Shown here piece by piece: positions 1-64,000 of a stretch of DNA of 64,000 nt. A program made the position numbers and the translations under genes. Origin of the DNA: Cymodocea nodosa (lineage: Eukaryota; Streptophyta; Magnoliopsida; Alismatales; Cymodoceaceae). The first letter of the stretch is position 1; each line of letters starts with the position of its first letter. The DNA lies in assembly GCA_036874045.1 (NCBI GenBank), contig CM072337.1, forward strand, positions 2,976,001 to 3,040,000. The letters run 5' to 3'. The notes under the pieces are model-generated. The model worked only from the letters and a program-made list of their open reading frames with translations, was not told where the DNA came from and ran no database searches.

Positions 1-766
1 ACCTGAAGTTCCTACGTTTCTTCAACAGATTTCTAAATTTTCTGGTCAACAATAGTAAATCATCGTTAGAATCACTAGTGACTTCTAAGACTTTATCAGT
101 CTCAAAAGCTAGATCCCTTCTAGGATTTTTCACTTTTGGATCTAAAAGTTGTACTTCATAGGCTATCAGATTTCCTATGAGATCATCAAGAGTATATGTA
201 TTTAAGTCTTTGGACTCTTCAATAGATGTTGTCTTTTGAGCCTAAATTTTAGTTAAAGATCTAATGATCTTTCTTACCAAGTCTTTTTCTTCGAATTTCT
301 TGCCTAATGATTTTAATGAATTTACAATCTCAAGAAAATGGGAAAACATGTTAGAGATACATTTATTTTCATGCATTTTAAAAAGCTCATATTTATGTAC
401 TAACATATTGATCTTAGATTCCTTGACCTGATTAGTACCTTCGTTGGCAACTTCTAATGCATGCCATATCTCATATGCAGTTTGATATGCAGAAACTTTA
501 TTAAATTGATCATGAGATAAAGCACAAAACAAGATGTTTAAACCTTTAGCATTTAGTGTCATTTGCTCCTTTTCATCAAAAGTCCAAGTATCATATGGAG
601 TCGTAACTACTATAGGATTGCTAATTATATGCCATAGTTTGAAATCGATTGACTGAAAGAATACTTTCATCCTATATTTCCAGTAGTTATAATTGCTACC
701 TTCGAATATAGGACGATAATTAGTGGTTTGTCCTTTAGTCATAACTAAGATTTCAGAATTATCCAT
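1..766 (-). pseudogene. gag: Sirevirus gag, N-terminal part (element A)
   Basis: Capsid-type Gag of the UBN2/Retrotran_gag_2 family. The reading frame starts at 766 and shows the family pattern of an N-terminal 'EGSNYNYWKYRM' block, the 'GLNILFCALS' helix and the 'VHKYELFKMHENK' segment. It is closed by one in-frame stop near 242-250, where the related gag at 27144 has the Trp of 'SKWSQK'. The same frame then resumes (TTSIEESKDLNTYTLDDLIG) and runs off the left edge. A single G-to-A change would explain the stop. The upstream neighbour is the primer site. Inactive as it stands; the stop is seen, its cause is inferred. Confidence 0.85.
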
Positions 767-850
767 TTTAAATAGATGATCCGAGGTAAATAACAGGAAA
801 AATCGATTCCTAAATAGAGAAATGAAGGCTTTTAATTACGATAATAATGA

Positions 851-866
851 AGGCTCTGATACTAGT
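851..866 (-). other. Primer-binding site, element A
   Basis: On the minus strand the bases next to the LTR read actagTATCAGAGCC, the usual copia site complementary to initiator tRNA-Met (TGGTATCAGAGC) with a mismatch at the start. It fixes the inner end of the LTR at 867. Confidence 0.85.
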
Positions 867-2120
867 TGTAGGATCGTCTGTATCACAAGAGGGGAGGTGA
901 ATTGTGTCTTTAGTAATTAAATACTAGCAAATAAAACAAGAGCATAAAACACTCGTAAATGAAATTCTATTCTTTTATTTCAAGACAGAATTTACAATAT
1001 CTTTTCAGCTCAATTCCCTTCTTGACGGTTTTGATACAGTAATGTTCGATATACAATTCAAATAGGAAAATAAAGCTCTTATTCAAAATTAATTTTGAAT
1101 TGTATATAACCTGATCTTTTTGCACACAGCTGCTTTCTTTCTCTTTGCTTAGCTTCTGTATCTCTTCTTCTCCAGTTGTCAAATTTCCAAACTTCTTATG
1201 TTCGCAGCTCCTTTTCTGAAATTACTTGGAATTTCAAACTTCTTTTAATGTTGGAGAATTTTTCAGAATATGAATATTCAAACTTAACTTTTCAGTTAGG
1301 GATCCGGATTGAATATTCAGACTTGGTTTTTGAGATTGGGATCCTCTATTGTAATGTAGCTCGTACTCTCTATTAGTAGTCGAACTCTGTTGTCTTTCAC
1401 CTTCAGCATGTTCATCCACTTGATCCACAATCCATAATCCATAATCCATGTACTAATTTTCTCTTTAATCCAAATTACTTCCTATTTTAATTTCCACTTT
1501 CTCCACTAACATTTTGAATTTCCACGATCTCCACTTCGTAGATTCACCAAAATTTTATCTTCCTAGAGTCTCGTAGAATATTTTCTAAGTCTTCGATTTA
1601 GTCGAACATTTATCCTTTAAGTCCTGTAAAAACTCGAACACTTATCCTTTAACTCTTCGAGTTTTTGTACCTATAAAACACATGACTAAACAAAGAAACT
1701 TATCTGTTCGTTAGTCCTTTTATAAAACTCGAACAGTTATCTATCTATGCGTATAAAAGCTTGAACAATTATCTAACTATTCGATTTTTCATTACCGAAC
1801 GCACATGAAAAACACGTGACAACTTAAAACATTAAAAACACACATGCAGATAACCTTAATTATATGAGTTTTTAATATAAAGTATTCGACAAAAACGAAA
1901 CGTTAACTATCTGAAAGTTTAACTATCCGTAACATTAACTATCTAAAAGTTTAACTATTGCAAATCTAACTCTTCGAAAATCTTTAATTTATCTGACAAA
2001 AATAAAACTTTCCGATAATCTGTTAACTATTATACTTAGAGAAATATACTTAGAGAATATTATGTAGACTTATTTAAATACGATAATAAAGCATATATCA
2101 TTAAAATTAAATACCTAACA
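867..2120 (-). repeat. 5' LTR of Sirevirus A
   Basis: On the plus strand it begins TGTAGGATCGT beside the primer site and ends CCTAACA at 2120, about 1254 bp. The body has many short words such as taactatccg, aactcgaac and cacgtg. Its 1594-1950 part recurs at 22871-23199 and its 1610-2120 part at 36823-37334. A minus-strand TATA-like stretch lies near 1716-1724. No ORF in it is credible. Confidence 0.8.
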
Positions 2121-2600
2121 ATACTACGTGCCCTCTCTATTGAGAAATAATTTGTAGTAAACCTTGGAACTCAAATAATTCTTTAATGTCATTCATGTCG
2201 TCCTAGTTTACTAGTCTACTATATATAATATCATAACCCCTAATCTCTTGATATTTATTATATGCTTATTGTCTCCAAAAGTGAACTTCATTTAGAACTT
2301 GCTGTAGGGAAGGGTCAGGCATTTGAATTTGTTGCTCTAGAGGGGTTTGTTCTTGAATTTCTTCTTCAAAATGTTGAACTTGAGTTTGTTGAAAATGATC
2401 CAAAGATTCCTGCATTTCAGCTCCTCTTTCTATTTATGGTAAAGAGTCGGCAAAACTCTCCACTCTTCTTTATTGAATTCTTTCAATTAATTGTAGAAGA
2501 GTCTCTCCCCCTTTAGTGGAATATGTCGAGTCATTTCCTTCTTGTTCTATATGTTCTTGTTCAGCTTCTTCTCTTTCTTCTTCCTCCTGACTACCTGTTT
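2121..2600 (-). pseudogene. Athila env-like fragment (element 0)
   Basis: Plus-strand text here matches 12900-13330 of Athila copy 1 nearly word for word (gccctctct, ccttggaactcaaat, cataacccctaatctcttg). It is therefore the middle of the env-like ORF, read on the minus strand. Sirevirus A cuts it on the left. On the right it is joined directly to a decayed Athila primer site, so gag and pol have been deleted. No open frame of useful length remains. Confidence 0.75.
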
Positions 2601-2621
2601 GGTTGCTTTAGGCAGTACTAG

Positions 2622-2662
2622 AGAACTAGTTTAGTTCCTAGGTAACATCGTTAGAAAACTTG
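2622..2662 (-). other. Decayed Athila primer-binding site (element 0)
   Basis: The minus strand reads CAAGTTTTctaacgatgttacctaggaac split around the site. It aligns with the usual Athila arrangement CAAGTTTT followed by TGGCGCCGTTGCCGGGGA (tRNA-Asp type), mostly with G-to-A and C-to-T changes. It marks the inner edge of the LTR that follows. Confidence 0.55.
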
Positions 2663-2666
2663 TATT

Positions 2667-4843
2667 TGTTAACTTTTGTTTTTAACTTGTGTAAGGATGA
2701 AACGTGTGTCAATAAAAGCACAAGTTTTACATTTATAATTTAACCGCAAGTGCATGGTGCCTATTGTATAAAGCGGTGCAAGTATAGGTCATTTCTATAG
2801 GGAGTTGATCTAAATAACTTTTATTAGATTAATTACTTGACTCATGTCATAATATAACCTGAAAATGCTTTATACATCCTACTCTTATCAAAACAAAAGT
2901 TAGTCCTATGATTGGTAATTATATTAGAAATTATACATATGTGGTTAATTAGTTAATTTAACTATTTAAAGAAACACTTCCATACAATCTCATTCATAAC
3001 TCTAAAAGAACTCTCGAAATTGCAGAATTCATATCAACTTATGGAAATCATTTCTTCTCAAAATACTCACTGAAAAATCATGTAAAAATATGATTTGGAA
3101 AGGATTTTAAACGATCTAAAAATATAGCATAATTTCGAGACTTAATTCAAACCATATGATTATTAGTGACAAATCTAACGCAGATGTGCAACAAGTAGAA
3201 ATAAAACACAGATTGCGCGACTTAACTTCGTCATCTCAAAAATCCATTTTACAGATCATAAAAATACAATTGGTACACTGAGAAATTGATAATCAAAGAC
3301 GCTCAAAAACTCTGCCCAGAACTTGCGTCCAGGTCAGAAACACCTGTCAACACTTAAATCGAAAATACCATTCAAATGATCTCCAAAAATTACGAAACCA
3401 AAACCATTGGTAAGTAGACTCGAAGATACATGAGATTGCATCAAAAATTATTCAAAATCGATGTCTGAGCTGAGAGAATTGAAATAATAAAAATACCCAA
3501 ACTCTGTACACGGTTCCCCTTATTACATAAGCAACCATTTCATTGAACATCCTATTTACACCCATGATATGCACATATAAACAAGATGAAAACCACGTTT
3601 AAACTAGAATCTACATCAAGATAACATCTGGAATTAATTAACTATATGAAAACTACACTGAAATGCAATGCAATAACATTCAAACAACACAAACATAACA
3701 TAAAAACATGAAACAACATACCTATGCATACATACACAACATGAACATAATTTATGCATAGGGATCTCTCTCAAATCTCACTCATACCTTGAAGAACACC
3801 TCTTCCTCAGCAATGGATCCGTGGTTGGACGAAACCACACTCTTCAACCATGTTTTCCCAAGGTCTCACCCCTTGGAACGTCACCTATAGCAAGGGCCTT
3901 CCACAGTTGCAAGAGCAAGAGCACTCAGCCTCCTTCCACTTCCCTTGGATGTCAAAACAGAGTTTCCAGCCCCTCCTTTGCTTCTGAAGATGCTCCTTGG
4001 AACCACCCAAATCCACAAGTCAAACACCACTCCCACTTGCCGTCCAAGCTTCCTCCTCCAAGACAGCCACAACCATCACCCTTGGAAACCCTTTGAGGAC
4101 GTGAATCAAGATGGAAAAAGAGAGATATGATGCTGGTTTGAGAGGGGGAACGACACCCTTGAGTGTCCACCTTCAGCCACAAGAAAAGGAGTCCTTGGAG
4201 AAGTGAACCGTCGGTTGGAATGGAAGAAAATGAGAAGAGATACTTTCGACGTGAGGCTTACTCCTATTAATATTGGTGACTCTTGGTCTTCCAAGATTGA
4301 TCCAATGGTTGAGATTTATCCGAGCCTATTTTACCTTTTGATACACCATCCAAGGGCTGAGATTTAACCCTCTTATAATTCCTTGATGTCACCTATTTTC
4401 ATCAATAAAACTCATACACAAATTAAGATTATTCAATCACATGTAGAATTATATCATGAATAATAACAAAAAATCATTATAGGTGCATCTATAACAATAT
4501 TTCATTAAGATAATGAGAGTATAATTTTAAATTCTTATCATGTATCACTTTTATATCTTAATACTAAATCTTTGAAAAGCATAAGTGAAATTGATAAGTG
4601 AAGATCATGCGTGCAATACAATTGTGTTCCATGTAATTTATCCTAAATAACTAAGTGTCTACACGTGGGCTATTAAACTTAACATTAATTCCATTAAAGG
4701 TAAATTTGTGCATTATTTCATTTTTAATTCCTAAAAACATGCATAGCCTAAAAATATAACTTTCATGTAATTCAATATAAAAATCATATACTATGCACTT
4801 GTAATCCATAAAATGCATGCTTTAACATATAATAAAATGCACA
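2667..4843 (-). repeat. Long divergent Athila-type LTR (LTR0)
   Basis: Non-coding stretch that starts TGTTAAC next to the primer site and can be ended at …ATGCACA, about 2.2 kb. Only its first 150 bases resemble LTR1 and LTR2 (a 'gcaagtgca…gtgcaagtataggtc' block). The rest is different and includes a GC-richer patch at 3780-4290. The short ORFs over that patch overlap on both strands and look like chance. Calling it an LTR rests on the adjacent primer site and the TG…CA ends; the right boundary is uncertain. Confidence 0.45.
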
Positions 4844-4845
4844 AA

Positions 4846-6780
4846 TCTTAACTTTACAACTTGGTTAATTTATCTTTGTGCTTATATCAATAATTTTTTT
4901 TTAGAAGTAAACAAACAACATTTCACACAAATTAGATATTAATTCTAATTTGTATTTTAACTGCAAGTACATAGTGTATATTATATTTGTGTGCAAGTAC
5001 AGGTCGATCCCATAGAGAATTGAGTATGAATTGTGTACTGTTCCATTTTTTATATTATACTTAATGTGTTCAATAATCACTTCGTTGAGTTACAGTTAAC
5101 ACAACAGACTAATCTCGTGGACTTAAGTTAACTCCACGAGCCTATCTTTCCAATTTAATACTACTATTTACAGAGGAATTTGGCCAACCATTAGGCGATT
5201 CCACAAATTGTAAATAACATCAATTAAGCTCTTTAATGTTAGTGAATATTAGATTTATCATTAGGCAATACTAACATTCAGATATTTCAAACAGTAGTCA
5301 TTAAAATCTTTAAGTATTTGGAACGAATCAATTTCAGTAAATTGTAAAACTATTATCTATTTTCTGAATCAAATACACATAAACATTCACAATATTGACA
5401 ATGATAACTTTAATCACGATACAAAACAAACAATACAACACTTAAATACGAAATATAAACACAGATAAGTTGTTGTTTTTGGTATTTTAGTTTTGAGATG
5501 TTCATGAAAATGGCCAAAAGGTGAAATGTAAAAAATTAATCTCTATCGACAGTAAATACTTTCATCACTACATGCTACGCGATTACACCACTGAAAACTT
5601 AATCACTTACAATTCTACCTCCTCTCCCTATAGAATCGCGAGTCTAGAATTGCAAGATGATCTCGTCTTTAGCATACTGGCATCAACTCGAAACTAAGGC
5701 TAGAAGCTTTACGATCTCCTAAGATATGAGTCAGTGTTTGGTGAAAATGGCTTCCCTTCCTACGACGCGATCACTCCTCACAATGGTTGTCAAGCACCAT
5801 GTTTGGCTTGGAATCGACCCGACATCAGGAAAGTATCCTTACAGACCTTTGATGGTTGGTGATTATGGTGGTGGTGTGGAGCTTCAGGGAACTTCCGACG
5901 CTGCCTGTAGATAGCGCGGTTCTCCACCTCTGCATACACACACTTCTTTGTCTTTTCTCCTTTTCTTTTATATTTCTTTAGTAGTAACTGCTTCTACTTA
6001 GATGATCGGTTGGATTTCCTTCATTCATATCAACGATGGTTATTTCTTCTCCCTTCCACGAGTGAATTCCTACATGATATGTGCAATCGTGGTTTTTCTT
6101 CGAATGTCTTGTTTCTATAACTGCTATAGTGGCATATTAGAAAATAAATGGTCCGTGGAGTTACAGATAACTCAACAGACTTACTTCATTGATTTAACTA
6201 TAAAACACATGCAATAAAGAAATAAGCTGCTAACATAACACGTTACCTTAGTGTGCATTCATGTAACCCTACGCGTATAGTTGTGCTAACTTAACGAGTT
6301 AAACATGTGCATCTCTCGTGATATACTAAAGCATTTAAATTCAACACGTACATAATTCTAACTTAACAAGTTCAAATATTTTGGATACTTACAAACCTAA
6401 CTATTTGATGCCTAAATGCATTTTGGGTAGTTAACAGATAACTTATCGAAAATTCACTTAAGTCATGCATTATGGTTTTGACACGTGTACTTTAGGAAAT
6501 AATAAAATATTCTTTAAAACATAACTACCTGGTACATTCAATATAACTCTCTAAAATAACAGAAAATTTGGATACTTAAGAATTTCACACCCTGCAATTT
6601 AACGATAGTTCAGAAATGTACTAAATTAACATTAATTCCCTGAAATTGTACAGATTCTTTCATTAAAGCATATAACAGTGCAATTATAATATAATAGCTT
6701 AATTCTCATATGATAAGCTAAATATTATGCAATTAACCATTATTTAACCGTTAATATTATGCACTTTTTCATTCTAACAC
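4846..6780 (-). repeat. LTR1 (3' LTR of Athila element 1)
   Basis: Matches LTR2 (18271-20549) along its length, including the blocks 'ggtcgatcccatag', 'gcttcccttcc' and 'gtgaattcctac'. It ends …ttctaaca at 6780, directly before the purine tract. Its outer end reads TCTTAAC where LTR2 has TGTTAAC. It holds one copy of the repeat unit that is present three times in LTR2. The ORFs at 5726 and 6002 are LTR sequence, not genes. Confidence 0.8.
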
Positions 6781-6800
6781 TTCCCTCATACTTAAATTTT
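6781..6800 (-). other. Polypurine tract, Athila element 1
   Basis: The minus strand reads …gtatgagggaag immediately before the LTR start TGTTAGAATG. This is a decayed version of the cleaner tract at 20550. Confidence 0.65.
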
Positions 6801-8602
6801 GCTAGTCCCTTAGCAAACTAAGATCTAATTAATTGGTCTTTCTAAAGTGCTAGAATTAATTCTTCCTTTTGTTCTTCTTTTCAGCATAAGAATTTAGATT
6901 ATTATATAGATATTCTATATGTTTTAGTAATCTATTTTAACATTGTTTTCTCCTCTTCAACTTGTAAATATACTTAGAATTTATGTAAATTACATACAAA
7001 ATATATCAGCATCACATAGGTGTTAATTATATTATCATTTGGTCTTCTTTTCAGCATCTGTCATCCTGAATTTTCCAATAAGATTTCCAGAATAAATTTC
7101 AACAACATACAAATCAAAACACAATCCAATTCAATATGATTAAGACAAGTAAAATAAAGATTTGTATCTCAAATAAACAACTTCAAAAATTTTCTAGATT
7201 CATATTTTAGCAATTTTAGATAATAGAAAATATACTCGATTCAAAAGATATCTGTAATTCACAAAACACTTGTATCTTTTCAGAATAGTATATGCATATT
7301 TGTACTTTAAAAGTTACTTTGACAAGCTTAAATCATACAAGAGCTTTCTAGTGTACCCATGTATCAAGCTTTCAGTCAACAATCCCAGATCTGATTAGGA
7401 TCTTAGGTTGCTAGATTTAAAGAGTCATTTTTTCAGGTCAACAATCCTTACATACCTATCTACTTAAGTACAAAAGGTTCGTGATCAAACAAGTCAATAA
7501 ACTCTCAAAGTTTTTTTTTTTTTTTTTTTTTTCTTTTCAACATAGTATATATACGTATTTCATTAATACAGATGTAATAAAACACCAATCTCATATAGTC
7601 CTGCTTCTATTATTTACTGAAAATATGAATCCATCTCAATAAGCTCATACTTTTTTCTATAGTTTAATAAGATTTACACATAAATCATTCTACAAGTTTA
7701 ATCAATCAAATTAAATGTATCCTTGATTGTATGCATTTCATTTAATCCAAAAATCAACATTTTATCTCTTTCAAGATTTCAGATAATTTACTGAGTTTTA
7801 GTTAAGCATTCTGATTTCATTTTAAAATCGTGAAATTGTTAAATTCATAAAATTCAGCAAAAACATAAGATACTATATATAGATTTGTATGAATAATAAA
7901 ATTTGTAGCATCTTATATAGGATTATAAATATAACATTCAAGCAGTTACAGTTAAAAAATTTTACAGTCTCAATTATCGGATAGTTACAGCAAATTCATA
8001 AAAATTTTTAATTTCCATAAAACTTTGCAGTACCATTCTAATTCCTTTAATTAACAAACTTACATAGCTGTTACTTTAATTACCTCCCCCCCCATACCTA
8101 TATTTTGCATCGTCCTCAATGTAAAAGATTTTACAATAAATTCAGTAATTGTAGTAGGCATGACTATTGTTTCGTTGACTTAGCTTCTAACTTAACGAAC
8201 TTAATTCATTGAGTTAATGAATAACTCCACGAATTGAGTTTAAATCTAAATTCAAGATAAGTAATCAATTACGTACCTTTTTTTTTGTATCTCCTTCAGT
8301 ATATTCCGATTTTTGATTCTAAAAAACTTTTCATTCACGAATAAAAGCAAAATATATAACAAAATAACATTTAACAAAACAGATATTGTTAAATCAGTGT
8401 CTTGTGTGGAACTTAGGCTCCTTTGCCTTTGGTGGCTCACAAGCAAGCTAGTTGGTTTCCTAGAACAGATACCAACAAATTGGATTGATATTTTGTTTTT
8501 TTTTTCTTATAAAATAAAACTAAAACTAAAAAAAAATTTCATTTTTTTTATTATTAAAATAAATGCAAAATACACACAACATTAAAAACATAAAATTATA
8601 AT
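6801..8602 (-). other. Untranslated 3' block of Athila 1 (shared with Sireviruses)
   Basis: No gene here. The part at about 6950-7880 is recognisably the same sequence as the Sirevirus block at 48280-49215; both contain 'caatcccagatct', 'ttaggttgc' and 'aataaactctcaaag' in the same order. A long T run lies at 7509-7532. A second purine tract (minus strand, a run of eight G at about 8087-8094) lies at 8080-8101. The block sits between the F-box ORF and the polypurine tract, so it would be 3' UTR of any transcript. Confidence 0.7.
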
Positions 8603-9742
8603 TTAAGAACATGATTGAAAAGTAGTAACAAATGGAATAAACGTGTCAGTCCAAGTAAATTTTTTAGGCATAATTCTTTTTACTATTAATTTTGTTTTAA
8701 TGCAGTTCGTTTTCCTTCTTAATTTGTAAACTTGCAGTATGTTATCAATACTAAATATAAGTGTATTACCATTAATGAAATGAAATGTAGAAATGGATCC
8801 TTTTATGTTCCAAGATAATGTAGCTGTTAATATTTCTACATCTATTTCAATATATTTCTCTTCCCACTTTCATTCATTTATGTCTTTCATAATCCATATT
8901 TGAAATTTCATCAATTCATCCCACCATCTTATTAGACATAAAGTAGGATCATCATATTCATTATACCACATTCTTAATTGAATTTTATTATATTCTGTAG
9001 ATGGTGGTTTAGCTATATCACTCGGTATAGGTAAAATTTCTATAAAGTCATTATCATAACTATTTATGCTTACTATGTATAAATCAGATCCAAATGCAAT
9101 TGATATATCTGTGACTAGATATATATATCCATCAAGTATGACATGTATGCTGTTAATTAATGATTTCTGTCTTAGATATATCATAATATTTTCGGTCCAA
9201 GATCTATTCAGAAAATTATACACACTTCAGCATAAATCTTCATCCCAATTTCAAGTTGGTCTGCAATAATACAATTTTTTAGGAATAGTAAAATTTTTAT
9301 AAGAAAATATTAAAGTTGACCTACAATTTTCAGTTAGTACTTCATATCTATTAGGCCTTCCTATATTCCACTCTTCTCTTGTGATAGGATTTCTAATCAA
9401 AATGTCAGGTAACAGAATTGCATACCTTGGTTTGGTTCTATATATAATTAATCCTTCATCCATCCCCATAATATGATCTATTCCTTCTAATGTATTGGGT
9501 GGAATTCCAGTAGTTTCTTCCATATTCAGATATTCATAGCTAATTAAACTACGATTAAATGACTTCCATAAAAATCTATCTCTAATCTTAGTCATTTTTG
9601 CAGCTTGTAGTCCATAAAAATATTTTTCTTTGACACAGTCTTTAATATCCTTTAATACACAACACAATCTGCACAGATCTTTAGCTAACAAGTTACTCAA
9701 TACTTCCCTTAGTGCGTCCAACGGTAATTTCATAAATTCCAT
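8603..9742 (-). pseudogene. F-box-like protein with FBA-type C-terminus, pseudogene (copy 1)
   Basis: One reading frame of 379 codons broken by three in-frame stops (near 9252, 9234 and 8871). Two of them (near 9234 and 8871) fall at codons that are sense in the intact copy at 21528-22502; at 8871 TGG has become TGA. The N-terminus MEFMKLPLDALREVLSNLLA fits the start of an F-box (LP-x-D-x-L-x-E-x-L). The later 'DELMKFQIWIMKD' fits F-box-associated domains, which bind substrates of SCF ubiquitin ligases. The C-terminus is about 70 residues longer than copy 2. A strong splice acceptor (…ttatgttatacag) precedes the exon at 9754. Coding strand, order and spacing match the element's own genes. Function is inferred from family resemblance only. 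Confidence 0.7.
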
Positions 9743-9753
9743 CTGTTGTGATT

Positions 9754-11342
9754 CTGTATAACATAAACAAAAATTTAGTAGAGACAAAATTAGCATAACT
9801 ACTTCACACCCTCGTGGAGTTAGGTCATAACTCAACGGATTAAGTTCGTTGAGTTAAGTAATAACTCTACGATACTATTAACTATAAGTAAACTTACATT
9901 TTTATTTTATTTTTATACCTACTATATTATACATAGTTACTTAAGTTATACTACTTCATTCAGCTACCCTCCTAGAGGAGGTATCAATTTCATTAATAGT
10001 TCTATTGGCAGGGCTAGGTATTGCTTGTATTAGCAATCCTCTAGTAGGTCTAACTTCCATTGATTCCTTCTATCTAAGTGGTATATTTCTATTTTGATTT
10101 TGAATTGCAGCATTTCCAAATACAAGATCTAAATGATTGTTTAATTGTTGGATTATCTTTTCTAATTTCTCTATTCTAGATCATTGTTCAATTAATGCTT
10201 CATAACTTATATTCTTGTCATTTATATTTTCTCCTCCTTGGAAATTGTTGTTTCTCCAAGATAAATTCGAATGATTTCTCCAATTAGGGTTATAAGAATT
10301 TCCAAAGTTATCTTTCTAGTTTCTAGCATAAATAATATCTAGATCATTAATGTTTGCATTCTTTTCTACTAGTTTTTGATTTAATGATAACTCTTCTATT
10401 TTCTTTGTTAATTTAGTTAATTTAACTTTAAGTATAGTGCTTGAATCTATTTCATGCATTCCCCTTGGCAATATTCTTTTATCTATAATAGCTTCAGCCG
10501 AGTTTTCCTACTATGTAGTTCTTTTTGTAAAGTTTTCTAAATATGCCCATGCTTCTTCACTACGTAGTTGTAAAAATTCATTCTGACAAGTAAATTCTAA
10601 TAAAGATTTTGTTGAAACATCTATGCCTTCATAAATTATACCTATTAATTGTGCTTTACTCATTGCATGATGTGGACATTGAGTTAGTAAATCTTTAAAT
10701 CTTTCAAAATATTTCCAAAATGATTCTCCCTATTTTTTGCTACACATTAATATTTCTTTTTTCTTTTTAATCGTTTGATGTGCTAGATAATATTTTTCTA
10801 GGAAAATAGAGTAAAATTCAGTCTTTGTAAAATTGAACCAGGCAACAGAGTATATAACCATCTCTTAGCTGTGTCTTTTAAAGCAAAAGGGATATATCTA
10901 AGTTTAATAGCATCTATACTCATGTTCGACATTTTCATCATTTGACAAACTTCGTTAAATTCTCTAAGGAAATAATAGGCATCCTCTCTTTCTAATCCAT
11001 GAAAATGTGGGAATTGACTAATATAATTAGAGTTCAGTTCAAATCTATCTCCCTCAAAGTTTGGCAATCGAATACATGAAGGTTCATCAATTAATTCAGG
11101 ATACAGAATTTTTCCTAATGATTTTTCTACTGGAGTAGTCATATCTTCGTTCTCTTTTAAAGAAAGGTTAGCTATACTCCTAAGGATTTCGTTAAAGTCC
11201 AATTTAGAAAATATTTCAGTATGTCTCTATGTTGAATAATCCTAGGTAGGTGTTCTTACTAATTGTTTAGTGCTAAGAGAATGAATCCATGTGCTCATAA
11301 ACTCTTAACATATAGTAAAATAGTAGAAGATTAATTACATAC
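9754..11342 (-). other. Intron of the leader/F-box transcript, containing gag
   Basis: The donor on the minus strand is cagattG|GTATGT at 11343/11342. The acceptor is tttatgttatacAG|AATCA at 9754/9753. Element 2 has the same leader and the same F-box exon joined exactly at these points (…cagactG|AATCAACAAATGG at about 22484), so the 1589 bp behave as a removable intron. It contains a same-strand Athila gag pseudogene. Confidence 0.75.
9960..11202 (-). pseudogene. gag: Athila gag (copy 1, inside the intron)
   Basis: Retrotrans_gag-type capsid protein: the N-terminal stretch 'FEGDRFELNSNYISQFPHFH' is followed by 'LREFNEVCQMMKMSNMSIDA' and 'YIPFALKDTAKRWLYTL'. After a frameshift near 10800 come a 'KYFERFKDLLTQCPHHAMSK'-like block and a C-terminal part ending near 9960. 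Several stops interrupt it. The frame has no ATG: its first codons (…HTEIFSKLDFNEIL) follow an in-frame TAG inside a conserved acatAG|A that could be a splice acceptor. Odd position: it lies downstream of env-like, not between primer site and pol. Confidence 0.8.
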
Positions 11343-11450
11343 CAATCTGAAGCTTTATATTCAGTAAATAGTTGTTAACGGATGAAGTTGAATCAGCTGC
11401 TTCTCCTTCTAGTTCCCCAACGAATTTTCTTTTCTTTCAAAAGTGCTAGT
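11343..11450 (-). other. Leader exon of the F-box transcript (copy 1)
   Basis: About 100 bases from the expected start below the TATA box to the donor at 11343. The same leader occurs in element 2 at 22484-22595. There it contains ATGGAAAGC in frame with the F-box ORF; here those bases read ATATAAAGC, so the leader start codon is absent. The 5' end is inferred. Confidence 0.5.
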
Positions 11451-11473
11451 AACTAGTAAATAACATTTTGTTC

Positions 11474-11483
11474 TATATTTATA
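11474..11483 (-). promoter_or_regulatory. TATA box of the internal promoter (copy 1)
   Basis: The minus strand reads gcatTATAAATATAgaac, about 130 bases upstream of the splice donor. A second TATA-like stretch (ctataaaaatagg) lies upstream near 11555. Element 2 keeps a TATA here (22616-22625). This would be a promoter inside the element, separate from the LTR promoter. Confidence 0.5.
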
Positions 11484-11639
11484 ATGCACGTCCATAAAGC
11501 AAATAAATCTCATTGCAAGAACGTGTCTTGTAATGTGTAGTGTGGTTCCTATTTTTATAGGTACGTGTGCCACTTCTAATTTTAAATTTTAGTAATCGCT
11601 AAACCCACACAGTTTCGTTCATGGCTAAAAAGAATAATT

Positions 11640-11840
11640 GTTTAGCTTAATCCACGAACTAACCTCGTTAAGTTATAGTTAACTCAACGGACTAGCTTCG
11701 GTTACTGTTGCTAACTCCACGAACTAACTTCATTGAGTTACAGATAACTCAACGGAGTGACCTTATATTATATTATTGACCTCGTGGAGTTAAGGTTAAC
11801 TCAACGAATTTACTTCGTTGAGTTAACACTTAGCAAATTT
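11640..11840. repeat. Cluster of CGTTGAGTTA / TAACTCAACG palindromes
   Basis: At least five copies of cGTTGAGTTa or its complement within 200 bases, several as inverted pairs with a short spacer (gttgagtta-cagat-aactcaacg). This forms the spacer between the env-like ORF and the internal promoter. 11841-12284 is AT-rich spacer in which I see no feature. Confidence 0.7.
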
Positions 11841-12284
11841 CTAAAACTTACTCCTCGTATTAAGTTATATATTTTTTTCTCTCCTACATTTTTCCAACTT
11901 AAATAAAATTAAATACATGTCATTAATGTAGCATTTTGATTAAAACTCATTTAAATCTGAACATTATATAAATATTTAACTTATAGCTCATTTCATATTA
12001 TGTAGAATTTATATTTTACTTTGCAACATGCAGATATTTTCAGCATTAACTAGTTATTTTACATTTAATCCTGTCATTCATAAAATTTGTATATATTTTA
12101 AACAAATTTTTTTTTTCAACTTGTTCAATCATTTATATAATACTCAAGATAGTTCATCCATTTCATCATTCTCAAACACGAATGAAAAATATATCTGAAA
12201 AACATATATTCATTAATATGAATAATTTACATTACAATTAGATATTTTTCATATAAATATATACAAGTAGACGAACAATACACT

Positions 12285-14485
12285 TTAATCTCTTCCACTA
12301 AGTTCATCTACTTCCTTCTGGAGTCTTTCTACAGCTCTTGTAATTCCTCTAGAAGGTTCAGCAATCTCTACAGTAGCATAATTTCTGTACTCTTTCACTG
12401 AAATGGTTCCTGATCTTATCCTTTTGGATGCCCATTTAGTGAAATCGATACAGTCCACCATCAGCAGTGGAATCAGATCTCCATAAAATAATTTCTTCTT
12501 CACTGTTCTCATCTTGGAGATAAAAACTGTAGACCAATTTATCTAAATTCTATTCACAACTGCATATGTAGCCCATTTGACAAATTGACTCAGTTCTATA
12601 TCGTGGCCTTATCGTTGGTAGACATTCTTAATTAGAATGCTAGCTATCATGTGTGCTTTACCATTTAATTGCTTTAATCTATTTAATAATGGCATACCAA
12701 GATTGATAGCTAAACAATCCTTTATGTTCTGTTTGTCCACTCGACTGTAGTTGTGTCTTCCAGAATTTCTAGTTCTTCAGTTTTCAATCTTAGAATGTTG
12801 TAGAGAAGCTCTTGTGTTATCTATACATCAGCTTCCTCCACGTTGGAAATTAATCCTCCTCCTCTTAAGTTTGCATAAAAGCAAGACATTAAATTTTCAT
12901 ATACTGCATGCCCTCTTTCTTTAGAAATAAACTGCAGTAGACCTTGGAACTCAAATAAATCCTTAATTTCTTGCATCCCGTCCCAATTTACTGGTCTATT
13001 GTATATGATATCATAACCCCTAATCTCTTGGTATTTATTATGAGCTTCCTAACTCCAAAAGTGTACTTCATTTAGAATTGTTGTTTTAGTTGGGTTAGGA
13101 ATGTGAATTTGTTGCTCTTGAGGGGTTTGTTCTTGGACTTCCTCTTCCATATGCTGAACTTGAACTTGCTAAAAATGCTCTAAGGATTCCTGAATATTTG
13201 CTTATGCTTCTGTCTGTGGTGGTGAGCTGGCAGAACTCTCCACTTTGTCTTGAATTCTTTTCAAAAATTGTTGGAGAGTTTCTTGCTCTTCAGTGGAATC
13301 TGTAGAGTCATTTCTTTCCATATGTACTTGTTCAGCTTCTTGTTCAGTTTCTATTCTTTCTTCTTCCTCCTGACTACCAATCTGCATTGTCACTGTTCTT
13401 TCTGATTTTGTGGCAGATTGAGATGGAGTTATGGGCAAATCAACTTCTACCCTAATTTCTATTTCTTCTTCTTGTATAGGCTATAGATTAGTTTCAGCCT
13501 GTTTTTCTTCTTCTCTTTGCTCTTGCTACTACTCCTGCTCCTCCTTAGAATCGGATAGCAGGTTTACAAAAATCGGCTCTACAGGCCCTATTGATATTGG
13601 TACTTTAGATTTAATCTCCTCTTGATATTCAAGCACTATCTCTTTTCCTTTCCTTCTTTTGATTAATTGTGCCTGGTCTTCCTCTTCTTCTTCTGAGATT
13701 AAATTTACAAAAATAGGCTTTACAGGCCTTTAAGCCACAGGTACTAGCTCTTGCTATTTAACTTTTTCAATAATTGCTGGTCTCAAAGGACCAGCTTCAA
13801 CTCCTCTTGTAGTAGTTCTAGCAGTAGCTTCTTGATGTTGTTCCACTTTGATTTTATATTGGGCTTTCAACTTTTCTGTAGCTCTCTTTTTGTAAAGTGT
13901 ATCAAACACTAGGTGTGCTTTAGCTATTGCTAAATCTTCTGATTCTCCTTGGTTTTTCCCAACTCGAACTAGTTCTTCAAATTCTCTTAATTCTTCTTCA
14001 TTTGAAGGCCCCATAACTACCACCCTTTCTAATGGTTTAGGAGGTGGAATTGAAGGTTCTGGTTGTTGTTCCTCAGGAACAGGTCTTTCAGCAGCCGACT
14101 CCTCTTGTTCTTCCTCTACTTGTTCTTCATTTTCTTTCCTTTGTTGCTCCTAGATTTCCCACAAAGCCCGTCTACCTATGCATCTTTTGAACCAAAGGCG
14201 GGACTTACGTTGTATTAGTTCTAGGGCAACTTCGTTGTTTGGTCTGATTTTTCTCTCTTTGCTTACAGCAATTTCCGTAGCAACTTTTATTCTTATTTCC
14301 ATAATCTAAGGTATTTATATATCTAAATCTACTAAAACTCTTCTCTAGTTGAAAAGATCAGATTCTACCTTTTGTAGCTCTTTTTCCCTCGTCGTATTCC
14401 TGATTTTCTGCCTCGTATGCCATTCCTCCGAATCTTTAAGAAATTCTGATGTGTCAACTACTCCCTCCTAGAATCCCGATGTCAT
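12285..14485 (-). pseudogene. Env-like ORF of Athila element 1
   Basis: Long accessory ORF downstream of integrase. It starts MTSGF at 14485 and is broken by many stops. N-terminal third: charged, Glu-rich and probably coiled ('EEELREFEELVRVGKNQGES'). Middle: 'IKDLFEFQGLLQFISKERGH' then 'CFYANLRGGG'. C-terminal part: 'GHDIELSQFVKWATY', 'KKLFYGDLIPLL' and a final 'RLQKEVDELSGRD'. The pattern fits the plant 'putative transposon protein' family found as env-like ORFs in Athila and Sirevirus. It lines up block by block with the Sirevirus ORF at 45488-47762. No membrane segment is visible, so 'env' is positional naming only. Confidence 0.7.
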
Positions 14486-15166
14486 CTTTATCATCGTGGA
14501 GTTACACAATGGAACAGAATCGCTCTGATCTTTATTGTTCTAAGTTCTAAATGATTCTACAGATAATGCCCCCAAACCCTAGGTTTAGTATAAATAAGCC
14601 CTAAGTTTAGGTAGGTAATCGGGTCATTTTTTACACAAAACTCTCGCTCTTTCATCCGTAGAATTACGGTTAACTCCACAGACTTAGTCTGTGGACTTAA
14701 CTACAGTACTTTGTTGAGTTATAGTTAACTCAATGGGGTAAGTTCATTAACTAATCCTAGACTTAACGGTGTAAGTTCATTGAGTTAAGCATAACTCAAT
14801 GGACTTCCCGTAAAGTTATATATAATAAAAATACTTAAAATAATAATTTTTTCTTCGATCAAGACCGAAGAGTTTCCGGTCTAACCGATCTTACTTTTTC
14901 CATACTTTAAATTTTTTTTGGTCAAATCGTTATATTCCTCGATTGAACCGAAATTAAATTTTTTTTTTTTTTTTCTCCTATCAGTTGAACTAATGCTATG
15001 CTTCATTAAAATTGACATTTTTACTAAATATAATATATAGATTTTTTAATGTTTTTTATGTTTCGGTTAGACCGATGGATCTTGTCAGTTGCACCGCAAT
15101 GATTTTTTTTTTTTAAAATGTGCTTTGGTAAAACCAATAATTCCTTTCGGTTTACCGTAACTATGT
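14486..15166. other. Spacer between integrase and env-like with TCGGT…ACCGA palindromes
   Basis: No ORF. 14640-14810 carries more GTTGAGTTA/TAACTCAAC copies. 14870-15145 carries short inverted repeats of the form TCGGT-NNN-ACCGA (clear at 14876-14890 and 15063-15075) among poly-T runs. The same spacer follows integrase in element 2 (32896-33182). Confidence 0.6.
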
Positions 15167-16502
15167 TTAAATAAGTTTTTTTTTTATTAAAAAAAAAGAT
15201 TTCTTACTAAGTAAAGCTCTTACTTCTATAATTTCAAAAGAATTTTTTAGTATTTTCAAAATAGGTCTAAGTCTTTGTCCATTTACTTTAAATATATTCT
15301 GATTTTTAAGATTTTCAATCTCAACAACTCCATAGGGATAAATATTTCGAACTATGTAAGGTCCTGCCCATCTAGATCTTAATTTTCCTAGATGGTTATG
15401 GAGTTTAGTCATGTAAAGATATACTTCTTGTCCTATTTCAAAGGTTTTTGAAATAATTTTCCTATAATGCTAGAACTTCATTTTCGCTTACAGTTTTTGA
15501 ATAAGCTTCATTCCTAAATTCTTCTAATTCAATCAATTGTATTTTTCTATTTTCAGCAATTTGATTTGAATTAGTGTTTAGAGTTTTTAATGCCCAATAA
15601 GCTTTATATTCAATTTTAGCTGGTAAATGACAACTTTTTCCATATACTAGCCTAAAAGGTGACATACCTAAGCTTGCCTTATAAGAAATTCTATAAGCCC
15701 AAAGTGCATCTATCAATCTATTAATCCAATTTGTTCTAGTAGGATTTACTACTTTTTCTAAGATTAACTTAATTTGTTTGTTGGCAATTTCTACTTGTCC
15801 ACTTGTTTGCGGATGATATGATATTGCAATTTTGTGGTTTACTCCATATTTCTTCATTAAGGCTTCAAAACTTCTATTATATAAATGAGTTTCTCTATCA
15901 CTGATAATAGCTTTAGGTATTCCAAATCTAGCAATTATATTGGTTCTTATAAAATGTATTACCACTTTGTTGTCATTAGTTTTTGTAGGAATAACTTTTA
16001 TCCATTTAGATACATAATCCACCCCCAACAATATATAATTAAATTGATTAGACATAGGAAATGGACCTATAAAATCTATTCCCCACACATCAAAGATTTC
16101 AACCTTAATAATAAGATTAAGAGGCATCATATTTCTCTTTGATATTCTTCCTATTTGTTGACATCTTAAATAACTTAAGCAATATTTATGAGCATCTTTA
16201 GATAGTATTGGCCAATAAAATCCACATTGCAGAATTTTAGTAGCAGTTTTCCCTAAACCAAAATGCCCTCCATATGCTTGGTCATGGCAGAAAGACAATA
16301 CGCTTTGATATACAGTTTCTGGAACACACCTCCTTAAAACCAGATCATGACATTTCTTAAATAAGTATGGGTCTTCCCAATAGTAATATTTTACTCTTAA
16401 GAAGAACAATTTCTTATCTTGTCTATTCCAATCCTTAGGTGTTAAACTAGTAACTAAGTAATTAATTATGTCTGCATACCAAGACATTGTTTTGATGGTC
16501 AT
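15167..16502 (-). pseudogene. pol: Athila integrase (element 1)
   Basis: The first 346 codons are open (16502-15462); the C-terminal tail continues at 15412-15167 after a break. The zinc-binding HHCC region shows 'HDQAYGGH' then 'CLSYLRC'. The catalytic core is visible: first Asp in 'GIDFIGPFP', second Asp in 'AIISDRETHL', Glu in 'SGQVEIANK'. '[18 protein letters not shown]' and the C-terminal 'LRSRWAGPYIVRNIYP' are typical of the Athila/Calypso lineage. It would insert the element cDNA into chromosomal DNA. The core residues survive, but the ORF is cut off from RT by stops. Confidence 0.9.
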
Positions 16503-17075
16503 TAATTGTTCATTAGGAAAATTATCCTTAATTTCAATATTTGATTTTTCTATTTGTAATCTTGATAAATGATCTACTACTACATTCTCACAACCTTTTT
16601 ATCTTTAATTTCTAGATCAAATTCTTGTAATAATAATATCCACCGGATCAATCTAGGTTTAGTCTCTTTTTTTACTATTAGGTGTTTTAAAGCCGAATGA
16701 TCCGTGTAAACTATCACTTTAGCTCCAATCAGATATGATCTAAACTTTTCTAAGGCAAACACAACAACTAACAGTTTTTTTTCAGTAGTTGTATAATTAA
16801 CTTGAGCATCATTTAAGGTTTTGCTTGCATAATAAATCACTCCAGGAGATTTTTCTATCTTATGTCCTAGCACTGCTCTTATAGTAAAATCAGATGCATC
16901 ACACATTAATTCAAATGGATAGCTCCAATTAGGTATTTGAATTATAGGAGTTGAAATTAAGCTAGTTTTAAGCTTGAAAAATGTTTTTTTGCAATTTTTA
17001 TCAAAGTTGAATCGGACATCTTTTAATAGATTAGTTAAAGGTCTAGCTATTTTGCTAAAGTCTTTAATAAATCTT
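16503..17075 (-). pseudogene. pol: Athila RNase H (element 1)
   Basis: The open part at 16906-16580 starts '[16 protein letters not shown]' (catalytic Asp), continues '[20 protein letters not shown]' (Glu) and '[13 protein letters not shown]' (Asp), so the usual D-E-D residues are present. It lies between RT and integrase as expected for Ty3/gypsy. It degrades the RNA strand during reverse transcription. Frames on both sides are broken. Confidence 0.85.
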
Positions 17076-17926
17076 CTTTAAAAACCAACATGTCCTAGAA
17101 ATGATTTAATATCTTTTATTGATTTAGGTTCTAGTAGATTAGAAATTATTTCTATTTTAGCTTTATCTACTTCCAACCCTTTCTTTGAAACAACATGCCT
17201 TAAGACTATTCCTTGTTTAACCATGAAGTGACATTTTTTCCAATTTAAAACCAAATTTTTTTCCACATAGTGTTTTAATATTTGGTCTAAATTGTTTAAA
17301 TACACTTCATATGAAGTTCCATAAATAGTAAAATCATCCATAAATATTTCTAAAAAATCTTCAGTCATTCTAGTAAATATGCCCTACATACACCTTTGAA
17401 AGGTGGTTGGTACATTGCATAATTCGAATGGCATTCTCTTAAAAGCATAAGTTCCATTAGGACAGGTGAAAGTTGTTTTCTCTTGATCCTCTAATGTTAC
17501 TAGAACTTGGTTATATCCTGAATACACGTCTAGGAAACAAAAATATTCTTGCCCTGCTAATCTTTTTAGCATTTGATTTATAAAAGGTAAGGGAAAATGA
17601 TCTTTCCTAGTCACAACATTCAGCTTTCTATAGTCTATACACACTCTCCAGCTTGATTGAATTCTAGTAGGTATCAAGTCTTGACTTTCATTCCTAATAA
17701 CTATTAATCTTGATTTCTTAGGAACTACATGGATTGGGCTAACTCATGAGCTATCAGAAATCAGATAAATTATGTCATTATCTAACCATTTCACTATTTC
17801 CTTCTTGACTACTTCTTTAAGGTTTGGATTTAATCTCCTCTCAAGAATTCTAACAGGTTTAGCATTCTCTTCTAAATATATGTGGTGACAACATAAAGTT
17901 GCACTTAACCCTTTTATATCAGTCAT
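17076..17926 (-). pseudogene. pol: Athila reverse transcriptase (element 1)
   Basis: Three open pieces. 17926-17744 is the fingers region ending 'KEIVKWLDNDIIYLISDSS'. 17677-17384 has 'WRVCIDYRKLNVVTRKDHFP' and the 'MPFELCNVPTTFQRCM' block. 17368-17078 has the catalytic 'IFMDDFTIYG' (Athila elements use FMDD). Small frameshifts or stops separate the pieces. It makes cDNA from element RNA. Relatives: the better-kept copy at 34684-35953. Confidence 0.88.
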
Positions 17927-18212
17927 AGTCCATCATATTGCTTCTTTATAACTTTTTACTACATCTTCTAATTTAGCAATTTGATCATCTTTTAAATCTG
18001 AAGTAATAATGATTGGACATGTTTATTTTTCTTTCAGAAATATATAGGTTAATTAAGGAGGTAAATGTTTTAATTCTAAATGTTGCCCATTAGAAGCTAG
18101 AGCTCCTAATTGAACATCATTATTTTCTAAATTAATTTCTTCCTAATCTCCTTCTATATTTATGCTTTCAATTTCCTTTAAAGTTTCAAAATTGAGTTGT
18201 GTTTGGATCTCT
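17927..18212 (-). pseudogene. Remnant of the PR-RT linker; gag and protease missing
   Basis: Minus-strand text (…ESINIEGD, EEINLENNDVQLGALAS) matches the stretch just after the protease in element 2 (36124-36180). It ends at the primer site. Everything between primer site and linker, that is gag and protease, has been deleted here. Confidence 0.7.
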
Positions 18213-18258
18213 AGCACGACACTAGAAAACTTGTTTGGATCTCTAGCAATGCGCTATA
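18213..18258 (-). other. Tandemly duplicated, decayed Athila primer-binding site
   Basis: Two direct copies about 30 bases apart: minus strand TAGCGCATTGCTAGAGATCC beside the LTR and GTGTCGTGCTAGAGATCC further in. Both derive from the tRNA-Asp type site TGGCGCCGTTGCCGGGGA, and both are followed on the LTR side by a CAAGTTTT-like word. They show LTR2 is the 5' LTR of element 1. Confidence 0.65.
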
Positions 18259-18270
18259 AAAACTTGGATT

Positions 18271-20549
18271 TGTTAACTTCTGTTTTTACTTAGTTAATTT
18301 ATCTTCATGCCTATATCACTGAATTCCCTTTTAGAAGTAAACAAACAACTTTTCACAAAAATTAGATATTAATTCCAATTTGTATTTTAGATGCAAGTGC
18401 ACAATATCTATTGTATTAGTGTGCAAGTATAGGTCGATCCCATAGGGAATTGCTTAAGAATTGGGAACTCTTCCGTTTTTAACAATGAAATTTATATTCA
18501 ATAAGCTCTTCGTTGAGTTACAGTTAACTCAACGGACAAAGTTCATTGAATTATGGCTAACTCAATGGACTTAAGTTAACTCCACGAGCCTACCTTTCCT
18601 ATTTAATACTGCTATTTACAAAGGAATTCGGCCAACCATTGGGCAGTTCCATAGATTGTAAATAACATCAATTAAGCTCTTTAATATTAGTAAACACTAG
18701 ATTTATCATTAGGCAATACTAACATTTAGATAATTCAAACAATAACCATTAAAATCTTTAAGTCTTTTGAACGAACCAATTTCAGTAAACTGTAAAACTA
18801 AAACAAACATAAAACAATCACAACACTGACAAAGATAACATTAATCACGATACAAAACAAACAATACAACACTCAAATACAAAATATAAACACAGATAAG
18901 TTGTTTTTGGTATTTTTGTTTTGATATGAGCATGGAAATGGGCGAAAGGTGAAATGTAAAGTAATCTTAGTTGATAGTAAATACTTCTATCACTACATGC
19001 GACGCGATTACACCACTCAAAATTAAATCACTTACAATTTTGTCTCCTCTCCCTATAGAATCGCGAGTCCAGAATTGCAAGATGATCTCCTCTTCAGCAT
19101 ACAGGCATCAACCAGAAGCCAAGGCTAGAAGCTTTACGATCTCCTGAGATATTAGTCGGTGCTTGGTGAAAATGGCTTTCCTTCCCGCGACGCGATCACT
19201 CCTCACAGTGGTTGTTAGGAACTATGTTTGACTCGGAATTGACCCGACATCAGGAAAGTATCCTCACAGACCTTCGATGGTTGGTGATTATGGTGGTGGT
19301 GGAGATGGTTGGTGTGATACTTCAGAGAATTACCGACGTTGCCTGTAGAAAGCTTGATGATCCTCCTCTACACACACTGGCCACACCCATCGATCACACA
19401 CCCTTTACTTCTTTTTCTTCTTTTCTTTTATATTTCTTTAGTTGTAACTGCTTTTGCTTGAATGGTTGGTTGGATTTCCTTCATTCATATCAACGGCGAT
19501 GATTTCTTCTCCCTTTGACGAGTGAATTCCTACGTGATACGTGCGATCGTGGTTTTGTTTCCAACTGTCCTGTTTCTGCAACCGCTACAGTGACATATTA
19601 GAAAATAAATGGTCCTTGGAGTTACAGATAACTCAACGAACTTGCTTCGCTGATTTAACTATAAAACACGTGCATAAAGAAATAAGCCGCTAACATAACG
19701 CGTTACCTTAGTGTGTATTCATGTAACTCAACGCATACAGTTATGCTAACTTAACGAGTTAAACATGTGCATCTCACGTGATATACTAAAGCATTTAAAT
19801 TCAACACGTGCATAAATTTAACTATCCGATGCTTAGGTGTATTTCAGATACTTACAAACTTAACTATTCGATGCTTAGATGCATTTCGGATAGTTACAGA
19901 TAACTCATCGATATATAATTTAAGTCAATCTTCTAGATCACGACACGTGTCATCAGTAGTTTTATAATAAAGAAATATTTCGAAGAGTTGCAAGTCTAAC
20001 TATCTAATGCCCAGATGCATTTCGGATAGTTAAAGATAACTCACTAAAAATCCACTTAATTCATTCTTCCAGAACATGACACGTGTCCACAGCTATTTTA
20101 TAATAAAAGGAGATTTCAAAGAGTTACACATATAACTATCCGATGCCCAGCTGCAATTTTGGATACTTAGAGATAACTCACCGAAAGTCCACTTAAGTCA
20201 TGCATTATGGTTTTGACACGTGTACTTCAGGAAATAATAAAATATTCTTTTAAAACATAACTGTTCGGTAATTTAAACGTAACTATCTGGTACATGTTTG
20301 GTATGTTAAACATAACTATCCAAAATAACAGAAAATTTGGATACTTAAGAATTTCATAGCCTGCAATTTACCAGTAGTTCAGAAATGTACTAAGTTAACA
20401 TTAATTCCCTGGAATTATGCAGATTCTTTCATTAAAGCATATAACAGTGCAATTATAATATAATGGCTTAATTCTCATATGATAAGGTAAATATTATGCA
20501 ATTAACCATCATTTAGCCGTTAATATTATGCACTTTTTCATTCTAAACA
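18271..20549 (-). repeat. LTR2, shared by Athila elements 1 and 2
   Basis: On the plus strand it runs from TGTTAACTTC to …ttctaaACA, 2279 bp. A primer site lies on its left and a purine tract on its right, so it is the 5' LTR of the left unit and the 3' LTR of the right unit. It carries the conserved 'ggtcgatcccataggg' block near 18430. The ORF at 19212 is LTR sequence. Longer than LTR1 partly because of the repeat array at 19819-20260. Confidence 0.85.
19819..20260. repeat. About 135-bp tandem repeat in LTR2 (3 units plus a partial)
   Basis: Units start taactatccgatgc near 19861, 19998 and 20133, after a 42-base partial unit at 19819. Each contains in order TAACTATCCGA, TTCGGATAGTTA, CTTAAGTCAT and CACGTGT. 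LTR1 (about 6394-6520) and LTR3 (about 40017-40130) have only one unit. Confidence 0.75.
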
Positions 20550-20566
20550 CTCCCCCCATACCTAAA
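20550..20566 (-). other. Polypurine tract, Athila element 2
   Basis: The minus strand reads ggtatGGGGGGAG directly before the LTR start TGTTTAGAATG. A clean plus-strand primer for cDNA synthesis; it fixes the LTR border at 20549. Confidence 0.85.
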
Positions 20567-21527
20567 TTTTGCTAGTCCCTTAGTAAACTAAGATCTAGTT
20601 AATTGGTCTTTCTAAAAGTGCTAGAATTAATTCTTCTTTTTTCTTATGTTCAGCATAAGAACTTGTATTATTATATAAATATTCTATATGTTTCAGTAAT
20701 CTATTTTAACATTATTTTCTCCTCTTCAACCTACAAATATACTTAGAATATATGCAAATTACATACAAAGTATATCATCACCACATAGGTGTTAATTATA
20801 TTATCATTTGTTCTTCTTTTCATCATCTGTCATCTTGAATTTTCCAATAAGATTTCTAGAAGAAATTTTAATAACATACGAATCAAAGTACAATCCAATT
20901 CAATATGATTAAGACAAGTAGAATAAAGAATTGTATCTCCATTAAACAACTTCAAAGGTCAATTCTTAGATTCATATTTCAACAATTCTAGATAATAGAA
21001 AATATACTCGATTCAAAAGATATCTGTATTTCACAAAACTCTTGTATCTTTTCAGAATAGTATATGTATTTTTGTACTTTAAAAGTTAATTTGACAAGCT
21101 TGAATCATATAAGAGCTTTCTAATGTACCCATGTAACGAGATTTCAGTCAACAATCCCAGATCTGATTAGGATCTTAGGTTGCCAGATTTCAAGAGTCCT
21201 TTTTTAGGTCAACAATTCTTACATACCTATCTGCTCAAGTACAAGAGGCTCGTGATCAAACTAGTTCATAAACTCTCAGTTTTTTTTTTTTTTTTCACAT
21301 ACTGTATACGTACGTATTTCATTAATACAAATGTAATAAAACACCAATCTCATATAGTACTGCTTTTATTATTTACTGAAAATATGAATCCATAACAATA
21401 AGCTCATACTTTTTATGTAGTTTAATAAGATCTACACATAAATCATTCTACAAGTTTAATCAATCAAATTAATTGTATCTTTAATCATATGTGTTTCATT
21501 TAATCTAGAATTCACATATCAGCTCTT
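20567..21527 (-). other. Untranslated 3' block of Athila 2 (shared with Sireviruses)
   Basis: Collinear with 6801-7800 of element 1 and with the Sirevirus block. Compared with element 1, about 1 kb (about 7800-8815) is absent, taking the C-terminus of the F-box ORF and the second purine tract with it. No gene; the ORF at 21180 is a chance frame. A T run lies at 21282-21295. Confidence 0.7.
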
Positions 21528-22502
21528 TCAAAACTTCAGATAATTTACTAATAATGTAGTAGTTTCTATTTCTACATCTATTTCAATATACTCCTCTTCC
21601 CACTTCCATTCATTTATGTTTTTCATGATCCATATTTGAAATTTCATCAACTCATCCCACCATTTTATAAGACATAAAGTGGGATCATCATATTCATTAT
21701 ACCACATCCCTATTTGAATTTTATCAAATTCTATAGATGGTGATTTAGCTATTTCTCTCAGTATAGGCAAAAATTTTATATATTCATCATAACTATCTAT
21801 GCTTACTATGTATAAATTAGATCTAAATGCAACTGATATATCTGTGACTAGATATATATATCCATCAAGTATGACATGCATGTTGTTAATTAATGATTTA
21901 TGTCCTAGATATATCATAGTGTTTTTAGTCCAAGATCTATTTAGAAAATTATACACACTCAAGCATAAATCTTCATCCCAATTTCTTGTAGGTCTCCAAT
22001 AATATAATTTTTCAAGAATGGTCAAATTTTTATCAGAAAATATTAAACCCGACCCACAATTTTCAATTGGTACTTCATATCTATTAGGTCTTCCTATATT
22101 CCATTCTTCTATTGTAATAGGATTTTTGATCAAAATATCAGGTAATAGAATTGCATACCTTGGTTTGGTCCTATATATAATTAATCCTTCATCCATCCCC
22201 ATAATATGATATATTCCTTCTAATGTATTGGGTGGAATTCTAGTAGTTTCTTCCATATTTAGATATTCATGGCTAATTGAACTACGATTAAATGACTTCC
22301 ATATGAATCCATCTCTAATCTTAGTCATTTTTGCAGCTTGTAGTTCTTGAAAATATTTTTCTCCAACATAGTTTTTAATTTCCTTTGATACACAATACAG
22401 CTTGCACAGATCTTTAGGTGACAAGTTACTCAGTACTTCCCTTAGTGCGTCCAGCGATAATTGTATTAATTCCATTTGTTGATTCAGTCTGAAGCTTTCC
22501 AT
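21528..22502 (-). CDS. F-box-like protein, open ORF (copy 2)
   Basis: 324 codons, open throughout. Start MESFRLNQQ lies in the leader exon; the F-box-like segment follows (residues about 10-50: 'MELIQLSLDALREVLSNLSP', 'DLCKLYCVSKEIKNYVGEKY'). Residues 125-150 have 'ILLPDILIKNPITIEEWNIG', like the 'NP-x-T-x-E-W' motif of F-box-associated domains. Residues 280-310 have 'CLIKWWDELMKFQIWIMKNI', like the FBA 'F-x-I-W-V-M' block. Such proteins select substrates for SCF ubiquitin ligases. Leader and F-box exon are joined without the intron seen in copy 1. The C-terminus is cut about 60 residues short by a deletion. A host gene captured by the element is the simplest reading; expression is unknown. 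Confidence 0.7.
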   Translation of the reverse strand: MESFRLNQQMELIQLSLDALREVLSNLSPKDLCKLYCVSKEIKNYVGEKYFQELQAAKMTKIRDGFIWKSFNRSSISHEYLNMEETTRIPPNTLEGIYHIMGMDEGLIIYRTKPRYAILLPDILIKNPITIEEWNIGRPNRYEVPIENCGSGLIFSDKNLTILEKLYYWRPTRNWDEDLCLSVYNFLNRSWTKNTMIYLGHKSLINNMHVILDGYIYLVTDISVAFRSNLYIVSIDSYDEYIKFLPILREIAKSPSIEFDKIQIGMWYNEYDDPTLCLIKWWDELMKFQIWIMKNINEWKWEEEYIEIDVEIETTTLLVNYLKF

Positions 22503-22625
22503 TCAATAAATATTTGTTGACGGATGAAGTTAAATTAGTTTCTTCTCCTTCTAGTTCCCCAACGCATTCTCCTTTCTTTCAAAAGTGCTGGTAACTCGTA
22601 AATAACCTTCTGTTCTATATATATA
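22484..22625 (-). promoter_or_regulatory. Internal promoter and leader, copy 2
   Basis: TATA stretch (minus attaTATATATAgaac at 22616-22625) followed by a leader that matches copy 1 (words: aaaagtgctggtaac, cttctccttctagttcc). It runs straight into the F-box ORF at the point where copy 1 has its donor site. Confidence 0.5.
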
Positions 22626-22870
22626 ATGCACATCCATAAAGTAAATAAATCTCGTTGCAAGAATGTGTCTTGCAATGTACAGCGTGGTTCCTGTTTTTAT
22701 GGGTACATGTACCACTACTAATTTCAAATTTTAGTAATCGCTAAACCGACGAAGTTTCGTTCGTGGTTACAAGAATAACCGTTTTGCTTAATCCACGAAC
22801 TAACCTCGTTGAGTTACAGATAACTCAATGGAACAACGTCGGTTACTGTTGTTAACTCCATGGACTAACT

Positions 22871-23199
22871 TCGATTTAGTTGAACATTTATCTTTTAAGT
22901 CTTGTAAAAACTCGAACACTTATCCTTTAACTCTTCGAGTCTTTGCACCTACAAAACACGTGACTGAATAAAGAAATTTATCTGTTCGTTAGTCCTTTTA
23001 TAAAACTCGAATAGTTATCTATCCATGCGTATCAAAACTCGAACAGTTAACTATTCGATTTTTCATTACGAACGCACTTGGAAAACACGTGACAACTTAA
23101 AACATTAAAAACACACATGCAGATAACTTAACTATACGAGTTTTTAACATAAAGTATTCGACAAAAACAAGACATTAACTATCCGAAAGTTTAACTATC
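22871..23199 (-). repeat. Internal piece of a Sirevirus LTR embedded in Athila 2
   Basis: Matches LTR A at about 1594-1940 (gatttagt, ctcgaacacttatcctttaac, aacacgtgacaactt). Neither LTR end is present and no duplication is visible. In element 1 the same place (11725-11756) has a short palindrome pair between the shared flanks 'ctaacttc' and 'agagtgacctta'. Confidence 0.7.
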
Positions 23200-23707
23200 A
23201 ACAGAGTGACCTTATATTATATTACTAGCCTCGTGGAGTTAAGTTTAACTCAACGAACTTACTTCGTTGAGTTAACACTTGGCAACCTTTAAGTCTACTC
23301 CTCGTATACCTCTATATTTTTTTCTTTCCTACACTCAGCTAACTGAAATAAAGTCAAATACATGTCATTAATGCAGCATTCTAATCAAAATTCGTTTAAA
23401 TCTAAACATTATATAAATATTTAACTTGCAGTTCATTTCATGTTATGCAGAATTTACATTTTACCTTGCAGCATGTAGATATTTTCAAGCTTTTATTATT
23501 TAATCCTGTCATTCAGCAAACTGTAAATCTTTTTAAACAGTCATGCATAATCTTGCACAAATATAGTTCATTCATTTCATCATTCTAAACACGCATGAAA
23601 AATATATTTGAAAAACATATATTCATTCATATGAATAAATTATAGTACAATCAAATCAAATATTTTTCATACAAAAATATACAAGTACAAGTAGACGAAC
23701 TATACAA
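23200..23707. other. Spacer between leader region and env-like, Athila 2
   Basis: 23215-23290 holds three more GTTGAGTTA/AACTCAACG copies. The rest is AT-rich and collinear with 11850-12284 of element 1. No ORF or RNA gene seen. Confidence 0.6.
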
Positions 23708-25206
23708 TTAGCCTCTATTCCTAAGTTCATCTACTTCCTTCTGGAGTTTTTATATTTGTTGCTCTAATTGTTCTATCCTTTCTACAGCTCCAATAACGCC
23801 TTTAGAAGGTACAGATACTTCAGCTGCAGCATAATTTCTGTATTCTTTCACTGAAATGGTTCTTGATCTTATCCTTTTGGATGTTCATTTTGTGAAATCA
23901 ATACAGTCTACCATCAATATAAGTATCAAATCTCCATAAAATAATTTCTTCTTTGCAGACTTCATTTTGGATAGGAAGACTTGACACCAATTAACTTGAA
24001 TTTTGTTCACAACTGCATAAGTGGCCCACTTGACAAATTGACTCAGTTCAATGTCATGGCCCTATCGTTGGTAGACATTTTTCATCAAAATGTTAGCTAT
24101 CATGTGTGCTTTACCATTTAAATGCTTTAGTCTATTTAATAATGGCACACCAGGATTGATAGCCAAATTGTCCTTGATTTCCTACTCTGTCCATTCAACG
24201 ATAGTTGTGCTTTCCAAAATATCTTTTCCTTCATTCTTCAATCCAAAAATGTCATGGAGAAGCTCTGGTGTTATCTATACATCAGTTTCCTTTAGGTTGG
24301 AAATTAATTGTCCTTCTTCTCTTAAATTAGCATAAAAGTAGGGCACTAGATTTTCATATATTGCATGCCCTTTCTGTTGATAAATAAATTGTAGCAGACC
24401 TTGGAACTCAAATAATTCCTTAATTTCTTGCATTTCATCCCAATTTACAGGTCTACTGTATATGATATCATAACCCCTAATCTCTTGGTATTTATTATAA
24501 GCTTCTTAACTCCAAAAGTGTACTTCATTCAGAACTGTTGCTTTAGTTGGGTCAGGAATGTGACTGTTGTTCTAGAGGGGTTTGTTCTTGATCTTCCTCT
24601 TCCATAGGCTGAACTTGAACTTGCTGAAAATGTTATGCAGATTCCTGAACATTTGCTTTTGCTTTTGTCTATGGTGGTGAGCCGATAGAACTCTCCACTC
24701 TATCTTGAAGTGTTTCATTAAATTCAGTCGAATTTGCAAAGTCATTTTTTGTCCATATGGCTTGTTCAGCTTCTTGTTCATTGTCTATTCTTTCTTCTTC
24801 CTCCTGACTATCAATCTGCATTGTCACTGTTCTTTCTGATTCTTTGGCAGATTGGGATGGAGTCACGGGCAATTCAGTTTCTACCCTATTTTTTGTTTCT
24901 TCTTCTTGTACAGGCTGTAGACTAATTCCAGTTTGATTTTCTTCTTTTCTTTGCTCTTGAATTCCAACCTGATTTTCTTCTTTTCTTTGCTCTTGCTGCT
25001 ATTGCTCTGATTCTTGTTTCCATTATTTAGGGTATTTGTATACCCAAATCTACTAAAACTCTTCTCAAGTTGAAAAGTTTGAATTCTACCTTCTGTAGCT
25101 CTTTTTCTCTTGTTGTATTCTGAATTTTCTATCGTGTGTGCCATTCCTCTAACTCTTTCAGAAATTCTGATGTGTCAACAACATCTTCTAAGAACTCGAG
25201 CGTCAT
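23708..25206 (-). pseudogene. Env-like ORF of Athila element 2
   Basis: Same ORF as 12285-14485, starting MTLEFLEDVVDTSEFLKELE at 25206 and ending with a TAA at 23708. It is about 700 bp shorter: most of the Glu-rich part is missing. Frameshifts and stops are frequent; the 'KLFYGDL' and 'LMHMIA' regions are recognisable only by alignment to copy 1. A short direct duplication (ttttcttcttttctttgctc, twice) sits at 24933-24990. Downstream of integrase in the original order, but now separated from it by Sirevirus B. Confidence 0.65.
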
Positions 25207-25372
25207 CTTCCTCATCATGGAATTACAGATAACCCCATGGACTAAGTTCGCGAACTTAACTACAGTACTCTGTTGAGTTATAGTTAAATCAACGGCGTAA
25301 GTTCATTGATTAATTCTAGACTCAACGGAGTAAGTTCGTTGAGTTAAGAGTAACTCAACGGATCTCCTGTAC
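25207..25372. repeat. Palindrome-word spacer and target of Sirevirus B
   Basis: Several GTTGAGTTA/TAACTCAACGG copies, collinear with 14640-14820 of element 1. The final bases tGTAC precede the Sirevirus B LTR, and cGTAC follows it at 32896-32900. Element 1 has cccGTAaag at the uninterrupted site. Confidence 0.75.
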
Positions 25373-26943
25373 TGTTGAGTATTTTTGTTTTGATGATGTG
25401 TGCTGAATGAAAATAATTATATTTCCTCAATTACTATTGCTTGTGAAAAGAAATTAAAATCATCAATTAATACAGAAAAAGCTTACTGATATAAATACTT
25501 GTTTGTATTGGATCTAAAGTTAATATCTAGTCGTTTCGTTGCATTAATTTCTCATTTAGCTAAACGTTAAGTTAACGTGTGTTTCTATTGAAAAGCATGA
25601 TATGTTTTAATGTTATATCTTCTGTATCATGAACAGTGCACGTTTAGACAACTCGTTAAGTTAGAGTTTTGTTTGTATAGAGGTCACGTGAGAACCCGTT
25701 AAGTTAAATGCTTAAAGGTTAAAATAGGTCACGTGATAACTCGTTAAGTTAGTGAGTAAAAGAAGAGACGAACTCGTTAAGTTAGTGTTATACACGTGGT
25801 GAAATTATAAGTTACGAATGTTGTATTGTATCATGTGAGGTGCACATGTTTAACTCGTTAAGTTAACATAACTAAACGCATTGAGTTGCTATATTGAACA
25901 CTAAGGCAACGCGTTAGGTTAGCGTTATAAACTTAAGTTGTTATTTTTGCACGCGGTAAAATTCTTATTATAAAAACATTTATTTATTATTGGTTCGTTG
26001 AGTTATCATAAATGGTTCGTTGAGATAGCATAACACCACAGACTCAGTTCGTTGAGTTAGCTACAGTACTTGTCACATGAAATGGCACATGAGGAACTCA
26101 TTAAGTTAGAAACGTTAAGTTATATATATACTTGTGTTACTTGTTTAGTTAACATTAAAGTAACGACTTCTTATTACACTGATGAAAAACTTTTGGACGA
26201 GAAAGTTTATTTTGCAGGAAATTTTTCAGAGATCCAAGACTGATGATTAAAGAAAATTCGAAATATAAACGTGGGTTGGAACGTGTGTGTTTCGATGAAG
26301 GAAAAAGAAAAGACGTGGAGAAGTGGAAAACTGGTAGTGGTTAAACGTGAAGGATATGCATGAAATGAAGATACAGTATAAAAGGCAAAGAATTCTCATT
26401 GATCAATTTATCCTTGCACACAAAACGAAAAATCTTTTCAAGGATCAAACCATCCCTGCACACCAAAAGAAAAGTCTTTTTCAAGGATCAAAAACACCTT
26501 CTCGGGGAAAATCTCTCAACTGGAAGAAAGTTCAGTGAAGCATAAAAAGGTAAGATTTTCGTCACTAAAGATTTGAAGTATCAGAAGAAAGCAAATTCGG
26601 TGAAGCATGAAAAGACAAGATATTCGTCATTGAAGAATTGGTGAAGAAGAAAAAGAAGAAGAAAAAAGATCTCAAACAGGGAGAAAAGTTTTAAATTCCG
26701 CAAATTAGTTTTCTCTGTTTGTAGTTATGAAATTGTTTAGATGATACATGATATCGAAATATAATTGCATCTACAATTTTTGAGGAGAATTGAATTGTAT
26801 ATTGTAATTGAAACCTTAAATAAAAATGATTTTATGAAAACAATGTCTCGACTTGTTTTTGAGATTTAAAGTTTCAATTATATTTCAGAAAATATTAAAG
26901 ATACTCAATTCACCGCCCTCTTGTGTAGCCATACGATCCTACA
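25373..26943 (+). repeat. 5' LTR of Sirevirus B
   Basis: TGTTGAGTATT … GATCCTACA, 1571 bp. The U3 part is packed with 'aactCGTTAAGTTA' and 'CACGTG' words (25640-26120). A TATA box TATAAAAGG lies at 26377-26385, about 560 bases before the LTR end. Repeated 'ttttcaaggatcaaa' elements lie at 26430-26500. The ORF at 26347 is a chance frame. Confidence 0.88.
26377..26385 (+). promoter_or_regulatory. TATA box in LTR of Sirevirus B
   Basis: TATAAAAGG in the expected U3/R position; the same box occurs on the minus strand in both LTRs of Sirevirus C (43971-43979 and 61059-61067). It is missing from B's own 3' LTR. Confidence 0.65.
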
Positions 26944-26958
26944 AGTGGTATCAGAGCT
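26944..26958 (+). other. Primer-binding site, Sirevirus B
   Basis: agTGGTATCAGAGC immediately after the LTR, a perfect initiator-tRNA-Met type copia site. Confidence 0.92.
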
Positions 26959-27143
26959 TTGTTAATAATTTTTGATATAAAATCGATACCAACGTATTTA
27001 ATATCATTGCTTATTCTACCTTCCTTGTTTTTAAACAGAAATTAATATCTAAGCATACGTTTAACTTTCTTGATTTAAGGCTCAAATTGTTTTAACGTTT
27101 TTAGACTGTTTAAAATCTAATAGGTTGAAAAATCTAAGGTAAA

Positions 27144-29402
27144 ATGGCTACTGGAAATGGTAATTTTTCTTTATATAAAAGCCAAAATCTTAATCATCCT
27201 CCTTTATTTGATGGAATACATTTTGAATATTGGAAATATAGGATGACTATTTTTCTTCAAAGTATAGATCATAAGTTGTGGTTCATGATTTCCAAACCAT
27301 ATACTCCATTAACTACCTCTTATAATACTTAGACAATTACTGAAAAAGAAAATGAAACTTTGAATGCTAAGGGCTTAAATATTTTATTCTATGCATTGAG
27401 TTATGAAGAGTTCAGTAAAGTGTCGACATATAAATCTGCTTATGAGGTATGACATGCATTAGAAGTTTCACATGAAGGTACTTCTTAAGTTAAAGAGACT
27501 AAAATAAACATGTTGATTCATAAGTATGAACTCTTTAAGATGCATGAAGACGAAAATATTTCTAAGATGTTTTCCAGATTTCTTGATATCATAAATTCTT
27601 TAAAATGTTTAGGAAAGAATTTTGAACAGAAGGATTTGGTGAGGAAAATTCTCAGATCTGTAAGTTCTAAATGGTCTCAGAAAGTAACATCAATTGAGGA
27701 ATCACGAGATTTAAATGTTTATACTATGAATGAACTTATAGGAAATTTAACAGCTTATGAAGTTCAATTAAATAAATCACTGAGTCACAACAAACTAAAA
27801 ATGAAGAAAGAAATAGCCTTCGAAATTAATTCAAATTCTGATATATCTACTGATTATGACGAGGATTTGATTTTACTGACTAGGAAATTCAAGAAAGCAT
27901 GGAAAGCTAGGAAACAGCAAAGGAACAAAAATGATAAACCCTCAACGTCAAAATCATTGAATGACAAGAATTCTTCATCCAGAAAGTATGTATGTTACAA
28001 CTGTAAAAAACCTGGACATCTTTCTCTAGATTGTCCTATGAGGAAAAATGAAAAGCAAAGTAGGACAAATCAGAAGAAGACGGCTTAGAAAACTCAGAAA
28101 AAGTTTTACAAGAAAAAGGCTTTGAAGGTCACTTGGGATGACACGTCTGAAGAGTCTGAATCTAAGGAATCAGTATCAAAATCTTCACATTCAGAAGGAG
28201 AACAAGAGTTAGAAGACGTTGCTCATGTGTGCTTCATGGCAGATGAGTCTGAGGTAATATCTAATCCTGAAAGTCATTCAGATTTCAACTTTGATGAATT
28301 ATTATGTGCTTATCATGCATTATTACAAAAACTTAAAGTATGTAAACTGGAAAATAAGAATATTAGAAAATCTTCATCCATTATGGAAGAAGAAAATTGT
28401 TTCCTGTCTACTACTTTAGAAAAGTTTAAATGTGATAATGAAAATCATGCTAGAGATTTGCAAAAATTTAGATTTAATGAATGTATCTTGCATGAACAAA
28501 TATAGAATATAAATGCTGAAAAATTAAAGATAGAATCTGAAAATGAAATGTTGAGAAACAATATAAATGAACTTGAATTAGAGATAGAAAAATTAAAACT
28601 AAGAGAGCAAGATTTAAATTCTACCTTTGAGAAATGGAATTTAAGTCAAACTAAGTTAGACAAACTAACTAGTACCCCTGCGGTGTCTTATTAATTTGGC
28701 TTAGGATTTGATTATCCTGAATATCCTGAATCTCAAGCCAATAAATGATTTATTAGTTGCAGTTCAAGTAAATCTAAGACTAAAATTCCTTTTATTATGA
28801 AACAAGGTAATAAATATGTAGAAGTAGGTACTTCAAGGGATGAATCATGTAGTAATAATATAAATCAATGTGATTTGTCAAATTGTACTTCTAACATGAC
28901 TATAAATGTTTCTAAAAATCTTGTTTCTTATTCTAGAAATATAGTTTCTAATGTTTCTAAAATTTCAAACAATTGTAGTAAACTGAAAATTCAGAAACCT
29001 GAGCATGTAATTCAATGCACTGGTATTAGACCAATTACTCATTCTACACGTGATAAAACAAAAAATTCTTGTGCAGAAAAAGATTTTTTATGTACGGAAA
29101 GTGTTAATACAAGTACAAAATCTTGGTATGAACTTACAGAAATGTATAAGCATGACCAAAATAAATTAACATCTGATAAAAATATGTTTGGTCTTGATTA
29201 TACTACATCTGAAAACAAAAAGAATGATTGCAAAAGCAATAATGCTATATGTGAGTATGAAGCTAATGATAAATCAATAATACTTACAACTAATAAGAAT
29301 ATAAATGATAATATTAAACTATTTTTAAACAAAAAGAAGAAATATGCGTTTAATGAACTTGGTCCTCAACAACATTGGGTACCAAGAAAAAGTTTTTCTT
29401 AA
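27144..29402 (+). pseudogene. gag: Sirevirus gag (element B)
   Basis: One frame of 752 sense positions interrupted by seven nonsense codons (near 27331, 27451, 27487, 28087, 28504, 28693, 28747), nearly all explained by a Gln or Trp codon changing by one transition. Order: UBN2 capsid domain ('LFDGIHFEYWKYRMTIFLQS'; 'MLIHKYELFKMHEDENISKM'), zinc knuckle CYNCKKPGHLSLDC (C-x2-C-x4-H-x4-C, intact), acidic Ser-rich stretch, and a long Lys/Glu/Leu coiled region, the extended Sirevirus Gag tail. It ends with a TAA at 29400 that Sirevirus C has at the same place. Would form the particle shell. Confidence 0.88.
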
Positions 29403-29405
29403 TTT

Positions 29406-30389
29406 GTGTTGCAAGAGGAAACAACATCAAAATGGATCTTGGACAGTGGAGCGTCAAGTCACATGACTGGACAAAAAAGTCTATTACAAAATTTTACAAA
29501 TACCATGAAAGGAAGTGTAACATTTGGAAACAAAAGCAAAGATAAAATTATAGGTATGGGCAATGTTCAAATAACTCCTACTTGTGTTATTTCGAATGTA
29601 CTATATGTAGATGAAATGCTTAAGAAATTTAATTTTAATGATACAAGGATTCGAGGAACTCTTATGAGTACTACTTTAAAGTTAGATATTGATGACATAG
29701 AAAAATCTATAGATCAAAGAAAATACAGAAGTATGATTGGTTCTTTACTTTATTTGACTACTAGTAGACCTGATATTATGTTTGATGTGTGTGTTTGTCC
29801 TAGATTTCAATCTAATCCTAAGGAATCACACTTAATTGCAGTTAAAAGAATATTTAGATATATACAAGGAACTAAAAATTTCAAACTGTATTATTCTAAG
29901 GATAGTTCAATAGATCTTATAGGAAATACTAATGCTGATTATGTAGGATCTAAATCTGATAGACAGAGTACCAGTGGCACATGTCAATTATTGGGAAATA
30001 ATTTGGTGTCATGGTTTAGTAAAAAGCAAAACTGTATAGCACTTTCTACTATAGAAGCTGAATATGTTGCTGCTGCACTGTGTTGCACTTAGATTCTGTG
30101 GATAAGGCAAACTTTAGAAGATTTTGGATTATCTTATGATACAACTGAGATTTATTGTGACAGTAGTTCTGCAATAAATCTTTCCAAAAATCCTATATTA
30201 CATTCAAGAGCAAAGCATATAGAGGTTAGACATCATTTTCTAAGAGATAACGTAATTAAAGGAAAAATTAAATTAGAATTTGTGTCTAGTAAAAATCAAT
30301 TAGCTGATATATTTACAAAACCTCTAGACGAAAATACATTATGCAACATTAGATTAAATTTAGGTATTTGTAGGCTATGTGATGTGTAA
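29406..30389 (+). pseudogene. pol: In-frame protease-RNase H fusion (element B)
   Basis: Begins with the aspartic protease motif 'WILDSGASSHMTG'. About 70 codons in, at atatgtaga (about 29605-29613), it jumps to 'MLKKFNFNDTRIRG', the RT thumb/RNase H part, keeping frame. RNase H residues are visible ('YVGSKSDRQSTSGTCQLLG', 'IALSTIEAEYVAAALCC', 'EIYCDSSSAINLSKNP'). One stop (TAG, 30090) precedes the C-terminal 'LADIFTKPLDENT' and the end at 30389. Integrase and RT palm, present in Sirevirus C, are deleted. The product would lack polymerase and integrase activity. Confidence 0.85.
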
Positions 30390-31957
30390 AATGCTTAAAC
30401 TCCACATAAAAAAGATAAATATTATTGATGATGTTGTTCACCTCATATATATTATATACTTATTATAAATATCTAAAGTAATATCTAAACTACTGCTTAA
30501 GATACTATGTATTTATTTTAAAATCATAGCAGTATCTTATTGATTTTTAGTAGTTTATCAATTTTAAAAGTTTTTATGATTTTAAGTGGAAGTGTAAATG
30601 AAAAACATTAAATACTTCTGACATTCTGAAATTTTGATTAAATGTTTTCTTTGAATCAAGGAAAATGCATATGATCATGCATAAATTTGACTTAATTGAT
30701 TAAACTTATAGAATAAGTTATATGTAAGTCATCTTAAACTGTTAATCAAAAGTATAAGTTTATTGAAACTGATTCATATTCTCAGTACAATCATAGAAGT
30801 AAAAAATTGTATGAGATTTGTGTTTTATTGCATCTGTATTAAATGGAATACATATATACTATGCTTAAAATGAAAAGTGTTTATAAAGTAAAAATCTTTG
30901 AGAGTTTATTGATCAGTTTGATCACGAGTCTTTTGTACTTGAGCAGATAGGTATGTAAGGATTGTTGTCCTAAAAAAGGATTCTTTAAATCTGGCAACCT
31001 AAGGTCCTGATCAGATCTGGGATTGTTGACTGAAAGCTCATTACACGGGTACATTAGAAAGCTCTTGTATGATTCAAGCTTTTCAAACTAACTTTTAAAG
31101 AAAATTATCAATATTTAATGTTTTGAAAAGAAAAAGTTATTTCATTAATTACAGATATCTTTGAATCGCATATAGTTTATACCAATATGACTAATGATTT
31201 ATTGAATCAACATTAGTACTTTTGAAAACGTTTATTTGAGATACGTTCTTTTATTCTCCTTGAATTAATCGAATTGAGTTGAAAGTTGTGTTTTGATTCA
31301 TATACAGTAGGAATTAATTCTGGAAATCATTTTTGATGATGTCAAGATAACGGAAGTCTTTGAAAAGAAAATGTAAAAGTATAGTTATACTTAACATCTA
31401 TTGTCACTACAAGTATATTTTGTATTTTGATTGAATATATTTGAAGAATATTTGTAGGGGGAGCATTAACAATGTCAAAAATAGATTAATATAATTTAAA
31501 ATACAAATTTTAGTTAATCTGAATTAATGTCCTCTTAAAATCTTGATGAAATAATTTAAAAAGACAAATAAACTATTTTAGATTCAAAGGACAAAATGTT
31601 CAAATAGTTTACTATATTCTCAAGATAATGTTAAGTTTTAGCATGTGTGTTGTTTTCGGAATGTTTCAGTTGGAAGCATCCGAAAATTGTTTTAAGTGTA
31701 CTAACTAGACATTATGTTAGATAAGATAACATGTAAAACTACCTCTAGACAGCGTTTTACTTGTTAGGTTAGTTAACTCAACGAGTTATACTTGAATATA
31801 TCGGGTACTTTGATTGAATAAGCTTTATTCAATATTTATTTTATTTCTAAACCCGACTTCTCTTCACGTTGAGTTATATGCCTAAAAACCCTATTTAAAC
31901 ACTTATAACACAGGGACTTAGGTTATTTGTAAACTTTGTCAAGAAAATCTTTCCCGC
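30390..31957 (+). other. Untranslated block of Sirevirus B between pol and env-like
   Basis: No gene. 30530-31465 is the block also found in Athila elements. It contains ggattgttg twice (30958 and 31020) and ends in an internal purine tract AGGGGGA at 31456-31462, which resembles the extra polypurine tracts known in Sireviruses. 31470-31957 is AT-rich with a few GTTGAGTTA words (31778-31790, 31868-31876). Confidence 0.7.
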
Positions 31958-31981
31958 TTGTTGTTGTTACAACCTACGACG

Positions 31982-32130
31982 ATGGTCTCCAAGTTCTACA
32001 AAGGTCGTGGCAGAGGAAAAGGCAAAAGCAGAAGAGATGCAAAAGGAAAAGAAATAGAGAATGATGAAGTTCCACGTACTTGGTTCAAGAAAATATTTCG
32101 AGTGGACAAAATGTTAGAAGAACTTTATAG
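31982..32130 (+). pseudogene. Env-like ORF stub (Sirevirus B)
   Basis: MVSKFYKGRGRGKGKSRRDA, then 'NDEVPRTWFKKIF': the N-terminus of the Sirevirus env-like protein, same start as the copy at 47762. After about 50 codons the sequence switches to mid-LTR at 32131-32135, so the rest of the ORF, the polypurine tract and the start of the 3' LTR are deleted. Confidence 0.8.
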
Positions 32131-32895
32131 ATTTAGCTACAGTACTTGTCACGTGAAATGGCACATGAGGAACTCGTTAAGTTAGAAACGTTAAGTTATA
32201 TATATACTTGTGTTACTCATTTAGTTAACATTAAAGTAACGACTTCTTATTACACTGATGAAAAACTTTTGGACGAGAAAGTTTATTTTGCAGGAAATTT
32301 TTCAGAGATCCAAGACTAATGATTAAAGAAAATTTGAAATATAAATGTGGGTTCTAAATTTAACCTTGCACACAAAATGAAAAATCTTTTCAAGGATCAA
32401 ACCATCCCTGCACACCAAAAGAAAAATCTTTTTCAGGAATCAAAAACACCTTCTCGGGGAAAATCTCTCAAGTGGAAGAAAGTTCAATGAAGCATAAAAA
32501 GGTAAGATTTTCGTCACTGAAGATTTGAAGTATCAGAAGAAAGCAAATTCGGTGAAGCATGAAAAGATAAGATATTCGTCATTGAAGAATTGGTGAAGAA
32601 GAAAAAGAAGAAGAAGAAAGATCTCAAACAGGGAGAAAAGTTTTAAATTCCGCAAAGTAGTTTTCTTTGTTTGTAGTTATGAAATTGTTTAGATGATACA
32701 TAGTATCGAAATATAATTGCATCTACAATTTTTGAGGAGAATTGAATTGTATATTATAATTAAAACCTTGAATAAAAATAATTTTATGAAAACAATGTCT
32801 CAACTTGTTTTTGAGATTTAAAGTTTCAATTATATTTCAGAAAATATTAAAGATACATAATTCACCCCCCTCTTGTGTAGCCATACGATCCTACA
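32131..32895 (+). repeat. Truncated 3' LTR of Sirevirus B
   Basis: Starts inside the LTR (ttagctacagtactt, equal to 26057 in the 5' LTR) and ends …GATCCTACA. A second deletion near 32350 removes the segment with the TATA box. The downstream half follows the 5' LTR closely. Confidence 0.85.
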
Positions 32896-33182
32896 CGTAC
32901 AGATAGATATAATAAAAAATACTTAAGATAATAGTTATTTTTCTTCGATTTTTATTGGTTTAACCGATACTATGTTTCGGTCAGATCGAATTTTTTCCTA
33001 GTTGAACCGATACTATGTTTCGGTAAAACCAAAAGTTTTTTTTTTACTAAAAATTAATATAGAGTTTTATGTTCCGATCATACCGATGGATCTAGTCGGT
33101 TGAATCGCAATGATTTTTTTATATTTTATAATTTTTTTTAATTTTTTTTAATAAAAATGAAAATAAAATAAAAACTTATTTA
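32896..33182. other. Spacer between integrase and env-like, Athila 2
   Basis: Continuation of the spacer cut by Sirevirus B. Rich in T runs and in ggttaaACCGAt / TCGGTtgaat palindrome words, as at 14870-15145. No ORF. Confidence 0.6.
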
Positions 33183-34560
33183 TTACTGAGTAAAGCTCGA
33201 GTAGTCCTGTACTCTAACTTCTTCTATAATTCCAAAGAAGCTTTTTGGTATTTTTAGAATAGGTCTAAGCCTTTGTCTATTTACTTTAAAGATATTCTGA
33301 TTTTTAGGATTTTCAATCTCAATAACTCCAAAGGGATAAATATTTCGAACTATGTAAGGTCCTACCCATCTAGATCTTAATTTTCCTAGATAGTTATGGA
33401 GTCTAGTTAAGTAAAGATATACTTCTTGTCCTATCTTAAAGCTTTTTGGAATAATTTTCCTATCATGCCAGAATTTCATTTTCTCTTTTTTTCTTACAGT
33501 CTTCGAATAAACTTCATTCCTAAATTCTTCTAATTCAATTAATTGCATTCTCCTATTTTAAGCAGCTTGATTTAAATTAGTGTTCAGAGTTTTTAATGTT
33601 CAATAAGCATTATGTTCTATTTCAGCTGGTAAATGACAACTTTTTCCATATACTAACCTAAAAGGTGACATACCTAAGCTTGTCTTATAAGCTGTTCTAT
33701 AAGCCCAAAGTGTATCTATCAATCTATTAGCCCAATCTGTTCTAGTAGGATTTACTACTTTTTCTAAGATTAACTTAATTTGTTTGTTAGCACTTTCTAC
33801 TTGTCTACTTGTTTGCGGATGATATGATGTTGCAATTTTGTGGTTTACTCCATATTTCTTCATTAAGGCTTCAAAACTTCTATTACAAATGATTTATTGG
33901 TTCAAATATATTGGTTACAAATGAGTTCCTCTATCACTGATAATAACTTTAGGTATTTCAAATCTGGCAAATATATTGGTTCTTATAAATTATATTACTA
34001 CTTTGTTGTCATTAGTTTTTGTAGGAATAGCTTCTATCCATTTAGATACATAATCCACCCCCAACAATATGTAATTAAATTGATTAGACATAGGAAATGG
34101 ACCCATAAAATCTATTCCCCACACATCAAAGATTTCAACCTCAACAATAGGATTAAGAGGCATCATATTCCTCTTTGATATTCCTCCTATTTGTTGACAT
34201 CTTAAACAATTTAAGCAATATTTATGAGCATCTTTGAATAGTGTTGGCCAATAAAACCCACATTGCAGAATTTTTGTAGTAGTTTTCCCTAAGCCAAAAT
34301 GCCCTCCACAAGTTTAGTCATGATAGAAAGACAATATGCTTTGATATTCAGTTTCTAGAACACACCTCCTTAAAACTAGATCAGAACATTTCTTAAATAA
34401 GTATGGGTCTTCCCAATAGTAATATTTTACTCTTGAGAAAAATAATTTCTTATCCTGTCTATTCCAATCCTTAGGTGTTAGGCTAGTAACTATGTCTACG
34501 TACTAAGGTATTGTGTTGATGGTCATTAATTGTTCATCAGGAAAATTATCCTTAATTTCA
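33183..34560 (-). pseudogene. pol: Athila integrase (element 2)
   Basis: Pieces in different frames. 33863-33600 has the catalytic Glu region ('[18 protein letters not shown]') and '[20 protein letters not shown]'. 33548-33183 has the C-terminal 'RLHNYLGKLRSRWVGPYIVR'. Between 33870 and 34560 the zinc-binding and first catalytic parts ('GIDFMGPF') read with breaks. An extra 25-30 bases near 33890-33915 look like locally copied filler. Same gene as 15167-16502; inactive. Confidence 0.85.
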
Positions 34561-34589
34561 ATATTTGATTTTTCTATTTGTAATCTTGA

Positions 34590-35953
34590 TAAATGATCTG
34601 CTACTACATTCTCATAACCTTTTTTATCTTTAATTTCTAGATCAAATTCTTGTAATAATAATATCCATCGGATCAATCTTGGCTTAGTCTCTTTTTTTGC
34701 TATTAGGTGTTTTGAAAGTTGAATGATCTGTGTATACTATTCCTTTAGCTCCAATCAGATATGATCTAAACTTTTTTAAGGTAAACACAATAGTTAATAG
34801 TTCTTTTTCAGTAGTTGTGTAATTAACGTAAGCATCATTTAAGGTTTTGCTTACATAATGAATCACTTTAGGAGATTTTTCTATCTTCTGTCCCAACACT
34901 GCTCCTACAGCAAAATCAGATGCATCGCACATTAATTCAAATGTATGACTCCAATCAGGTGCTTGAATTATAGGAGTTGAAATTAAGCTAGTTTTAAGTC
35001 TGAAGAATGCTTCCTTGCAATTTTTATCAAAGTTAAATGGGACATCTTTTAATAGATTAGTTAAAGGTCTACCTATTTTGCTAAAGTCTTTAATAAATCT
35101 TCCATAAAAACCAGCATGTCCTAGAAATGATCTAATATCTTTTACTGATTTAGGTTCTCGTAGATTAGAAATTACTTCTATTTTAGCTTTATCTACTTCC
35201 AACCCTTTCTTTGAAACAACATGCCCTAGGACTATTCCTTGTTTAACCATGAAGTGACATTTTTCCCAATTTAGAACTAGATTTTTTTCCACACAGTGTT
35301 TTAATATTTGGTATAATTTTTTTAAACAAACTTCATATGAGTTTCCATATACAGTAAAATCATCCATAAATATTTCTAAGAAATCTTCAGTCATTCTAGT
35401 AAATATGCCCTGCATACACCTTTGAAAGGTGGCTGGTGCATTGCATAATTCGAATGGCATTCTCTTAAAAGCATAAGTTCCATTAGGACAGGTGAAAGTT
35501 GTTTTCTCTTGATCCTCTAATGCTACTGCAATTTGATTATAACCTGAATACCCATCTAGGAAACAAAAATATTCTTGCCCTACTAATCTTTCTAGCATTT
35601 GATATATAAAAGGTAAGGGAAAATGATCTTTCCTAGTCACAACATTCAGCTTTCTATAGTCTATATATACTCTCCAACCTGATTGAATTCCAGTAGGTAT
35701 CAAGTCTTGACTTTCATTCCTAATAACTGTTAATCCTGATTTCTTGGGAACTACATGGATTGGGGCTAACCCACGAGCTATCAGAAATCGGATAAATTAT
35801 ATCATTATCTAACCATTTTACTATTTCTTTCTTGACTACTTCTTTAAGGTTTGGATTTAATCTCCTCTCAGGAATTCTAACGGGTTTAGCATTCTCTCCT
35901 AAATATATGTGGTAACAGCATAAAGTTGAACTTAATCCTTTTATATTAGTCAT
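34590..35953 (-). pseudogene. pol: Athila reverse transcriptase and RNase H (element 2)
   Basis: Best-kept RT of the window: 35703-34684 is open for 339 codons. It shows 'WRVYIDYRKLNVVTRKDHFP', 'MPFELCNAPATFQRCMQGIF', the catalytic 'IFMDDFTVYGNSYE', the connection '[20 protein letters not shown]', then RNase H with Asp ('MCDASDFAVGAVLGQK'), Glu ('YTTTEKELLTIVF') and Asp ('IVYTDHSTF'). The fingers segment is at 35953-35720 after a small break. FMDD and these blocks are typical of Athila. Copies element RNA into DNA. Confidence 0.9.
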
Positions 35954-36123
35954 AATCCATCATATTGCTTCTTTATAACTTTTCACTACATCTTTTAATT
36001 TAGCTATTTGATCCTCTTTTAAATCTGAAGCAATAATGATTGGACATGTTCATTTCTCTTCCAAAAATATATAGGTTAATTCAGGAGGTAAAGGTTTTAA
36101 TTCTAAATGTTGCTCATTAGAAG

Positions 36124-36753
36124 CTAGAGCTCCAATTGAACATCATCAATTTCTAAATTAATTTCTTCCAGATCTACTTCTATATTTATGCTTTCACTTT
36201 CCTCTAAAGTTTTAGAATTGATTTGCCTATTTAATTCTTCTTGAATCACATCCTCTAACATATCTCCTTCATCCTCTAAAAAGTCTATGGTATGTAAGGA
36301 CATTTCTAACTCCTCAAACCTTTCTAGTTTGAAAATATTTAATTGAGTATCCTCATTACCATATGCTAACTTCATTACTTCAGTTTTACAATTTATAACA
36401 GCCCCTGATGTTGCTAAAAATGGCCTTCCCAAAATTAAAGATGTATCACTATTTTTATACTTAATTTGTTGGGAATCCAAAATTACAATATCAATAGGAT
36501 ATATAAAGTTTTTGATTTTAATTAAGACATCCTCTATTTTTCCTCTAGGGTATCTTATACTTCTATCAGCTAATTGAATAACCGTACTAGTAGGAGTTAA
36601 GCCTTCTAATCCTAAGGATGCAAATATATCACTTGGCATAACATTTATACCTGCACCTAAGTCTATTAAGGTTCTTTCTAGAATGGTATTTCCTATGGTG
36701 CATGATATAACAAGGATTCCAAGATCAGATAACTTTTTAGGAATTTGTGGCAA
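36124..36753 (-). pseudogene. pol: Athila protease region (element 2)
   Basis: Open for 209 codons: 'LVISCTIGNTILERTLIDLG' leads into the active-site motif DLGAGINVMPSDIF (DLGA, as usual in Athila) and later 'LILGRPFLATSGAVINCK', the second conserved block of retropepsins. Then an acidic linker runs to RT. Upstream the frame continues to about 36822, where Athila sequence stops at the Sirevirus D fragment. The gag-pol junction and gag are absent. Cuts the polyprotein. Confidence 0.85.
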
Positions 36754-36822
36754 AAATAGGGAACTACTTTGCTCAGCTAAAAAAACATTTGTAAGAACTT
36801 TTCACTCTCTTTTCTTAGTACA

Positions 36823-37334
36823 CTAATCCTTTAAGTCCTGTAAAAACTCAAACACTTATCTGTAACTCTTCGAGTTTTTACACTTGCAAAACACGTGACT
36901 AAATATAGAAAACTTATCTATTCATTAGTCATTTTATAAAACTTGAGTAATTATCTATCCATGCATATAAAAACTCAAACAGTTATCTAACTCTTCAATT
37001 TTCATTACCGAACGCACATAGAAAATATGTGACAACTTAAAACATTAAAAATACATGTGCAAATAACTTAACTATATGAGTTTTTAACATAACTCTTCGA
37101 CTAAATCGAAACGTTAACTATCTGAAAGTTTAACAATCTGAAAATTTAATTATCCGAAAACTTTAACTATTCGAAAGCTTTAACTATCCGAAAGTTAACT
37201 ATTTAAAATTTTAAATGAAACTTTCCGTTAACTTGTTAACATTTAATTACATGACTATTATACTTAGAAAATATTATTTAGACTTATTTAAAAATGTTAA
37301 TAAAGTATTTATCATCAAAACAAAATTCCTAACA
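36823..37334 (-). repeat. Partial 3' LTR of Sirevirus D
   Basis: Matches 1610-2120 of LTR A (taagtcctgtaaaaactc, attaccgaacgcacat) and ends …TTCCTAACA with a purine tract (minus GGCGGAGAT) right after it. A run of actatccgaaagttt words lies at 37110-37200. The side with the TGTAGG end is missing. Confidence 0.8.
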
Positions 37335-37669
37335 ATCTCCGCCTTTCTAATGATGTCAAAACCTAATAAGTTAAATAATCTATCTTCTCTCCCTTTTTGG
37401 CATTATAAAAAAGTAAATAAAATATAAGGAAGAAAAACTTGCTAAGTATATATCATTCAAAAAGACATTTTAAACATGCATAACTTTCGTGGATAAAAAT
37501 AAACTATTTAAATAAAATTGTTTTAAACATAAACTATCAAAAACAAGTATATGATTATTAAATGCAGTAAATAGTTTACATAATACGATTGCTTTACATA
37601 AGTAATTTTTGGTAACAAATTACAATAAATAAATCATGCAATACATAATTTGTATAGTCACAAGCCTCT

Positions 37670-39240
37670 TTATCTTCGAAAAATATTGATTAGAGTATCT
37701 GAAATTTGCCTTGCAATTTCTGTACTTACTCTATTGATCTGATCAATTATTGCTTGATCTAAATCAGTTTGTGAAACTTGTGACAGTTGCTGTAAAAATT
37801 TGATATTTATGTTTGTATGTAAATCTGTATGTATACCTGTATTTGTATCTATATGTTGCTGTTGTTCTGAAAACTGTGTCAACTGTTGCTATTGTTGTTG
37901 CTGTTGTGACTAAGTTTGTCGATCTTGTTGTTGTTGTTGCTGTCGAATTATAGGTGTATCTACTTCTTGGTATTTTGTAGTTCCTTTGTAGAGAAAGATC
38001 TTGACTTTAATCTTTTCTATGGCTAAGGTGTAATATTTGTTTGACTTGACACAATTCTCAAAATTATATCACCATAAAATAATTTACTCTGCAAGTTTAA
38101 AATATAAGAAACAAAAATATCATACCAGTTCACCTGTATATGGTTAATTAATGCATATGTAGTAGACAGCATTTGCCAACCTTTGCACCATGACCAAACC
38201 TCTGAAAGAGTGAAGCATGTAGTATTTTTGCAATAAAACGTGCTTGGCCATTTAAATCATTTAGTAATCTCATTTGATTATTGGTAGTCGAATCTTTGGC
38301 TAAACTTTTAATGTCCCATCCCAATTGATAAACCTATTTTCTTTTTGATAATTTAACTCCATTTTTTAGACCAAGTACTTAATAAAGTAATTCTGGAGTT
38401 AAATATATATCGTAGTCTTGTATATTGGAAACAGGAATACCTTCTTCCACTATTAAGTTTGAGTAAAAACAACTTACAAGTTCTAGTATAACAAGATGGT
38501 CTGGCTATTATGGAAGTAGAGTCAACAAGCCTTGAAATTCAAACATTTCTTGTATATGTGCCATCCCTTCAAACTTAACTGGTTTTGAATATAAAATTGT
38601 AAAAGTTTTATATGTCTGAAATTTTTCATAACAAGAGTTATTTCTGAATCATAACAATGTATTGTCATCTAAATTCTGTTTAAGATTAGGTATTTTCCTG
38701 TCATGATGTTTTGATGTGGGACTTGTTTCAATATTATCAGCAGCATCTATATTTTCAGATCTTTCAGAACTGGTGGAATTTCTATCAAAGGTAGTATAAA
38801 TGTCTGAAATATCTATTATTGTCGTATCAATAATCTGCTGAATTTCCTTTGTTTGATTTTCTCGAAACATATCAGTATCAACAGTCTCTGTACTATTTTG
38901 TCAACCAGCAATATTTATTCTTATAATTGGTCTATACAACTCTCTATATGAAAGAATATTCTATATCTGTCTATGTAATAGTCATTCTGTATTTCTGAAA
39001 TTTCTATAATTGAGACATTGGCAGTGTTATATTCTATTTGTAACTATGTAGTTTGTTGATTATATACATTTATCAAAAAATATACTGTATATTATAACAG
39101 ACATAACCACATGTTTAAGATGTAGTATAAGCAACTATACCAAAAATCAAAAATCTCTATCTGAGATACAATAAGAGGAAGAGTATCTGTACATTTCTCT
39201 TCAAATGAAATATCTTCAAAATTCATAGACTTAGTGTCTA
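37670..39240 (-). pseudogene. Env-like ORF of Sirevirus D
   Basis: Fragmentary. The C-terminal open part (37882-37670) is Gln-rich then 'QAIIDQINRVSTEIARQISD'. Upstream 38030-38100 reads 'SKLFYGDIILRIVSSQ', the same block as 'SKLFYGDVVRRILASQ' in Sirevirus C. 38870-38649 is an acidic, Ser/Thr-rich linker. (CAA/CAG) repeats lie at 37850-37940. The N-terminus is missing. 37335-37669 is non-coding 3' end. Confidence 0.65.
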
Positions 39241-39280
39241 TGTCATCAAATTTGATATCATCAAAATTTCCTACATGTTC

Positions 39281-40409
39281 TCTTTTCTCTTCAGCATATT
39301 GGCATTAACCTGAAACCAAGGCTAGAAGCTTTACGATCTCCTGAGATATGAGTTGGTGAAAATGACTTCCCTTCCTGCGACGCGATCACTCCTCACAGTG
39401 GTTGTCAGGCACCGTGTTTGGCTCGGAATTGACCCAACATCAGGAAAGTATTGTCATAGACCTTCGATGGTTAGTGATTTTGGTGGTGGTGTGGAGCTTT
39501 AGGGAACTTCTGACGCTGCTTGCAGTTAGCGCAGTCCTCTACCTCTACACACATTGCCAACCACACCTTTCTTCGTTTTTCTTCTCTTCTTTATATTTTT
39601 TTCATTAGTAACTACTTCTACTTAGATGATTAGTTGGATTTCCTTCATTCATATCAACGATGGTGATTTCTTCTTTCTTCCATGAGTGAATTCCTGCGTG
39701 ATACGTGCAATCGTGGTTTTCCTTCGTATGTCCTGTTTCTATAACTGCTACAGTGGCATATTAGAAAATAAATGGTTCGTGGAGTTACAGATAACTCAAT
39801 GGACTTACTTCATTGATTTAACTATAAAACACGTGCAATAAAGAAATAAGTTGCTAACATAACGCGTTACCTTAGTGTATATTCATGTAACTCAACACGT
39901 ATAGTTATGCTAACTTGATGAGTTAAACATGTGCATCTCATGTGATATACTAAAGCATTTAAATTCAACACTTGCATAATTCTAACTTAACGAGTTCAGA
40001 TATTTCAGATATTTATGAACCTAACTATCCGATGCTCAGACGCATTCAGATAGTTAATAGATAACTTACCGAAAATCTACTTAAGTCATGCATTAAGGTT
40101 TAAACACGTGTATTCTAGGAAATAATAAAATATTCTTCTATCATTAAAAACATAACTATCTAGTACATGCAATATAATTCTCTAAAATACAGAAAATTTG
40201 AATTCTTAAGAATTAAAAACTTGCAACTTACCGATAGTTTAGAAATGTACTTAATTAACATTAACTTCTTGAAATTATGCAAATTCTTTCATTGAAGCAT
40301 ATAATAGTGCAATTATAACATAATGGCTTAATTCTCATATGATAAGCTAAATATTATGCAATTAACCATCATTTAACCCTTAATATTATGTACTTTTTCA
40401 TTCTAAACA
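39281..40409 (-). repeat. LTR3 (outer 5' LTR of Athila element 2, truncated)
   Basis: Matches LTR2 from about 19090 to its end at …ttctaaACA. The U5 side next to the missing primer site is lost. The right end is the true LTR terminus and is not followed by a purine tract, so it is the outer border of the Athila tandem. The ORF at 39402 is LTR sequence. Confidence 0.8.
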
Positions 40410-40853
40410 AGAACCTATCCACTAGGGGTGTTGTGGAGGAAACTTTGAAAGGTTTTCTTTCAGAAGAGTTTCGGGTAGCTTTATAGGAGTTTGTAAAGTT
40501 ATGTAGATAACTATACGAGGGTTTGTATAGTTAGGACAGTAACTGTACGAGGATCTATATAGTTAAAGGGAGAACTTGATGAATGTTCGGTGCCTTGTCA
40601 AGTTGATTTTGCTTTGAGTAAAGCTATAGTACACTAGGCTTTGAGTGAACCAAAAATTCCTGAGGATAGTGAATTCTTAAGGAGAGACTCAAAGAGTGGA
40701 CATACCTTGGTTGAGGGGAACCACTATAAATTATCTAGGTGATTTAATCTCTATTTTATTTATGCATTAACTAGATTTAAAAAGAGACTGAAAATATTAG
40801 AAAATCTACAGTATACTTAATTCAACCCCTCTTAAGTATAATCTTTTCCTACA
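40410..40853 (+). repeat. 3' part of another copia LTR
   Basis: Ends 'ttcaacccctcttaagtata…ttttcctACA', the style of copia LTR ends in this window (compare 26910-26943). It contains gttagatAACTATACGAGG-type words. No primer site follows and the start is missing; it is a fragment of a family not otherwise present here. Confidence 0.55.
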
Positions 40854-41514
40854 CGTTTCTTCTTTTTCAAATTTTCTACAATTGGTCACTAATCGAATAG
40901 TAGAAAACTAATTGGTTCATGGAGTTAGTGTAACTCAACGAACTTCATTGACTTATCGTACTCAATGGATAGACCTCGTTGAGGTAAGCTTTACTCAAGG
41001 AACTTACTTTAGTTCTAGACTTTTTCAAACCACAATCTTCAATATTGACTTTGTCAAGTTTAACTCTAATTGACATTTGTAAATATTTGATCGAATATTT
41101 AGAAATATGGTAGAACGTATGTGAATATGTGTGTGCCATGTGTCATTTGTAAAATAAATATTCCTACAACAAACTTTGATTAAATATATAAAAATATAAT
41201 AGTTAAATAAATCTATCAAAGTGATAACATTATGACTCTTCATAAAGTTATATCCATTTGTTGAGATTCTGTATTCATCAAGATAAAAAAAAAAATCAAA
41301 AGAAATAAAATTTAATAGCTACTTACGGATACCTCCATAGATTTAGGTTGTAACTCAACAGACTAAGTTCATTGAGTTAAGTAATAACTCTACGGAACTA
41401 ATAACTATAACTAAAGCTTCTCATTTTTTTTATGTTTTCTCTTTTTTCTTTCTTCTGTATATATATTTTTTTCTACTTACTATAGTATACATATTTGCTA
41501 ATAATTATGTTGCC
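40854..41514. other. Non-coding stretch left of the third gag copy
   Basis: 40915-41000 and 41345-41400 hold GTTGAGTTA/TAACTCAACG words, the latter matching 9800-9880 just before the F-box exon of copy 1. 41005-41320 is AT-rich and unrecognised. The two short ORFs here overlap each other and have no family signal. The F-box exon is absent. Confidence 0.5.
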
Positions 41515-42790
41515 TCATTTAGCTTCCCTCCCATAGGAGGTATCAATTTCATTAAAAGTTTTGTTCAAAGGGTTTAGTACTGCTTGACTTGGTAGTCCTC
41601 CTATAAGTCTAACTTCTATTGATTTCTTCTATTTAGGAAGTATATTTCTATTGATGTTTTGATTCTAAATGGTAGCATTTCCAAACACATGATTTAGACG
41701 ATTATTTAATTGTTGAATTATTTTTTCTAATTTCTCTATTTTAGATCATTGTTCAATTAATCTTTTATAACTTGAATTTCTATCATTTATATTTTCTCCT
41801 CCTTGGAAATTATTATTTCTTCAAGATAAATTTAGGTGATTCCTCCAATTAGAGTTATAAGAATTACCAAAATTATCTTTTTAGTTTCTAGCATAGATAA
41901 CATCTAAGTTATTAATATTTGTATTCTTTTTTGTTAATTTTTGATTTAACAATAACTCCTCTATTTTTCTAGTTAACTTAGTTAATTTAACTTCAAGCAT
42001 AGTGCTCGAATCAATTTCATGTATTTTTCTTGACAATATTTTCTTATCTATAATAGCTTCAGTTGAGTTTTCCCACTGAGTAGTTCCTTTTGCAAAATTT
42101 TTTAAATAAGCTCATGCTTCCTCACTACATAGCTTCAGAAATTCATTTTGACATGTAGATTTTAATAAAGATTTAGTTGAAACATCTATGCCTTTGTAAA
42201 TTATACCTATTAATTGTGCCTTACTCATTGCATGGTGTAGACATTGAGTTAATAAGTCTTTAAATCGTTCAAATTATTTCTAAAATAATTATCCTTGTTT
42301 TTGGCTGTACATTAATATTTCCTTTTTCTTCTTAATTATTTGATGAGTTGGATAATATTTCTCCAAAAAAACTAAACAGAATTCAATCTACGTAAAAATT
42401 GAATTAGGAGCTAGAGTATATAGCCATCTCTTAGTTATGTCTTTTAAAGCAAAGGGAATATATGTAAGTTTAATAGCATTAATAGTCATATTAGGCATTC
42501 TCATCATTTGACAAACTTCATTAAATTTTCTAAGAAAATAAAAGGTGTCTTCTCTTTCTAATCCATGAAAGTATGATAATTGACTAATATAATTAGATTT
42601 CAGTTTAAATCTATCTTCTTTAAAGTTTGGCAATCGAATACATGAATGTTCATCTACTAATTCAAGATAAAGAATTTCTCCTAATGGTTTTTCTACTAGA
42701 GCAGTTATTTCTTCATTTTCCTCTAATAAAAGGTTAGCTACACCTTTGAGGATTTCGTTAAATTTAATTTCAGAAAATTTTCAATATGCT
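41515..42790 (-). pseudogene. gag: Athila gag (copy 3)
   Basis: Collinear with the gag at 9960-11202. The clearest part, 42633-42388, reads 'NYISQLSYFHGLEREDTFYF', 'KFNEVCQMMRMPNMTINAIK', 'YIPFALKDITKRWLYTLAPN'. The N-terminal context (…HIENFLKLNFNEI) follows the same acatAG|A with an in-frame TAG before it, as in copy 1. Many stops and frameshifts. No pol is attached. Confidence 0.75.
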
Positions 42791-42897
42791 TCTATGTTAA
42801 TAATCTTGTGTAGGTGTTTTGACTAATCATTTAGTATTAGGAGAACAAATCCATGTTATCATAAATTCTTAACATATAGTAAATTTCAGAAAGTTAA

Positions 42898-43113
42898 TTA
42901 TATATCAATTTGACGTTTTGCTCTGAATGTGTAAATAAGTTGTGTAGGACCAGGAGCAGTCTGATATAAAGTTCCAATACTAATTTCAAGAAGTTTAAAA
43001 TATGGTCTCCTAGCAACATACCTGAAATCAACTCCTTTGTAGCAAAAAGAGTTCACTTTCAACAACATTTTTCTTTTTGTTTGCCATGTTAGTAAAATCA
43101 TGATAGTAGGCAA
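42898..43113 (-). CDS. Unrecognised short ORF, possible alternative first exon upstream of gag copy 3
   Basis: 71 codons with 'KVNSFCYKGVDFRYVARRPY' and 'GTLYQTAPGPTQLIYTFRAK'. I do not recognise a family. It begins about 40 bases below a TATA box (minus TATAAAAATCC, about 43129-43139). It ends where the copy 1 leader has its splice donor; here the donor reads attG|ATATAT, so GT is lost. It takes the place of the copy 1 leader exon although the flanking intron sequence is the same. It could be a coding first exon or chance. 43140-43344 is unrecognised sequence without repeat words. Confidence 0.3.
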   Translation of the reverse strand: MPTIMILLTWQTKRKMLLKVNSFCYKGVDFRYVARRPYFKLLEISIGTLYQTAPGPTQLIYTFRAKRQIDI

Positions 43114-43344
43114 GTTCTAAGGGTTCTTGGATTTTTATACTAGGCTGCTAACTAAGTTTATCTAATAAAGCTTGATTTCTCCTTCAAAGTAATGTATCTA
43201 ATTGTTAATATGTGTCTTGAATTAGTTGTTATTGTAATTAGGGGTATTTTAGTCTTTTGGCCACATGGGATTCTCAAAGTTATGAGAAGGCTTCTAATGT
43301 GCGAGTAACAACAACACAACCTTTGTATCTCCAATTTCGATCAC

Positions 43345-45004
43345 TATAGGATCGTATGGCTACACAAGAGGGGGGTGAATTGTGTTTCTCAACATTTTCG
43401 TGTATAATTGAAACTTTAAAACTCAAAAATAAGTTGAGACACTGTTTTCATAAAATCATTTTTATTCAAGGTTTCAATTACAATATACAATTCAATTCTC
43501 CTCAGAAATTGTAGATGCAATTATATCTCGATACCATGTATCATCTAAACAATTTCATAACTACAAATAGAGAAAACTAATTTGCAGAATTTAAAACATT
43601 TCTACCTATTTGAGATCTTTCTTCTTCTTCTTCTTCTCTTTTCTTCTTCAGCAATTCTTCAATGACGAATATCTTGTCTTTTTATGCTTCACCGAATTTG
43701 CTTTCTTCTAATACTTCAAATCTTTAGTGACGTAAATCTTACTTGTTTATGTTTCACTGAATTTTCTTCCACTTGATACTTCAAATCTTCAGTGACATAT
43801 ATCTTACCTTTTTATGCTTTACTTAACTTTCTTCCACCTGAGAGATTTTCCCTGAAGAGGTGTTTTTAGTCCCTGAAAAGATTTTTCTTTTGGTGTGCAA
43901 GGATAGTTTGATCCCTGAAAAGATTTTTTGTTTGATGTACAGGGATAGTTTGATCAACGAGAATTCTATGCCTTTTATACTGTATCTTCATTTTATGCAT
44001 ATCCTCCACATTTAATCACTACCAGTTTTCTACTTCTTCACATCTTTTCTTTTTCCTTCATCGAAATACACACGTTCTGAACCACATTTACATTTCAAAT
44101 TTTCTTTAATCATCAATCCTGGATTTCTGAAAAATTTCCTACAAAATAAACTTTCTCGTCCAAAATTTTTCATTAGTGTAATAAGTAGTTGTTACTTTAA
44201 TGTTAACTAAACGAGTAACACAAGTATATATATAACTTAACGTTTTCAACTTAACGAGTTTCTCATGAGCCAATTCACGTGACAAGTACTGTAGCTAACT
44301 CAACGAACTAACTCCGTTGTGTTATGGATAACTCAACAAACTATCTCCGTTGCGTTATGATAACTTAATGAACCAGTAATATACAAATGTTTTTATAATA
44401 AGAATTTTACCACGTGCAAAAATAACAACTTAAGTTTATAATGCTAACCTAACACGTTGCCTTAGTGTTCAATATAGCAACTCAATGCATTTAGTTATGT
44501 TAACTTAACGAGTTAAACATGTGCACCTCACGTGATATAATATAACATTCGTAACTTATATTTTCACCACGTGTATAACACTAACTTAACGAGTTGTCTA
44601 AACTTTTACTCACTAACTTAACGAGTTCTCACGTGACATATTTTAACCTTTAAGCCTCTAACTTAACGAGTTCTCATGTGATCTCTATATGACTAAAACT
44701 CTAACTTAACGAGTTTTCCAAACGTGCACTATATACATGATACAGAAAATATAACTTTAAAACATATCATGCTTTTCAATAAAAACACACGTTAACTTAA
44801 TGTTTAGTTAAATGAGAAATTAATGCAATGAAACGACTAGTTATTAACTTAGTATAATTTCAGATCCAATACAGACAAGTATTTATATCAGTAAGCTTTT
44901 TCTGTATTAAGTAATGATTTTAATTTCCTTTCACAAGCAATAGTAATTGAGCAAATATGATTATTTTCATTCAACACACATCATCAAAACAAAATACTCA
45001 ACAA
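43345..45004 (-). repeat. 3' LTR of Sirevirus C
   Basis: 1660 bp, TATAGGATCG (for TGTAGG) to …ATACTCAACA, the reverse complement of the B LTR. Same word-rich U3 (aacttaacgagtt, cacgtg) at 44280-44720. TATA box (plus ccttttata) at 43971-43979. Confidence 0.88.
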
Positions 45005-45022
45005 TCTCCCCCTTTTTAATGA
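45005..45022 (-). other. Polypurine tract, Sirevirus C
   Basis: The minus strand reads aaaaAGGGGGAGAT directly before the LTR start TGTTGAGT. A second AGGGGGA lies at the inner end of the shared block near 48283-48289. Confidence 0.85.
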
Positions 45023-45487
45023 TGACAAAACCATATTAAATCAATTATGATATATATTTAACTCAACAAAGCACCTTCATTGGGTTAACTTTTAATTCAA
45101 CAAGCAAGTTTGTTGACTTAAGTTCACCTAAGCTTATTTCTATTGTTTGTGTAAATTTCACCTCTTAGAAATAAAACTTTTAGATGCCAATAATTATATA
45201 AGTATCATTTCTCTAATTTTCATCTATTAGATTACAATAACCATAAATATCATCTCCCTTTTATATTATATGCAATTAAAATCATCTTTTTATAACATGT
45301 CTCCCCCTTTTTGTCATTAATCAAAAAAGATAATTACAGAGAATATATATATAGTAAGAGATATATTTACAACTCTTTCTATAAACAATAATAAGAATAG
45401 AATACATTTACAGAAAAATGTATTGTTCAATTAATCAAACAATGAATATAAATATTATATTTTGTATTCAGATACAAACAAAAATAG

Positions 45488-47762
45488 TTATTGACCCCTC
45501 CTAAGTATATCACTTATAGCATTACAAAGTTTATCTCCTAGATGACTAATATCATTTCTGATGTCGTTAAGTACATCATCTAGGTCAAGAGGTAACTGGG
45601 TTTGCTGTTCTGCTTGAACTGAATAACTTTGTTGTTGTTGTTGTTGTATATGGTTTGTACAATCAGGTTGTTGTTGTTGAGGGTTATGCATGGCTTGGAA
45701 TCGTTGCAAATCTTTTACACTAAATGCTCTCATGCCTTTAGTTTCAGAGGGCCAGTCGGATAAATTCAATTGGCTTGCAAGGATTCTACGTACAACATCA
45801 CCATAAAATAACTTTGAACTCATATGCTGTAGTTGAGAAGTAAAAACATCAAACCAATTGATTTGAATTCTATTCAGCAAGCCATAAGTTGCATATAAAC
45901 AGCTTCTGCTGACTTCCAAATTGTGTCCAACTCTCTAAAATAAATTTGCATGCAATATATTTGCAATGAACATTGCCTCTACATTCAGATTTTCCATTAA
46001 TCTCATTTTAGAATATACATCTGGAATTTTTGATAAAGACTGAATGTTCTATTCCAATTGTCTAATCATGTCAAATCTGTTTGTAACAACAACACCTTCA
46101 TTCTTTAATCCCAAAACTTCAAAAATTAACTCAAGAGACAATATAAACTCCTGTTGATTTATTTGAGTTTTCAGAAAATTTTCATTCTTGACCAGATTGG
46201 TATAAAAAGCTACAATAAGCTCTTTGTATTGCTTTGATTTCGTTCCAACTGGCAAGAATTGAATGAGGCCTTAATACTCAAATAGATCTCTTATTTTCAT
46301 CAAATTTTTGAATTTTATTGGTCAAGCATGTAGAATCTGACATGTAATTAGATTATTATATTTCTGCAATGCTTCTTTAGATCTAAAATGAATTGAATTA
46401 CCTTGAATTTTTAATATTGTACACAAAGAAGGTGATACTTGAAGCCTTGATTCAGAGTTTAATTCATTTTTAGGAACCTCTTCTTCAAAATGAATGTCAT
46501 GTTGTTCCTTTGTGAAAATATTTTCTTGAAGCTACGTATGTAAACTTGATTCTTCAACTTCAACAGTGTAAGGAACATTGTCAATATGCTCAACATTCAT
46601 CTGTTCAGTCTCTATAAAATGATTAGAGTTCAATTTTTTCACAAATTCTACAGCTGGTGTATTTGTCTGTAATTATACATTTTATTTAATAGATATCTCC
46701 ATTGATACATGCTGTGAATCCTTAGACTCTGCTTCTATAGATTCTGAAGAAGGTTGGTTGACGTTTAGCTCTTCTAGAGTCTATAAACTTTTTCAATATC
46801 TGCTACTCCAAACAATTCATCCTGTGAACTAGTTAATACCTCAACATTGTCAATTATATCTGCAATAACTTGTTCAATGTCAGGTGCTTAATGCTTTGAT
46901 TTTTCAATTTCTACATCACCAAGACTTGTACTAATAGAAAAACTTGAGCTTATATTTGACTTGTATTTCTTCTCAATTTTTCTAGCAAGAGAAAATAAAG
47001 TCTCTTTATCATCATCAATTTCAGTATGCTCAGAATTGATGAGTTTATCAGATGCACAATAAGGTACAATGTCTAGACATACATTGTCCTTTGGATATAA
47101 ATTTTCATTTGATTTTCTTTTTTCAATAGACTTTGTCTTTGAAGACATAATTTTTCTGACTTTCTTTCTACTATAAAATTTTTGTTTCTCTTCTTCAAGT
47201 ATTGCTGTTTTCTTTTCAAATCGCTCCATAAAAGTTTTCTGCTTTAATTCTTCAAAGGCACTTTCTATTGCTATAGCCTTTCGAAGACTGTTAACTTTTC
47301 TTTTATCTATAGCAATATTTGATTCTACTTGTTTTGAATATAAAGGGGTAGGTATAGCAGATTCATGTTCTTCCTTAAATGGTTGTAGTTGTGTACCACT
47401 AATAGGAGTTTGAGGTGAGGAATTCTATTTGATGAACCTACACCTTTTTCCATATATTTTGCATACTATTCCAAAAATGCAATTTCAGCACATTTCATAC
47501 GGTATTCTCTATCATATTTACTTCGAATCCCCATGTATGTAATATTAGCATCAGTATTATGAAGCTCTAATCTAATTTCATTTAGTATACCTTCAGGAAA
47601 GAAGTATTCACTGTAAATTTTTGCTAGCCTTTTGTCAACTTGCAAAATTTTCTTAAACCAAGTGCGTGGAACTTCATCATTCTCTATTTATTTTCCTTTT
47701 GCATCTCCTTTGCTTTTGTCTTTTCCTCTGCCACAACCTTTGTAGAACTTGGAAACCATCAT
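45488..47762 (-). pseudogene. Env-like ORF of Sirevirus C
   Basis: Starts MMVSKFYKG at 47762, downstream of pol as in SIRE1-type elements. N-terminus: basic Gly/Lys-rich, then 'NDEVPRTWFKKILQVDKRL'. Middle: Lys/Glu-rich coil (47229-46888). Then 'SKQYKELIVAFYTNLVKNEN' with 'LELIFEVLGLKNEG' (46255-46049), and 'LYATYGLLNRIQINWFDVFT', 'SKLFYGDVVRRILASQ', a Gln-rich stretch and the end (45919-45488). Family: plant 'putative transposon protein'/Sirevirus env-like. Frameshifts around 46300-46880 and several stops. 45023-45487 is untranslated. No clear membrane segment seen, so an envelope role is not shown. Confidence 0.75.
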
Positions 47763-49350
47763 CGCAGGTTGTAACAGCAACAAGTGGGAAAGTTTTTCTT
47801 GACAAAGTTTACGAATAACCTAAGTGCCCGTGTAATAAGTGTTTAAATAGGGTTTTAGGCGAATAACTCAATGTGAAGAGAAGTCAGGTTTAGATATTAA
47901 ATGAATATTGAATAAAGTTTATTCAATCAAGGTACCCGAAATATTCAAGTATAACTCGTTGAGTTAACTAACCTAATGAGTAAAATGCTGTCTAGAGGCA
48001 GTTTTACATGTTACCTTATCTAACATAACGTTCGGTTAGTACACTTAAAACAATTCTTGGATGCTTCCAACTGAAACGTTCCAAACACATCACAATAGCT
48101 ATACCTTATCATTTTCTTGAGAACATTGTAAACTATTCTAACATTCTTGTCCTTTGAATCTAAAATAGTTTGTTTATCTTTGTAAATTATATCATCAAGC
48201 TTTTAAGAGGACATTAATTCAGATTAACCAAGATTTGTATTTTGAATTATATTAATCTGTTTTGGACATTGTGAATCCTCCCCCTACAAATATACTTTAT
48301 ATATATATTCAATCAAAATACAAAATATACTTGTATAACAATAGATGTTTAGTATAACTATACTTTTAAATTTTCTTTTCAGAAACTTCCGTTATTCTGA
48401 ATTCATCAAAAATGATTTCCAGAATCAATTCCTACTATATATAAATCAAAAACACAACTTTGAACTCAATATGATTAATTCAAGGAGAATAAAAGAATGT
48501 ATTTCAAGTAAACGTTTTCAAAAGTACTAATGTTGATTCAATAACTCAGTAGTCATATTGGTAGAAACTATATTTGATTCAAAGATATCTGTAATTAATG
48601 AAACAACTTTTTCTTTTCAAAACAGTAATTATTGATAATTTTCTTTAAAAGTTAGTTTGAAAAGCTTGAATCATACAAGAGCTTTCTAATGTATCCGTGT
48701 AATGAGCTTTCAGTCAACAATCCCAGATCTAATTAGGACCTTAGGTTGCCAGATTTAAAGAATCCTTTTTTAGGACAACAATCCTTATATACCTATCTGC
48801 TTAAGTATAAAAGGCTCGTGATCAAACTGATCAATAAACTCTCAAAGATTTTCACTTTGTAAGCACTTTTCATTTTAAGCATAGTATGTATGTATTTCAT
48901 TAATACAGATGCAATAAAACACAAATCTCATATAATTTTTACTTCTATGATTTTACTGAAAATATGAATCAATTTCAATAAGCTTATACTTTTGATTAAT
49001 AATTTAAGATGAGTTACATATAAATTATTCTACAAGTTTAATCAATTAAGTCAAATTTATGTATGATCATATGCATTTTCCTCGATTCAAAGAAAACACT
49101 TAATCAAAGTTTCAGAATTTCAGAAGTATTTAATGTTTTTCATTTACACTTCCACTTAAAATCGTAAAAACCATTAAAATTGATAAACTACTTAAAATCA
49201 ATAAGATACTACTATGATTTTACAATAAATACATAGTATCTTAAGCAGCAGTTTAGATATTACTTTAGATATTTATGATAAGTATATAATATCTATGAGG
49301 TGAACAACATCATCAATACTATTTATCTTTTTATGTGGAGTTTAAGCATT
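47763..49350 (-). other. Untranslated block of Sirevirus C between pol and env-like
   Basis: Counterpart of 30390-31957. 48280-49215 is the part shared with Athila 6950-7880. It contains 'caatcccagatct' near 48719 and the internal purine tract at 48283-48289. The small ORF at 48345 is a chance frame. Confidence 0.7.
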
Positions 49351-50367
49351 TTACACATCACATAGCCTACAAATATCCAAATTTAATCTAACGTTGTAGA
49401 ATGTATTTTCGTCTAGAGGTTTTGTAAATATATTAGCTAATTGATTTTTACTAGACACAAATTCTAATTTAATTTTTCCTTTAATTATGTTATCTCTTAG
49501 AAAATGATGTCTAACTTCTATATGCTTTGCTCTAGAATGTAATACAGGATTTTTGGAAAGATTTATTGCAGAACTACTATCACAATAAATCTCAGTCGTA
49601 TCATAAGATAATCCAAAATCTTCTAAAGTTTGCCTTATCCACAGAATCTGAGTGCAACACAGTGCAACAACAACATATTCAGCTTTTGTAGTAGAAAGTG
49701 CTACACAGTTTTACTTTTTACTAAACCATGACACCAAATTATTTCTCAATAATTGACATGTGCCACTTGTACTTTTTCTATTAGATTTAGATCTTGCATA
49801 ATCAACATCAGTATATCCTATAAGATCTATTGAACTATCCTTAGAGTAATACAGTCTGAAATTTTTAATTCCTTGTATATATCTAAATATTCTTTTAACT
49901 ACAATTGAGTGTGATTCTTTAGGATTAGATTGAAATCTAGCATAAACACACACAGCAAACATAATATCAGGTCTACTAGCAGTCAAATAAAGTAAAGAAC
50001 CAATCATACTTCTATATTTTCTTTGATCTATTGATTTTCCTATGTCATCAATATCTAACTTTAAAGAAGTACTCATAGGAGTTCCTCGAATCCTTGTATC
50101 ATTAAAATTAAATTTCTTAAGCATTTGATCTACATATTTTTCCTGACTTAAAAATATACCTTTATCCATTTGCTTAATTTGAAGTCCTAGAAAATATGAA
50201 AGTTCTCCTATCATACTCATTTCAAACTGATTAGTCATCTCTTCAGAGAATATTTTTATCAGCTTATCAAAAGTTGCTCCAAAGATTATATCATCCATGT
50301 ATATTTGAACAACAATCTGATCTTTACCATCTCTCTTGATAAATAGAGTATGATCCACTTTTCCCAT
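49351..50367 (-). pseudogene. pol: Sirevirus RT C-terminal part and RNase H (element C)
   Basis: Begins at the Tork insertion with 'HTLFIKRDGKDQIVVQIYMD' and so has the catalytic YMDD variant (most copia have YVDD). It continues 'FLSQEKYVDQMLKKF', 'SRPDIMFAVCVYARFQSNPK', then RNase H 'YARSKSNRKSTSGTCQLL'. One stop (CAA to TAA) near 49709 precedes 'EIYCDSSSAINLSKNP' and 'FTKPLDENT', ending at 49351. It joins the RT half at 55873 once the nested element is left out. Confidence 0.9.
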
Positions 50368-50740
50368 TATTGTGCGGAAAGATCAAACAAACGTGGAGCA
50401 TCTAGGGGTGGCGTGGAGAAGAGATCTACGTGGAAGAGAGAATTACGAGTGGAGAATTCGAAGAACAACAAATTTACGTGGTTCCCCAACACGGGTACGT
50501 CCATGGGTGATCAATCTATCGTGATTCCTTGCTATATGGTTGCTGGTACAAAGAAGGGGGAGAACAAAATCAAGGGATGGTTTGGCATGGCATCCCTTGG
50601 ACGTGGATGACCCCTTACATATATAGGGTCAATAGTTGGTGATACACAAAAGACAAGTTTTCCCCTATACAAATTATCAAAGAAATACAACCATATACAA
50701 AGACACATACATATACTTGATGGAAGACACACGCATCACA
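50368..50740 (-). repeat. 3' LTR of the Tork-like element
   Basis: 373 bp, TATTGTGCGG (first G changed to A) to …CGCATCACA. Differs from the other LTR at 18 positions, 17 of them transitions. A purine tract (minus AAGGTGGAGATT) lies next to it at 50741-50755. The ORFs over it are chance frames. Confidence 0.92.
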
Positions 50741-50789
50741 AATCTCCACCTTGTATTTCATCAATCTTCACCACGAACAGGTGATGGAT

Positions 50790-51779
50790 CACCACGACCC
50801 AACTTGGGTTTGCAGCAGCAATAGACGTTGAGTAAGTCCAAGCAATGCTTGAACTTGCTTTCAACAACGCCCTTTGTAAACATATCAGCTGGATTGTCCT
50901 TTGTGTTGACCTTCATAATCTTTATCCTGTCTTCATTCCTGAGGAAGTGATACTTAACATCAATATGTTTAGTTCTATCATGAAGACATTATCTTTGGAG
51001 AGACAAATAGTGCTAAGACTATCACAGAAGATATCCGCTTTATGAATGTGCCAACCAAAGTCTCCAAGTAAGCATTTCAACCAAATCCCTTCCTTTGCAG
51101 CTTCTGTCATAGCCACATATTCAGCCTCAGTTGTGGACAGAGATACCGTAGGCTGAAGAGTTGATTTCCAACTCACAATAAAACCTGCAAATGTAAAGAC
51201 ATAACCAGATAATGATCTCCTTCTGTCAACATCACCTGCATAGTCTAAGTCTGTATAACTAGCCATAGTACAACCCTGATCTGCTGCATACATCAAGCCA
51301 ACACCTAGAGTTCCTTTCAAATATCTGAATATCCTTTTAACTGCTTTCCAATGTTCCCTGCCCGGATTGGACATGAACCTACTAACAATACTCAAAGGAT
51401 ATGCCAGATTAGGCCTAGTGCATACCATAGCATACATAAGACATCCAACTACCTGTGCATAAGGAATTCGCTGCATATCAAGCATTTCAAAATTAGTTTG
51501 TGGACACATCGCAGATGACAATTTGACATTTCTGTCATAAGGCGTGCTAATGGCTTTGCATGAAGCCATACCAAATCTGCTAAGGATCTTCTCAATATAC
51601 TTATGTTGATTCAAAAACAGCTTACTAGAATTTCTTTCATGCCTAATCTCCATTCCAAGAATTCTGCCAGCTCGACCAAGATCCTTCATATCAAATTCTG
51701 ATTTTAATGTGTCCTTCAGCTCCTGTATCACTTTGATATTCTTCGCAGCTATAAGAATATCATCAACATACAATAACAA
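50790..51779 (-). pseudogene. pol: Tork-like RT C-terminal part and RNase H
   Basis: 'LLYVDDILIAAKNIKVIQEL' carries the catalytic YVDD. 'FDMKDLGRAGRILGMEIRHE' and 'STPYDRNVKLSSAMCPQTNF' follow, then RNase H with 'YAGDVDRRRSLSGYVFTFAG', 'SLSTTEAEYVAMTEAAKEGI' and 'ADIFCDSLSTICLSKDN'. A frameshift near 50985 moves the C-terminus (about 50985-50790, with 'NPADMFTKGVVESKFKHC') to another frame. Extends reverse transcription and removes template RNA. Confidence 0.88.
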
Positions 51780-52499
51780 ATAAACATGTGTACTCTTATC
51801 AAGAGTTTTAACATATACACATGAATCATAGTTGCTACGTCTAAAACCAACTTTAACTATAAAGGCATCAAACCTTTTGTACCATTGGCGTGATGACTAT
51901 TTAAGTCCATACAAAGACTTATTTAATTTGCACACCCAATCAGATTTACCTTTCACCACAAACCCTGTTGGTTGTTCCATCCAAATATTTTCTTCCAACT
52001 CACCATACAAGAAGGCTATCTTTACATCTAGTTGTTCCAATTCTAAATTCTGTGTTGCAGCAATGGATAACAAAATTCTAATAGATGTATGATGTACAAC
52101 AGGAGCAAATACCTCATTGAAGTCAACTCCTTCTCGCTGTGAATAACCTTTGGCGACTAATCTTGCCTTGTGTTGCACACCTACGTTGCCTTGAGTCTCA
52201 ATCTTCTTCTTATAGACCCATTTGCAACCAACAATATTTGTGTTCTTTGGACGTTTCACTAGTTCCCAAGTCTTGTTCTTATGGAGAGATTGGAGTTCCT
52301 CCTCCATAGTAGACATCCAAAGACCAGCTTCTGAATCTTTCATTACAACTTCATATGTAGGTGGATCAACAGAATCCTCCACCTCAACTGCTACTTGTAA
52401 GGCAAAAGCAACCAAACTGTCGTAGCCATATCTAATCGGAGGTCTAACGCCTCTTCTAGGATGATCTTTGCCAATGGTTCTTGGTGGTGGTTGCTCCAC
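51780..52499 (-). pseudogene. pol: Tork-like RT N-terminal part
   Basis: 'WMSTMEEELQSLHKNKTWEL', 'IVGCKWVYKKKIETQG', 'HKARLVAKGYSQREGVDFNE', 'LEQLDVKIAFLYGELEENIW' and 'KLNKSLYGLK' are the usual copia RT blocks. A TAG near 51897 (Gln lost) closes the frame just before the linker to YVDD. It follows directly from the integrase C-terminus. Confidence 0.88.
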
Positions 52500-53899
52500 C
52501 TCTTCCTCCTCAACTTCATTTTCCTGAGTTTCAGATGAGATTTCTTTAATTTCAACTTGATCAGTGATAGGTGGCTACTGTGCGTCATCTATCTCCATCT
52601 GTTCAGGAAGGGTGTACTCAATTTCTGGTGTTTCACCTGCTAGTTTATCTGTTACTTGCAAAAGAGAATTCTCATCAAAAGTAACATCACGACTATATAT
52701 TACTTTGTGAGATTCAATATCATATATCCTGTATCCCTTTACATCAACACCATAGCCCACAAATATGCCTTTCTTGGCACGTGGTTCTAGCTTGCCATTG
52801 TTCACATGATAGTAAGCTGGACACCCAAAAATTCTGAGCTTTGAATAACTAGCAGATCTTTTCAACCATACCTCAAGAGGTATCTTCCCATCTAAGGCAC
52901 TAGAAGGGGACCTGTTTACTAGATAGGAAGTTGTGTTAACAGCCTCTGCCCAAAACTTCTTGCTCAAACCTGCATGAGACAGCATACAACGTGCCTTTTC
53001 TAAGAGTGTTCTGTTCAATCTTTCAGCCACTCCATTTTGCTAAGGGGTATACCTGACAGTGTTATGCCGTGTAATGCCTTCATCTTTACAAAAGTTATCA
53101 AATTCTTGAGAACAAAACTCAAGACCATTATTAGTTCTAAGATATTTTACCTTTCTGTCTGTTTGGTTTTCTACTTGCTTCTTCCAATGCTTGAAGCAAG
53201 AAAAAGCTTCACTTTTGTGTGTCAAAAAGAAAACTCAGTTCATCCTTGAATGACAATCAATGATAGAAAGAAAATATCTGGAACCTGCAATAGAAGGTTG
53301 GCGTGAAGACCCCCAACAATCAGCATGAATATAATCAAGAACTCCTTGGAGCTATGCTGACTGTGTGCAAATGATACTCTTTTCTGTTTACCAAAGACAC
53401 AATGTTTGCACATGTCAATACAAGCAACCTCGTGCCCATCAAACTTGCCCAGACTACTCAATTTTTGCATTCCTTTCTGCCCCAAATGACCCATCATTGA
53501 GTGCCACATGACAGAAAAATCCTGGTGACTAGATATAGCTGATGTAGCTGCGCCAACAATTGGAGTGCCCTGCAAAATGTATAAGGGACCAGATTTGGTT
53601 CCCTTCATAACAACTAACGAGCCTTTCAGTATGCTGATCTTTCCCTCACCACCTGTATATCTATAACCCTTAGCATCAAGGACCATTAGTGAGATCAGAC
53701 TTTTTCTAAGCTTTGGGACGTGCCAAACGTCCTCCAGAATTCTAACTATGCCATCATGCAATTTAAATTTTATAGTGCCCACACCAACTCTAGAACACAC
53801 ATCATCATTGGCCAAAATCACTTGACCACACTCCACCTGCTCGTAGGTGTCAAAATACTCCCTAGTAGGAGTCATATGATGTGAAGCTCTTGAGTCCAT
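52500..53899 (-). pseudogene. pol: Tork-like protease end and integrase
   Basis: 53899 starts at the protease motif ('MDSRASHHMT', where DSGA has become DSRA). 'MWHSMMGHLGQKGMQKLSSL' with 'CKHCVFGKQKRVSF' is the HHCC zinc region. The core continues in other frames: 'YLRTNNGLEFCSQEFDNFC', where the expected catalytic Asp of LRTDNG is Asn, and 'MAERLNRTLLEKARCM' with the Glu. The C-terminal 'KKGIFVGYGVDVKGYRIYDI' follows. Two frameshifts and a stop near 53040-53240. Cannot be active. Confidence 0.88.
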
Positions 53900-54740
53900 A
53901 ATCCACTAATCATCAGAATAGGTATTGCAACAAACTGTAAGAGAAAAGTCATCACTTGACGCAGAACTAGTTTCTGCCACAACAACCTTTCCTTTGTTCA
54001 TAAGCTTGGGACAATGTGATTTCCAATGTCCTTTCTCCTTACAGTAATGGCAAGTATCCCTAGAGTACTTGCCCTTCGACTTGCTTCTGCTTCTATTCTT
54101 CCCTCCACCTTGTCTCTGGCTTCTTCCCCTATTCTCTTGCTGCTGAGTTGAGAGGCCAACACCACTTGCCTCATTTCTACCATGCACCATGTGCCTAAGC
54201 TCCCTAGAATGAAGGTTGGACCTCACTTCTTCTAGTGTAATTGAATCTCTTCCAACTACACAAGACTGAACGAAGTTTTAATAACTCAATGGGAGTGAAC
54301 AAAGCAAGATAAGAGCTGCATCTTCATCTTCTATGATTACTCCAATATTCTTGAGTTCCATCAGAATAGCATTTAGCTGATCTAAATGCTGCTTAAGAGG
54401 TACATCTTCTATCATCTTTAAAGAGAACAATCTCTACTTTAACAACAATTTGTTTGTTAAAGACTTAGTCATATACAATGACTCAAGTTTCTGCCAAAGA
54501 CCTAACGAGGTAGATTCATCAGCAACTTCTATTATAACTTCATCAGACAAACACAACAAGATGGTGGAGTGAGCTTTCTCCTCCTACAATTCAAAATCTA
54601 GCGAATTTCTGTTCATAGTAGTTTCCTTATTTAAAGGAGCCCAAATACCTTGTCGCTTTAGAAGTACTTTCATCTTAATTTGCCATAAGCTGAAGCTATT
54701 CTTACCATCAAAATTTTCTATCTTTAACCTCTAAGTATTC
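53900..54740 (-). pseudogene. gag: Tork-like gag
   Basis: Starts near 54740 with MNT followed at once by a TAG, then 'RLKIENFDGKNSFSLWQIKM', a UBN2-type capsid domain ('HLDQLNAILMELKNIGV'), and 54226-53906 with a basic stretch and zinc knuckle CHYCKEKGHWKSHC (C-x2-C-x4-H-x4-C). Five or more stops, mostly Gln or Trp codons lost. The next frame is the protease after one stop at about 53903. Confidence 0.85.
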
Positions 54741-55480
54741 ATGTTTTCAAAACAACAAACAACTAGCAATACACACGAGATACAATGTGATTTCAACAAA
54801 CACAATTCTACGGCAAGGTACACAATAGCAAGCAATATCTCAACAACAATATGCTACTGAAACTACTGATTTCAATGAAATGTAATCAGCCACAAGCCAA
54901 ACACACTACTTATCATAAAATAGTAGCAAATACTCGCACAAACCAAGCACAAAACCACAATCACAAAATGCCCAAAATCCGATAATCAAAGAGTCACTCG
55001 TCCAGAAAACTACTCTGCCTTAGCTAGACGCCTCCTGCTGTATTTCTTTAAATATGAAACTTTTGACCACAAAATTTAAAAAAAAGGAATTTCAGGAAGC
55101 TTACTACACATCCTCAAAATTTGAGATGCAACGGAGCACGAACGAGGAAGGCGCACGACTTGGCGTCGGAGTGTGCAGACTAGCGCCGGCAACGACGGTA
55201 GTTACAGCAATGGGGGATATCCTTGCGGAAATGGCTTGAACCTTGATCATTCTCTTCGAAATTTTAAAGGAAGGAAGTTCAGGAAGCTTACTACATGTCC
55301 TCAAAATTTGAGATGCAACGGAGTACGAAAGAGGAAGGCGCACAACTTGGCGACGAAGTATGTAGACTAGCGCTAGCGATGACGGCAGTTACAACAATGG
55401 AGAGATCCCTTGCGGAAATGGCTTGAACCTTGATGAAACTCTTTGAAACTTCAGATGCAAACCTGGAGATGTCCAACCTG
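54741..55480 (-). other. Leader of the Tork-like element with a 187-bp tandem duplication
   Basis: Two direct copies with a period of 187 bases: ttcaggaagcttacta at 55091 and 55278; ggcttgaaccttgat at 55234 and 55421. The copies are GC-richer than their surroundings and differ by scattered substitutions. The ORFs on both strands over them are a result of the duplication, not genes. 54741-55080 is plain leader. Confidence 0.8.
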
Positions 55481-55494
55481 GCTTTGATACCAGT
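55480..55494 (-). other. Primer-binding site, Tork-like element
   Basis: The minus strand reads acTGGTATCAAAGCC next to the LTR end …CGCACAACA; one change from the initiator-Met site. Confidence 0.88.
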
Positions 55495-55867
55495 TGTTGT
55501 GCGGAAAGATCAAACAAACGTGGAGCATCTAAGGGTGGTGTGGAGAAGAGATCTACATGGAAGAGAGGATTGCGAGTGGAGAATTCAAAGAACAACAAAT
55601 TTACATGGTTCCCTAACACGGGTACGTCCACGAGTGATCAATCTATCGTGATTCCTTGCTGTATGATTGCTGGTACAAAGAAGAGGGAGAACAAAATCAA
55701 GGGATGGTTTGGCATGGCATCCCTTGGACGTGGATGACCCCTTACATATATAGGGGCAACAGTTGGTGATACACAAAAGACAAGTTTTCCCTTGTACAAA
55801 TTATCAAAGAAATACAACCATATACAAAGACACATACATATACTTGATGGAAGACACACGCATCACA
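55495..55867 (-). repeat. 5' LTR of the Tork-like element
   Basis: 373 bp, TGTTGTGCGG to …CGCATCACA, followed by the target duplication CCCAT at 55868-55872. A minus-strand TATA-like sequence (plus cttacatatatag) lies near 55741-55753. Confidence 0.92.
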
Positions 55868-55872
55868 CCCAT

Positions 55873-57972
55873 GATATAGCCTTTTTCTATTAAAAAAGTA
55901 GATAATCTTTCATATCATGATTTAGGTGCTTGCTTCAAACCATATAAGGCTTTCTTCAATTTATACACAAGGTCAGAATTTTTAATATCTTCAAATCCAG
56001 GTGGTTGTTTTACATAGACTTCTTCATTAATTAAACCATTTAGAAATGCACTTTTTACATCCATTTGAAATAATTTAAAATCCATATAACAAGCATAGGC
56101 CAATAATATTCTAATACTTTCTAACCTAGCCACAAGAGCAAATGTTTCATCATAATCTAGTACTTCCTGTGTATACCCTTGTGCAACTAATCTAGCTTTG
56201 TTCCTTATAACTTGACCAGTTTCGTTAGTTTTGTTTCTAAAGATCCACTTTGTACCTATTATGGACTGATTTTCTAGTGGAGAGACTAATTCCCAAACAT
56301 CATTTCTAATGAATTGATTTAGTTCTTCTTGCATTGCCACTATCCAATTTTCATTAGATAATGCTTCTTGTATATTCCTTGGTTCCACCATAGAAACAAA
56401 CATACACATACTATTTAAATTTACTGAAGCTTTAGTTTTAACTCCCTTATTAATATTACCAATGACTTGAGTAATGGGATGTGATGAAGAATAACGCCAA
56501 TTTCTCTGATTTTCCTCAAAATTCTCATCAACATCTAAAGGTCCATCACTTTCATCATTAGGTTGATCATTTAAGTTCATATTTTTGATTTTCTCAGATA
56601 AATCTTCAATCTCTCTATTGATCTCTAACTCTTTTGGGAGATTGATCATATCATCATTATCAGCTTTAGATTGAGATTCTCTAAAAGAATTTTCATTGAA
56701 GCTTACATGAAGGGTTTCTTCAATAGTTTTAGAAGTCTTGTTATATACTCTATAGGCTTTACTTCTAGTAAAGTAACCTACAAAAATTCCTTCATTCGCT
56801 TTGGCTTGAAATTTATCCCTTTTATCCTTAGTATTTAGAATAAAACACTTGTAGCTAAATGGTTTCATATAAGAAATTTTTGGAACCCTATTAAACATAA
56901 TTTCAAAATGAGTTTTATTAACACAAGGTCTTAAATGACTTTTGTTAATAATGTAACAAGCTGTATTTACTACTTCAACCCAAAGATTTTGAGGTAACTT
57001 ATGTTCATTCAACATAATTCTGGCCATTTCTTGAAGTGATCTATTCTTTCTCTCAACAACACTATTTTGACACAGTGCTCTTGGAAAAGAAAATCTGTGA
57101 TCAATGTCATGCTCTTTACAATAATTATACATTTGATCATTATCAAATTTAGTACCATGATCACTCCTAATTTTTTGAACAGAGACACTTTGTTCATTTT
57201 GAACAGGATTGCAAAACATTTTAAACTTTTCAAAAACTTCTGTCTTAGATGCTAGAAAATATACCCAAGTGTATTTAGAGAAGTCATCTACTAAAACAAA
57301 TATATACCGTTTACCACCAAGACTCATGATTCTTGTTGGTCTAAATAGATCCATATGTATAAGTTCTAAGACTCTCTTGCTTGATATATCAGTTTTGGAT
57401 TTAAAAGACTTTTTGTGAAGTTTACCTAACTCACATGCATCACACATAAAGTCCTTTGAGTATTTAATCTTTAGTAAACCTCTCACTAAATGTTTTCTAG
57501 ATAATTTATGTAACAGTTTCATATTTATATGTCTAATCCTTCTATGCCACAGATATGCATCACTAGTTTCAATTGGCAAACATGAATTTAAATCAACTGC
57601 ATTAGAAGGTAAAAATAAAATACATATAGAACCTTTTCTTTTAGCAATAAACTTAATTTCATCTATATTTTTATCAATAATTTTGCATACATTATCTTCA
57701 AACACTACATAATATCCATTTTCAGTTAGTTTTATCACACTCAGCAAATTAAATCCTAGGTTTTCTACATATAGTACATTTTAAATAACACAAGTTGGAG
57801 TTATTTGAACATTGCCCATACCTATGATTTTATCTTTGCTTTTGTTTCCAAATGTTACACTTTCTTTCATGGTATTTGTAAAATTTTGTAGTAGACTTTT
57901 CTGTCCAGTCATGTGACTTGACGCTCCACTGTCCAAGATCCATTTTGATGTTGTTTCCTCTTGCAAAACAAA
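55873..57972 (-). pseudogene. pol: Sirevirus protease, integrase and RT N-terminal part (element C)
   Basis: 57966-57781 has the protease motif 'WILDSGASSHMTG'. 57747-55915 is open for 610 codons: zinc region 'LWHRRIRHINMKLLHKLSRK' with 'CDACELGK'; integrase core with Asp ('LIHMDLFRPTRIM'), Asp ('KIRSDHGTKFDN') and Glu ('SVVERKNRSLQ'); 'NEGIFVGYFTRSKAYRVYN'; then RT 'GTKWIFRNKTNETGQVIRNK', 'FQMDVKSAFLNGLINEEVYV' and 'KKALYGLKQAPKS'. The Tork-like element cuts RT at 55872. A stop separates protease and integrase. Confidence 0.92.
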
Positions 57973-60237
57973 TTAAGAAAAATATTTTCTTGGTACCTAG
58001 TGTTGTTGAGGACCAAGTTCATTAAACGCATATTTCTTTTTTTTGTTTAAAAACAGTTTAACATTATCATTTGCATTCTTATTAGTTGTAAGTACTATTG
58101 ATTTATCATTTGCATCATACTTATAGCATTATTGCTCTTACAATCATTCTTTTTGTTTTCAGATGTAGTATAACCAAGACCTAACTGATTTTTATCAGAT
58201 GTTAATTTGTTTTGGTCATGCTCATACATTTCAATAAGTTCATACCAAGATTTTGTACTAGTATTAACATTTTTTGTACATACAAAATCTTTTTCAGCAC
58301 AAGAATTTTCAGATTTATCACATGCAGAATGAGTAATTGGTCTAACACTAGTGTTTTAAATTCCATGCTCGAGTTTTTGAGTTTTCAGTTTACTACAATT
58401 GTCTGAAATTTTAGAAACAATAGAAACTGAATTTCCAAAACAAGAAACCAGATTTTTAGAAACATTAATAGTCATGTTAGAAGTACAATTTGACAAATCA
58501 CATTGATTTATATTATTACTACATGATTCATCCCTTGAAGTACCTACTTCTACATATTTATTACCTTGTTTCATGATAAAAGGAATTTTAGTCTTAGATT
58601 TACTTGAACTGTAACTAATAAATCCTTTATTGGCTTGAGATTCAGGATATTTAGGATAATCAAATCCTAACCCAAATTTATATGACACCGTAGGAGTACT
58701 AGTTAGTTTGTATAACTTAGTTTGACTTAAATTCCATTTCTCAATGGTAGAATTTAAATCTAGTTCTCTTAGTTTTAATTTATCTATCTCTAATTCAAGT
58801 TCATTTATATTTTTTCTCAAGATTTCATTTTCAGATTCTATCTTTAATTTTTCAGCATTTATATTCTGTATTTGTTCATGCAAGACACATTCATTAAATC
58901 TAAATTTATGCAAATCTCTAGCATGATTTTCATTATCACATTTAAACTTTTCTGAAGTAGTATACAGGAAACAATTTTCTTCTTCCACAATGGATAAAGA
59001 GTTTCTAATATTCTTATTTTCCAGTTTACAAACTTTAAGTTTTTGTAATAATGCATGGTAAGCACATAATAATTCATCAAAGTTAAAATTTGAATGACTT
59101 TTAGGATAAGATATTACCTCAAACTCATCTACCATGAAGCATAGATGAGCAACGTCTTCTAACTCTTGTTCTCCTTCTGAATGTGAAGATTTTGATGATG
59201 ATTCCTGAGATTCAGACTCTTCAGACGTGTCATCCCAAGTGACCTTCAAAGCCTTTTTCTTGTAAAACTTTTTCTGAGTTTTCTAAGCCGTCTTCTTCTA
59301 ATTTGTCCTACTTTACTTTTCATTTTTCCTTATAGGACAATCTGGAGAAAGATGTCCAGGTTTCTTATAGTTGTAACATACATACTTTCTCGATGAAGAA
59401 TTCTTGTCATTTAGTATTTTTAACGTTGAGTGTTTGTCATTTCTGTTCCTTTGCTATTTCCTAGCTTTCCATACTTTCTTGAATTTCCTAGTCAGCAAAA
59501 TCAAATCCTCGTTAGAATCAGTAGATATATTAGAATCTAAATTAATTTCGAAGGCTATTTCTTTCTTCATTTTTGGTTTGTAGTGACTCAATGATTCATA
59601 AGCTGAATCTGAATTGAACTTCATAAGCTGTTACGTTTCCTATAAGTTCATTCAAGGTATAAACATTTAAATCTCGTGATTCCTGAATTGATGTTACTTT
59701 TTGAGACCATTTAGAACTTAGGGATTTGAGAATTTTCCTCATCAAATCCTTCTGTTCAAAATTCTTTCCTAAGCATTTTAAAGAGTTTATGATATCAAGA
59801 AATCTGGAAAACATCTCAGAAATACCTTCGTCTTCATGCATCTTAAAGAGTTCATACTTATGAATCAACATGTTTATTTTAGTCTCTTTAACTTGAGAAG
59901 TACCTTCATGTGAAACTTCTAATGCATGCCACACCTCATAAGTAGATTTATATGCCGACACTTTACTGAACTGTTCATAACTCAATGCACAAAATAAAAT
60001 ATTTAAGCCCTTAGCATTCAGAGTTTTATTTTCTTTTTCAGTAATTGTCCAAGTATTATAAGGGGTAGATAACGGAGTATATGGTTTAGAAATCATGAAC
60101 CACAACTTATGATCTATACTTTGAAGAAAAACAGTCATCTTATATTTCCAATATTCAAAATGTATTCCATCAAATAAAGGAGGACGATTAAGATTTTAGC
60201 CTTCATATAAAGAAAAATTACCATTTCCAATAGCCAT
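57973..60237 (-). pseudogene. gag: Sirevirus gag (element C)
   Basis: Start ATG at 60237 (MAIGNGNFSLYEG, then a stop). UBN2 capsid domain 60138-59596 ('MTVFLQSIDHKLWFMISKPY', 'MLIHKYELFKMHEDEGISEM'), then a frameshift near 59610. Zinc knuckle near 59340-59390 in which the second Cys is Tyr (CYNYKKPGHLSPDC). Acidic Ser-rich segment, then an extended coiled tail 59249-58356 ('EKLKIESENEILRKNINELE'). It shares the TAG at 59283-59285 and the terminal TAA at 57973-57975 with element B. Confidence 0.88.
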
Positions 60238-60423
60238 CTTACCTTAGATTTTTCAACCTATTTGATTTTAAACAGTATAAAAACTTTAAAACAACTTGAG
60301 TCATAAATCAAGAAAGTTAAACGTATGCTTAGATATTAATGTCTGTTTAAAAACAAGGAAGGCAGAATAAGCAATGATATTAAATAAGTTAGTATCGATT
60401 TTATATCAAAGATTATTAACAAA

Positions 60424-60437
60424 GCTCTGATACCGCT
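60424..60437 (-). other. Primer-binding site, Sirevirus C
   Basis: The minus strand reads agCGGTATCAGAGC beside the LTR; one change from the initiator-Met site. Confidence 0.9.
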
Positions 60438-61389
60438 TGTAGGATCGTATGGCTACACAAGAGGGGGGTGAATTGTGTTTCTCAACATTTTCGTTTATAA
60501 TTGAAACTTTAAAACTCAAAAACAAGTCGAGACTATTTTCATAAAATTATTTTTATTCAAGGTTTTAATTACAATATGCAATTCAATTCTCCTTAGAAAT
60601 TGTAGATGCAATTATATCTCGATACCATGTATCATCAAAACAATTTCATAACTACAAATAGAGAAAACTAATTTGCGGAATTTAAAACATTTCTCCCTGT
60701 TTGAGATCTTTCTTCTTCTTCTTCTCTTTTCTTCTTCAGCAATTCTTCAGTGACGAATATCTGATCTTTTTATGCTTCACCGAATTTGCTTTCTTCTGAT
60801 ATTTTAAATCTTCAGTGACGTAAATCTTACCTATTTATGCTTCACTGAATTTTCTTCCACTTGATACTTCAAATCTTCAGTGACATATATCTTACCTTTT
60901 TATGCTTTACTGAACTTTCTTCCACTTGAGAGATTTTCCCTGAAGAGGTGTTTTTAGTCCCTAAAAAGATTTTTCTTTTGGTGTGTAGGGATAGTTTGAT
61001 CCCTGAAAAGATTTTTCGTTTGATGTGAAGAGATAGTTTGATCAACGAGAATTCTATGCCTTTTATACTGTATCTTCATTTCATGCATATCCTCCACGTT
61101 TAATCACTACCAGTTTTCCACTTCTTCACGTCTTTTATTTTTCCTTCATCAAAATACACACGTTCTGACCCACGTTTACGTTTTGAATTTTCTTTAATCA
61201 TCAATCCTGGATCTCTGAAAAATTTCCTACAAAATAAACTTTCTCGTCCAAAATTTTTCATCAATGTAATAAGTAGTCGTTACTTTAATGTTAACTAAAC
61301 GAGTAACACAAGTATATATATAACTTAACGTTTTCAACTTAACTAGTTTCTCATGTGCCAATTCACGTGACAAGTACTGTAGCTAACTC
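60438..61389 (-). repeat. 5' LTR of Sirevirus C, cut by element E
   Basis: Follows 43345-44300 of the 3' LTR closely, including the TATA box (plus ccttttata at 61059-61067), then stops at 'gtagctaactc' where TGTTAGAACCC of element E begins. The remaining U3 part must lie beyond the right edge of the window. Confidence 0.88.
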
Positions 61390-61659
61390 TGTTAGAACCC
61401 GAGTATTTTGATAATGCAAAACCTATGCGAGGAAACATATTGTATTTCACAGTTAAGTCAGTGCAGCATTGGATCAGAAGGCAGATAGAACAAATTCCAA
61501 GTAGATGAACAGATGGAGAAAGTTCCAGATGATACTGCCTTAAAGTTACAGGAAAATCGTATAGTTACAGGTCCAAGTATCCGAAGAGTAAAACAGCAGC
61601 TAGTCCATTAGACAGTTAGAAGGATAACTATCTGATTTTACAAAGCCTTCGAAGAGTTA

Positions 61660-62400
61660 TTTAATCAGACAGTTAAGTTGGTTGAATGATTAGAGAGTTA
61701 AGGAGTTAACTATCCGAAAGAAAAAGGAAAATCGGAAAGTTAGAAAGGCTAACTATCCAAAACTTAAGTCATTCAATTAACCACGTGTAGAAATACAAAA
61801 AAGAATCTTAAAGGACTTTTCAGAGAGTTAGATAACTATCCGAGTTTTTCGGAGAGTTACAGGTATAATTTTTTAGAACTTAAGTCATCTTATTACACAC
61901 GTGCAGAATGGAGAAGCCGGTAGTTGAAAGCTTAAAAAGGGAAAATCGGAGAGTTATATAACTATCCGAAATTTCAAGAGAGTTTTAGTAAGTTATATTA
62001 CAATTTAACTATACGAAGCTTAAGTTATTGAAATTGCCACGTGCAGAATTCCAGAAAGAAGATCATTTAAGTTTTCAGAGAGTTAGAAAGATAACTATCC
62101 GAAATCTCAAGAGAGTTTCGATGAGTTACAGGATAACCATCTAAAACTTAAGTCATTGAATTTCCCACGTGCAGAATTCTAGACAAATGCTGAAATGGGT
62201 TTTTAGAGAGTTAGAAAGATAACTATCCAAAAAATGGGAAGTTTCGATGAGTTACACTGTTAACTATCCGAAACTTAAGTTATGCTTTTATGCACGTGTA
62301 GATTTGAAGGGACAGCTGTCGGAGACTTAAAAGAAAGTTCGGAGAGTTACAATAGTTAACTATCCGAAAGACAGGAACTCTTTTCGGTAAGTTAAATACA
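61660..62400. repeat. Diverged tandem repeat with CACGTG and TAACTATCCGA words in LTR E
   Basis: About five units of 115-140 bases. CACGTG lies near 61783, 61899, 62039, 62166 and 62294. Each is preceded by a variant of ACTTAAGTCAT and followed by GAGTTA…TAACTATCC(G)AAA. Same word order on the plus strand as in LTR2, although the two elements are transcribed in opposite directions. Confidence 0.65.
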
Positions 62401-62660
62401 AGACTCCAAACACTTGACATTACACGTGAGAAACTTAAAATCCTCATGTGACTTAGATAACAAGATATGAGTGATAAATCGGTAAGTTATGGATGCTTTT
62501 CGGTAAGTTATTTTTATAACCATCCGAAAGCCTGAGATTTTCGAAAGGTTACTTATTGAACATCAGACAGAACGGTAACTTACCATATTTAGGTCTGATT
62601 ATTTACCAAGTACAACAGAATACATCCGTTGAAAGAAAAATATGATCGTTATACCTTTGG

Positions 62661-62670
62661 TATAAATATG
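62661..62670 (+). promoter_or_regulatory. TATA box in LTR E
   Basis: TATAAATATG about 540 bases before the LTR end, the same relative place as the TATA box of Sirevirus B. Confidence 0.6.
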
Positions 62671-63204
62671 AGGAGTTTAAGAGAGGAAAATACAAAGAGA
62701 ACGTATATACCATATATAGTGAGCTACAATCCAATTCCAATTACACTCAAGTCTGCAAACAGTGAAGCATATTCTAAAGATGTATTGCAAAAAAAGCTTT
62801 GTGCACCAAAACTCTGATTGGAAGACTCAAGCTGTTGGTTCGTGGCTTCAACCTGAAAGCTACATTCAGTTGTTGGTTTGAGTTTCAACTTGAAAACTCT
62901 AGAGGTTAGTTTACTAAAGTTTATACCTGAAAACTTCTATGTAGTTGGTTCTTGCTTTGACCTGAAAGCAAGTGTGTAAGTGTTGAAACACTTAGTGGAG
63001 CCCAAGTGAATCTTGGGGGTGGACTAGCTAAGTTGGTGAACCACCTAAAATTTGCTATGTGTTACTTTTGTTTACTACTTTGCATTCTTTTAGATTCATC
63101 TCATTTCATTTCTATTGAATCATTCGATTCAACAATTAAAGATTTTAAAAAATTACACACATTCACTATTCACCCTCCCTCTAGTGAGTCTACCGATCCT
63201 AACA

Positions 63205-63219
63205 ATTGATATCAGAGCC
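63205..63219 (+). other. Primer-binding site, element E
   Basis: atTGATATCAGAGCC directly after the LTR; one change from the initiator-Met copia site. Confidence 0.88.
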
Positions 63220-63255
63220 TGGTTAATCCTTCATAAGATTTAATCATCTGGATTT

Positions 63256-64000
63256 ATGGCTCAATTTGCTGAGGGACAAAACATCCACAGACCTTCTCTA
63301 TTCGATGGTTCCAATTATAACTATTGGAAGAATAGAATGGAGTGCTTCCTTAGGAGTTATGATGTTAAACTTTGGAAGATTATTATTCTTGGAACTACAC
63401 TTCCAACCAGTGATGTTATGAACTGGTCTGAGGAGGATGAGAAAATCATCCAGTTAGATACAAGAGGGTTGAATGCTATTTATTGTGCACTAACTGTTGA
63501 TCAATGTAATAAAGTATCTACATGTAAGTCTACTCGTGAGGCTTGGAAAATCCTTCAAGTTACTCACGAAGGTACAAGCCAAGTGAAGGATACGAAAATC
63601 AGTATCCTGTTGAGAAAACTAGAACTGTTTAAAATGAATGATAATGTTTTCAAGATTTATTGAAATTGTTAACAGTTTGAAAGGTTTGGGAAAGGAATTC
63701 TCTTCTCGTGAACAGGTACAGAAGATCCTAAGGAGCTTAACTGTTGAGTGGAAACAGAAGTCCACATCTATTCAAGATTCCAAGGATCTCAACAACTACA
63801 CAGTTGAAGAACTATTGGGCAATCTTCTAGCCCACAAAGTTTAGATGAAGGATTGGAAAGAGCAAGAAGGAGCTGTTGAAAAGAAAGCTAGAAAGAAAAA
63901 GGAAATAACATTTCCATCTACAGAAGAAGCTCCAAGCTCAGACGATGATGAGATCATGTTGCTGGCAAGAAACTTCAGAAAGTTCATGAAGAAAAAGAAT
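63256..64000 (+). pseudogene. gag: Sirevirus-like gag (element E, N-terminal part)
   Basis: MAQFAEGQNIHRPSLFDGSN starts a UBN2-type capsid domain ('YWKNRMECFLRSYDVKLWKI', 'GLNAIYCALTVDQCNKVS', 'ISILLRKLELFKMNDN'). A short deletion near 63640 removes the segment equal to 'ESISEM' in relatives and shifts the frame; 'FSRFIEIVNSLKGLGKEFSS' continues in the next frame to a TAG at 63843. The same frame then goes on (EITFPSTEEAPSSDDDEIML) to the window edge. Relative of the gags at 27144 and 60237 but clearly diverged. Confidence 0.85.

Follow-up and report, generated by a model that had tools for sequence, protein, structure and literature searches.

Exact presence and absence of a gag-containing, intron-like interval ahead of an F-box reading frame in an Athila-like retroelement of Cymodocea nodosa

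Splicing of plant LTR retroelements has been published for Bagy-2, Ogre, CRR, BARE1 and EVADE (PMC3735527, PMC12786077). For Bagy-2 the reported product is a spliced env RNA, as cited in PMC3735527 and PMC1142308. According to the BARE paper, packaged RNA is unspliced, attempts to amplify DNA copies of the spliced RNA from barley failed, and elements must keep spliced RNA from replicating (PMC3735527). The Diaspora paper has suggested that env could be lost in a single step through anomalous splicing and subsequent reverse transcription (PMC1142308). The family described here, found in a stretch of 64,000 nucleotides from Cymodocea nodosa (the window) and followed through the 374.6-Mb genome, resembles that one-step route acting on gag, such that a whole gene leaves the retroelement at once.

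Exact absence of the interval and its splice signals

Two copies of the element lie on the minus strand of the window. In copy 1 a leader block (11343..11739, ending CTTCAGATTG; defined by its letters and self-BLAST) is separated from an F-box exon (8815..9753, beginning AATCACAACAGATGG) by the interval 9754..11342, which is 1,589 bp long and reads GTATGT...TACTAAATTTTTGTTTATGTTATACAG. At the donor side (11343/11342) the letters of the window are CTTCAGATTG followed by GTATGTAATTAATC, and at the low border (9754/9753) they are TGTTATACAG followed by AATCACAACAGATGG. Copy 2 carries the homologous leader at 22485..22881 (letters, ORF list and self-BLAST), and this runs straight into the exon at 22485/22484 (CTTCAGACTG followed by AATCAACAAATGG), the interval being absent exactly from border to border. 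Unguided self-BLAST of the window broke at 11343 against 22485 and at 9748 against 22481. A shift of the junction by a single base (G) is the only one that the letters allow, and the exon starts of the two copies differ by an indel (AATCACAACAGATGG versus AATCAACAAATGG). The gap at the junction was placed from the BLAST pieces and the letters; a MAFFT global alignment put it elsewhere. The initial annotation had claimed a precise intron presence and absence between copies 1 and 2, and by letters and self-BLAST this is true to the base.

The borders carry GT-AG signals, with donor GTATGT, acceptor CAG and, in copy 1, a branch-point-like TACTAA; in many other copies the branch-point-like site is TATTAA, TGTTAA or TGCTAA. 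Of 30 intron-plus loci that could be read at the acceptor, copy 1 among them, 28 keep the AG and two have AA, a count taken from 32 rows minus L045 (misread) and L061 (intron-minus). By its letters, 9754-11342 thus qualifies as a predicted GT-AG spliceosomal intron in donor, acceptor, branch-point-like site and exact removal. Two of the 30 fetched junction loci, L009 and L025, have the leader donor joined to AATCAAAAAAAT, a second AG/AATCA acceptor, so that the F-box is skipped. Its counterpart in copy 1 lies behind TTTTTTAG, with the AG at 8319-8320, and precedes a donor-like GTACGT; the exon-like stretch between them (8277..8318, minus strand) begins AATCAAAAATC and ends AAAG. These two junctions support splicing but are not proof of it, because an intron-minus copy that lost the sequence from one AATCAA repeat to another would look identical. 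About 140 bases before the donor, a motif scan allowing one mismatch also found a TATA-like box (11476..11483, minus strand), and the motif is present at -136 to -143 in 59 of 60 listed rows (72 examined). Such a box would allow a short transcript to start from an internal promoter.

Both intron-plus and intron-minus copies were found when the genome was searched and further copies were sorted. With up to three mismatches allowed, the leader is followed by GTATGT at 2,836 sites and by AATCA, the spliced junction, at 246 sites, and backwards-read control patterns gave 0. About 8% of the counted leader sites are spliced. The figure of 246 is a lower bound, as it misses junctions whose leader has diverged further, as in L061, and it also takes in second-acceptor junctions (L009, L025). 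Leaders with at most one mismatch number 2,136 genome-wide (reversed control 1). On contig C1 the 91 exact leaders divide into 69 with GTATGT next, 12 with AATC (the second acceptor, in L009, being one) and 10 with other sequence; a junction is present at one of the last 10 too, leaving 9 of the 91 in neither class.

To the exactness of the junction a second pattern applies, in which 0 to 30 bases were allowed between AAAGCTTCAGA and ACAAATGGAATT. It matched 112 sites (reversed control 0) and is blind to junctions that lost either anchor. The spacing was exactly 8 in all 100 listed sites of the 112, and ragged breaks at the splice borders were not found among these 100. The initial annotation had read copy 2 as a cDNA-like spliced form, a view supported by its exact borders and by the same exactness in the other copies listed. 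A precise genomic deletion by DNA repair, with no RNA step, is by comparison highly improbable. Rearrangements are indeed common in the family: in a set of 28 loci picked by the F-box exon alone (28 of 40 scored, copy 1 among them), at least eight (L005, L006, L044, L052, L053, L056, L057 and L059) are broken inside the intron region. However, those breaks are scattered and none falls at the splice borders, whereas the single intron-minus locus of the set, L061, has an exact junction. Borders that overlap by one base only, and 100 exact junctions out of 100 listed, also speak against deletion. The fetched loci were the first listed and no random draw.

Copy 2 carries a second deletion (copy 1 8815/7792 versus copy 2 21551/21549) without GT-AG borders, indicating that deletions in these copies have no general tendency to coincide with splice signals. 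A microhomology deletion was considered as the cause and fits this other break, but not the loss of 9754-11342.

Element layout and the gag frame inside the intron

Copy 1 is arranged as 5' LTR, pol, ORF O, leader, intron with gag, F-box, 3' region and 3' LTR. Copy 2 is a 3' half, and its last LTR also precedes the pol of copy 1. This LTR (18232..20549, minus strand; TGTTTAGAATG...AAACA), the 5' LTR of copy 1 and the 3' LTR of copy 2, was identified by homology to the direct repeats of a relative, the L034 region, with its ends read by eye. The 3' LTR of copy 1 (4859..6779, minus strand) adjoins a purine tract, GTATGAGGGAAG, at 6780-6791, and its low end is truncated or unaligned. Because the two LTRs of copy 1 are only 82.9-92.1% alike in pieces, this copy is either old or a composite. 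Across 4859-25227 the window holds two element bodies head to tail with the common LTR 18232-20549, as LTR recombination would leave.

The pol region (15219..18199, minus strand) has a reverse transcriptase piece at 17384-17743 (Pfam RVT_1, 8.6e-14) and an integrase piece at 15462-16598 (Integrase_H2C2, 2.4e-10; rve, 1e-11). The integrase is therefore behind the reverse transcriptase, the order of the Ty3/gypsy type. Between pol and the leader lies ORF O (12290..14149, minus strand, limits approximate), which was defined by ORF reading, has no Pfam family and is broken in copy 1. In the 1.5 kb ahead of the leader, ORF O was detected in 24 of 30 loci lacking the intron and in 22 of 30 that have it. 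The initial annotation had called the block a leader, but it is not the 5' leader of the element: the LTRs lie elsewhere, and both pol and ORF O precede it. With ORF O upstream in 46 of the 60 loci, a role of this block as 5' leader or as LTR is out. Since the leader is downstream of pol and ORF O, the predicted intron belongs to the 3' half of the genomic RNA, not to its 5' end.

The L034 region (L039 + L040) has direct repeats of about 1.86 kb that are 94.4% alike. Between them are pol, ORF O, leader, F-box and the 3' region, with no gag. These LTRs begin TGTTTAGAATG and end AACA, and the second stands directly behind a purine-rich GGTATGGGGGAAG. Seven bases after the second LTR, in this one relative only, comes TGGCACCGTTGCCAGGGA, a tRNA-Asp-type primer site. 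Behind it are zinc-knuckle-like and protease-like stretches, read by eye, in an ORF to which Pfam gave no family. A pattern search of the window gave no good tRNA-Asp primer-site match; behind the LTR 18232-20549 a degenerate candidate, TAGTGTCGTGCTAGAGATCC, was read by eye. We call the element Athila-like Ty3/gypsy, a name that draws on the primer site, the layout and the style of the proteins. Diaspora and Calypso are described as having a primer site complementary to tRNA-Asp (PMC1142308). The L034 region cannot be read as one clean insertion, as other sequence, 1.3 kb long and lacking a primer site, follows its first LTR, and for this reason a full-length RNA is rated only as the likely template of the spliced copies.

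The capsid-domain ORF of gag lies within the intron (9957..11226 in copy 1, minus strand), where it is broken and its limits are approximate, being drawn from longer frames in relatives. In the relative L069 the intron ORF is 385 aa and matches Pfam Retrotrans_gag at 3.9e-16, which bears out the claim of the initial annotation that the removed interval holds gag; the 142-aa open piece of copy 1 gag itself gave no Pfam match. Among 42 copies, a few retain long gag frames in the intron (444, 385 and 334 codons). Gag follows the leader in 30 of 30 intron-plus loci and in none of 30 intron-minus loci. The usual Athila order, with gag before pol, was not found: the 142-residue piece matches only two intron copies in the window, and has no match in the L034 and L036 regions. 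From these few upstream regions we conclude that in this family the predicted capsid domain is encoded within the intron, behind pol and ORF O.

At 41265-42913 on the minus strand the window holds one more gag interval, the third, which has diverged. It is 82% alike and has an intact acceptor (GAATACAG followed by AATCTCAACAAATGG), with its leader replaced by other sequence and its F-box shortened. A dispersed motif like AACTCAACGAACTTAATCCGTTGAGTTA recurs in the leader, intron end, LTR and spacers (for example at 11700-11850, 9800-9850, 14700-14820 and 8180-8240). Another repeat group, partly inverted and about 85-96% alike, links 26054-32895 with 43347-50137 and 57764-61390 and is apparently unrelated to the gag-intron element.

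Intron-minus copies in the leader and exon trees

Trees from either side of the junction show intron-minus copies interspersed with intron-plus ones. The leader tree, with 43 intron-plus and 31 intron-minus rows, needs 17 changes of state (bootstrap 16-19), of which 5 are forced by strong branches, and still needs 17 when the long or odd rows L033, L046, L061, L065 and L066 are left out. Its labels are nevertheless more clustered than shuffled labels, which need 24 changes on average. In the exon tree, with 29 intron-plus and 27 intron-minus rows, 7 changes are needed and 5 are forced. A single intron-minus clade was rejected on the leader side (p = 2.3e-38) and on the exon side (p = 4.6e-62).

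The exon tree also bears on the idea that the intron-minus state is ancestral and that the gag interval was inserted later. A first, small exon tree had suggested such an intron gain, with 6 intron-plus rows forming a near-clade, and the idea was dropped once more intron-plus rows had been added, as the 29 rows are spread over the larger tree. Donors outnumber junctions by 2,836 to 246, the diverged window copy at 41.3-42.9 kb retains both gag and the acceptor AG/AATCTCAACAAATGG, and no target duplication was seen by eye beside 9754-11342. We consider a later insertion of gag to have next to no probability.

A harder question is how many times the intron was lost. One old splicing-derived gag-less copy might have given rise to all the rest by descent, with template switching between co-packaged RNAs spreading its junction to other backgrounds. 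Recombination among Athila elements has been published (PMC2410132). The placements of L015, L017 and L030 conflict between leader and exon trees, indicating that recombination acts and that the change counts overstate the number of splicing events. Some intron-minus copies also sit in clades of their own, such as L012, L015, L017 and L030. By contrast, both the leader and the exon sequence place L014 and L061 inside a strongly supported copy-1-type clade, so that a crossover would have had to be double and tight. Neither the grouping of these two as sisters (p = 0.072) nor a copy-1-type intron-plus clade that excludes them (p = 0.062) was rejected. The exon types AATCACAACAG and AATCGACAAATG are each found both with and without the intron, and the AATCG-type exon follows the acceptor in L093, L095 and L096, which have the intron, and is found at the junction in intron-minus copies. 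A single clade of nine intron-minus copies (the AATCG group and its kin) was not rejected on the leader side (p = 0.076), and nearly the same nine were rejected as one clade on the exon side (p = 1.1e-06), the two sets differing in L033 and L036. A fair reading is that there were at least two intron losses, in the copy-1 and AATCG lineages, and probably more, and that some intron-minus copies additionally spread as templates. We regard a single origin as unlikely.

Two further features of the intron-minus copies were observed. A 316-bp spacer block (window 22882-23197), alike to 36820-37138 and 1591-1927, is complete or almost complete in L015 (copy 2), L017 and L030, and among rows L009-L032 a 40-bp remnant occurs in L012; these four intron-minus carriers form one leader clade. 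In L019 (1124-1927) the leader of an intron-minus copy is in tandem duplicate, with an F-box exon stub of about 31 bases between.

Taken together, these results make it very probable that spliced RNA of the Athila-like element was repeatedly reverse transcribed to give gag-less, intron-minus F-box copies. On this model the element's genomic RNA would carry 9754-11342 as a spliceosomal intron in its 3' half, and unspliced RNA would retain the gag capsid ORF behind pol and ORF O. Nuclear splicing would remove gag and join the leader, mostly with an ATG and six codons, to the F-box ORF. The spliced RNA would then be packaged, reverse transcribed and integrated, repeatedly, leaving hundreds of gag-less F-box copies. 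As these lack a capsid of their own, they would have been moved by proteins of other copies, with Gag supplied in trans. Splicing, packaging and reverse transcription acting together would account for the precision of the junction as well as its presence in separate lineages.

The F-box frame after splicing, and comparison with known systems

The second exon had been described in the initial annotation as an F-box ORF, and Pfam agrees in both window copies and in L039, with 23.3 bits in copy 1 (5.7e-05), 27.5 bits in copy 2 (2.7e-06) and 31.4 bits in L039 against a cut-off of 20.5. The frame is broken in copy 1. In copy 2 the spliced frame is open for 324 codons (21528..22502, minus strand), beginning with MESFRL from the leader, whose ATG is at 22500-22502, and continuing into the F-box ORF. 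The same fusion is seen in most intron-minus loci read. Of 30 such loci, 28 have a leader ATG placed 18 bases ahead of the junction, and in 24 of the 28 its frame reads MESFRL-N[QR]Q-[MI] into the F-box ORF; of the other four, two stop at codon 8 and two are the second-acceptor copies. In intron-plus loci the leader ATG is present in 25 of 30, and in 24 of the 25 its frame stops after 9 codons. Leaders of the copy-1 type have GAATAT instead of GAATGG and lack the leader ATG, and would thus have to use the exon's own ATG.

On the model the F-box frame would be translated. Only 8 of the 28 intron-minus loci have an open frame of at least 200 codons, with a maximum of 388. Pairwise dN/dS between groups is 0.41 in the F-box frame and 0.49 and 0.76 in the wrong frames, and a codon-position test for selection on the F-box frame was not significant. 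No protein homologue of the ORF was found at E 0.001 among 502 candidates, and a single-sequence structure model had a mean pLDDT of 35.8, too low to be of use.

A possible role can be offered only tentatively. The intron could act as a switch, with unspliced RNA giving capsid and spliced RNA giving an F-box protein directed against a host factor, for instance one of silencing. The P0 of poleroviruses is an F-box protein that acts on host silencing. Because the spliced RNA would itself be packaged, such a switch would continually shed gag-less F-box satellites, spread by the parental capsid.

Retroviral accessory genes likewise give extra proteins from spliced RNA, and we know of no capsid gene within an intron, and no F-box, in their splicing or in that of Cer1. 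In Cer1 of C. elegans, too, an extra protein comes from spliced RNA (PMC12786077). In the literature searched, outside which most subscription journals lie, we found no precedent for a capsid domain behind pol within an intron, nor for an F-box ORF expressed by such splicing in an LTR element. LTR elements with acquired domains (2-ODD, G-patch, PMD, AIR1 and CHROMO) are similar in keeping a host-like domain in very many copies (PMC9289625); in the main text of that survey the word F-box has 0 occurrences.

One close counterpart is the lineage of Athila, Calypso, Diaspora and Bagy-2, which shares with the present family the tRNA-Asp-type primer site (seen here in a relative), long LTRs, and extra ORFs and long non-coding stretches from pol to the 3' LTR. 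It differs in that here the capsid gag lies behind pol in an intron, the second exon is an F-box, and integrated spliced copies occur by the hundreds. Ogre resembles the present family as a plant Ty3/gypsy element with an intron in its genomic RNA, there between gag and pol, but the position and purpose of the intron are different (PMC12786077, PMC9289625). In the barley copia element BARE1 and in EVADE, which make a spliced subgenomic gag RNA, splicing also chooses between Gag and other products; as these reports describe it, splicing favours Gag there, whereas here it removes gag (PMC3735527, PMC12786077). By contrast with BARE as described (PMC3735527), DNA copies of the apparently spliced form are common in the present family. 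With hundreds of integrated spliced copies beside thousands that keep the intron, splicing, packaging and mobilisation in trans would become countable from DNA.
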